Source: a virus
Strand: one strand, 5' to 3'
DNA: 34,698 nt
IMG/VR virus record: IMGVR_UViG_3300042905_000049
Span: 1-34,698 of that record
In this document: one piece after another, positions 1 to 34,698 of the stretch
Layout: the number at the start of each line of letters is the position of its first letter
Numbering within the stretch: the stretch's first letter is position 1
Translations under genes and position numbers: made by a program
The notes under the pieces: generated by a model
Databases searched by the model: none
The model's input: the letters and a program-made list of their open reading frames with translations, nothing else
What the model was told of the DNA's origin: nothing

Positions 1-693
1 GCATGGACTGCTCGTTACAACCACGAAACTATCGCTTTGGGCTTCAGCTTGACTGAAGAAGCCATTGAAGATAACTTGTATGACTCTTTGTCTGCACGTT
101 ACACCAAAGGCTTGGCTCGCGCCATGGCTTACACCAAGCAGGTAAAAGCTGCTGCGGTGTTGAACAACGGCTTCTCAGCTGCCTACACAGGTGGTGACGG
201 CGTCGCTTTGTTCTCTAGCGCACACCCCTTGGTCTCCGGTGGTACTAACAGCAACATCCCATCTACCCCTGCCGATTTGAACGAGACTTCTCTTGAGAAT
301 GCCGTTATCCAGATCGCTGCTTGGACAGATGAGCGTGGCTTGCTGATTGCTGCTAAACCCAAAAAATTGGTCGTTCCTTCTGCTTTGCAGTTCACAGCAA
401 CTCGTTTGCTCGAGACTGAACTCCGCGTCGCTACTGCTGACAACGATATCAACGCATTGAAGAACAACGGTTCAATTCCTGAAGGTTACACAATTAACCA
501 CTTCTTGACTGACACCAATGCTTGGTTCTTGACTACAGACGTGCCTAACGGCATGAAGCACTTTGTTCGTACACCCCTGCAAAACAGCATGGACGGTGAC
601 TTCGATACAGGCAACGTGCGTTACAAGTCTCGTGAGCGTTACAGCTTCGGCTGGAGCGATCCACTCGGCATGTACGGTTCCGCTGGAGCCTAA
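1..693 (+). CDS. Major capsid protein, C-terminal part (5' end off window)
   Basis: The reading frame is open to the left edge, so the N-terminus is missing; 230 residues are visible and the frame ends at TAA. I recognise the pattern of phage major capsid proteins of the HK97-fold, Mu gpT-like type. These have a helix-rich segment with the sequence YTKQVKAAAVLNNGF, an ALFSSAHPL segment, and a C-terminal block containing GDFDTGNVRYKSRERYSFGW followed by DPLGMYGSAGA. The protein would assemble the icosahedral shell. A strong terminator follows directly, which fits a highly expressed transcript ending here. An internal TTG at 37 is not a real start, since conserved-looking sequence runs in frame before it. 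The role is family knowledge; the match is by eye. Confidence 0.88.
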   Translation, partial: AWTARYNHETIALGFSLTEEAIEDNLYDSLSARYTKGLARAMAYTKQVKAAAVLNNGFSAAYTGGDGVALFSSAHPLVSGGTNSNIPSTPADLNETSLENAVIQIAAWTDERGLLIAAKPKKLVVPSALQFTATRLLETELRVATADNDINALKNNGSIPEGYTINHFLTDTNAWFLTTDVPNGMKHFVRTPLQNSMDGDFDTGNVRYKSRERYSFGWSDPLGMYGSAGA

Positions 694-694
694 T

Positions 695-721
695 AAAAAG
701 GGAGCTTCGGCTCCCTTTTTT
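695..721 (+). terminator. Rho-independent terminator after the capsid gene
   Basis: A 6-bp GC-rich stem (GGGAGC at 700-705 with GCTCCC at 710-715) is closed by a TTCG tetraloop. It is preceded by five A residues and followed by a run of six T residues. The A and T tracts can extend the stem. It starts directly after the capsid stop codon. This is the clearest intrinsic terminator seen in the window. Confidence 0.93.
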
Positions 722-722
722 G

Positions 723-750
723 TTGCATTTATTTTTAAATGGTGTATAAA
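723..750 (+). promoter_or_regulatory. Promoter-like site restarting late transcription
   Basis: TATAAA at 745-750 is a good -10 hexamer, with TTGCAT at 723-728 as a weak -35 and a 16-base spacer. It lies right after the terminator and about 90 bases before the next start codon, where a new promoter would be expected. The -35 matches the consensus only in its first three bases, so a phage-specific factor or polymerase is also possible. Confidence 0.5.
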
Positions 751-771
751 TACGTTATCCCGGGGTTTCCG

Positions 772-814
772 GTGCATTAGACAGTCCCGGCTGACGACAT
801 ACAGACTAATGCAC
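772..814 (+). promoter_or_regulatory. Inverted repeat / RNA stem-loop in the 5' leader
   Basis: GTGCATTAG (772-780) is exactly complementary to CTAATGCAC (806-814), giving a 9-bp perfect stem around a 25-base loop. A short CCGG...CCGG hairpin (760-763 with 769-772) overlaps its 5' arm by one base. No T-run follows, so it is not a terminator. It ends about 12 bases before the Shine-Dalgarno TAAGGAA (826-832) of the next gene. It could be a leader RNA structure affecting stability or translation, or a binding site on the DNA. Confidence 0.6.
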
Positions 815-838
815 TCCACTTGTATGTAAGGAATCATC

Positions 839-1162
839 ATGGCATCGACCACCTTTTCCGGCCCAGTAACGTCCACAAACGGCTTTATTGGCGGAGTCAC
901 AGGCAACGTCACAGGCAACGTCACAGGTAATGTTACAGGTACAGTGACAGGCAACGTAGACGCAACCGCAGGTTACGTTCAGCTCACCACTGCTACTACA
1001 ACACAAATTGCTGACGCTACATCAACTGTAAACACTGTTGGCAAAGCCGCAGGTACTATTGTGTTTAACACCACTTTAGGTACTTTAAAGATTGCTACCG
1101 GCGCAACTGCTACTAGCACTTGGGTGAACGCTGACGGCACTACCGCTGTTACACCAGCCTAA
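839..1162 (+). CDS. Small repeat-containing virion protein (possible capsid decoration or head fibre)
   Basis: This 107-residue protein has a Shine-Dalgarno TAAGGAA seven bases before the ATG. Its N-terminal third has five VTGN-type tetrapeptide repeats (residues 20-39), followed by a Thr/Ala-rich segment with alternating beta-prone residues. Such VTGN runs resemble the beta-helical or triple-stranded shafts found in phage fibres. Position immediately downstream of the capsid gene, with its own promoter-like site, suggests an abundant head-associated decoration or fibre protein, but I do not recognise a named family. No cysteines, signal peptide or membrane segment are visible. It could instead be a tail-tip protein. 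Confidence 0.72.
   Translation: MASTTFSGPVTSTNGFIGGVTGNVTGNVTGNVTGTVTGNVDATAGYVQLTTATTTQIADATSTVNTVGKAAGTIVFNTTLGTLKIATGATATSTWVNADGTTAVTPA
896..955 (+). repeat. Five tandem 12-bp coding repeats (VTGN)
   Basis: Five in-frame copies of a 12-base unit, GTCACAGGCAAC and variants, lie end to end. The first two are identical, and the fourth changes the last codon to Thr. Copy number could vary by slippage, which would lengthen or shorten the repeat part of the protein. Confidence 0.9.
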
Positions 1163-1178
1163 TTAGGGGCATCAAATC

Positions 1179-1466
1179 ATGATGCAATACGATGTAAAGT
1201 CAGCGCATACAAACGCTAGTGCGGCGTTATACGCAGGGCGAACACGCCTGAAATGTGTAGTTTTTACGGTGTCAAATGGTAGCCCTACTGACCACGTTAA
1301 GTTTTACGATAATGCTTCAGCCGCAAGTGGTACCGTGCTATTGGAATTAGATACTAATCATTCGGGTGGACTTAGTGTACTTATACCCGGTGAAGGGATA
1401 TTGTTTTCAAACGGCATATATTGCGATATTGGTGACGCAGCTTCAGTAACGGTGTTCTATGGCTAA
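1179..1466 (+). CDS. Small beta-rich phage protein, function unknown
   Basis: This 95-residue protein begins at the first of two consecutive ATG codons after a TAGGGG ribosome site. The sequence alternates polar and hydrophobic residues, as in a compact beta-sandwich: RTRLKCVVFTVSNG, VKFYDNASAASGTVLLEL and a Gly-rich GGLSVLIPGEGILF. I know similar short proteins from environmental phage structural regions but cannot assign a role. A minor capsid, decoration or tail-tip subunit is plausible. The last eight bases overlap the next gene, so the two are probably translationally coupled. Confidence 0.7.
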   Translation: MMQYDVKSAHTNASAALYAGRTRLKCVVFTVSNGSPTDHVKFYDNASAASGTVLLELDTNHSGGLSVLIPGEGILFSNGIYCDIGDAASVTVFYG

Positions 1467-1704
1467 GAGTCCAGCATGGCAGAGGAAAGAAGGCAAGTCC
1501 GAGAAGGGCGGCTTGAACGCCAAAGGCCGAGCCTCTGCGAAAGCGCAAGGCATGAATTTGAAACGTCCCCAGCCCGAAGGCGGCTCCCGGCGAGACTCTT
1601 TCTGTGCGAGGATGAGCGGCATGAAAAAGAAGTTGACGAGTTCAAAGACAGCCAACGATCCGGATTCACGGATCAACAAGGCTCTTAGGGCCTGGAACTG
1701 CTGA
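1459..1704 (+). CDS. DUF6321-like small basic phage protein
   Basis: This 81-residue, strongly basic protein opens with AKSPAWQRKEGKSEKGGLNA and ends with PDSRINKALRAWNC. Both ends match what I remember of the DUF6321 family of small phage proteins, including GGLNAKGR, a GGSRRDSFCARM segment and the final WNC. Two cysteines (in SFCARM and at the C-terminus) are typical of that family. The function is unknown; a nucleic-acid-binding virion or packaging role is only a guess from the charge. The start overlaps the previous gene by eight bases and has no strong ribosome site of its own, which points to translational coupling. Confidence 0.78.
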   Translation: MAKSPAWQRKEGKSEKGGLNAKGRASAKAQGMNLKRPQPEGGSRRDSFCARMSGMKKKLTSSKTANDPDSRINKALRAWNC

Positions 1705-1705
1705 T

Positions 1706-1954
1706 ATGACTGAAGATGCTATTCAAACAGCCAGAGAGTTAGCCACGCATGCGTCCGACATCAAGCATTTGCAAGATGATATGGATAGGATGTTGGAGAA
1801 CATGAAGGCTATGCAGGCTACGCTAACAGCTATTGATAAAACTTTATCTGAGGCTAAAGGTGGCTGGAAGGTTTTAATGCTTGTTGGCGGGGCTAGTAGC
1901 GTTATGGGTGCGGGTTTAGTTCAGCTTGTTAATTGGTACGCAGGAGGCAAGTAA
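1706..1954 (+). CDS. Small membrane protein with coiled coil, XhlA/holin-like
   Basis: This 82-residue protein has a charged helical N-terminal half with heptad spacing (residues 15-50, including DIKHLQDDMDRMLENMKAM). One C-terminal hydrophobic segment follows (about residues 56-75, VLMLVGGASSVMGAGLVQLV) with a short tail. A coiled coil followed by one membrane span is the layout of hemolysin XhlA-type phage proteins and of some small holin accessories, but I see no decisive motif. It lies among small virion-region genes, far from the main lysis block, so it may instead be a membrane-anchored adsorption or assembly factor. The stop overlaps the next ATG by one base. Confidence 0.72.
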   Translation: MTEDAIQTARELATHASDIKHLQDDMDRMLENMKAMQATLTAIDKTLSEAKGGWKVLMLVGGASSVMGAGLVQLVNWYAGGK

Positions 1955-2304
1955 TGCCAAGCGTAAGCAAGAAACAACACAATTTCATGGCGGCGGTGGC
2001 CAACAATCCATCGTTTGCTAAGAAAGCAGGCGTCCCACAGTCTGTGGGTAAAGAGTTTAACAATGCCGATAAAGGCAAAAAATTTTCTACAGGAGGCCAC
2101 ATGGCTACTACAAAAATGGGCAAGCCCACAATGAAACCCGGTATGAGCACTGCCAAAGACGGTATGAAGAAGCCTACTCCTATGGCTAATACTTCCATGA
2201 TGGGCATGAAAAAAGGCGGCATGGCTAAAGGTGGTGGCATTGAGTCCAAGGGTAAAACCAAAGGCAAAATGATCACTATGAAAAGCGGCGGCAAAACCTG
2301 CTAA
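1954..2304 (+). CDS. Small Lys/Gly/Met-rich phage protein with MPSVSKKQHNF start
   Basis: This 116-residue protein starts at the ATG preceded by a perfect AGGAGG six bases upstream. An in-frame upstream extension to 1933 is rejected because it would ignore that site. The N-terminal half (SKKQHNFMAAVANNPSFAKK, then AGVPQSVGKEFNNADKGKKF) is a pattern I recognise in many small proteins of environmental phages. The C-terminal half is low-complexity with repeated KMGKPTMKPGMS-type segments, MAKGGG, and SKGKTKGKM, the last being shared with the next gene. The net charge is strongly positive. The function is unknown; DNA binding or packaging into the head are possibilities. Confidence 0.8.
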   Translation: MPSVSKKQHNFMAAVANNPSFAKKAGVPQSVGKEFNNADKGKKFSTGGHMATTKMGKPTMKPGMSTAKDGMKKPTPMANTSMMGMKKGGMAKGGGIESKGKTKGKMITMKSGGKTC

Positions 2305-2318
2305 TTTAGGAGTCTCAA

Positions 2319-2555
2319 ATGAGTCCAGCAGAAAAACAAGCACGGGAAGAAATGGCTGACCGCAAGATGAATACGGCTACTGAAGCCGCTTACACAAAGT
2401 CTTTGCGCAATACCGAATACGCTCCCGAAAAGAAAGATCCGCGTGACGCAGTTCGTGGTCAACGTGGCTACGCTAAAGGTGGTTCTGTTGGCTCGGCTTC
2501 TAAGCGTGCCGATGGTTGCTGTACCAAAGGCAAAACACGCGGAAAGATGGTGTAA
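2319..2555 (+). CDS. Small basic protein with YAKGG and GCCTKGKTRGK motifs
   Basis: This 78-residue protein has the ribosome site TTAGGAG. The N-terminal part is a charged helix (residues 1-30), followed by PEKKDPRDAVRGQRGYAKGG and a C-terminal SASKRADGCCTKGKTRGKMV tail. The tail motif recurs, in weaker form, in the preceding gene (SKGKTKGKM) and in the gene at 4649-4912 (GCATKG). The YAKGG motif recurs in several larger proteins of this phage. No enzyme signature is seen. The protein family is familiar from environmental phages but has no known function. Confidence 0.78.
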   Translation: MSPAEKQAREEMADRKMNTATEAAYTKSLRNTEYAPEKKDPRDAVRGQRGYAKGGSVGSASKRADGCCTKGKTRGKMV

Positions 2556-2557
2556 TC

Positions 2558-2833
2558 ATGTTGGCATCCCGTGGTATGGGCGACATTAGCGCCTCTAAAA
2601 TGCCCGGTGCGAAGAAAAAAGCACGTCGGGATGACACTGATTTTACCCAGTACAAAGAGGGTGGTAAGGTAAATGCTGCTGGCAATTACACAAAGCCAAG
2701 TCTTCGCAAGAGGATTGTGTCTCAAGTAAAAGCCGCAGCAACCCAAGGCACTGGCGCAGGTCAGTGGTCAGCGCGTAAAGCTCAGCTAGTTGCCAAGAAA
2801 TACAAGGCGGCTGGCGGGGGTTACCGAGATTGA
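2558..2833 (+). CDS. Small basic phage protein with GQWSARKAQLVAKKYK motif
   Basis: This 91-residue protein starts at the ATG two bases after the upstream stop; a longer in-frame opening inside the previous gene is rejected. The C-terminal half contains VNAAGNYTKPSLRKRI and then GAGQWSARKAQLVAKKYK ending in GGGYRD. I recognise this pattern in many phages and some algal viruses, where it is a domain of unknown function. It is very rich in Lys and Arg, so nucleic-acid contact is plausible. The stop codon overlaps the TTG start of the next gene, which suggests coupled translation. Confidence 0.8.
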   Translation: MLASRGMGDISASKMPGAKKKARRDDTDFTQYKEGGKVNAAGNYTKPSLRKRIVSQVKAAATQGTGAGQWSARKAQLVAKKYKAAGGGYRD

Positions 2834-3063
2834 AAGCTCCTCAAAAATCATTGAAGGATTGGGGCGACCAAAAATGGAGAACCAAAAGTGGTAAAAAATC
2901 TTCTGACACTGGTGAAAGATACCTTCCAAGCGCTGCGATTAAAAGTCTCAGCCCTGCTGAGTATGCTGCGACGACCAAAGCCAAGCGGGCAGGAAAAGCC
3001 GCCGGAAAACAATTCGTAGCCCAACCAAAAAAGATTGCAAAGAAAACGGCAGGGTATAGATAA
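2830..3063 (+). CDS. DUF5872-like small basic protein, TTG start
   Basis: This 77-residue protein uses TTG as its start, overlapping the preceding stop by three bases; no ATG lies in frame near the beginning. The conserved-looking blocks are KSLKDWGDQKWRTKSGKKSS, TGERYLPSAAIKSLSPAEYA, and a C-terminal GKQFVAQPKKIAKKTAGYR. I recognise this as a virus-wide small family, which I believe is the one named DUF5872, although I am less sure of the number than of the pattern. It is also found beside GQWSARK proteins in other phages, as here. Function is unknown. The stop overlaps the next ATG by one base. Confidence 0.78.
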   Translation: MKAPQKSLKDWGDQKWRTKSGKKSSDTGERYLPSAAIKSLSPAEYAATTKAKRAGKAAGKQFVAQPKKIAKKTAGYR

Positions 3064-4001
3064 TGGCTAGCACTTCAGGACTCTCCACCTTTAACCTAGA
3101 CTTCAACGAAATTGTTGAGGAAGCGTATGAGCGGGCGGGTCTTGAGGTTCGTACTGGCTATGAGTTTCGTACCGCACGCCGGTCCTTCAACATGCTTACG
3201 ATTGAATGGGCTAACCGTGGCATCAATTTATGGACTATTGAGCAAGGCCAATTCGTAATGAATACAGGGCAAGGCGTCTATGCTTTGCCTAGCACTACGA
3301 TTGATCTCTTGGATCAGGTTGTTCGTACACAGGCTAGTACGCCTAATCAAATCGATATCAACATTAGCCGTATCTCTGAGTCAACGTACTCAACGCTGCC
3401 AAACAAGCTGGCTCAAGGCCGCCCTATTCAAGTGTGGATTAACCGGCAGTCTAATGAGAGTTATTTATCCACTGCAACAGTAGCGGCAACGGTGTTATCA
3501 ACAGATACAACTATTACCCTCAGTTCAACAGTGAGCCTACCAGCTACAGGATTTATCACAATCGATGCAGAAACAATCTACTACGCTAACGTCAGCGGTA
3601 ATCAATTACTTAATTGTTATCGTGGTCAGTACAACGGCGTCACTAATACAACTGCCGCTGGTCATGCAATTGGCGCAGCCGTAACGGTCAACAACCTCAC
3701 GTCTGTAAACGTGTGGCCTACGCCTAACTCTCCTGGCGATCAGTATGTGTTTGTGTACTGGCGCATGCGCCGCATGCAAGACGCTGGTAACGGCGTTAAC
3801 GTACAAGATATCCCATTCCGGCTGATTCCATGCGTAGTGGCTGGTCTAGCCTATTATGTTGGTTCTAAGCGCCCTGACGTGCCTATGGAGCGTATTGTGA
3901 TGCTTAAAGCCGCCTACGAAGAACAATGGGCATTAGCGTCGCAGGAAGACCGTGAGAAGGCTCCTGATCGTTATGTCCCAAGACAGTCGTTCTATAGGTG
4001 A
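3063..4001 (+). CDS. Adaptor-like head-tail protein with inserted beta domain
   Basis: This is a 312-residue protein. The N-terminal block (NEIVEEAYERAGLEVRTGYE, then RTARRSFNMLTIEWANRGI) and the C-terminal helical block (RLIPCVVAGLAYYVGSKRP) match proteins I know from phage head-tail modules, annotated as adaptors or gateway proteins acting under the portal ring. Between them, about residues 133-213, lies a separate beta module (STDTTITLSSTVSLPATGFI, then IDAETIYYANVSGNQLLNC and YRGQYNG). This module resembles one seen in many unrelated phage structural proteins and probably faces outwards. The exact ring it forms cannot be assigned; its partner is likely the adaptor at 4915-5871. Confidence 0.75.
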   Translation: MASTSGLSTFNLDFNEIVEEAYERAGLEVRTGYEFRTARRSFNMLTIEWANRGINLWTIEQGQFVMNTGQGVYALPSTTIDLLDQVVRTQASTPNQIDINISRISESTYSTLPNKLAQGRPIQVWINRQSNESYLSTATVAATVLSTDTTITLSSTVSLPATGFITIDAETIYYANVSGNQLLNCYRGQYNGVTNTTAAGHAIGAAVTVNNLTSVNVWPTPNSPGDQYVFVYWRMRRMQDAGNGVNVQDIPFRLIPCVVAGLAYYVGSKRPDVPMERIVMLKAAYEEQWALASQEDREKAPDRYVPRQSFYR

Positions 4002-4004
4002 TGT

Positions 4005-4433
4005 ATGCCAAGTAGATACGCTTCAGGTAAATATGCAATTGCTCAGTGTGATCGCTGTGATGAGCGGTTCATGTTAAAAGACCTGAAGAAAGAAATTATT
4101 AAGACACGCCTTTTCAATTTAAAGGTGTGCCCTGAATGCTGGGATCCTGATCAACCTCAGTTGCAGTTGGGTATGTACCCAGTGGATGATCCACAAGCTG
4201 TACGAGAGCCACGTCCTGATGTAAGCTATACGCAATCGGGAACTAGCGGTTTACAGATTTTGCAAACTAATAGCACTGCTCCGGATGGTTTTGGTTTCCC
4301 AAATCAGGGTAGCCGAGACATTCAGTGGGGATGGAACCCTGTAGGGGGTTCAAGAGGTTTTGACGATCCTTTGACACCAAATTACTTGGTGTTAAACATA
4401 GAAGTTGGTACAGTTACCATATCGACAACATAA
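4005..4433 (+). CDS. Zinc-ribbon phage protein
   Basis: This 142-residue protein has two CxxC pairs, Cys15/Cys18 (QCDRCDERF) and Cys42/Cys45 (VCPECWDPDQPQ), spaced as in a small zinc ribbon that would bind one zinc ion. The first 60 residues match a short family common in phage structural regions, beginning YASGKYAIAQCDRC. The remaining 80 residues, with QSGTSGLQILQTNSTAPDG and a beta-prone end, form a separate extension. Its place between the two adaptor genes suggests a head-tail or virion role, but no activity can be inferred. Confidence 0.78.
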   Translation: MPSRYASGKYAIAQCDRCDERFMLKDLKKEIIKTRLFNLKVCPECWDPDQPQLQLGMYPVDDPQAVREPRPDVSYTQSGTSGLQILQTNSTAPDGFGFPNQGSRDIQWGWNPVGGSRGFDDPLTPNYLVLNIEVGTVTISTT

Positions 4434-4443
4434 GGAGCTTAAT

Positions 4444-4647
4444 ATGGACAAAGCAGATTTGAAACAAGACAAGAAGATGATGGCTGGAGCCGTGCATAAG
4501 CACGAGAAAAAGCTGCATCCTGGTCAGCCTATGACTAAGTTTGCCAAAGGCGGTAAGACTAATGCTCAGATGAAATCTCTGGGTCGTGGTTTGGCTAAAG
4601 TAGCTAACCAGAAGAAGTCTTCCTTCACATACAAAAAAGGTGGCTAA
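4444..4647 (+). CDS. Small Lys-rich phage protein with FAKGG motif
   Basis: This 67-residue protein starts at the ATG after a TAAGGAG ribosome site; an in-frame opening further upstream inside the previous gene is rejected. It contains KHEKKLHPGQPMTKFAKGGK, LGRGLAKVANQKKS and a KKGG end. The HEKKLHPG and LGRGLAKVANQ segments are familiar from short conserved proteins of environmental phages. It is strongly basic, with no cysteine or membrane segment. It belongs to the group of basic small proteins in this region and shares the [YF]AKGG motif with them. Function unknown. Confidence 0.78.
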   Translation: MDKADLKQDKKMMAGAVHKHEKKLHPGQPMTKFAKGGKTNAQMKSLGRGLAKVANQKKSSFTYKKGG

Positions 4648-4648
4648 T

Positions 4649-4912
4649 ATGGCTAAATTCAGTCAGAAGCAAGGCGGTAAAGAAGTTGGCAATGCCGAAG
4701 TCTATGCTAAGCCACACACTATGACCGGTGGAAAAGTTGAGCTTGGTAACGGTTACAGCGGTGCTAAGCCTACTCGCGCAGATACAGTAAACATGTCAGT
4801 TGGTAACATCAATCGTGATGGCTACAATCCTGATGTAAAAACAACTGGTATCAAAACTCGCGGTAATGGATGCGCTACTAAAGGCACGATGGCTCGAGGC
4901 CCGATGGCATAA
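4649..4912 (+). CDS. Small Gly/Lys-rich phage protein with GCATKG C-terminus
   Basis: This 87-residue protein starts at the ATG one base after the previous stop, with AAGGTGG as the ribosome site. A GTG in frame nine bases earlier lies inside the previous gene and is less likely. The body is KFSQKQGGKEVGNAEVYAKP and a middle containing GGKVELGNGYSG, ending IKTRGNGCATKGTMARG. The GCATKG end parallels GCCTKG in the gene at 2319-2555. The protein is a known type of small phage protein without function. Confidence 0.76.
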   Translation: MAKFSQKQGGKEVGNAEVYAKPHTMTGGKVELGNGYSGAKPTRADTVNMSVGNINRDGYNPDVKTTGIKTRGNGCATKGTMARGPMA

Positions 4913-4914
4913 AT

Positions 4915-5871
4915 ATGAATTACGTTGAATTGTTCAGCACTATTGAGTCGTATACGGAGAATAATTTTCCGGATATTACCCTGTCTAATGGGTCGACAAA
5001 TACATCTACTGAACAGATCAATCGGTTCATTGAACAAGCTGAACAGCGTATCTATAACAATGTTCAGTTTCCGTCTCTTCGCAAAAATATGACGGGCAAC
5101 ATTACAGCAGGTAACAAGTACCTCAAAGCGCCGGATGATTACCTTGCCACATATTCTTTGGCAGTGATTGATGCGTCAGGAAACTACGAGTACTTGCTTA
5201 ATAAAGACGTTAACTTTATCCGTCAAGCGTATCCTAACCCCACTACTGATGTTGGGATCCCTAAGTACTACGCGCTGTTTGGACCCTCTGTTCAGAGCAG
5301 CGTCATTACAAACGAGTTGACGTTTATTCTTGGCCCAACACCTAATACTGGGTACACGGCAGAGCTGCATTTCTATTACTATCCTGAGTCTATTGTTCAA
5401 GCAATAATTGCGTCTTTTGGTACGCTAACAGGCGGCTCTGGCTACACTAATGGTTTGTACTATAACGTGCAGTTGACGGGCGGTAGCGGCACTGCGGCTT
5501 ACGCGGATATTACTGTTAGTGGTGGCGCTGTAACATCGGTTGTTATTCGTAACGGCGGATGCCTGTATAAAGTTGGTAATACGCTTTCAGCAACAGCGGC
5601 AAGCATTGGCGGTACAGGTACAGGATTTTCTGTACCCGTAGCTGCAGTAACAAACGTAACCGGCACTTCATGGCTAGGCGATAACTTTGATACCGTGCTT
5701 TTGTATGGTTCTTTAGTAGAAGCGTATACATTCATGAAGGGCGAGCCTGATATGTTGGCGCTGTACAACCAAAAATATGTAGAAGCGCTTGCGCTGGCTA
5801 AACGTCTGGGTGATGGTATGGAGCGTCAGGATGCGTATCGTTCTGGTCAATATAGACAGGCGGTGACCTGA
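4915..5871 (+). CDS. Head-tail adaptor, phage SU10-like family, with inserted beta domain
   Basis: This is a 318-residue protein. The N-terminal 150 residues (MNYVELFSTIESYTENNFPD, STEQINRFIEQAEQRIYN, then NYEYLLNKDVNFIRQAYP) match the SU10-type adaptor family, which forms a ring joining portal and nozzle in short-tailed phages. The C-terminal end (LLYGSLVEAYTFMKGEPDML and ALYNQKYVEALALAKRLG) completes that fold. About residues 164-247 are a Gly/Thr-rich module (GGSGYTNGLYYNVQLTGGSG and similar strands) absent from a minimal adaptor, which looks like an inserted surface domain. Family assignment is by eye but specific. The stop overlaps the next ATG. Confidence 0.82.
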   Translation: MNYVELFSTIESYTENNFPDITLSNGSTNTSTEQINRFIEQAEQRIYNNVQFPSLRKNMTGNITAGNKYLKAPDDYLATYSLAVIDASGNYEYLLNKDVNFIRQAYPNPTTDVGIPKYYALFGPSVQSSVITNELTFILGPTPNTGYTAELHFYYYPESIVQAIIASFGTLTGGSGYTNGLYYNVQLTGGSGTAAYADITVSGGAVTSVVIRNGGCLYKVGNTLSATAASIGGTGTGFSVPVAAVTNVTGTSWLGDNFDTVLLYGSLVEAYTFMKGEPDMLALYNQKYVEALALAKRLGDGMERQDAYRSGQYRQAVT

Positions 5872-6287
5872 TGGCTATTCAACAAGGCGCTACTGATGCG
5901 TTTGCAACGGGACTAATGAATGGAGTGTATAACTTCACTACTGACTCGTTTAAGATTGCTTTGTACACAGGCTCAGCATCGTTAGGTCCTACTACAGCTA
6001 TCTACACAAGTGCAAATGAAGTTGTAGCTACAGGCTACACTGCTGGCGGTATAGCGCTACCTGTTTCTGTTACGCCTACTTCCGCAAACAACACAACGTA
6101 TATTTCATTTTCCAACGTAACTTGGAATGCAGCTTTAACTGCTAGCGCAGCTTTGATCTATAAATCTGGTGGTACTAATCCAACTGTATGTGTTTTAGAT
6201 TTTGGTGCGGCAAAAACATCAACGGCTACTTTTACAATACAGTTCCCAACCGCAAACAGTTCAGACGCGATTATTCGCATCACATAA
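5871..6287 (+). CDS. Beta-rich virion protein, paralogue of the gene at 6502
   Basis: This 138-residue protein starts at an ATG that overlaps the previous TGA. Its blocks are NFTTDSFKIALYTGSASLGP, VVATGYTAGGIALPVSVTPT, ALIYKSGG and a C-terminal TIQFPTANSSDAIIRIT. The layout, with a short helix, an ALYTGS strand, a GTGYxAGG loop and a final strand ending in IRI, is also seen in the gene at 6502-6978. I know this family from phage tail or baseplate-like regions, without assigned function. It is probably a small beta-sandwich tail or fibre component. Confidence 0.76.
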   Translation: MAIQQGATDAFATGLMNGVYNFTTDSFKIALYTGSASLGPTTAIYTSANEVVATGYTAGGIALPVSVTPTSANNTTYISFSNVTWNAALTASAALIYKSGGTNPTVCVLDFGAAKTSTATFTIQFPTANSSDAIIRIT

Positions 6288-6296
6288 GGAGAAAAT

Positions 6297-6491
6297 ATGG
6301 CATTGGTCACAACCACCAAAGGCGAAATGGATGAATCTCTTCTTGAGAAAAAAGAAGGCTTCGTTGATAATGACAATGAGTACACAACATGGGTTGAGTA
6401 TTGGCTGGATGGTGAGTTGGTTCACCGCTCTGCTCATGTTGCCCTAAAGCAATCTGTAACACTAGCTGCTGAAGCGGCATCTTTTAACTAA
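6297..6491 (+). CDS. Small acidic conserved phage protein
   Basis: This 64-residue protein has a TAAGGAG ribosome site. The sequence ALVTTTKGEMDESLLEKKEG, then TTWVEYWLDGELVHRSAHVA, is a pattern I know from short conserved proteins in environmental phages. It is acidic, in contrast with the basic proteins upstream. No domain with known activity is visible. It lies between the two paralogous beta-rich genes and is likely a minor virion part or an assembly partner for them. Confidence 0.76.
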   Translation: MALVTTTKGEMDESLLEKKEGFVDNDNEYTTWVEYWLDGELVHRSAHVALKQSVTLAAEAASFN

Positions 6492-6501
6492 GGAGCCTAA
6501 T

Positions 6502-6978
6502 ATGGCAAATACACAAGCAATGACAACAAGTTTTATGGGTGAGTTAATGACCGCCACCCATAACTTTGGTACTGCCCCCGTTCGCGCAAGCGGCGCAACT
6601 GATGCGTTTAAAGCCGCCTTGTATTTAGCATCGGCTACGCAAAATGCTAGTACTACCGCCTATGGAACTTCCGGCGAAGTAACGGGCACTGGCTACTCTG
6701 CGGGCGGTGTTGCGGTTACATTTGGTACGCCCCCTACGGCCACTAACTCTTCTGTTACTGCGGGTGTTGCGTTTGTCACGCCTTCGGCCAGTATTACTTA
6801 CACGGGCGTGACGTTGGCTACAGCTTTTGATGCCGTATTGATCTACAACTCAACACAGGCTGACAAAGCTGTAAGCGTCCATACTTTTGGTTCACAGACA
6901 ATTACTGCTGGTACGTTTACTCTTACCATGCCTGCGAATACAACTTCGACTGCTTTGATTCGTCTGGCTACAACCTAA
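6502..6978 (+). CDS. Beta-rich virion protein, paralogue of the gene at 5871
   Basis: This 158-residue protein has a TAAGGAG ribosome site. It shares with the upstream paralogue a short N-terminal helix, a strand FKAALYLASATQN, the loop GEVTGTGYSAGGVAVTFG, a strand AVLIYNSTQADKAVSVHTFG and the end TSTALIRLATT. Ancestral duplication with the small acidic gene between the copies is likely. It is probably a structural beta-sandwich. Nothing more specific can be said. Confidence 0.76.
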   Translation: MANTQAMTTSFMGELMTATHNFGTAPVRASGATDAFKAALYLASATQNASTTAYGTSGEVTGTGYSAGGVAVTFGTPPTATNSSVTAGVAFVTPSASITYTGVTLATAFDAVLIYNSTQADKAVSVHTFGSQTITAGTFTLTMPANTTSTALIRLATT

Positions 6979-6983
6979 TAGGG

Positions 6984-7005
6984 CCGGTGGGGTAACTCAC
7001 CGGAG
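6984..7005 (+). promoter_or_regulatory. GNRA-capped hairpin over the ribosome site of the repeat protein
   Basis: CCGGTGGG (6984-6991) pairs with CTCACCGG (6996-7003): seven Watson-Crick pairs and one G-U pair, closed by the loop GTAA, a GNRA tetraloop. The last two bases of the stem are the first two of the GGAG Shine-Dalgarno (7002-7005) of the gene starting at 7011. No T-run follows, so a terminator is unlikely. It fits a translational control hairpin or an mRNA end-protecting structure. Confidence 0.65.
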
Positions 7006-7010
7006 TAGCC

Positions 7011-8087
7011 ATGTTCGGTATCTCCGCATTTGCCGAAGCGCCATTTGCCTCGCTTGCGGGGCAGACAGTAGTCGTTGCTCTTACCGGCGTCCAGGCATCT
7101 GGCGCGGTAGGAACAGTCACGAACGGCGGAGTCTCAGTCGCATTAACTGGAGTCCAAGCTACTGGCAATGTAGATACAGCAGCCCCAGTCATTACTGTTG
7201 AGATTTCTGGAGTTTTGGCTGCGGGTAGTGTAGGGTCAGTTTCTGTCTCTGTACCCATAGAGTTAACAGGCGTTTCAGCGACGGGCGAGGTAGGTACAGT
7301 TGTAGTTGAAAGCTCTTTAGCCCTTACGGGCGTATCCGCTACGGGTGAAGTTGGTACTGTCGTATATGCTGAAACTGATGCGCTGACAGGCGTAGCAGCC
7401 ACAGGAGCGGTTGGTTCTGTTACTGCTACTACGCTGTCTATAGAGTTGAATGGTGTCGCGGCTGTTGGCGCAGTTGGTACTGTAGATGTTACACAAACCG
7501 GCGCTGAGAATGGTGTATTAGGAATTGGTAGTGTAGGAACTGTTGGGACTGATATTTCAGTTGCACTGACTGGTGTTGAGGCTTCTGGCTCAGTTGGTAC
7601 AGTCATATTTTATGTTGTCATTGAACAGGCTTTGACAGGTGTCTCCGCAGAGGGGGCTGTTGGCTCAGTCGGAGGGGCTTCCGACAGGTCTGTGGCACTG
7701 TCTGGTGTTAGTGCTTCTGGAGGGCTTGGCACCGCCGGTGTTTTGCACGAGAATGCGCTTAATGCGGAAGGCGGCTGGGGTTCAGGTACATGGGGTGAGT
7801 ATGGTTGGGGTGAAGGCCCAGTTAATACAACGTTTATTAGTGGGCAAGTTGGTACAGTCATACCCGGCAAAGTAGCTGCCCTGACAGGTGTAGAAGCTAG
7901 AGGACTTCTTGGTACGTTTGGGGTTATTCACATCAATGGGCTATTGGGTGTGTTGGCGCAAGGATATGTTGGAAATGTTTCTAATTATTTCTGGACAACT
8001 ATTGATGACAATCAGATTCCGGACTGGCATAATATCAACGATTCCGATACCGCAAGTTGGGTATTGATTGAAACGGAAGATGCATGA
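7011..8087 (+). CDS. ALTGV-repeat virion protein
   Basis: This 358-residue protein is built from about 13 imperfect repeats of roughly 20 residues with the core ALTGVxAxGxVGTV (about residues 23-323). An aromatic, Gly-rich break (GGWGSGTWGEYGWGEG, near residue 255) interrupts them. An unrelated C-terminal block, WTTIDDNQIPDWHNINDSDT followed by a short acidic end, closes the protein. The repeats have the strand-turn rhythm of a beta-solenoid or stacked hairpins, as in phage fibre shafts. Two copies of the same repeat end the gene at 18491-18877. The role is probably a tail-associated fibre or spike, and the family has no named function known to me. A hairpin overlaps its ribosome site. Confidence 0.75.
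   Translation: MFGISAFAEAPFASLAGQTVVVALTGVQASGAVGTVTNGGVSVALTGVQATGNVDTAAPVITVEISGVLAAGSVGSVSVSVPIELTGVSATGEVGTVVVESSLALTGVSATGEVGTVVYAETDALTGVAATGAVGSVTATTLSIELNGVAAVGAVGTVDVTQTGAENGVLGIGSVGTVGTDISVALTGVEASGSVGTVIFYVVIEQALTGVSAEGAVGSVGGASDRSVALSGVSASGGLGTAGVLHENALNAEGGWGSGTWGEYGWGEGPVNTTFISGQVGTVIPGKVAALTGVEARGLLGTFGVIHINGLLGVLAQGYVGNVSNYFWTTIDDNQIPDWHNINDSDTASWVLIETEDA
7077..7979 (+). repeat. Tandem ALTGV coding repeats, about 13 copies of about 60 bp
   Basis: In-frame units encode ALTGVxAxGxVGTV with a variable linker of 4-9 residues. DNA copies have drifted, for example GGCGTTTCAGCGACGGGCGA near 7270 and GGCGTATCCGCTACGGGTGA near 7330, so the array is old but still selected at the protein level. 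One larger linker with Trp and Gly lies near 7770-7820. Confidence 0.85.
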
Positions 8088-8100
8088 GTAAGGATGCAAT

Positions 8101-8541
8101 ATGGCTCTAGTATTAGCTGATCGCGTTAAAGAAACCACTACCACGGCTGGTACGGGGACTATTACGCTTGACGGCGCAGCTACGGGCTTTCAATCTTTTG
8201 CTGTAATTGGTAATAGCAACACAACGTTTTATACGATTGCTGGGCAGACTAGCAACGAATGGGAAGTGGGTGTTGGTACATACACTTCTTCTGGTACTTT
8301 ACTGGCCCGCACTACGGTTTTATCTAATAGCGCAGGAACACAACCGTCGGCTCTATCATTCTCAGCCGGTACAAAAGATGTGTTTGTAACGTACCCATCA
8401 GAATACGCTGTAGCTTCTACTAATGAGGGTACAGCGGGTCAGTTGCTTACATCAAACGGTACGGGTGTAGCTCCTACATTCCAAACATCCACAGCAGCCT
8501 CAAAAGCGTATGCGCAAGCAATGCGTATCTTGGCTATTTAA
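8101..8541 (+). CDS. Tail-fibre-type beta module protein
   Basis: This 146-residue protein starts with MALVLADRVKETTTTAGTGT, continues with GFQSFAVIGNSNTTFYTIAG and NEWEVGVGTYTSSGTLLART, and has VFVTYPSEYAVAS. I recognise this as a recurring module in phage fibre and tail proteins, often fused to a larger protein. Here it is nearly free-standing, with an NEGTAGQLLTSNGTGVAPTF linker that in other phages leads into fibre trimerisation regions. It is likely a tail-fibre base or adsorption component. No catalytic residues are apparent. Confidence 0.78.
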   Translation: MALVLADRVKETTTTAGTGTITLDGAATGFQSFAVIGNSNTTFYTIAGQTSNEWEVGVGTYTSSGTLLARTTVLSNSAGTQPSALSFSAGTKDVFVTYPSEYAVASTNEGTAGQLLTSNGTGVAPTFQTSTAASKAYAQAMRILAI

Positions 8542-8550
8542 AGGAACGAT

Positions 8551-9150
8551 ATGGCAGTAACCAATTTCTCTCCTCTCCTTGGTCTGGCACTGCCGACCAC
8601 TGGAGACTTGTCTGGTACGTGGGGCACTACGGTTAATGACTCTATCACGAGCCTAATTGATTCGGCGGTTGCTGGTACGACTACGCTTTCAGCCGATGCA
8701 GATGTAACTCTTTCAACGACCAACGGCGCGGCTAACCAAGCACGTAATGCCATCATTTTGTGGACAGCCAGTAACGGCGCAACCACCCGGAACATCACGG
8801 CTCCAGCCCAGAGTAAAGCCTATTTGGTCATCAACGCTGGCACTGGCTCTATTGTTATTCGCGGCTCTGGCCCAACGACTGGCGTAACGGTCGCCTCTGG
8901 TACCCGTGCGTTAGTGGCGTGGAACGGCTCTGATTTTGTAAAGATTGTCAGCAACCCCGTTGTTCTTACCACTGATGTTTCTGGTATTCTTCCAGTAGCA
9001 AACGGAGGTACAGCTACAGCTACTCCAAGTTTGGTTCAAGGGTCAAACATTACCATCACAGGTACGTGGCCTAACCAAACTATTGCCGCTGCTGGTGGTG
9101 GCGTTTCTGCGGGCAAGTCTATTTCTTTTGCAATTGTTTTCGGTTTCTAA
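8551..9150 (+). CDS. Phage tail-fibre-like structural protein
   Basis: This 199-residue protein has an AAAGGAA ribosome site. The N-terminus (FSPLLGLALPTTGDLSGTWG, then TTVNDSITSLIDSAVAGTTT) is a motif I know from numerous phage structural proteins of fibre regions. A beta-rich middle follows, with ILWTASNGATTRNITAPAQ and AYLVINAGTGSIVIRG, then LPVANGGTATATPSLVQGSN and a Gly/Ala-rich tail ending in a hydrophobic strand. The VANGGT motif is common in tail-fibre shafts. Probably a fibre or fibre-connector protein; the partner is not evident. Confidence 0.76.
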   Translation: MAVTNFSPLLGLALPTTGDLSGTWGTTVNDSITSLIDSAVAGTTTLSADADVTLSTTNGAANQARNAIILWTASNGATTRNITAPAQSKAYLVINAGTGSIVIRGSGPTTGVTVASGTRALVAWNGSDFVKIVSNPVVLTTDVSGILPVANGGTATATPSLVQGSNITITGTWPNQTIAAAGGGVSAGKSISFAIVFGF

Positions 9151-9160
9151 GGAGCTATAA

Positions 9161-9535
9161 ATGGCCAATCCAAATATTGTCAACGTCACCGCCATTTATG
9201 GCACGACAACTTTTCTTGCACCCGCTAACACTACAGCCAACGTGCTGTTGTCAAATGCCGCATCTTCTGGTCTGGTCTTTAAGATCAATCAGATTGTGTG
9301 CGCAAACGTCACAGGCTCTGCGGCTAACGTCACAGTGAGCATTGATAACGCTGCCGCTGGCGCTGGTACAGATTTTCCAGTTGTGTCAGCAGTGTCTGTT
9401 CCAGCTAATGCGTCACTAATTGCAGTAGATAAGACTACGGCCATCTACTTGATGGAGAACCAATCTATCACTGTGACTAGCGGTACAAGCTCTGCTATCT
9501 CATATACTATTAGCTACGAATCTATCGCTTCTTAA
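9161..9535 (+). CDS. Small beta-rich phage protein
   Basis: This 124-residue protein has a CTAAGGAG ribosome site. It alternates hydrophobic and polar residues throughout (TTANVLLSNAASSGLVFKI, ANVTVSIDNAAAGAG, IYLMENQSITVTSGTSSAIS) and is predicted by eye to be all-beta. It is similar in style to the gene at 1179-1466 and to small adsorption-region proteins of environmental phages. No signal peptide or motif of known activity. The location just before the three adhesin genes suggests a tail-tip or fibre-connecting role. Confidence 0.72.
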   Translation: MANPNIVNVTAIYGTTTFLAPANTTANVLLSNAASSGLVFKINQIVCANVTGSAANVTVSIDNAAAGAGTDFPVVSAVSVPANASLIAVDKTTAIYLMENQSITVTSGTSSAISYTISYESIAS

Positions 9536-9548
9536 TCGGGGGTAACCC

Positions 9549-10628
9549 ATGTCGATGCGCTATCAAGCTGGTATTGTTTTACCGGGGTACAACGCTCTGA
9601 AGGTTGCTAACGCCCCAACGATTGGAACTGCTACATCTGCGAGTGGTACATCGGTGTCTGTAACTTTTACAGCGCCAGCTTGTACTGGTGGTGGAGCCAT
9701 TTCTGGATATACAGTTTTTGCAAATTGTGGAATTTATACGGCATCTGGCGCATCGTCACCCTTGGTAGTGACTGGATTAACTACTGGCACTGCGTACACA
9801 TTTAAAGCTATTGCTACAAACGCTTTTGGGCCAAGCTATCCCAGCGCGGCTAGCAATTCCGCGACTCCTATAGCGCAAGGACAAGACGCATACACATCTC
9901 CGGGTACATACTCATGGGTAGCCCCCGCTGGCGTAACTTCTGTATCAGTTGTCGTGGTGGGTATTGGTTCTCCCGGTGGCGGTGGAAATAGCTGTAACGG
10001 TGGTAGGGGTGGTAACGGAGCAGGGTTAGGTTACAAAAATAATTACACCGTTACTCCCGGTAGTTCATACTCTCTACGAGTTGCTGGGTGTGATGGCGTA
10101 GACAGTTTTTTTGTTTCTACTGCGGTAGTTAAGGGCGGTTCTGGTGGCGCTGGTGGGACTTATACAGGTGATGGTGGTGGTAATGGTGGAACAACAGGAA
10201 CCGTAGGTAGTTCCTCACCAAGTGGTGGCGGTGGCGCTGGTGGTTATTCTGGAAATGGCGGAAATTCTGTTAACGGCGGTTCTGGTGTTGCTCCAACAGC
10301 CCCTTCGGGCGGCGGCGGTGGCGCAGGGCAGTCAGGTTTTGGCCCTAATAACTGGGGCGCTGGTGGCGGCGGTGGCGTTGGATTATTGGGGCAAGGAAGC
10401 TGTGGCGTTGGTTCAGCGGGAGTGTCTGGTAATGGTGGCACTGGCGGTTCGGGCGGCTGTAGTGGTTCTGCTAGGTCTGGAGCCGTTGGCGGCGCTGGTG
10501 GAGGATATGGCGGTGGTGGAGGAGGAGGCGCTCAAGGCGCTGGTGGTGCTAAAGGCCCTGCCGCCGTGCGTATTATCTGGCCCGGCACAACTCGTTCATT
10601 CCCATCAACGAATACAGGAAACTTGTAA
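9549..10628 (+). CDS. Fibre/adhesin paralogue 1: FN3 plus glycine-rich domain
   Basis: This 359-residue protein has an N-terminal MSMRYQAGIVLPGYNAL segment, one fibronectin type III-like domain (about residues 20-110; NAPTIGTATSASG, VVTGLTTGTAYTFKAIATNA), and then a Gly-rich domain from about residue 113. That domain opens with AYTSPGTYSWVAPAGVTSVS, a start typical of phage glycine-rich adhesin domains. Long Gly runs with regular spacing could pack as polyglycine-II helices, as in the gp38-type adhesins of T-even relatives (known family, inferred here). The conserved end is VRIIWPGTTRSFPSTNTGNL. It is the first of three tandem paralogues; its stop overlaps the next ATG. Probable role: receptor binding. 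Confidence 0.8.
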   Translation: MSMRYQAGIVLPGYNALKVANAPTIGTATSASGTSVSVTFTAPACTGGGAISGYTVFANCGIYTASGASSPLVVTGLTTGTAYTFKAIATNAFGPSYPSAASNSATPIAQGQDAYTSPGTYSWVAPAGVTSVSVVVVGIGSPGGGGNSCNGGRGGNGAGLGYKNNYTVTPGSSYSLRVAGCDGVDSFFVSTAVVKGGSGGAGGTYTGDGGGNGGTTGTVGSSSPSGGGGAGGYSGNGGNSVNGGSGVAPTAPSGGGGGAGQSGFGPNNWGAGGGGGVGLLGQGSCGVGSAGVSGNGGTGGSGGCSGSARSGAVGGAGGGYGGGGGGGAQGAGGAKGPAAVRIIWPGTTRSFPSTNTGNL

Positions 10629-11848
10629 TGCCTAATTTCTCAGGAATCTGGACAGTCACCCAGCAGATGCAAGCAAAGGGTGCAAGTACATGGCCCGCAG
10701 TGCCGGGTGCGCCTACGATTGGTACAGCCACGGCGGGATCGTCTTTGTGTGCTTCAGTAACATTTACTGCGCCTGCTTGTACAGGTTACCCTTCTGGGGG
10801 TATTACGGGGTATCGTGTTATCTCAACTCCGGGCTGTTTATCAAACACTGGCGCATCTTCTCCAATTGTTGTGTCCGGTTTGACTGATGGCGCTTCTTAC
10901 ACATTTAAAGCCCAAGCAACAAATGCGGCTGGATATGGCCCATTGAGTGCGGCAAGTAATTCAATTACTGCGTCTAGCGCGGGTTCTTCAGCATACCTTA
11001 CTGCGGGCACATTTACTTTTGTAGTACCGTCAGGTGTTACTTCTGTATCCGCTGTGGTAGTTGGCGGTGGCGGTGGTGGAGCAGGATTAAATCCCGGCAA
11101 TCCATGTTTACCTTTCTACGGCCCTCCAAAAAGATACGGTGGTGGTGGCGGAAGTTTACGTTGGCAAAATAATATATCAGTTACGCCCGGTGAGTCTTTA
11201 ACTGTAGTAGTCGGAGGCGGCGGTAGTGGTGGCGCTAATGCTAGTGGTAGCGCAGGGGGTCAAAGTTATTTTATTTGTACTACTGGTGCTAGATTTGTAC
11301 GCGCACCGGGCGGTGCTGGTGGAACCCGGGGGGGTTCCCCAACTGCAAGAACTGGGGCTGGCACATCGGCGGGCACTGGTTCTGGGGGCGGCGGCTTTGG
11401 TGGTGGTAGTAGAAAAGGTACAGGATGTTTTTCTTGTAATGGTAATAGTGGCGGCGGCGGCGCTGGTGGCTATCAACCGTGTTGCGGAACTGCTGGATGT
11501 GGACAAGGCGCATCATCATTCTCCGCTGGCGCAAATGGTGCTTTTGGCGGTGGCGGTGGCGGCGGTGGATTTGGTAATACCTGCTGTACTCCCGGCGGCG
11601 GCGTTGGTGTTTTACTTGGACAAGGTTGTAGCGGCGCTGGCGGTTCTAGCGGTTCTGTGGCAGGTAAAGGCGGTTCTGGCGGCTGTAACGGTACAGGAAT
11701 TACCGGTGGTTTGTATGGTGGTGGCGGTTCTGGTACTGTATATAACCCCGGTTTTCAAAATGGTGGCCCCGGCGCACGAGGCGCAGTCCGTATTGTGTGG
11801 CCCGGAACGGTGCGTTCATACCCATCTACTTGCGTAGGAAGTCCATAA
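10628..11848 (+). CDS. Fibre/adhesin paralogue 2: FN3 plus glycine-rich domain, Cys-rich
   Basis: This 406-residue protein begins in a TAATG overlap. The N-terminal SGIWTVTQQMQAKGASTWP resembles the short virion-anchoring starts of related fibres. An FN3-like domain follows (about residues 27-117; GAPTIGTATAGSSLCASVTF), then a Gly-rich domain from about residue 121 with AYLTAGTFTFVVPSGVTSVS. Unlike the third paralogue, its glycine domain carries many cysteines (for example GCFSCNGNSGGGG, CCGTAGCGQG, NTCCTPGG), suggesting metal binding or disulfide variants at the tip. It ends AVRIVWPGTVRSYPS. Probable receptor-binding protein, differently specialised from its neighbours. Confidence 0.78.
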   Translation: MPNFSGIWTVTQQMQAKGASTWPAVPGAPTIGTATAGSSLCASVTFTAPACTGYPSGGITGYRVISTPGCLSNTGASSPIVVSGLTDGASYTFKAQATNAAGYGPLSAASNSITASSAGSSAYLTAGTFTFVVPSGVTSVSAVVVGGGGGGAGLNPGNPCLPFYGPPKRYGGGGGSLRWQNNISVTPGESLTVVVGGGGSGGANASGSAGGQSYFICTTGARFVRAPGGAGGTRGGSPTARTGAGTSAGTGSGGGGFGGGSRKGTGCFSCNGNSGGGGAGGYQPCCGTAGCGQGASSFSAGANGAFGGGGGGGGFGNTCCTPGGGVGVLLGQGCSGAGGSSGSVAGKGGSGGCNGTGITGGLYGGGGSGTVYNPGFQNGGPGARGAVRIVWPGTVRSYPSTCVGSP

Positions 11849-13218
11849 TGAGTATCAGACAATACCCCGGCGGTGTTATCACCAAGAACCCAACAGCCCC
11901 AACTACAACGGTAGCCAAGGGTATCTGGACGCTTGACCAAGCACAGAATTACATCAAGCAAGGCACTTGGCCTCGTAGTCCCGGTGCGCCTACGATTGGT
12001 ACAGCTACGGTTTCTGTGCTGACTGCATCCGTTCCTTTTACTGCACCCACTGACACGGGTAGCGTGGCTATTACGAATTACATTGCAACATCAACTCCCG
12101 GCGGTGTTACAGGTACAAGTGCATCTTCACCTATCAGCGTGACAGGCTTGTCTGCAAATACTTCTTACACATTTCAAGTTCAAGCGATTAACGGCGCGGG
12201 CACAGGCGGTCAAAGCGCGGCATCAAATAGCATAACAACAGCTAACGTGCCGGGCGCACCAACAATTGGTACAGCCACGGCTACTGGGTCTTCTACTGCG
12301 ACAGTTGCATATACTGCGCCAGCAAGTGATGGCGGTTCTGCAATTACGTTGTATACAGCTACATCATCACCCGGCGGCATTACAGGAACACTTGCAACAG
12401 CAGGTTCCGGGACAATTACTGTTTCTGGTTTAAGCCCAGTAACGGCTTATACATTTACTGTAACAGCTACTAACGCTATTGGCGTAAGTGCGGCAAGCGC
12501 GGCAAGTAATAGCATTACGACATCAGCCGCCGCAGGACAAGAAGCCTTTACAACATCTGGCACATACACATGGGTTGCTCCTACTGGAGTCACATCTGTA
12601 TCTGTAGTCGCTGTTGGTGGTGGTAAAAATAAGAGTGGTTGTACTTCTGGTGGCGGCGGCGGTGGCTTAGGATGGAAAAACAATGTAACTGTATCTCCCG
12701 GTACTGGCTATACAGTAGTTGCAGGTGCGCAAATGCAGGATTCATATCTTGTAGTTGGCGGGTCATCAGTAGCAATAGGCTACGGCGCTACTTCTGGAAA
12801 TGGTGGAGGTTTTTTTGGAGATGGCGGCGGTAATGGCGGTCAGGGCAACCAAGGCGGCGGCGGCGCTGGTGGCTATTCTGGTAATGGCGGCGCTGGTGGA
12901 AGTGGTGGCAGTGGTAGTAGTGGCAGTGGCGGCGGCGGCGGTGGAGGGCGTAATTTTGACGGTGAAGGCGGCGGCGGTGGCGGCGGCGTAGGTATTTTAG
13001 GGCAAGGGGCTAGTGGTGCTGGTAGTAGCACTGCTGGCGGTGGTGGTGGTTCAGGAGGAGAGTGCGGCGCAAACCCAGCTAGTAATGGACGCGGTGGCGC
13101 TTATGGTGGCGGTGCTGGTGGCAATGTATCAAACAATACTGGCGGTCGCGGAGCAGTGCGTATTATTTGGCCCGGCACAACTCGTCAATTCCCATCAACG
13201 AATACTGGTAATGTTTAA
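11848..13218 (+). CDS. Fibre/adhesin paralogue 3: two FN3 domains plus glycine-rich domain
   Basis: This 456-residue protein starts at the ATG overlapping the previous TAA; an in-frame opening 51 bases earlier lies inside that gene and is rejected. The N-terminus MSIRQYPGGVITKNPTAP leads to the anchor-like AKGIWTLDQAQNYIKQGTWP, then two FN3-like domains (about residues 44-131 and 135-226). The Gly-rich domain runs from about residue 232 (AFTTSGTYTWVAPTGVTSVS) to the end VRIIWPGTTRQFPSTNTGNV. DNA near the 3' end is almost identical to paralogue 1, a sign of recombination between copies. The extra FN3 would make this fibre longer. Probable receptor-binding protein. Confidence 0.8.
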   Translation: MSIRQYPGGVITKNPTAPTTTVAKGIWTLDQAQNYIKQGTWPRSPGAPTIGTATVSVLTASVPFTAPTDTGSVAITNYIATSTPGGVTGTSASSPISVTGLSANTSYTFQVQAINGAGTGGQSAASNSITTANVPGAPTIGTATATGSSTATVAYTAPASDGGSAITLYTATSSPGGITGTLATAGSGTITVSGLSPVTAYTFTVTATNAIGVSAASAASNSITTSAAAGQEAFTTSGTYTWVAPTGVTSVSVVAVGGGKNKSGCTSGGGGGGLGWKNNVTVSPGTGYTVVAGAQMQDSYLVVGGSSVAIGYGATSGNGGGFFGDGGGNGGQGNQGGGGAGGYSGNGGAGGSGGSGSSGSGGGGGGGRNFDGEGGGGGGGVGILGQGASGAGSSTAGGGGGSGGECGANPASNGRGGAYGGGAGGNVSNNTGGRGAVRIIWPGTTRQFPSTNTGNV

Positions 13219-13231
13219 TTAGGAGTAACAA

Positions 13232-13717
13232 ATGAACCTTTATATTGAAACTGAAAACGGCGTAATCAAGAATCACCCTGCTTTTGAGGACAACCTCATC
13301 CAAGCGTTTGGTGCAGTCCCCGCACACTGGGAACCATTCATTCGTGTTGAGCGTCCTACGCTTGGCGTGTACGAAGTTATGACCGCAGACGAACCCACCT
13401 ATGAAAAAGTAGATGGTGTCTGGACTGATGTTTGGGCGGTACGCGATATGACTGCCGAAGAAAAGACTGCCAAACAACAGGCTGTTATTACTACGTTCAA
13501 CTCTCGTGAGCAAGCTGAAAATTGGTCTGCATGGACTTTTGATGAAGTTATTTGCACGATGGTTCCCCCAATCCCACGTCCTGAACCTGTTGAAGGTAAA
13601 TTGGTAATGTGGTGTGGCGCAGACGCAAACTGGAAAGAAGCTCCAGCACGTCCTGTTGATGACAATCAATATAAATTCGATTTCCTTGCTTGGCAGTGGG
13701 TTCAGGTTGTAAACTGA
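13232..13717 (+). CDS. Tail-fibre-assembly-like protein
   Basis: This 161-residue protein has the ribosome site TTAGGAG. It has the segment PTYEKVDGVWTDVWAVRDMT followed by AEEKTAKQQA, in the style of tail-fibre assembly (Tfa) chaperones. An acidic C-terminal half contains PRPEPVEGKLVMWCGADANW, and a WQWVQVVN end. It lies directly after the adhesin genes, the usual place for a fibre chaperone. In several phages the Tfa protein stays on the fibre tip. It could also be a small virion-bound structural protein. Confidence 0.7.
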   Translation: MNLYIETENGVIKNHPAFEDNLIQAFGAVPAHWEPFIRVERPTLGVYEVMTADEPTYEKVDGVWTDVWAVRDMTAEEKTAKQQAVITTFNSREQAENWSAWTFDEVICTMVPPIPRPEPVEGKLVMWCGADANWKEAPARPVDDNQYKFDFLAWQWVQVVN

Positions 13718-13742
13718 TAGCCCAACCAACAAGGAGAGAACC

Positions 13743-14462
13743 ATGGCAAAGACCGCCACTAAGAAGTCAAAACAAAAAGTATGCAAAGCCGCTGAGTCAG
13801 TGGCTCAAGTTGTCCTACAAACACAGCTTCAAGTTGCGTATCACTTCCCGTGCCCTATTTACATTATTGAGCGGCCTGACTTCTTGGAGGCAGTTAATAC
13901 TGTCTCTGAGGAATTTCTCGACGTTGCTAAAAAAGAACGTGACTTAAACGAAATTTATCCTGTCTACATGACGCAAAACTTCTTTGGCGACCCTCGCATG
14001 GCAGGGTTCTCTGAGTTTGTCGGCGCTACTGCTTGGAACATTCTTAATGAGCAGGGCTACGCCATGCAGGACAAAGCGGTGCAGTTCACAGAGATGTGGA
14101 CACAAGAGCACCACAAGCACTCGGCAATGGACGCACACGTTCACGGCTTTGGTTCACAGATCGTAGGCTTTTACTTCCTTGAGACACCAGAAGATTGTTC
14201 TCGCGTAGTCTTTCATGATCCCCGTGCAGCCAAGGTGCAGATTGACTTACCAGAACAAAACATAAGTGCCGCAACACCTGCCAGCAAGATGATTAACTTC
14301 ACACCCAAACCCGGTATGATGATTTTTGCTAACTCATGGTTGATGCACTCGTTTACACGCCATGCGGCAGAGTTGCCAATTAAGTTTGTGCACTTTAACT
14401 TAACCGTGATTCACCAGCCACAACAGGCTTGCAACATTCCTCCAGCGGCTGAAATTGTATGA
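13743..14462 (+). CDS. Putative 2OG-Fe(II) oxygenase (PF13759-like)
   Basis: This 239-residue protein has an AAGGAG ribosome site. After a Lys-rich N-terminal 20 residues comes a cupin-like double-stranded beta-helix pattern: HVHG (His132 and His134) before SQIVGFYFLETPEDCSRV, then VFHDPRAAKVQ, and PKPGMMIFANSWLMHSF with His202. These would give the iron-binding histidines. The FANSWLMHSF...HFNLT ending is that of the putative 2OG-Fe(II) oxygenase family. The usual Arg of the RISLSFN segment is a Lys in PIKFVHFN, so co-substrate binding may differ. The substrate is unknown; modification of a protein, nucleic acid or host product are options. The stop overlaps the next start as ATGA. Confidence 0.8.
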   Translation: MAKTATKKSKQKVCKAAESVAQVVLQTQLQVAYHFPCPIYIIERPDFLEAVNTVSEEFLDVAKKERDLNEIYPVYMTQNFFGDPRMAGFSEFVGATAWNILNEQGYAMQDKAVQFTEMWTQEHHKHSAMDAHVHGFGSQIVGFYFLETPEDCSRVVFHDPRAAKVQIDLPEQNISAATPASKMINFTPKPGMMIFANSWLMHSFTRHAAELPIKFVHFNLTVIHQPQQACNIPPAAEIV

Positions 14463-14713
14463 ACACGTACCAGATTAGATTCAATAAGTCTCGTGGACAA
14501 GCTGGGCGCGGTTCGATGGATCACGTCTGGCGCGTCTTTGAAAACGGCAAAGAGTTTCTGTTTAAGAACATTGACATCACGACCCCCGTCAAGAGCGAGA
14601 AAGACGCTAATGGGGTAGACTACAACATCACTTGCCAAGGCTACATGACAATTGATCGAGACACATCGACAGCAGTCATAACAGCCAAGGTGAAAGTGCC
14701 AGAGCCAGCATAA
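14459..14713 (+). CDS. Small conserved phage protein with NKSRGQ start
   Basis: This 84-residue protein overlaps the oxygenase gene by four bases (ATGA) and the following peptide gene by one base. YQIRFNKSRGQAGRGSMDHV, then WRVFENGKEFLFKNIDI and CQGYMTIDRDTSTAVITA, is a pattern I recognise as a short conserved protein of phages including cyanophages. No function is known. The tight coupling to the oxygenase suggests a partner of that enzyme, but the family also occurs away from it. Confidence 0.75.
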   Translation: MNTYQIRFNKSRGQAGRGSMDHVWRVFENGKEFLFKNIDITTPVKSEKDANGVDYNITCQGYMTIDRDTSTAVITAKVKVPEPA

Positions 14714-14805
14714 TGCGAGACTGGGCTGAAGCGTTTATCGTTGCGGCCTTTTTGACCGTCTTCATTATTTGGGGGACTTTTACCCTTGTTTGGCTTTGGG
14801 GTTAA
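14713..14805 (+). CDS. 30-residue single-span membrane peptide
   Basis: The ATG overlaps the previous TAA (TAATG), and the frame encodes 30 residues, MRDWAEAFIVAAFLTVFIIW followed by GTFTLVWLWG. The whole of residues 8-29 is hydrophobic, so it is likely one membrane span with a short charged N-terminus. It sits just before a one-TM protein and the lysozyme, so a pinholin-like or accessory lysis peptide is possible. The tight spacing and the clear membrane segment support a real gene despite the short length. Confidence 0.68.
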   Translation: MRDWAEAFIVAAFLTVFIIWGTFTLVWLWG

Positions 14806-14808
14806 TTC

Positions 14809-15426
14809 ATGAGTGAAGAAAAATTAAACCCTAATTCAACGCTAGACAAGGTGCTGGGCTATGTAGATAGTCCATTCAAGTTATTTGCAATCCTTGTCAT
14901 GGGGGTTGTTGCGTTTGCTGGGTACATGTTTTGGCAAAACCAATCGTTCCTAATCTCTGCGTACCAAGAGCAGAAGAGGATGCCAAGCATCCACGAAGAG
15001 CGAGTTGACGATGCGGCCTCTGTGTTGTTTAAGCACACCGATGCTAAATTTGTGGCTATCTTTAAGGTCAACCCAATCTTAGGCACTCGGGTGCTGTACC
15101 GGCTCTACACCAAAGACGGGCGCAGTAAAGATATGGAAGGTTTGGATGTTGGTCTGTTTACGTCTAACCATGCGAACAACAACGATGTAGTGAAGTTGAT
15201 GGCTGGGGACATTCCTTGCAGTCAGTACCTACGTCCACAGAGTGAATTGGGTATTTGGTACATAGCGCAGGGTGCTAACTACACTTGCCGAATATCCGTG
15301 CCACCTGATCGCAGTCGGTTTATTGGGCAGATTACAGCGGGATGGGCCGCTCAACCAGACAACATGGAACACATCATTTCGATGATGGATATTGCAGCAA
15401 CCATGCTGACTAAACGAGGTAACTAA
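14809..15426 (+). CDS. Single-TM protein upstream of the lysozyme, function unknown
   Basis: This 205-residue protein has a charged N-terminal 24 residues, one hydrophobic segment (residues 25-42, LFAILVMGVVAFAGYMFW), and a long soluble domain. That domain includes DAKFVAIFKVNPILGTRVLY and SELGIWYIAQGANYTCRISV. The N-terminus would be cytoplasmic and the soluble domain periplasmic. I do not recognise the family. The soluble domain may be a small alpha/beta domain with two cysteines. Its place between the 30-residue membrane peptide and the lysozyme suggests a lysis role, such as lysozyme regulation or envelope disruption. A superinfection or sensor role is also possible. Confidence 0.68.
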   Translation: MSEEKLNPNSTLDKVLGYVDSPFKLFAILVMGVVAFAGYMFWQNQSFLISAYQEQKRMPSIHEERVDDAASVLFKHTDAKFVAIFKVNPILGTRVLYRLYTKDGRSKDMEGLDVGLFTSNHANNNDVVKLMAGDIPCSQYLRPQSELGIWYIAQGANYTCRISVPPDRSRFIGQITAGWAAQPDNMEHIISMMDIAATMLTKRGN

Positions 15427-15941
15427 TGGCACAGTTTGAACCTGCTTTTGAGCAAATGATTAGAGATGAGGGCGGCTACGTCCTACATGAAGTGCCCGGT
15501 GATACAGGCGGCATGACCTATGCTGGGATTGCCCGTAACAAAAACCCCCAGTGGAATGGCTGGGCGCTTGTGGATAAGAAAGAATTTGGCGGCTCTTTAA
15601 CGCCTATGGTGCGTGAGTTTTACCGTATTGAATTCTGGGACAAGATGCGCGGCAACGAGATTAACAACCAAGACGTGGCCAACACCATATTTAACTTTGG
15701 TGTAAACGCTGGCATGGGCATGGCGGTCAAGCTGGCGCAGTTGGTGGTTGGCGCTACCCCAGACGGCGGCATCGGCGCTAAAACCATAGAAAAGCTCAAT
15801 CAGATTACGGATGGCCAAAGGTTCAAAGAATCTTATGCCTTGGCTAAGATTGCCCGTTACGTTGAGATATGCAACAAAAACCCCGTGCAGGTCAAATTCC
15901 TCAAGGGTTGGATTAACCGCACATTGAAAGGTCTGGCATGA
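15426..15941 (+). CDS. Endolysin, GH108-type lysozyme
   Basis: This 171-residue protein has catalytic Glu15 in RDEGGY, followed by the family's GDTGGMTYAGI block (residues 25-35). The C-terminal half (TIFNFGVNAGMGMAVKLAQL, then VVGATPDGGIGAKTIEKLN) matches the predicted peptidoglycan-binding domain usually paired with GH108. The enzyme would cut the glycan strand of peptidoglycan at the end of infection. Length is usual for the family and no signal peptide is visible, so release probably depends on the holin encoded next. Start and stop overlap the neighbours, giving one lysis operon. Confidence 0.9.
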   Translation: MAQFEPAFEQMIRDEGGYVLHEVPGDTGGMTYAGIARNKNPQWNGWALVDKKEFGGSLTPMVREFYRIEFWDKMRGNEINNQDVANTIFNFGVNAGMGMAVKLAQLVVGATPDGGIGAKTIEKLNQITDGQRFKESYALAKIARYVEICNKNPVQVKFLKGWINRTLKGLA

Positions 15942-16375
15942 GCTTGCTTGGCGTTGGATCAATTATTGAAGCTGTTGGCAAAGTTGCGGGCGACCTGATT
16001 ACGACCGACAAAGAAAAGATGGAAATGGAGATTGAGCAACGTAAGCTCGATCTTGAAGAAAAGCGTATTGACCAAGCCACGGACTTGGCTCAGATTGAAG
16101 TCAATAAAATTGAAGCCGCTTCGTCCAGCGTGTTTGTTTCTGGCTGGAGACCTGCAATTGGGTGGATTGGTGTAGCCGCTATGGGCTACCAGTTTTTGAC
16201 CTACCCGCTATTTCAGTGGGGATGGAAATGGGCGCAAGCAACTGGATGGATTCCAGCGGGGTTAGAACCCCCTCCTGTACTAGACGCAGACCAGCTATGG
16301 GTGATATTATCAGGCATCTTGGGCATTGCCGGTATGCGTTCTTTTGAAAAGACCAAAGGCGTTGCCAGTAAATAA
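15938..16375 (+). CDS. Holin, GTA_holin_3TM family
   Basis: This 145-residue protein overlaps the lysozyme gene by four bases. It has an amphipathic N-terminal helix (residues 3-22), a charged coiled coil (about 24-60), the conserved SGWRPAIGWIG motif at residues 68-78, a span to about 93, and a second hydrophobic segment (118-135, DQLWVILSGILGIAGMRS). The GWRPAIGW signature is characteristic of the 3TM holin family of gene transfer agents and phages. It would form holes in the inner membrane that let the lysozyme reach the cell wall. Confidence 0.87.
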   Translation: MSLLGVGSIIEAVGKVAGDLITTDKEKMEMEIEQRKLDLEEKRIDQATDLAQIEVNKIEAASSSVFVSGWRPAIGWIGVAAMGYQFLTYPLFQWGWKWAQATGWIPAGLEPPPVLDADQLWVILSGILGIAGMRSFEKTKGVASK

Positions 16376-16384
16376 AGGTAGCCC

Positions 16385-18487
16385 ATGCCATTACAAAAAA
16401 TCCTGTTCAAGCCGGGCGTCAACCGGGAAAACACTCGATACACCACTGAAGGTGGCTGGTATGAGTGCGACAAGGTTCGTTTCCGTCAAGGCAACCCAGA
16501 GAAGATTGGCGGCTGGACCGCATTTGCTTTTGATGTATTCCAAGGCGTATGCCGCTCTCTGTGGAATTGGGTGACGCTTGCTGGCGAGAATTTAGTTGGT
16601 GTTGGCACTAACTTGTATTTTTATATTCTTAACGGTGGCGCTTACTACAACATCACGCCTATTCGTAAGACTGTTACTTTAACTAACCCTTTCGTTGCAA
16701 CTTTAGGTTCTAGCGTTATAAGAATTGCTGAAGTAGATCACGGCTGTGTCAATGGAGACTCTGTTATCTATAGTGGCGCGGGTGTTACAGGGCTTGGCGG
16801 CAACATTACAGCGGCGGTGCTAAAAGGCACTTTTCAAGTAACAGTTATAGATAACGATAACTACACAATTACTGTTTCTGCTACTGCAAATGCTACTGAT
16901 GTGTCTGGTTCTCCCGGCGGCGGTACAGTCATAACGCAGTATGAAGTTAATACTGGAAACACATACCAAGTTCCGCTAACAGGTTGGGGCGCGGGTCCTT
17001 GGGGTGGTGGCACATGGGGCAACGGTAAAGCTGTTCCAACAGCTCTTTATATTTGGAACCAGCAAAACTTTGGCGAAGATTTAATCTACGGTCCTCGTGG
17101 CCAAGGACTCTATTATTGGAGCGCTAACGTAGGCTATTCGCCTATCCAAAGCACAATTAGTATTGCCGCCCCCGGCGTTATTACTCTGCCTACTGGATTC
17201 TCTTTTCCTAATGGCACAACAATTTCGTTTACTTCTACCGGCGCATTGCCTACTGGTCTATCCGTTGGGACTGTTTATTTTGTAGTGAACTCTACAGGCG
17301 GCACATTTAACGTGTCCACAACAATTAACGGCTCTCCAATTACAACCTCTGGCGGACAGTCTGGCCTGCAATTCATTTCTTCTAAAGGTATTAATTTAGC
17401 TGACGCAAGTGATAATGACTGCCCTATCTTTCAGAATAGCCTTATTGTTTCTGATACTTCTCGTTTTGTTCTTGTGTTTGGTACAAACGACTATAACAGT
17501 ACTATTCTTAACCCAATGTTAATTCGGTGGTCTAGCCAAGAAGATCCTTACACATGGACGCCATCAATTACCAATCAAGCCGGTAGTATTCAACTTTCGC
17601 ACGGCTCTGAGATTGTTACTGCTATTCAGACACGTCAAGAGATTATCGTATTTACTGATACGGCTTTGTACTCTATGCAATATGTTGGACCTCCGTTTGT
17701 ATGGAGTTCTCAACTGCTTGGGGATAATATTTCTGTAGCTGGCCCTAACGCTGTAGCACTTGCTTCTGGCGTAATTTATTGGATGGGCGTTGATAAATTT
17801 TATATGTATGATGGCCGTATACAGACGCTTAGCTGTGACTTACGCCGTTATATTTTTCAAGATTTTAATGCTCTACAGTCTCAGCAGGTATACGCAAGTA
17901 CCAATGAAGGCTTTAATGAGATTTGGTGGTTCTACTGCTCTGCCAACTCAAACGAAATTGACCGCTACGTTGTGTATAACTATCTTGAGCGTGTATGGTA
18001 TTACGGCACGATGGGTCGTACTGCATGGTTAGATTCTGGCTTGCTCCCATACCCAATTGCTACAACTTATAACGGCAAGATTGTTCAGCATGAGGACGGC
18101 GTAGACGACGCTGAGAACCCAGATAATCCGCTACCAATCGCGGCAAATATTTCTTCGTCTGAGTTTGATATTGGTGATGGACATAACTTTGGTTTCGTGT
18201 GGCGTATTCTGCCTGACCTGACGTTCTCCGGTTCTTCTAGCTCTACAACACCCCAAGTCACTATGACTTTGTATCCGCTACAGAATTCAGGCTCTGGCGT
18301 TAGTAGCACTGCTTCTGCTTCAGTTGTTAAGAGTTCTACGTATGTTATTACTGAGCAATTTACAGGACAGGTCTACACCCGCGCCCGTGGCCGTCAGTTA
18401 ATATTTAAAATCTCCTCTGCTGATTTAGGCACAACATGGCAGCTTGGTGCTCCCCGTATAGACATTCGTCAAGACGGTAGGAGATAA
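16385..18487 (+). CDS. Tail nozzle / tail tubular protein B-like, with inserted beta modules
   Basis: This 700-residue protein, close in length to T7 gp12 (794), begins with KPGVNRENTRYTTEGGWYEC and then DKVRFRQGNPEKIGGW. That opening is typical of phage nozzle or DNA-stabilising tail proteins. The body has repeated beta blades, including QEIIVFTDTALYSMQYVGPP and VYNYLERVWYYGTMGRTAW, like a beta-propeller. Two extra modules are visible: about residues 98-180 (VDHGCVNGDSVIYSGAGV, then NYTITVSATA) and about 255-332 (TTISFTSTGALPTGLSVGTV). It would close the tail tube under the adaptor. The next gene starts four bases downstream. Confidence 0.78.
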   Translation: MPLQKILFKPGVNRENTRYTTEGGWYECDKVRFRQGNPEKIGGWTAFAFDVFQGVCRSLWNWVTLAGENLVGVGTNLYFYILNGGAYYNITPIRKTVTLTNPFVATLGSSVIRIAEVDHGCVNGDSVIYSGAGVTGLGGNITAAVLKGTFQVTVIDNDNYTITVSATANATDVSGSPGGGTVITQYEVNTGNTYQVPLTGWGAGPWGGGTWGNGKAVPTALYIWNQQNFGEDLIYGPRGQGLYYWSANVGYSPIQSTISIAAPGVITLPTGFSFPNGTTISFTSTGALPTGLSVGTVYFVVNSTGGTFNVSTTINGSPITTSGGQSGLQFISSKGINLADASDNDCPIFQNSLIVSDTSRFVLVFGTNDYNSTILNPMLIRWSSQEDPYTWTPSITNQAGSIQLSHGSEIVTAIQTRQEIIVFTDTALYSMQYVGPPFVWSSQLLGDNISVAGPNAVALASGVIYWMGVDKFYMYDGRIQTLSCDLRRYIFQDFNALQSQQVYASTNEGFNEIWWFYCSANSNEIDRYVVYNYLERVWYYGTMGRTAWLDSGLLPYPIATTYNGKIVQHEDGVDDAENPDNPLPIAANISSSEFDIGDGHNFGFVWRILPDLTFSGSSSSTTPQVTMTLYPLQNSGSGVSSTASASVVKSSTYVITEQFTGQVYTRARGRQLIFKISSADLGTTWQLGAPRIDIRQDGRR

Positions 18488-18490
18488 ACC

Positions 18491-18877
18491 ATGGGCATGC
18501 TTCAGAACCAGAATGCGCCTAACGTACCCGCCGCCCCTGCGCAGTATGAGCAAGGGTTCATGAATCAGTACACCAACGTTCTGAGGCTGTTCTTTAACCA
18601 AATTAACGCGATCCAACAACTTAATTTGGCGCGGTTAAATCTAGACTTAGGCACTTTACCTACCGATGCAGATTACGTTAACTTGCGGTACGGGGATGTT
18701 TACAGAGATACCGAAGGCGGGACTTTGCATGATGGGACTAACGTACTGCGTATCAAAGTACCGGGCAGCATGACTGGCGTATCTGCTTCTGGTGCAGTTG
18801 GATCGGTCAGTGCTACAAAAACAATACCATTAACAGGCGTCTCTAGCACTGGCGCAGTTGGTACAGTTACTCCATAA
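18491..18877 (+). CDS. Small virion protein ending in two ALTGV-type repeats
   Basis: This 128-residue protein has a TAGGAG ribosome site inside the end of the nozzle gene. The N-terminal part (YEQGFMNQYTNVLRLFFNQI, then NAIQQLNLARLNLD) is a helical motif I know from conserved phage structural proteins. The last 40 residues are two copies of the repeat of the gene at 7011-8087: MTGVSASGAVGSV and LTGVSSTGAVGTV, ending at the C-terminus. A small core with a borrowed repeat tail suggests a virion component bearing a surface extension. Confidence 0.77.
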   Translation: MGMLQNQNAPNVPAAPAQYEQGFMNQYTNVLRLFFNQINAIQQLNLARLNLDLGTLPTDADYVNLRYGDVYRDTEGGTLHDGTNVLRIKVPGSMTGVSASGAVGSVSATKTIPLTGVSSTGAVGTVTP

Positions 18878-18906
18878 TATCGACATTAATAACCTAGAGC
18901 AAATAC

Positions 18907-19257
18907 ATGGACATCGACGCTATTAGTAAAAACCCTAAGTACAAGAAGATTGATCTTGACTATGTGGAGTTTGTCGAAGTAGACGACATCTGGGTCCGTT
19001 CCTATACGATTCCAAAGTCTAAGACTGTTTTATCTCAGCATGTCCATACTCACCCTCATGTGACGTTGATCTCACACGGCGCTGTAGAAGCTTGGCAAGA
19101 TGGTGAGTCTATGGGGCGCTTTGATGCTCCTGCTGTTATTACAATACCTGCGGGCAAGAAGCACGCATTCATGGCGCTGACGGATAACGTGGCGTTGTGC
19201 TGTTTACATAATCTTCGCGGCACAGGACTAGAGTCGCCAGAAATCAAGGAGTTTTAA
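18907..19257 (+). CDS. Cupin-fold protein
   Basis: This 116-residue protein has cupin motif 1 as HVHTHPH (His45, 47, 49, 51) with Glu61, and motif 2 as GRFDAPAVITIPAGKKHAF with His86. A metal-binding beta barrel is clear. Candidate ligands are two or three of the clustered histidines, Glu61 and His86. The substrate is unknown; small cupins include dioxygenases, isomerases and non-enzymatic binders. The ribosome site is weak and a 29-base gap separates it from the previous gene. Its place in the tail and ejection region, away from metabolism genes, is odd and suggests a virion-linked or auxiliary role. Confidence 0.82.
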   Translation: MDIDAISKNPKYKKIDLDYVEFVEVDDIWVRSYTIPKSKTVLSQHVHTHPHVTLISHGAVEAWQDGESMGRFDAPAVITIPAGKKHAFMALTDNVALCCLHNLRGTGLESPEIKEF

Positions 19258-19258
19258 T

Positions 19259-21004
19259 ATGCCAATGCTTGCTATATTTGCTGAAGAAGCTGCTCTTGCT
19301 TTAGCGTCTGAGCTTGCCCCCTATGCGGCTGGTGAAGCTGCCCTAGCTGCAAGTTCAGTCCTTGGTGCAGAAGCTCTTATGGGTCTTGGCGCTGAAGCAT
19401 TAGGCGCTGGTGCAATGGGTGGAGCAGAGGCTGCTCTTGGCGCAGAAGCTATGGCTGCTAACGCTGCGTCTGGTGGCGCTGGTGCTGGCGCTGCTAATAT
19501 TAACGCGGCTCAAGTTGCGGCTCAACAGAACGCAGCTACGCAAGCGGCTACACGAGGTCTTGCGTCTGTCCCTCAAGCTATTGCACCCGCATCCGCGCCA
19601 TACGCACCATTGGAGTTGACTAATAATCCATTAAACAGTCCGTTCCCAGAATATTTTGGTTCACAAACTGCTGCGTCTCCTTTTACTCCAAGCGCGCCTC
19701 CTATGGGTATGGAAGGTCAGTTTGCTGCAAACCAATTTATTGAACCGGGTTCCGCTGGTATACCCAGTATGGCAAACACTATTGCCCAAGCTAATATTCC
19801 TGTTACTCCTCCTTCAGCGCTTGAAGCAGGTATGGATAAAGCTGTAAAGTTTGCTAAAGCAAATCCTTTTACTGCAATGACAGGTGCGTACATGGGTGCA
19901 AACATGCTGGGTCTTATGAATCCTTCCGGCGCTACGTTCAACGACAAACCTTATGACGGCCCACTGTCTCGCTATCGTTTAGCGTCTGACTTCCAAGGCC
20001 GCACTGCTAACCCGCTTGATTTCCAATATAAAGGTTATGCGGCAGGTGGCGGCATCATGGGCGCGGGCTCTTACGATATTCCTGTGGGCTACGATGAAGG
20101 TGGCCCCGTTACTGAAGCACAAAAAGATGCAGCTAAAAGAGCATTTGAGTTAGCTAACCCCGGCGGTCTTGGCCCTTCTGTAAATGTTGGTGGGTACGGG
20201 ACTCTTAATTTCCAGAATGACGCTGCATATGATCAATTTAACCAAAACCCTCAAAGCATGACCTTTTCACAAGGTCCGGGCGGAGTGCGATATGTTGAGC
20301 CTAAAGCAGCGGACTACGATACTAGATTTCAAAATTTAAGTATGGGTATGGGCAGTGCTGGAGGTGGCGGCGGTGGTAAACCGGGTTTTGACGAACAAGG
20401 TAACGCTACTATGGCGTTTGCTAAAGGCGGAAGCCTCTCTGACTCTATTGAGCAATACCAAAAAATGTTAGGTGGTCAGCAACAGGCGGCTCCCGCAGCG
20501 TCTCGTGATGTTGGTATCTATTACGATCAAGACCCTGATACCCGCTATCAGGATGCGTTGACTGCTGCGCAGATTCGTCAAGCCAAAGTCAACCAACGTG
20601 CTTATGTTTCTCCCCCTGCTGCTAAGCGCCCCACACCGTTAGGCAAATTAAACATGCCTACAAGCGCTAAGAGTAAGGGTGGCGGTGACGTTGAAGCAGC
20701 AAGTGGTGGCATCATGCATTCAAGTCTTGGTGGTTACGCTGCTGGTGGAAACCCACGACTGCTCAAAGGCCCCGGAGACGGAATGTCAGACAACATTCCT
20801 GCAACTATTAACGGACGTCAACCTGCTCGACTTGCAGATGGCGAGTTTGTAATCCCAGCAGATGTGGTGTCACATCTAGGCAACGGCTCTACGGAAGCTG
20901 GTGCTAAACATCTTCATGCCATGATGAACAAGGTACGCAAGGCGCGTACTGGTAACCCTAAACAGGGCAAGCAGATCAACGCTAAAAAATACATGCCTAA
21001 ATAA
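19259..21004 (+). CDS. Conserved phage protein with Ala/Gly-rich N-terminus and GPGDGMSD C-terminus
   Basis: This is a 581-residue protein. Residues 1-90 are Ala-rich and helical, with AEEAALALASELAPYAAGEA and repeated EAALGAEAMAANAASGGAG. The middle has Gly-rich motifs KGYAAGGGIMGAG and AFAKGGSLSDS. The C-terminal 80 residues, including LKGPGDGMSDNIPATING, RQPARLADGEFVIPADVVSH and LGNGSTEAGAKHLHAMMNKV, form a block that I know from many uncultured phage proteins. It is near the ejection genes, so an internal virion protein is plausible, but the function is not established. Three YA[AK]GG-type motifs fall in it. Confidence 0.78.
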   Translation: MPMLAIFAEEAALALASELAPYAAGEAALAASSVLGAEALMGLGAEALGAGAMGGAEAALGAEAMAANAASGGAGAGAANINAAQVAAQQNAATQAATRGLASVPQAIAPASAPYAPLELTNNPLNSPFPEYFGSQTAASPFTPSAPPMGMEGQFAANQFIEPGSAGIPSMANTIAQANIPVTPPSALEAGMDKAVKFAKANPFTAMTGAYMGANMLGLMNPSGATFNDKPYDGPLSRYRLASDFQGRTANPLDFQYKGYAAGGGIMGAGSYDIPVGYDEGGPVTEAQKDAAKRAFELANPGGLGPSVNVGGYGTLNFQNDAAYDQFNQNPQSMTFSQGPGGVRYVEPKAADYDTRFQNLSMGMGSAGGGGGGKPGFDEQGNATMAFAKGGSLSDSIEQYQKMLGGQQQAAPAASRDVGIYYDQDPDTRYQDALTAAQIRQAKVNQRAYVSPPAAKRPTPLGKLNMPTSAKSKGGGDVEAASGGIMHSSLGGYAAGGNPRLLKGPGDGMSDNIPATINGRQPARLADGEFVIPADVVSHLGNGSTEAGAKHLHAMMNKVRKARTGNPKQGKQINAKKYMPK

Positions 21005-21006
21005 AC

Positions 21007-21414
21007 ATGCCCTTTTATCAAATTAACCCGACTCAATTACCAGAAGTATGGCCCGTTGCTGCTCCCCTTTTGCAAAAAGCAATTGATCTTGACCCTAGTG
21101 AAATAACTATTGAACAAGTTGAGTACGCGGTTCGCACAGGACGTACTTATCTGGTAGTGTGGGAAGAACCGGGAGAAGGTATAACAGGCGCAGCGGCGGT
21201 AGACTTTATTGACTATCCGCGAGAAAGAATTGGGCACGGTAATTTGATGGGCGGTAAAGGAATTATGCGCCCACATGTTATTGCAGAGATGTATAAATGG
21301 ATGAAACTCCATGGAGCCACAAAAGCGCAGGTATGGGCTAGAGGTTCTTTGGTTAATATGTATGAGAAGTTTGGGTTAGAAGTTACCCACCAAGTAATGA
21401 GGATTAAATTATGA
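21007..21414 (+). CDS. GNAT-like protein, T7 gp13-type (DUF2833-like)
   Basis: This 135-residue protein, near the 138 residues of T7 gp13, has the layout of a small GNAT fold: a strand with YLVVWEEPGEGITGAAAVDF, RIGHGNLMGGKGIMRPHVIA, then MYKWMKLHGATKAQVWARGS and YEKFGLEVTHQVMRIKL. The usual acetyl-CoA loop (Q/RxxGxG/A) is not obvious, so activity is doubtful. It sits between the tail module and the two large proteins, as gp13 does between T7 genes 12 and 14. In T7, gp13 is needed for infectivity, and a similar part is inferred here. The stop overlaps the next start. Confidence 0.75.
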   Translation: MPFYQINPTQLPEVWPVAAPLLQKAIDLDPSEITIEQVEYAVRTGRTYLVVWEEPGEGITGAAAVDFIDYPRERIGHGNLMGGKGIMRPHVIAEMYKWMKLHGATKAQVWARGSLVNMYEKFGLEVTHQVMRIKL

Positions 21415-24400
21415 TTATCCCAAGCAAATTTAACGGCTATAACAAAGACGGTACTCGTAATCTATTTATGGGTGGCGGTGGCGGTGGTCCAACTCAAACT
21501 ACATCAACTGTTCAGAACACAAACATCCCTTCGTATGCTCAGCCATATGTTGAGTCAATGCTTGGCGCAACTCAAAAGCAGTTGTTCAATACCCGAGAAG
21601 TGGGTGGCACTGCTGCGGTTGCCCCAACTTATGACAGTGAAGGAAACCAACTAACAGCTGGAACTGCGGCTATCCCCGGCTATACAGAACTTACTGGCTT
21701 TAAACCATACCAAGCGTACGGCGGAACGTACGACGCCCAAGGCAATCAGCTTTCCTATGATCCTTCTAAAGGGATTGCCAAGATTGATCCCATGCAGACT
21801 AAAGCCTATATGGGCGCGTATGGCATGGATGTTCCTACCGGCGACTATGCAAACGCTAACTATGTGGCTACACAGGCAGGGATTGGTGGTTTAAATTCTG
21901 TCCAAGACGCTATGCGTTACGGTAAATCTGGATTTGAGTCTGGCATGGCTGGGCAACAATTAGGTTTAGCGGCAGCGGCAGATGCGCAAGCTCTGGCAAA
22001 AGAACAGGCTGGACGCGCTAATAAATTTGGTGATGCTGGCTTTGCTTCTGGTCAAAAAGGCCAAGAGCTTGGTATTGCTGGCGGTAAGTTAGGTATTGAA
22101 GGCGGTGCAAAGTACGGCGAAATGGGCGCTGGTTTTGGAAAACAAGCTGCGGGACTAGCTGATCCAGCATTGGCCTACGGCGCTCAAGGCGCTGGCTATG
22201 GTCAAACAGGCGCGGGTTACGGCGCTCAAGCTGCTCAGTTAGCTAACACAGCTTTAGGTTATGGACAAGGCTCTGCTGACATTGGTCAGATGGCTCTCCG
22301 TGCTCAAGGCTTGGGTGAAAACATCTCTGGTCAATCTCAAGCGTTAGCTCGTCAACAAGCCGGTGCTGGAGCGCAGTATGCGCAAATGGCAACTGATCCT
22401 CGTGTAACTCAGGCATTGATGAATCCATACACACAAAACGTGTTGGATGTTCAGAACAAAGAATTACAACGTCAAGCTGATATTGCTGCGCAAAATCGTG
22501 GCGCGGCTGCTGTTCGCGCTGGGGCGTTTGGTGGCGGTCGTCAAGCCATTGAGAATGCTGAAGCTCAGCGTAATCTAGAAACAATGAAGACTGCCAATAC
22601 AGCGCAGGCTCTCAATCAAGCTTATCAGCAAGCGCAAGCCCAACAGCAGTTTGGTGCTAACCTTAATCTTCAAGGTTTGGCTGGCGCTCAACAAGGTTTG
22701 GGTACAGCACTGCAAGGCGGTCAGTTAGGTCTGTCTGGTCTTGGCACTGCACTTCAAGGTCAACAAGGTGCGTTGGCTGGTGTTGGTCAAGCTGGCGCTA
22801 TGTACGGCCTCGGTATGCAGGGTGCGCAAACAGGTATTCAAGGAACCCAAGCGGGACTAGCTGGTGTTAACGCCGCTAATCAAGCTTATCAAACCGGTAT
22901 TCAAGGTGCAGGCATGGGCTTGCAAGGTGTTAACACTCAGCTGGCTGGTGTTGATCGTCAGTTGGCTGGTACGGCTCAAGGTATGCAGGGCGCGCAAGTT
23001 GGCTTGGCTGGCGTCAATGCTGCTACTAGTGCAGGTCAGTTAGGTTTGCAAGGCGCGCAAGTTGGACTGCAAGGTACGGCTCAAGGTATGCAAGGTGCTG
23101 GTATGGGCTTGCAAGGAGTCCAAGGCGCTCAAGCAGGTTATGGTTTGGCTAATCAATCCGCATCTAACCTCACTAACATGCTTGGCCAACAGCAACAGCA
23201 AGAGCTTGGTCTGTACAACAACCAGATGGCAATGGGCGACAAGAAGATGGCCTACGACCAGTCGATCCTTAATCAGGCTGTTCAAGACTACGCTAACGCA
23301 CAACAGTATCCTCTCATGCAGTTGGGTACGATGTCCAACATGCTCCGTGGCCTGCCAATGCAAGCGTCTACAACAAACCAATACGCTGCGTCGCCTAACC
23401 CTGTTTCACAGGCAGTTGGCACAATTGGCGCTGGTGCGTCTATCTATAACGCTATGAAACCTGGGCCTGGCGGCGCTGCTGGCGGCGAAGTTAAAGGCTA
23501 TGCCAAAGGCGGCATCATGTCTTACGACATGGGCGGTGAAGTTGAAGAGCAGCTTGAGAGCATGGACGAGAAAGGTTTGCAAGCCCAAGCCAGAGAATCT
23601 ACTAGTCCATCTATTCGCAAGATGGCTCAACGTCTGCTGCGTGAACGCCAGATGAGCAAGCAGCCACAAGGCACAGGTCCTATGGGCGTGCAGTATCAAG
23701 CTGCTCAACCTCAGATGCCTAGCTATGCTCCCGGCGGTATTGTTGCATTCCAGCAAGGTGCTGGTGGTAACGGCGTAAAGAGCGCTATTGAAGAAGGCGG
23801 TGAAGAAGACGCTAAGATTGGTATGCAAGAACGCCTTGCTATGCCTCCTTCAACAACTCCTCCTCCCGGCGGTATCATGGGCGCAACTACTCAGCCAGTA
23901 ACGCAAGTTCCTACTGCTCCTGCGGGGCCTTCGCCTGATGTTGTAAAAGAAGCTATGCGTCAACGCGACCTTGCTTCGGCTCAAGCAAATAGACCAACCG
24001 CAGAGTTATTAAAAGAAATTCAAGCTGAACGAGATGCTTTAGGCGTTGGTGAAAACGTGGGGCGTCAAGAATTCCGTGCGCAACAAATGGCTGAGCGCGC
24101 AAACTTGGCTGATGAAAAAGAACGTCAACGCCACATGCGTTTGGCTGAATTCTTTGCTTCATGGGGATCAACCCCTGGTCCAGTGCTTGTTGCTGGTATG
24201 AACGCATTGAAGCAGTCAATACCTGGAATTATCTCTGACGAGAAAGAAGCTAAGAAGGCCCGCAAAGAAGCAGACAAGATTATTTACGATATTGATGAGG
24301 CTACTCGTCTTGAGAAGCTTGGCATGATTGACAAGGCTACGGCAAAGAAAGAACAAGCTGCTAAGCACGCTGAAGACTACAACAAGTACTTGCTCACATT

Positions 24401-25025
24401 TCAGTCTCAGCGCGAGAGCGACAAGAGAGCGCTTGAAGTTGCAGGGATTCAAGCAAAAGCTCAAACAGATGCTGCGGCAATGCGTAACTCCTCAGACAAA
24501 CTTGGTAGGTTGCAAGCGGAAGCGCTTAGAAATGAAGACCGTGTGTTTGGTAGATATCAAGCCGCAACTAAGCAATATGACAGTATTAAAGAGTTTGTTG
24601 CTAAACAAGAGTCTAGTGACACGCACAAAGAAGACTTGAAAAAATTAGAGCGCTATACTATGGGCGCTAAAGACAAGAAGACTGGCGAAATTAATCCAGA
24701 AAAAATTAACAAAGAATATAAAAATGCATACGCTGAAACTCTAAAACGTGTCGAAGAGCGTAAAGAAAAATGGAATACTGCGGTTGAAGATGCCCGAAAA
24801 GAAAAAGATCTTGCTTTTAGCCGGATTAAAAATTTAAGTCCAGAAGCAGTTGAGGCACGGACAGGCCCTAAAGTTAATCCTGCTGATAGTGGCGCGGGAA
24901 CAACCGGCAATTTTCCTACTCCAACAGCTAAACACATCCAAGCGTTGAAGGATAATCCTGGCGCAAAAGCAGAATTTGATGGTAAATTTGGACCTGGCGC
25001 AGCAGATGAATACCTAGGAAAATAA
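21411..25025 (+). CDS. Large internal/ejection-type protein with glycine heptad repeats
   Basis: This is a 1204-residue protein with a four-base start overlap. Order: N-terminal Gly/Gln region; heptad-like Gly/Ala tract (about residues 205-290); a conserved block (MNPYTQNVLDVQNKELQRQA, then AVRAGAFGGGRQAIENAEA); 21 exact heptads at residues 430-576; YAKGGIM and YAPGGIV motifs near 697 and 772; a charged coiled-coil half (about 840-1150); and an end containing KHIQALKDNPGAKAEFDGKF plus GPGAADEYLGK. That end motif recurs in phage virion proteins. Position before the giant protein and after the GNAT-like gene corresponds to T7 internal proteins gp14 and gp15. An ejected pore or scaffold protein is inferred. 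Confidence 0.78.
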   Translation: MIIPSKFNGYNKDGTRNLFMGGGGGGPTQTTSTVQNTNIPSYAQPYVESMLGATQKQLFNTREVGGTAAVAPTYDSEGNQLTAGTAAIPGYTELTGFKPYQAYGGTYDAQGNQLSYDPSKGIAKIDPMQTKAYMGAYGMDVPTGDYANANYVATQAGIGGLNSVQDAMRYGKSGFESGMAGQQLGLAAAADAQALAKEQAGRANKFGDAGFASGQKGQELGIAGGKLGIEGGAKYGEMGAGFGKQAAGLADPALAYGAQGAGYGQTGAGYGAQAAQLANTALGYGQGSADIGQMALRAQGLGENISGQSQALARQQAGAGAQYAQMATDPRVTQALMNPYTQNVLDVQNKELQRQADIAAQNRGAAAVRAGAFGGGRQAIENAEAQRNLETMKTANTAQALNQAYQQAQAQQQFGANLNLQGLAGAQQGLGTALQGGQLGLSGLGTALQGQQGALAGVGQAGAMYGLGMQGAQTGIQGTQAGLAGVNAANQAYQTGIQGAGMGLQGVNTQLAGVDRQLAGTAQGMQGAQVGLAGVNAATSAGQLGLQGAQVGLQGTAQGMQGAGMGLQGVQGAQAGYGLANQSASNLTNMLGQQQQQELGLYNNQMAMGDKKMAYDQSILNQAVQDYANAQQYPLMQLGTMSNMLRGLPMQASTTNQYAASPNPVSQAVGTIGAGASIYNAMKPGPGGAAGGEVKGYAKGGIMSYDMGGEVEEQLESMDEKGLQAQARESTSPSIRKMAQRLLRERQMSKQPQGTGPMGVQYQAAQPQMPSYAPGGIVAFQQGAGGNGVKSAIEEGGEEDAKIGMQERLAMPPSTTPPPGGIMGATTQPVTQVPTAPAGPSPDVVKEAMRQRDLASAQANRPTAELLKEIQAERDALGVGENVGRQEFRAQQMAERANLADEKERQRHMRLAEFFASWGSTPGPVLVAGMNALKQSIPGIISDEKEAKKARKEADKIIYDIDEATRLEKLGMIDKATAKKEQAAKHAEDYNKYLLTFQSQRESDKRALEVAGIQAKAQTDAAAMRNSSDKLGRLQAEALRNEDRVFGRYQAATKQYDSIKEFVAKQESSDTHKEDLKKLERYTMGAKDKKTGEINPEKINKEYKNAYAETLKRVEERKEKWNTAVEDARKEKDLAFSRIKNLSPEAVEARTGPKVNPADSGAGTTGNFPTPTAKHIQALKDNPGAKAEFDGKFGPGAADEYLGK
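22698..23138 (+). repeat. Twenty-one consecutive 21-bp units coding Gly-rich heptads
   Basis: The 441 bases divide exactly into 21 units of 21 bases. Most heptads follow xxx-G/x-[LIM]-[QA]-G, for example AQVGLQG, TAQGMQG and AGMGLQG, so Gly falls alternately three and four residues apart. Some units repeat almost exactly (TAQGMQG twice, LGTALQG twice), pointing to past tandem or segmental duplication. Confidence 0.88.
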
Positions 25026-25026
25026 G

Positions 25027-28000
25027 ATGGCTAATTTTTTCGACCAGTTTGACGCTGAACAAGAAAAAGAAAAAGAACAGAAGCCATCTCAAAACTTCTT
25101 TGACCAGTTTGACGAGCCGGTTAAAAAAGTAGCTACCCCAAAAGCTACAGGCCCTAAGGGTAAAGACACCACGCAATTGCCAGACGATGATGAAACTGGC
25201 GATTTCATGCGCGGGATCTACAATTACTTGCCTCAACTTCAAGAAACCTACGGCGGTGCAAAAGTATTTACGGGTATGGGCCTGAAGAAACTTGGCGCTA
25301 CAGAAACTGGGCAGAGTTTAATTGAGAGCGGCAAAGAGTCGATGGACATTGGCGAGTCCAAGCAAATGACTCGTGAATCTGATTCGCTGACAAGAGCATG
25401 GGAAAAAGGCATCGGTACAGTTGTTACTGATTGGCTTCCCTACAACATTGGTTCAGGCGTTGCTAGCGTTGCCGAAACTCTTGCTGTTATGGGTATTGGC
25501 GCTGGTGTAGGTGCGGTAGCGGGCGCAGGCGCAGGCGCTATACCTGGTGCAGTGGGCGCTGCGGTATCTAAAACACTAGTTAAAAAAGGTATTGTAGAAG
25601 CTGCTGAAAATATTATTGAAACCGAAGCTAAAAAAGCTTTGGCTGCGGGCGCTACTAAACAAGCCGCTAAAGTTGCCGGTGAAACCGCTGGCGCTAAATT
25701 TATTGAATCCCAAAGTAAAAATGTTTTAATTGCAGCAAGTGAAATGGCGGCTAAAGCTTATGGGAAAGCGGGCGCTAAATCGTATGGCGCAACTGCTGCT
25801 ATGGCGGGGCAAGCTGGTTTGTATGGTACAGGCGAGACTACAAGCCGCGCGGTAAATGAAGCCGAAAAAGCGGGCATGGATATAGACGATATTGAGTACG
25901 GACGGCTTGCTACCGCCGCTGCTGTTCACAGCGTAGCTGATTTCTTTATAAATAAAATTGGCGTAGACGCATTAAAGATTGGCGAAAAAGCTACACAGTC
26001 TTTAATTTTGGATATCAGCAAACGTATCGCTGTAACTGGTCTCAAACAAATCCCCGCTGAAGAAATTCAAACTATGGCTGAGCGCTATGGCGCAAAACTG
26101 TCATTAACCGATGCAGAAGCTTTACGTGAATATGTTGATACTGCTGGCGCTGCGTTTGCTATGTCAGTTGGCCCCGGAACAGTTGGCGGCGCTAAAACTC
26201 ACTATGTAAATAAACTTCAGAAAGCTGGCACTGAAGCTGAAGCCGCTGGTAAAACATATAGAGGCGACCTCACAGTTAATAAAGACGTCATACCGCCCAC
26301 GATTAAAGGCTTTGACAAAGAGAGCGCTGATCTATTGATGCCTGCTACAGATGCGGCAGGCAATCCTATTGTTGCCGACGTTGCGGCTCCTGAAGTAACT
26401 GAGACTACACCAGCGCCTAAGAAGACTAGAGCGCCAAAAATTACTGCTGAAGGCGTAACGCCCGAATCAATCCAAGCTGCTAATGACTACGTTGGGAAAA
26501 TTGACGGCGGTGAGACTATTAAGCAATCTGAATACAGGCAGATTGCGAGGGCGGTTGGTCTCAGCATTCCAGTAGGAACAAAAAATAGTGAAGCTGTTGA
26601 ACTTATTAGAAACCACCTTGCACAACAAGGAGCACCTGATGCTACAGGAATTAACACACAAGCAGGTGGAGCAGGCGCTGGAGTGGCTGCACTCGCCAAC
26701 CAAAGCCAGACCGCCGCAGGAACTGCTGGATCTCAACCCGGTGGAGTGGTATCTACTGGAACAAATGCTGGGGCAAATTTGGCTGGAGCAAAGCAGCAGC
26801 CCATTACATTAATAAGTCCCGTAACACAGCGCATCATTGCAGATGAGCATAATGAAGGCGCAACCCCTGCCGAATTAATTACTAAATACGGTAACTCTCC
26901 CGAAGTAGCAGCTGCTATCGACCAATACATTAAAACTTTACCACCAGCAGGAGAAACCCTTGGCACTGAGACCACTGAAACCGAGCAAACAAAAGCGGAA
27001 GGAAAACAACCGCCCTCAACCCTTTCAGCCAAGCGACCAACAACAGTAAAAGGTTGGCTACAACACTTCTTGAAGACAGGTGAGACCGATCCTAAACTTG
27101 CTGCTATTCAGCAAGACTCTCATCCTGCTTTTGTAGCTGACCCAGATGTTACACCAGAGCAAAATGCAAAAGATGCTATGGAGCTTGGTCAGCGTTACGA
27201 GGCAGAGGCTGAAGCGGAGCGCGTTCGTTTACTTAACGAATCCACAGGTAATGGAGCTCTAAAAAAAGAAGACATCTATGCCAGATATGACGCTGAACAA
27301 GAACGGAAGCAAACTGAAGCTGAAGCAGCGTTTGGATTAGAGCCTACAAAAGCTGGTTCTATATCAAAAGAAAACCGTGACAACTATGATAAGGCAAGGG
27401 AAGAATTCCCCGAACTGCCAGAGTGGTCTGATCTAAGTGCAGTTGATAAAGACGTCTACTTTGAAAACGTTCGTTACGGCAACATGCCTGAGCACCGCAA
27501 AGCTGCGCAAGCATTAATTAATTATCGTAAAGAAACAGGTGGACGCAGTAAAGGCTATGGGCAGGGCGCTACAACTGTTGGTGAACAACGTACTATTAAA
27601 AATTATGAAGATAACCGAAACACTGCATCTAAGATGTTTAATGTTTCGTTTCCACGTTGGGGCGATCTATCACGCGTAGCTCAACAAGCCTACCTTGATC
27701 AAATTGTAAATAACGCTGGTTTGCAACAAGACGTTGCTTTTGCAAAAGCCGGTGAAGCGTTGCTCAAAGAAAACCGTGAGCTGTCTGATGATCAGAAGAA
27801 GGCTGAACTTGCTAACATCAACAAGCGCCAAGAAGAAGTTCGTAAAGAAGCTGAGCAAAACAAAGAAGAGTTAGAGAAGTTGCGTAGAACATATGGCGAT
27901 GTAGCATCTACATCTCTTGGTCGTGGTACGCTGCAGCTATCAAAGAGTGTCATTGAGCATCTGCAAAAAGGGCGTCTTGGCTTAGCGCTGCAAGATGTAA

Positions 28001-31000
28001 GCGACACACTTAAAAAGAACAGCGACTCCCGCAACAAAATGTTTGGCTACGTTGCCAATCTACTTGGTAACCTTGGATTAAAAACTAAGATTGAATTTAC
28101 TGATAGATTACCTGACGGCGATTTGGGTATCTACGATCCCTACACTGACACTATTACACTTTCGCTTTCTGGCTTGACTGTGCCTACATTACTGCACGAG
28201 GTGGCCCACGCTGCTACTGTTCGCGTAATGTACATGTACATGAATGGCCAGAAGAACCAACTGACCGAGCGCCAGATTAAGGGCGTTGAACAGATTCTAA
28301 CGATCATGCGCCAAACTCAGTTTGAGTTGCAAGGCGATTACCCCGAGGCGTTTACAAGCCCATTTGAATTCATAGCCTATGCTATGACTGATAAATTCTT
28401 TCAAGCAGATTTGGCTGAGCAAGGGATTGACTACGCTGAGTTCAGTGCGTTGGATATTGCTGCCAAATTAAAGCTGGGCACTGAAGACATTTTTACCATC
28501 TTACCAACAGAGAAGTCTCAGTGGTCTGCGTTTAAGAAAGCTATGGCAGGTATCTTTAAAGTGCCTGCTGGTGCGTTAAAGTCTCCCAACTTTATGGTGG
28601 AGTTGTCTGGGGCATTTGAAGACATCTTGTCTGTGCCAACTGAACCAATCAATCTAGAAACACTGTCGGCTAAGAAACCAAAAGGGCAACAGCCTACAGT
28701 ACCTAAGACAGCTGAGTCTCGAGAAACTGGGCTGTATGAAAAAGATAAAAATTATGAACCAAGCAATAAAGAAAAGTATGGCGTAGATACCGCCGGAGAC
28801 CTATCAAGATTGGGTAAGATTAAGCGCGCTTTTAGTCGTCACGGTTGGAGAGACTTTGTTACTAAGGCGCAGAGTCGTCGTCAGCATATTCGTGCGTATG
28901 AAAATGAATTAAATATGGCGGGGCTTCTTAATCGTGATCCTACGGGCGCGTTTAACAATGTCAGCGAAAAACAAGACTTAGCTTTAAACCAAGGCGTTAG
29001 ATTTGCTATTGACTATCTGCAGCAGCCCCTGCAAAAACTGCATGATACTTTTAATAATTGGTTGCTGACGTCTAACCAGAATACCGAAAAAGGTCTTGAT
29101 CAGTTTCATAGGTTAGCGGAAATGTTCGGCGCAACTGAACGCCGCTTTGCTAAATGGATTACATCCGTACCTTTGAGCAAAACTCAAAACCTAACGCATA
29201 ACGGCAAACCGATTAGCGCCGCTGAGCGTCGTATTCAGCTTATGGGTGATCCCCGCACTGGGGTGGACGGACTGATCCATAAAGTTGCATTGAATGATCA
29301 GCAAAAAGCTGCTATTCGTAAAGAGCTAGAGTATCTTGCTACCAACCATGCCGATGCGCTAGGCGATAGCCCCCGCATCAGTGAAAAGATGCGTCAGCGC
29401 TTTGCTAAAAATCCAAAGCATAAGGGCATAGATACGGACAAAAACGCTCCAATCTATAACGCTCTTGGTATTGAAGAGGCCACAGTCAATAAACGTATGA
29501 CTGAGTTCCTAGCAAAGAGCAAGGAAGAGCAAGCGTTGATTAAAGAAATGTTTGATCAAGTAAAGATCATTACAGATGCCACTGCCGAACTCAACAAGAT
29601 TGGCAACTACTGGTCAATGCCTGTATCCAATATTGTTGGCATCTATAACTATCAATACTACATGCCGTTTAAGGGTCTGTCTAAGCACACCAAAGTGGAT
29701 GACATGATTGACCCCAACAGCAAGATGAATGGCGCTGAAATGCAGGATGAAATTCATGCTGCTGAAGGCCGTTTCTCTACGTCGGATAATCCGTTGCTGC
29801 AAATGATCTATGACGGTTATAGAGCGGCTAGTCGTGCTGGGCGTAAAGACTTTACGCAATCTGTTGAAAATGCAGTTGAACCAACTACAAGCAAAGATGC
29901 GTATAACCCAACGGGTACAGGAGTTATACCTGGCAGGGTAGTTAAAACAGTCCCGTTTTGGGAGCGTGAAACTGTAGATTTATCTAAATACAAAGGCGCT
30001 AATAGCAAGTACATCTTTAACTACAAAGCTGATGGTTCTATGAACATCATTGCTATTGACAACCCTAAATTGCTGCAAGCTATTCGTTACCCATTTAGAG
30101 AAAAAACTCCGTTATGGGACGCGGCTAACCGTATTACGGGCTTCTTTGGCTCGATGCACACACGTTTTAACTACAACTTTGCGCCAAAAGACTTTGTAGT
30201 GAACACGTTAACCAACGCATGGAACGCCGCTACAAGCGAAAAGATTGGCCCACTAGGCGCTGCTGCATATCTAAAAGATGTGGCTATGGCGGTTACTAAA
30301 AATGGTTTGGGCAAGGCCATGAATATTGCTGTGCTGGAAGAAATTGGAAGCGCTGGCAGTAAAAAAGTCATGAGCGACATGGCGGCAAAAGACCCGTTCA
30401 TTCGTGACATGCTTGAGATGATTCGATATGGCGGCAAGAGCACCTACATGGAAAGCTTCTCTCTAAAGTCAAACCTTGAGACTCTTAGTGAAAATTCTTT
30501 TGGCAAAAACAACATCATCACTGACCCTATCAGCGCAACTAAACTGCTAGATAGCTGGAACAACATGTTTGAGTTTACTAGCCGCACGGCTATGTATTCT
30601 TTGTACAAAGAACGGGCACTTAAACAAAACATTGCTGACGGTATGTCAGACAAGAAAGGTCCAAACGGAGAATTGTCCCCAGCTGAACGTGCTGCAGCTG
30701 AAGAAGCAGCTGCATTTACGCTGAACCTTGCGAACTTCTCGCAGCAAGGTGAGTGGGGCAAAGTCATGGGTGCTTTCTATATGTTTAGTAAGCCATCAGC
30801 CACTGGCGCTGTACGAGCACTTGAATCAGTCTTGCCTGCCTTTACTTCGGTAAAACGCGCAATGCAAGATCTGCCCCCTGTGATTGCAAACAACCCTACC
30901 GCAAAAGCAAAATACGAAGAAACTTTTAGAATACGAAAGCGTAACGCGTCTTTCATGACAGGGTCGTTGATTGCTATGGGCGGTGGACTTTTTGCACTGT

Positions 31001-32001
31001 CTATGATGGGCGCACCAGATGATGAATGGGAACGTAACGCTGCATTAACGGATAACATGGAGCAGTGGTCTCGTTATGCTCGTTTCCATATCCCAAATGA
31101 AGTATCTGAAAGACTTGGTCTTGGTAAAGACGTCGTATTCCAAATACCTTGGGGATTTGGCCCGGGTGCGTTTGCTGCAAGTGGTGCGCAGTTTGCTGCT
31201 ATGTTGGCTGGAACAATTACTCCTATTGAGGCAGCAAGCAATATTGCATTTACGATCATGACTGATGCGTTCTTGCCATTACCAATGTCTAAAATTCCTT
31301 TTGTAGACAATAAAGTTATGTGGGTCTTGGACTCAGTTGCCCCTACCGTAATTCGTCCATTCATTGAATGGGTTGCAAACATAAACGGTGTTGGGCAGGC
31401 AATTAACAGCGCTTCTCAACGTCGTATGGGTGACGCCTATACAGGCGGTGACCGCATTCCAGAAATCTACAAAGATGTAGCTGATGGTTTATACGAATCA
31501 ACTCATGGCGCTTTTGATATATCTCCAAACACAATGTACTTCTTCACAAACAGTTACCTTGATGGTGTAGCTAAGATTGCAGAGTTGATGTATTCGTGGA
31601 CTAATCTTGGTAAAGGTGAAAAAGAATTTAATCCTAAGACAGACCTGCCATTGTTTGGTTCGTTCTTTGGCGCTAAGACCAACGTTGATTCTCGTGAGTA
31701 CGGCAAGATAGAGCAAAAAATTAAAGAGATAGATAAACGTTTAGTTACTCTAGATAAACGAAACCCTGCTCTTTATGCGGAGTTTGTAGCTGAAAATCCT
31801 TTGTATCCAAGCATTGTTGAACAGTACCAATCAGCGCAAGGTGAGCTTAATGAAATGCGTCAACGGGCTACCGAGATTCGGAACAATAAATACTTGGCTA
31901 TAAAAGATCGAGATGCGTTGTTAAAGCTGGTTATCCTTGAACAAAATATGCTCAAGTACCGCCTTGTACAAGACTTTAAAGCTATGGGGCTAGAGCGCTA
32001 A
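25027..32001 (+). CDS. Giant polyvalent virion protein with HExxH metallopeptidase motif
   Basis: This is a 2324-residue protein. Visible parts: NFFDQFD twice (residues 3-9 and 23-29); a hydrophobic Ala/Gly segment (about 139-182); Ala-rich helices to about 390; linker sequence; the zincin motif HEVAH at 1057-1061 with Glu1114 in SPFEFIAYAM as a possible third ligand; a block around 1640-1735 with TVDLSKYKGANSKYIF and HTRFNYNFAPKDFVVNTLTN that resembles large polyvalent-protein domains such as LPD38; SQQGEWGKVMGAFYMFSKPS near 1905; a hydrophobic span near 1975-1995; and a charged C-terminus. Such giants are ejected with DNA in short-tailed phages, in the T7 gp16 position. The peptidase may cut host proteins, peptidoglycan crosslinks or virion proteins. 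It overlaps the convergent minus gene by four bases. Confidence 0.82.
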   Translation: MANFFDQFDAEQEKEKEQKPSQNFFDQFDEPVKKVATPKATGPKGKDTTQLPDDDETGDFMRGIYNYLPQLQETYGGAKVFTGMGLKKLGATETGQSLIESGKESMDIGESKQMTRESDSLTRAWEKGIGTVVTDWLPYNIGSGVASVAETLAVMGIGAGVGAVAGAGAGAIPGAVGAAVSKTLVKKGIVEAAENIIETEAKKALAAGATKQAAKVAGETAGAKFIESQSKNVLIAASEMAAKAYGKAGAKSYGATAAMAGQAGLYGTGETTSRAVNEAEKAGMDIDDIEYGRLATAAAVHSVADFFINKIGVDALKIGEKATQSLILDISKRIAVTGLKQIPAEEIQTMAERYGAKLSLTDAEALREYVDTAGAAFAMSVGPGTVGGAKTHYVNKLQKAGTEAEAAGKTYRGDLTVNKDVIPPTIKGFDKESADLLMPATDAAGNPIVADVAAPEVTETTPAPKKTRAPKITAEGVTPESIQAANDYVGKIDGGETIKQSEYRQIARAVGLSIPVGTKNSEAVELIRNHLAQQGAPDATGINTQAGGAGAGVAALANQSQTAAGTAGSQPGGVVSTGTNAGANLAGAKQQPITLISPVTQRIIADEHNEGATPAELITKYGNSPEVAAAIDQYIKTLPPAGETLGTETTETEQTKAEGKQPPSTLSAKRPTTVKGWLQHFLKTGETDPKLAAIQQDSHPAFVADPDVTPEQNAKDAMELGQRYEAEAEAERVRLLNESTGNGALKKEDIYARYDAEQERKQTEAEAAFGLEPTKAGSISKENRDNYDKAREEFPELPEWSDLSAVDKDVYFENVRYGNMPEHRKAAQALINYRKETGGRSKGYGQGATTVGEQRTIKNYEDNRNTASKMFNVSFPRWGDLSRVAQQAYLDQIVNNAGLQQDVAFAKAGEALLKENRELSDDQKKAELANINKRQEEVRKEAEQNKEELEKLRRTYGDVASTSLGRGTLQLSKSVIEHLQKGRLGLALQDVSDTLKKNSDSRNKMFGYVANLLGNLGLKTKIEFTDRLPDGDLGIYDPYTDTITLSLSGLTVPTLLHEVAHAATVRVMYMYMNGQKNQLTERQIKGVEQILTIMRQTQFELQGDYPEAFTSPFEFIAYAMTDKFFQADLAEQGIDYAEFSALDIAAKLKLGTEDIFTILPTEKSQWSAFKKAMAGIFKVPAGALKSPNFMVELSGAFEDILSVPTEPINLETLSAKKPKGQQPTVPKTAESRETGLYEKDKNYEPSNKEKYGVDTAGDLSRLGKIKRAFSRHGWRDFVTKAQSRRQHIRAYENELNMAGLLNRDPTGAFNNVSEKQDLALNQGVRFAIDYLQQPLQKLHDTFNNWLLTSNQNTEKGLDQFHRLAEMFGATERRFAKWITSVPLSKTQNLTHNGKPISAAERRIQLMGDPRTGVDGLIHKVALNDQQKAAIRKELEYLATNHADALGDSPRISEKMRQRFAKNPKHKGIDTDKNAPIYNALGIEEATVNKRMTEFLAKSKEEQALIKEMFDQVKIITDATAELNKIGNYWSMPVSNIVGIYNYQYYMPFKGLSKHTKVDDMIDPNSKMNGAEMQDEIHAAEGRFSTSDNPLLQMIYDGYRAASRAGRKDFTQSVENAVEPTTSKDAYNPTGTGVIPGRVVKTVPFWERETVDLSKYKGANSKYIFNYKADGSMNIIAIDNPKLLQAIRYPFREKTPLWDAANRITGFFGSMHTRFNYNFAPKDFVVNTLTNAWNAATSEKIGPLGAAAYLKDVAMAVTKNGLGKAMNIAVLEEIGSAGSKKVMSDMAAKDPFIRDMLEMIRYGGKSTYMESFSLKSNLETLSENSFGKNNIITDPISATKLLDSWNNMFEFTSRTAMYSLYKERALKQNIADGMSDKKGPNGELSPAERAAAEEAAAFTLNLANFSQQGEWGKVMGAFYMFSKPSATGAVRALESVLPAFTSVKRAMQDLPPVIANNPTAKAKYEETFRIRKRNASFMTGSLIAMGGGLFALSMMGAPDDEWERNAALTDNMEQWSRYARFHIPNEVSERLGLGKDVVFQIPWGFGPGAFAASGAQFAAMLAGTITPIEAASNIAFTIMTDAFLPLPMSKIPFVDNKVMWVLDSVAPTVIRPFIEWVANINGVGQAINSASQRRMGDAYTGGDRIPEIYKDVADGLYESTHGAFDISPNTMYFFTNSYLDGVAKIAELMYSWTNLGKGEKEFNPKTDLPLFGSFFGAKTNVDSREYGKIEQKIKEIDKRLVTLDKRNPALYAEFVAENPLYPSIVEQYQSAQGELNEMRQRATEIRNNKYLAIKDRDALLKLVILEQNMLKYRLVQDFKAMGLER

Positions 32002-32204
32002 CGAAGACGCCAAGCGCGGACTCCAAGGTGGTTGTCCTTGTGCGTAACATAGCACTTGACTCTTACGTTGGCGCGCTTGGCTCCACTTTCTAGGGCGTAG
32101 ATTATCTCGGCAGGGCGCAAGGTGGGGATGAAGAAACTCTCCCCCACCTCCATTGCATCAAATGGAAATATCCACTCTGGTTCTTTGATATCACTTGGAC
32201 TCAT
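31998..32204 (-). CDS. Small conserved phage protein with PFDAMEVGESFFIP motif
   Basis: This 68-residue protein starts at ATG 32204. A longer in-frame opening to 32306 is rejected because it runs backwards through the helicase gene. SDIKEPEWIFPFDAMEVGES, then FFIPTLRPAEIIYALESGAK and a C-terminal GVRAWRLR, is a family I know from phage replication regions. Its MEVGESFF core often follows a helicase or primase. The function is unknown; a small nucleic-acid-binding or regulatory factor is possible. It overlaps the primase gene by 14 bases, so it is translationally coupled. The stop overlaps the giant gene's stop by four bases. Confidence 0.72.
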   Translation of the reverse strand: MSPSDIKEPEWIFPFDAMEVGESFFIPTLRPAEIIYALESGAKRANVRVKCYVTHKDNHLGVRAWRLR

Positions 32205-34698
32205 CAAACCACTCGCCAGGAATCTCAGTCTTAAACCAATAGAGATATGCAGGATCGACAGCAATCGCTGACTTCCACCCGGTAGTGAGGCGTCCCTTCT
32301 TGTCATCTATAAGAATCTTCTTCTCACGCATGTCAAACTCAAACTCACGTAGACTGACTTGGCGCTCTGACAAGAATTTCTTGAACTCAGTCTTAGACAC
32401 TTGCAAGAGACCTTCTTCACTGACGATGCGCCCTACAAGCTGGCCCCGTGGCTCCATGGTGACCTTGCCATCTTTAAGCACAAGTATGTTGCCCATGTTC
32501 TTGTTGATGAAGTCGCCAAGCAGAGATGGGTAGTCTGTGCGGTTAACCTTCACAACATTGTCTCTGATCTCAATCATCTTTAACACCGTGTGATGGTAGA
32601 TGCGTTCAAGGTCGTAGGCTGTGACGTTGTGTTCGTTGGCAATAGTGCCGCCACCAAATGTTGCGCCAACCAAGTTTTGGTAGAAGCGGTACTCAGCGTA
32701 AATGCCAAAGTCTTTCTCAAACCTCTCGTCCCATTTGGCGATATGGTCTAGCACATAGTTGTCACCGCCGCGCAGAACTTCTTTGATGTACATTGGACCT
32801 GCGTGTCCGTAGTTGAAGCGGAACGCATCAAAGATGTATTTACCAAGCCTGCCTTCTTTGTTGAGCAGTTCGGGTCTATGGATCAAGAACTCAATTACAC
32901 GAGCTGCTTCACCATCAGGGCTAGCCTTCAGAGAGTCAAGCTTACCGTAGACAGAGTGGTTGTTAGTTAGCATAGCAATCAGCGATGCAGACATCTCGTA
33001 CTCACGCTCAGCGTTGACTGAACCTTGCATACGAACCTTGGCCTTGCCGTTTGATATGTCGTGGATCAACTTGCCTAACTCTTTAGGATCTTTATCGCCA
33101 ACCTCATCAAGCCCAAACAAAATACTGTGCAAGCCAAGGTAACGACCAGTCAAGCCGTTGTCGGTAGCCCTCACAATGCTCAAGTCTTTAGGATGCCCAA
33201 AGATGCTCAAACCCGCATACATAGCGCCCGTCTTGGCATTGCCAGAGCGCCCAGTAAGGCTCACAGTCACGCCTGAAGTTGACGTATATGGCATCAATGG
33301 AGAACCAAATCCGCACATAGAAGCAAAGGCATGCAGTTCAAACTCCGGCTTGTTTAAATAGTCCATCGACTCACGCCAACGTGCAAACGTACCAGCTTGC
33401 GTAAGATGCCTAGACAGTCCGCGAACCCATGGAGATGATGGTGCATCAAGAACTTCACCTGACAGTGTGTATTCTTTCTTGCCAATAACAAAACTACGAT
33501 TGTCCCAGTTAGAGTTATCAGATGTACGATCTTCTGTCCATCCCATCTGCATGCGCATCTGTAGCGCCTTGTCAGTTGTCTGGAGGTACTGCCCCCATTT
33601 GATGATGTAGTTCATAAGGTGTTGGTCGTTTACTGATGCAAACAATACGCCATTGCTGGTCGTGATCGCTTTGAACGCTTCCTTGGCGTAGACGCTTTTC
33701 ATAGGAAGCAAGAAGTCACGATATCCGTCGTGTGGTAACTCATAGCGCATCTGCAAGCACTCGCCATCATGTGGGCTGATCATGCGTGTCAGTGGATAGA
33801 GATCGCTAGAGAGAATCAGGATTGGATCGTCTTGGTGCTTAGCGCCCTTCTTGTCGACCTTGGGTGGCGGCACAAAGTAAATGCCTCCGTTTACTCCTCG
33901 GACGTAGGGGTACAGGTAGTCTGGGAAATCAGGAACTTTTTGGGTATTCGGGACTTCCCAAACTGCGTCCTCTTTATTTGTCGCGGCGGCTGGCTTGAAC
34001 TGTTTACCCAACACAATTGGACTTGTGATCCTTCCTCTGTGCTGACATCCCTCGCAACGGCTTGGGTAGTTATCGATGAACCACTCACAGGTTCTCGGAG
34101 CAGGAAAGCGGCTGGCCTTATCTTCTGTATCTTCATAGGTGTACTTTGGGTGTTCGTTGGAAAACTCATGGATAGCGGTTGCGCCATCATCACAAAACTT
34201 AGCGATGGATAAACCTGCAAACCACAACGGCTCTTCTAAGGTCTTTGCGTTGTCGCACATGAATTTAATCTGTGCGCAACCACCTTCATCATCAACACTC
34301 TTTTGTGCCAGTACCTCAAATGATTTTGCAAAGTTGTCTAGCTTAAGAATTGCTTTAGTGTCTTCATCGATACCCTTGGGAATGCTTGCAAGAATATCTT
34401 CCGCTTCAATCTCTTCTTGTGTCTGTTGAACTACGGGCGCTGCTGGTGCAACGCCAAGGAAGTCTTTGAACTCGTTCCAGCTATAGACGTGAATCTCATC
34501 ACTGACAACTGACGTTGGCTCTGGTGGATCAAACTTGTGATTGAACGTCTCAGGTGCGCGCATGATACGTGCGGCATCTGCAGTAACCACTGGGTCAATA
34601 GATATATGCTGAAGGCATAGCGCTTTGAATTTCTCAGCGGCTAGCTTCCATTCATCTTTGGGGATGTCCTCATCCATGATCCAGTAAGCGTGAACCCC
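32191..34698 (-). CDS. Primase-polymerase plus DUF927-like helicase (5' end off window)
   Basis: The frame is open to the right edge, so the N-terminus lies outside. The visible start, GVHAYWIMDEDIPKDEWKLA, and VVTADAARIMRAPETFNHKF are the end of an archaeo-eukaryotic-type phage primase domain. A Cys cluster CEWFIDNYPSRCEGCQH (about 34041-34090) may bind zinc. The C-terminal half carries a Walker A-like GRSGNAKTG (about 33226-33255) and a Walker B ILFGLDEVGD (about 33097-33126), in a DUF927-type P-loop helicase domain. Ala replaces the usual Gly before the Walker Lys. The enzyme would prime and unwind phage DNA. It reads opposite to the virion genes, as early and late genes often do. Confidence 0.83.
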   Translation of the reverse strand, partial: GVHAYWIMDEDIPKDEWKLAAEKFKALCLQHISIDPVVTADAARIMRAPETFNHKFDPPEPTSVVSDEIHVYSWNEFKDFLGVAPAAPVVQQTQEEIEAEDILASIPKGIDEDTKAILKLDNFAKSFEVLAQKSVDDEGGCAQIKFMCDNAKTLEEPLWFAGLSIAKFCDDGATAIHEFSNEHPKYTYEDTEDKASRFPAPRTCEWFIDNYPSRCEGCQHRGRITSPIVLGKQFKPAAATNKEDAVWEVPNTQKVPDFPDYLYPYVRGVNGGIYFVPPPKVDKKGAKHQDDPILILSSDLYPLTRMISPHDGECLQMRYELPHDGYRDFLLPMKSVYAKEAFKAITTSNGVLFASVNDQHLMNYIIKWGQYLQTTDKALQMRMQMGWTEDRTSDNSNWDNRSFVIGKKEYTLSGEVLDAPSSPWVRGLSRHLTQAGTFARWRESMDYLNKPEFELHAFASMCGFGSPLMPYTSTSGVTVSLTGRSGNAKTGAMYAGLSIFGHPKDLSIVRATDNGLTGRYLGLHSILFGLDEVGDKDPKELGKLIHDISNGKAKVRMQGSVNAEREYEMSASLIAMLTNNHSVYGKLDSLKASPDGEAARVIEFLIHRPELLNKEGRLGKYIFDAFRFNYGHAGPMYIKEVLRGGDNYVLDHIAKWDERFEKDFGIYAEYRFYQNLVGATFGGGTIANEHNVTAYDLERIYHHTVLKMIEIRDNVVKVNRTDYPSLLGDFINKNMGNILVLKDGKVTMEPRGQLVGRIVSEEGLLQVSKTEFKKFLSERQVSLREFEFDMREKKILIDDKKGRLTTGWKSAIAVDPAYLYWFKTEIPGEWFDESK

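Follow-up and report, generated by a model that had tools for sequence, protein, structure and literature searches.

Two repeat arms of a putative phage ejection protein keep matched lengths and probably form one antiparallel hairpin

The window analysed here is the whole 34 698-nucleotide virus record IMGVR_UViG_3300042905_000049. It encodes a 1204-residue protein in which the lengths of two repetitive arms are locked together as two halves of one predicted hairpin, a property that the original prediction missed. We consider it probable that residues ~139–645 form one long intramolecular antiparallel hairpin, and that in this putative ejected protein a rigid rod sets a physical length. The features are listed in table 1.

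Table 1. Features of the 1204-residue protein and of neighbouring genes in the window.
Feature	Position	Strand	Basis
Gene of the 1204-residue protein	21411..25025	+	ORF call
Protein layout: hairpin half (~residues 1–690) fused to second half (~690–1204)	21411..25025	+	relatives with split genes
N-terminal conserved segment, residues 27–59, TNIPSYAQPYVE...	21489..21587	+	HMM match; conserved in alignment
N-side hairpin anchor, 'GM' segment, residues 119–144	21765..21842	+	HMM anchor
Arm A, residues 145–317, earlier Tyr/Phe-Gly tract, Gly period ~3.58	21843..22361	+	HMM; AF2 helices 161–226, 230–328
Conserved tip segment, residues 318–415, MNPYTQNVLDVQ...GAFGGGRQAIENAEAQRNL	22362..22655	+	HMM; invariant columns
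Predicted hairpin turn GAFGGGR, residues 371–377	22521..22541	+	AF2 non-helix 370–374; indel mirror axis ~residue 370
Arm B, residues 416–619, strict heptads	22656..23267	+	HMM; length series
21 heptads of the original prediction, residues 430–576, inside arm B	22698..23138	+	periodicity
Conserved C-side anchor, residues 620–679, DYANAQQYPLMQLGTMSNMLRGLPMQ	23268..23447	+	HMM
Second half, residues 690–1204, separate gene in some relatives	23478..25022	+	matched by 69/71 fused relatives
2324-residue giant protein with LPD38 domain, downstream	25027..32001	+	Pfam PF18857, E 6.2e-17
700-residue tail/stabilization-type protein	16385..18487	+	PHROG 3287, E 3.8e-64
SU10-type adaptor domain protein	4915..5871	+	PF24175, E 1.1e-16

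Arms were measured in 160 of the 184 ORFs of the family. The original prediction had proposed a comparison of heptad numbers in related phages; among 81 non-redundant relatives of class 1 (less than 80% identity), the number of arm-B heptads varies and the length of arm B tracks that of arm A 1 : 1 (r = 0.998, slope 0.982 ± 0.006). The relation is retained in 80 phylogenetic contrasts on a tree computed without the arm sequences (r = 0.999, slope 0.983); control contrasts against arm-B length gave r = 0.19 for the N-loop and r = −0.30 for the C-tail. Where independent class 1 pairs differ in length, the two arms agree within four residues in 30 of 32 cases, and the two non-matching pairs include L151 and L101, which carry a Pro/Asn- or Pro/Ser-containing stretch in arm A. 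The alignments cover 79 of the 81 class 1 representatives (L101 and L151 omitted) and 27 of the 29 of class 2 (L042 and L081 omitted).

Arm B measures 50 + 7n residues (B mod 7 = 1) in 72 of the 81 class 1 relatives, and the window protein, with B = 204 = 50 + 7 × 22, stands 22 heptads above the shortest of them. Arm length spreads about fourfold within the family; by simple arithmetic at 1.5 Å per residue, the rods of class 1 would span from ~12 nm to 38 nm. A superperiod of five heptads (35 residues) may also exist in arm-B length, 20 of 39 values falling in one class modulo 5, a count uncorrected for kinship.

The positions of the length changes are equally constrained. Among 102 alignable pairs (at least 60% identity in both arms) that contain indels, both arms carry them in all 102 and one arm alone in none; the net change is equal within two residues in 96. 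Indel junctions in one arm mirror those in the other: 15 disjoint pairs, two of which (L202/L226 and L200/L229) are near duplicates, supply 17 points with r = 0.97. The mean deviation from the mirror is 4.3, against 30.9 expected, and none of 10 000 random placements was as good. The mirror axis falls at about residue 370 (offset 7), where AlphaFold places the turn. Because the positions are mirrored and do not run in the same direction, they indicate an antiparallel order of the arms, and the family thus follows the rule for an antiparallel helical hairpin, namely matched and mirrored heptad indels in both arms. At the level of sequence, the matched lengths, the heptad or hendecad steps and the mirrored indels are established by these comparisons.

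Relatives of class 2 keep a different ratio. Their arm B is a hendecad helix (period 3.66–3.69; B mod 11 in {0,4} for 44 of 51), and their arm A is predicted by AF2 to be non-helical and mostly coil. The contrasts of arm B against arm A have a slope of 1.99, roughly two residues of arm B for each one of arm A; the slope is 2.09 ± 0.05 for the 21 members with A of at least 30 residues, and only 7 of 11 independent pairs lie within eight residues of 2 : 1. The relation was then confronted with loci found later, in which 122 of 165 tip-bearing ORFs were measured and 60 were kept after removal of redundancy (22 of class 1 and 38 of class 2). All 30 tip-96 loci with A of at least 30 lie within two standard deviations of a line fixed in advance; the other eight class 2 proteins have A below 30 and are outside this count. 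Of the 22 loci sorted into class 1 by tip length, eight violate the 1 : 1 bound, so that tip length is an imperfect sorter of the classes. By arithmetic, five of these eight lie within 14 residues of the 2 : 1 line, with 7–14% Pro + Asn + Asp in arm A, L394 and L248 are a few residues out, and L300 is off both lines.

The glycine rhythm of arm B, on which the original prediction was founded, is far above chance. Residues 430–576 form 21 unbroken units in a single heptad register with a period of 3.50. The glycine power at 3.5 was equalled in none of 2000 shuffles, and the maximum over periods 2–12 in 1 of 500. The 21 consecutive units are therefore upheld, although 'exact' overstates the case, as glycine occupies the two heptad phases in 18 and 12 of the 21 units; likewise, the alternation of glycines three and four apart does not hold throughout, 11 of the 41 glycines being off these phases. 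The earlier tract, said to have the same rhythm, does show helical periodicity, but its glycine signal peaks at 3.6 and shows no surplus at 3.5. Family-wide, the Gly/Ala period is 3.58 in arm A versus 3.50 in arm B. Homologues devoid of periodicity had been named as evidence that would count against the prediction; the relatives keep the register over the entire arm B (window residues 416–619). In the arm-B heptad, Gly/Ala occupy the face at phases 3 and 6 and Gln/Asn the face at phases 5 and 1. A Leu/Ile/Met stripe at phase 4 adjoins the Gly/Ala face, in agreement with the original description of Leu, Ile or Met beside glycine.

Glycine is a poor helix former, and the glycine content of ~25% counts against a helix. 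The heptads had been read as helical, and both the register kept in relatives and an AF2 monomer model of residues 1–684 of the 1204 support this. The model, of modest confidence (mean pLDDT 66.9, pTM 0.35, arms largely 50–70), contains helices at 161–226, 230–328, 339–369, 375–505, 514–568 and 584–645, with a break at 370–374, and so supports the helices and the turn. Its residues 228–512, a range centred at 370, superpose on the hairpins of SMC proteins and chemoreceptors with Z up to 12.5; a Z of ~12 is below the level that would imply more than a common arrangement of long helices. Whole-model TM-scores from Foldseek against BFVD and PDB are low (query-normalized, up to 0.26), and these lists were therefore not used for claims about the family.

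The assignment to ejection proteins comes from the relatives. Of 79 class 1 relatives, 46 match the PHROG 4287 family, named 'DNA ejection protein', which covers short relatives nearly completely (residues 7–296 of 302 in L134). Relatives from Caulobacter, Synechococcus and Pelagibacter phages match it as well; relatives in cultured phages include gp064c of Caulobacter phage GB2A and a 316-residue protein of Synechococcus phage MinM2. This agrees with the view of an ejected protein, though Pfam and PHROG scans of the 1204-residue protein gave nothing above threshold. From the PHROG naming and the gene order, the 1204-residue protein is probably injected with the phage DNA. In the non-redundant set of 110 relatives, 33 carry the first half as a separate ORF, 71 have the fusion and six show neither; in 28 of the 33, a second-half homologue begins directly downstream. 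The 700-residue stabilization-type protein places the gene in a short-tailed-phage module; several relatives carry the annotation '(phage) stabilization protein'. The downstream 2324-residue LPD38 protein may be a large ejected protein. Neither it nor the 1204-residue protein had a match by tblastn in INPHARED, and a genome scan yielded only one locus, in a Chitinophagales MAG.

The proposed placement as T7 gp14/gp15 was not supported (hhalign probability 0.07% for gp14). Pfam and PHROG scans of the neighbouring 135-residue ORF were empty, while T7 gp13 matches PF11090, and on these two tests a T7-like module was rejected; T7 gp15 matches phrog_1339 in the PHROG scan. Homology to P22 gp7, plausible by position and style, was likewise not supported (hhalign 7.6% against one sequence and 0.27% against six), and P22 gp20 gave 0.06%.

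Steps of heptad size are what 21-bp tandem units would produce by neutral expansion and contraction, with inherited relatedness accounting for the matched lengths, and some relatives are close. This explanation is already contradicted and has a negligible probability: a DNA-level tandem array is rejected in the window (TRF detects no more than 2.1 copies of a 21-bp unit, at 79%), the length match survives the contrasts and the independent pairs, single-arm indels are absent and positions mirrored, and class 2 holds its 2 : 1 ratio with 11-residue steps. The original reading of the heptads as glycine-zipper transmembrane helices packing into an envelope pore is compatible with an arm B that is Gly/Ala/Leu-rich and nearly uncharged (3.4% charged residues in arm B of the window protein) and with the membership in PHROG 4287; N4 gp51 and gp52 are described as forming bilayer channels (PMC12633501). 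Composition disfavours it, Gln/Asn accounting for 62% and 54% of two arm-B heptad phases. Moreover, arms of ~200 residues far exceed a bilayer, and single-pass zipper helices need no locking of arms A and B to equal length. The membrane-insertion prediction, computed on an insertion scale for 19-residue segments, gave +8.0 kcal/mol for the best arm-B 19-mer, a weak test as a three-TM holin control in the window reached only +5.9. Such a pore appears quite improbable.

Matching of lengths alone cannot separate contacts within a subunit from parallel or intermolecular pairing, in which arm A of one subunit lies on arm B of another, and ejection proteins do oligomerize. Against such pairing, which we judge unlikely, stand the antiparallel order given by the mirrored indels, which a hairpin provides for free, and the coincidence of the turn in the AF2 monomer with the mirror axis. 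A different question is where the length matters. The hairpins may be rods around or above the portal, their length fitted to the portal or core in the capsid and not to the host envelope. DEV gp72 is described as encircling the portal as a 12-mer until ejection and N4 gp51 as a helical hairpin beside it, and the roughly fourfold variation of arm length within one family, hard to reconcile with a fixed width of the periplasm, points the same way; such a location has perhaps less than one chance in three. A role in an envelope conduit is inferred to be probable.

In the intramolecular hairpin that we favour, arm A would run outward to the conserved tip and arm B would return alongside, its Gly face most likely packing closely against the Gly/Ala face of arm A. 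Since the two arms have to finish at the same height, any heptad added to or deleted from one of them would call for its counterpart at the mirrored site of the other, so that the length of the rod could change while hairpin ends and tip stay constant. Class 2 would obey the same length rule with other material, an extended arm A beside a hendecad arm B. The protein would be packaged in the head and ejected ahead of the DNA; oligomerized hairpins could then line up as staves to build a conduit with a Gln lining, or form a sleeve around it, with arm length setting the reach of the conduit or of a docking partner. Tentatively, and with odds clearly short of even, the family may be an adjustable physical ruler for which a single length law governs two materials (1 : 1 in heptad steps where both arms are helices, ~2 : 1 where a hendecad helix lies against an extended chain), arm length being tuned to the distance that the conduit must span in the virion or host envelope.

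In most lineages of short-tailed phages the passage through the envelope is still to be explained, and the rapid divergence of ejection proteins defeats homology searches. Here many natural variants conform to a law of arm lengths so strict that it yields the topology of a protein whose structure has not been solved. This law predicts which deletions should be tolerated, and makes directly testable what an ejection protein measures. We found no prior description of it by title and abstract, in a literature coverage that leaves out most subscription journals.

Several known systems resemble parts of this picture. The window protein differs from the PHROG 4287 family in falling below threshold and in its fused second half. 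In SMC proteins, as described in PMC5344682, the coiled-coil arm is likewise long and intramolecular, and certain lengths of it are preferred, but they are ATPases with another function and steps of ~100 residues. The cytoplasmic hairpin of bacterial chemoreceptors (heptad classes such as 36H and 40H) is reported to combine a conserved tip, used for signalling, with seven-residue indels that are symmetric between its arms (PMC5907407). It superposes on the AF2 model, but belongs to a signalling protein and showed no sequence relation. We know of no extended-arm class among chemoreceptors. The hairpins of periplasmic adaptor (membrane fusion) proteins of efflux pumps, likened here by description, are reported to gain or lose length through heptads in both helices (PMC4446572), in proteins that are cellular and membrane-anchored. 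The H protein of phiX174, an unrelated virus, is described as a Gln-lined helical tube (PMC7354561); its helices, rich in Gln and composed of heptad and hendecad units, are similar, but ten single helices build each tube and there is no hairpin. DEV gp72 is described as a portal ring that, as recombinant protein, forms a nonameric tube read as the post-ejection form (PMC10925440), and N4 gp51 as a portal-adjacent helical hairpin assigned by its authors to the periplasmic tunnel (PMC12633501). Likened by description (PDB sequence scans found no phage chain), both resemble the proposed hairpin as helical ejection proteins that adjoin the portal and are assigned to the tunnel after ejection.

A single heptad register spans 21 units (residues 430–576) in the product of the hairpin gene, so named for its first half (residues 1 to about 690). 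Glycine occupies one position in 18 of the 21 units and another in 12, and its rhythm at 3.5 residues is stronger than in all 2000 shuffles of this tract. The rhythm reported in the original prediction is therefore real, but the repeat is not exact, and the earlier Tyr/Phe-Gly tract, said to share it, is periodic with a slightly longer period (about 3.58–3.6). A DNA-level tandem array as the source of the heptads was ruled out for this gene.

Relatives were sought in viral contigs; hundreds matched, and at most 80 per scan were kept. Arm A (residues 145–317 in the window protein) was measured from a conserved N-side anchor to the tip, the conserved segment between the arms (318–415), and arm B (416–619) from the tip to a conserved C-side anchor. 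Both could be measured in 160 of 184 family ORFs, and 110 representatives were left after dropping those more than 80% identical. Tip-segment length sorts them into class 1 (81 representatives, arms about 1:1) and class 2 (29, about two residues of arm B per residue of arm A).

In class 1, B = 0.98A + 34 (r=0.998). Heptad counts, whose comparison among relatives had been proposed, do vary in 7-residue steps, with B = 50+7n in 72 of the 81. The window arms (A 173, B 204) are among the longest, B being at least 204 in three of the 81. Tree contrasts between the arms give r=0.999, and arm changes are equal within 4 residues in 30 of 32 independent pairs; the two mismatched pairs involve L151 and L101, both with a Pro-containing stretch in arm A. 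On the tree, the lengths of control segments from the same proteins do not follow that of B (r=0.19 for the N-loop, r=−0.30 for the C-tail).

Among the relatives, 102 pairs share 60% identity or more in each arm and carry an indel; in every one of them both arms have one, and the net length change agrees within 2 residues in 96. Indel positions are mirrored about the tip (r=0.97; 17 points, 15 disjoint pairs), with a mean deviation of 4.3 residues versus 30.9 under random placement (0 of 10 000 as good) and an axis at residue 370 (offset 7 plus measured arm ends). The AlphaFold (AF2) monomer model of residues 1–684, of modest confidence (mean pLDDT 66.9, pTM 0.35), is helical, as the original prediction expected of the repeat region, with long helices interrupted at 370–374. 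Modelled residues 228–512, whose midpoint is 370, can be superposed on hairpins of SMC proteins and chemoreceptors with Z up to 12.5, which for helical bundles is no decisive value. The sequence evidence and the model concur in predicting an antiparallel hairpin that turns at GAFGGGR (371–377), a geometry revealed, at the level of sequence, by the length covariation of the arms.

Class-1 arm A has about one extra residue per 50–60 relative to arm B, B−A drops from 34 to 28–32 with longer arms, and the Gly/Ala period is 3.58 in arm A versus 3.50 in arm B; one of the two paired helices may contain skip residues. Heptads beyond the minimum are 4 mod 5 in 20 of 39 (raw counts, relatedness included), hinting at 35-residue steps in arm B, and 35-residue indels recur among aligned relative pairs.

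In class 2, B is about 2A+28, with a slope of 2.09±0.05 for the 21 representatives with A of at least 30 and 1.15±0.09 for the eight short-armed ones. Arm A has more Pro, Asn and Asp and less Gly, and is mostly coil in AF2 (low confidence). The arm B period is 3.66–3.69 residues, the hendecad value, versus 3.50 in class 1; B mod 11 is 0 or 4 in 44 of 51 proteins of class-2 type, whereas class 1 goes by mod 7. The rise per residue is about 3.0–3.1 Å in an extended chain and 1.5 Å in a helix, and equal physical length therefore predicts a 2:1 ratio. The length prediction was recorded before new loci were retrieved. All 30 new proteins with tip length 96 and A of at least 30 lie within 14 residues (two s.d.) of the class-2 line, and their own slope is 2.02±0.03. 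With tip length 98/99, 14 of 22 fall within the class-1 bound, and B mod 7 = 1 in 15. Judged from the printed lengths, five of the eight misses are no more than 14 residues away from the 2:1 line (their arm A contains 7–14% Pro+Asn+Asp), L300 fits neither line, and L394 and L248 each miss by a few residues. Both length laws thus hold, and tip length is an imperfect sorter.

The composition of 34 long class-1 arms bears on the proposal of a glycine-zipper membrane helix. In arm B, Gly fills 80% of phase 6 and 60% of phase 3, Leu/Ile/Met/Val/Phe make up 77% of phase 4, and Gln/Asn account for 62% of phase 5 and 54% of phase 1; charged residues amount to 0–3% at every phase. Arm B is accordingly predicted to be a helix with one tight apolar face and one uncharged amide face. 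Such a helix is unlike a plain membrane zipper and recalls the Gln lining described for the phiX174 H tube (PMC7354561). A simple insertion scan also points away from membrane insertion, though its control was weak; on composition, the membrane reading is disfavoured. Placement as T7 gp14/gp15 is likewise unsupported, because T7 gp14 scores 0.07% by hhalign and the neighbouring 135-aa ORF gives no match in Pfam or PHROG scans, whereas T7 gp13 matches PF11090. No homology to P22 gp7 or gp20 was detectable by hhalign. The surroundings in this IMG/VR virus record look like a short-tailed-phage module.

Features of the window around the hairpin gene
Feature	Position (strand)	Length	Match or remark
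Hairpin gene	21411–25025 (+)	1204 aa	
ORF directly preceding it	21007–21414	135 aa	cf. L249 4874–5230
Capsid-type protein			PF25209; near hairpin gene
Two SU10_adaptor proteins			near hairpin gene
GH108 endolysin			near hairpin gene
3TM holin			near hairpin gene
Protein		700 aa	near hairpin gene; relatives annotated stabilization protein
Protein		2324 aa	LPD38; downstream of hairpin gene
Repeat protein	7011–8087	358 aa	~20-residue repeats (LTGVSATGEVGTV...); Pfam scan empty
ORF	18491–18877	128 aa	ends in same motif as the 358-aa protein
Three successive Gly-rich ORFs	9549–13218		fn3 in first (E 1.8e-8), others alike by eye; probable fibre paralogues
2OG-Fe(II) oxygenase	13743–14462		PF13759; amid tail genes
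DUF927/primase-helicase-like protein	32191–34677 (−)		opposite strand to hairpin gene

Genes similar to the oxygenase lie close to tail genes in DSL-LC04 and HTVC027P. In Octadecabacter virus DB2, the relative of the hairpin gene lies just downstream of a gene annotated as 'acetyltransferase'; neither the latter nor the 135-aa ORF matches Pfam.

Short relatives (300-odd residues) match PHROG 4287, 'DNA ejection protein'. One gene encodes both halves, the hairpin one and the second (about 690–1204), in 71 of the 110 representatives; the hairpin half stands alone in 33, directly followed by a second-half homologue in 28 of these, and six have neither arrangement. Fission or fusion of the two is seen on comparing the window gene with L009, L011, L193 and L211.

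The hairpin protein would be packaged, ejected and oligomerised, and arm length may match the envelope, portal or head. Helical ejection proteins can behave in this way: DEV gp72 forms a ring round the portal and then a nonameric tube (PMC10925440), and N4 gp51 a portal-side hairpin assigned to a tunnel (PMC12633501). Our literature search found no description of a symmetric-indel rule in ejection proteins and no pointer to a helix-plus-extended version. Symmetric heptad indels are described for chemoreceptors (PMC5907407) and efflux adaptors (PMC4446572), and preferred lengths for SMC arms (PMC5344682). Such indels are known elsewhere; the rule in ejection proteins, including its helix-plus-extended form, is apparently new.

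Follow-up and report, generated by a model that had tools for sequence, protein, structure and literature searches.

The stretch of DNA analysed here (the window, 34,698 nucleotides in length) encodes a protein of 2324 residues that is probably a phage-type polyvalent protein, ejected with the DNA of a bacterial virus, and a domain near the middle of its chain has the predicted fold and the conserved residues of a zincin-like metallopeptidase (MPTase). Taken jointly, the identity of a packed polyvalent ejection protein with a zincin peptidase, its delivery and its catalytic competence appear likely. The earlier sequence-only reading of this DNA had proposed a metallopeptidase motif within an ejection-type protein, and this stands in so far as a zincin-type domain lies in a giant and probably ejected protein. 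It does not stand as an oddity, since the MPTase is by report more common than any other domain in phage and plasmid polyvalent proteins and occurs also in the virion RNA polymerase (vRNAP) of phage N4 (PMC5512222, PMC12633501). Indeed earlier publications already cover this domain, the way it is delivered and the hypotheses about what it does. The features concerned are collected in Table 1.

Table 1. Features of the 2324-residue protein and its gene, in positions of the window
Feature	Position	Strand	Basis
ORF, phage-type polyvalent, probable ejection protein	25027..32001	+	ATG start, 2324 aa, LPD38 match
Interchangeable N-terminal cassette, about 40 residues, NFFDQFD twice (residues 3-9, 23-29)	25027..25146	+	swapped in L002
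Zincin-like metallopeptidase (MPTase) domain, residues about 969-1133	27931..28425	+	AlphaFold2 and profile matches
YDPYTDTITLS, predicted strands 2 and 3, last strand preceding the HExxH helix	28132..28164	+	starts at residue 1036
HEVAH (H1057, E1058, H1061), two predicted zinc ligands plus the predicted general base	28195..28209	+	residues 1057-1061, invariant
E1114, predicted third zinc ligand, on later helix	28366..28368	+	FEFIAYAM is residues 1113-1120
LPD38 domain (PF18857), residues 2009-2204	31051..31638	+	E 6.2e-17, 62.7 bits, cut-off 27

The protein and its gene

The gene follows those for capsid or head, adaptor, endolysin, holin and virion structural proteins, and so its place fits that of an ejection protein; this position, together with homology to ejected proteins, is what points to a location of the protein in the virion. 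Homologues are of comparable length. LPD38, which Pfam assigns to polyvalent proteins of the phage type, sits at the C-terminus and is present in all 14 full-length close relatives, and within a wider set of 22 ten carry LPD38 and eight LPD39. The chain unites a large polyvalent protein associated domain (LPD38), a feature of phage-type polyvalent proteins, with an MPTase.

Searches with Pfam and PHROGs recognised the MPTase and LPD38 as the only domains and no further enzyme domain, with no polymerase, lysozyme or wall-degrading domain and no lytic transglycosylase domain of the T7 gp16 type. An identity as a virion RNA polymerase was considered and rejected, because the same searches across the whole chain gave no single-subunit RNA polymerase domain. 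Whole-protein tblastn against a phage collection returned no match at 1e-3, and a genome scan yielded two loci only, one in a HyVt-435 bacterium MAG and the other in a Nitrosomonas MAG.

Several other features of the window were recorded. Three consecutive ORFs at 9549-13218, each by eye with a fibronectin-like start, a glycine-rich body and an end of RIIWPGT/RIVWPGT type, look like tandem paralogous tail adhesins. An ORF at 7011-8087 is made up of many LTGVxAxGxVGTV repeats, a motif also found by eye at the end of the ORF at 18491-18877, and a 2OG-Fe(II) oxygenase (PF13759, phrog_81) is encoded at 13743-14462 amid the structural genes. Comparison by eye of 19259-21004 with positions 2758-4290 of the homologous locus L003 shows that HSSLGGYAAGGNPRLLKGPGDGMSDNIPATINGRQPARLADGEFV.PADVVSHLGNGST.AGA, a stretch close to the C-terminus, is nearly the same in both and that much of the remainder differs. 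The 135-residue ORF at 21007 had no significant match to T7 gp13 or LUZ19 gp35. Downstream, an open-ended convergent ORF on the minus strand (32191-34698) matches DUF927 and a DNA primase/helicase family.

Motif and conservation

Translation of the ORF places HEVAH directly after the YDPYTDTITLS stretch, and Glu1114 within FEFIAYAM, just as the sequence-only reading had them. HEVAH is the sole HExxH of the 2324 residues, the chance expectation from amino-acid composition being 0.017. Homologues were gathered by two scans that draw on different parts of the domain. The first used only the patterns EFI[AS]YAM and TDKFFQ[AN], from the Glu1114/TDKFFQ region, and gave 27 loci, and so conservation of HExxH is its unbiased part; the second used only LHE[LV][TV]HAA and gave 81 aligned domains, conservation of the Glu being the unbiased part there. 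With the Glu-region patterns H1057, E1058, H1061 and E1114 are kept in 27/27 alignment rows (the window and 26 others), and no homologue lacking HExxH was found, in agreement with the four-residue conservation that had been expected. In the HExxH-driven scan the E1114 column is Glu in 78/78 domains that reach it, three local alignments ending earlier; the residue is predicted to be the third ligand. In both scans many loci are near-duplicates or close kin, and these counts are of sequences and not of independent events. When 22 full-length proteins of diverse kinds are aligned, nine of the 13 invariant columns fall inside the domain against about 0.9 expected, although the LHExxHAA columns had been selected for by the scan.

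Predicted fold

An AlphaFold2 model of residues 969-1239, built with 19 sequences, has block pLDDT values of 82-95 across its first 150 residues and of about 90 or more at the last strand, the HExxH helix and the Glu helix. In model numbering a helix (33-46) is followed by strands (53-57, 66-69 and 74-78), the HExxH helix (84-104), a further helix (113-133) and the Glu helix (144-153), and a second, trimmed model has an identical element order. The predicted order is that of a zincin and matches the MPTase core set out in Iyer et al. (PMC5512222), in agreement with the zincin assignment made from the letters; an HEXXH helix past the beta sheet, a Glu on a later helix, a three-stranded sheet and an N-terminal helix are all predicted.

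Foldseek searches of the PDB with the two models gave no match at E up to 1e-3. Metallopeptidases are frequent in the top rows of the weak matches (IrrE/PprI, lethal factor, jannalysin/selecase, Wss1, ADAM33 and snake-venom enzymes), which lends weak support to the zincin reading of the model. A viral structure library returned 12 matches at E up to 1e-3, of which the named ones are large phage proteins, among them the phi14:2 structural protein, the 'Internal protein D' of Bordetella phage BB8, an LPD protein, a crAss-like protein and one containing a lytic transglycosylase.

Homology to known phage domains

No Pfam model passes for the MPTase domain (DUF6782 and SprT-like appear weakly and for a few members only), and a profile-profile comparison matches it to the MPTase domain of N4-like vRNAPs and a crAss-like phage, in that hhalign of the window domain alignment against one of the N4, Axy22, PG11 and cr55_1 domains gives a probability of 99.2 and an E value of 3.3e-19. 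The domain HMM matches cr55_1 (1e-20), PG11 (3e-17), LUZ19 gp37 (3e-16), N4 (2e-8) and Axy22 (8e-8), and has no match among reversed control sequences. The same domain is found in phages of Pseudomonas, Vibrio and Escherichia and in gut crAss-like phages. Weak vRNAP matches obtained with a domain-only query of the phage collection were later settled by these profiles, and all 19 of 19 domain members match PHROG 2206 (virion RNA polymerase), over profile positions 2082-2199 only. The top PDB match by sequence is chain 9sfn_G, an 'Internal virion protein' of 1337 residues (E 1e-12), and N4 vRNAP is matched at 5e-4. The vRNAP of Vibrio phage PG11 (L005) was seen to have two HExxH domains, at residues 2187 and 2424, the second of which matches the profile weakly.

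That HEVAH arose by chance within some unrelated fold is barely credible. T7 gp16 shows that a chance HExxH does occur in such proteins, in that its single HERLH at residue 559 is unrelated, the protein having no match to the domain profile, and looks like a chance motif. For the window protein, conservation in two scans, the predicted fold and profile homology all speak to the contrary, and conservation with profile homology rules chance out.

Interchangeable N-terminal cassettes

The N-terminal NFFDQFD pair is shared by the window and one further locus (L001). In another (L002, positions 7109-7258) the protein is near-identical to that of the window from about residue 41, but begins instead with two GYSDADI-type repeats. 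The N-termini of 68 distinct homologues fall into many unrelated types, frequently made of short tandem motifs, and those in L003-L111 include FDPDAWLA twice, NPFAQFA three times, DPFEAQ three times, NPDTGERFALINNEWVPF twice, and others. A GYSDAEI cassette also heads unrelated large phage proteins (L124-L144), most of them without the peptidase by profile; one of these (L132) also carries LPD23 and matches the peptidase weakly, while in another (L138) the cassette is placed after a glucosaminidase domain. From these sequences it is possible that the N-terminal cassette acts as a packaging or docking tag, and if so the cassettes would show how phages select proteins for injection. A broader scheme, in which the MPTase acts early as a protease, setting separate functional pieces of the ejected protein free (or eliminating a factor of the host) as the DNA enters, while N-terminal cassettes, as packaging or docking tags, steer diverse cargo into the capsid, seems rather unlikely as a whole.

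Possible roles of the peptidase

In the proposed mechanism the 2324-residue protein would be carried inside the phage head and enter the cell along with the DNA. Residues about 969-1133, a homologue of the N4 vRNAP C1 domain, would form a zincin-fold metallopeptidase in which H1057, H1061 and E1114 are predicted to hold a zinc ion and E1058 to activate water. Most likely acting after delivery, the peptidase may cut flexible linkers of its own chain, so freeing the C-terminal LPD38 part, or may cut a host protein. That a protease is delivered with the DNA, as the sequence-only reading supposed, gains support from homology to domains of ejected proteins and is an idea already in print. The options listed by Iyer et al. 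(PMC5512222) are self-processing either ahead of packaging (as in P1 DdrB) or once the protein has been injected, and cleavage of proteins of the host, and no report of a substrate for the phage versions was found in the literature searched.

The N4 protein constrains the choice between these. It is packaged unprocessed (PMC5512222), and a 2025 structural study had no evidence of its degradation (PMC12633501), and so action of the peptidase is placed after entry, constitutive self-cleavage is not general in the class, and the chain could cut itself only to a limited extent or on some trigger. With that proviso self-cutting is tentatively put forward as the main job of the peptidase, slightly ahead of a host target, although it counts against it that the protein has no other recognised enzyme domain needing release.

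A role as an effector, with the peptidase remaining in the ejected protein and cutting a host protein (one of defence, of the envelope or of transcription) at an early stage of infection, is possible but held with still less confidence. Full-length N4 vRNAP without evidence of degradation (PMC12633501) would sit well with it, as would the catalytic residues being invariant in both homologue sets; zincin domains are effectors in other conflict systems, and the option is one of those named by Iyer et al. (PMC5512222). However neither a target nor a module for recognising one is known, and phages of very different hosts share the domain, so that a common internal task explains its spread no less well than targets particular to each host.

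Cleavage of a precursor during head assembly, by which the domain would be a prepackaging maturation protease, is unlikely. P1 DdrB is processed before packaging according to Iyer et al. (PMC5512222), but N4 vRNAP is packaged whole even though its MPTase region is required for encapsidation (PMC5512222).

Quite improbable is a loss of peptidase activity that leaves a structural or docking module with the zinc site retained. Where catalysis is lost the general base residue is normally free to drift, and a purely structural zinc site would have no need of an invariant general base Glu. In all homologues this Glu (E1058 in the window protein) is invariant beside the ligands, which favours catalysis. 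What might suggest loss is that the C-terminal domain of the N4 protein lowers transcription and packs against the polymerase, in a study whose text is without mention of peptidase activity (PMC12633501).

Comparison with named systems

Among the 12 MPTase clades of Iyer et al. 2017 (PMC5512222), with which the window domain shares the helices, strands and later-helix Glu set out above, one phage clade has an Asp three residues past HEXXH, where the window protein has Thr. In being a large phage protein with an LPD domain the window protein resembles the polyvalent MPTase proteins (PMC5512222), and differs from them in that no additional enzyme is recognised.

The C1 domain of N4 gp50 (residues 2124-2375; PMC12633501) is homologous, with HELVHAST at 2228 (H2228, E2229 and H2232; deposited structures 9pnr/11gp) and the Glu of NEFMAWGL, and there too the domain lies mid-chain in a giant ejected protein. 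In contrast to N4 gp50 the window protein is without a recognisable RNA polymerase domain, and its C-terminal part carries LPD38.

The gp37 protein of Pseudomonas phage LUZ19 (1337 residues) has HEAVHAAT at 423 and KELVAWGLTD, is encoded by the third and final gene in an unbroken row for internal virion proteins, and is named in RefSeq as an 'internal virion protein with endolysin domain'. It is about 1000 residues shorter than the window protein and has no Pfam match, LPD38 included. The 105 residues printed for 9sfn_G are identical to LUZ19 gp37 and both chains are of 1337 residues, so 9sfn is apparently the solved structure of this protein.

In crAss-like cr55_1 gp071 (about 2007 residues, motif at 517) the domain is homologous by profile and the rest of the protein differs, and likewise the structural protein of Cellulophaga phage phi14:2 is a structural match to the domain in an otherwise different protein. 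With T7 gp16 the window protein shares, by analogy, a genomic position in the row of ejection proteins. The contrast drawn by the sequence-only reading, in which T7 gp16 has a transglycosylase where the window protein has a peptidase, holds for T7 itself but not for the class, as LUZ19 gp37 at that place has a peptidase domain. Homology in this way ties the window protein to N4 gp50 and LUZ19 gp37, proteins of laboratory phages with deposited structures, and so the zinc site and removal of the catalytic Glu are directly testable in those phages.
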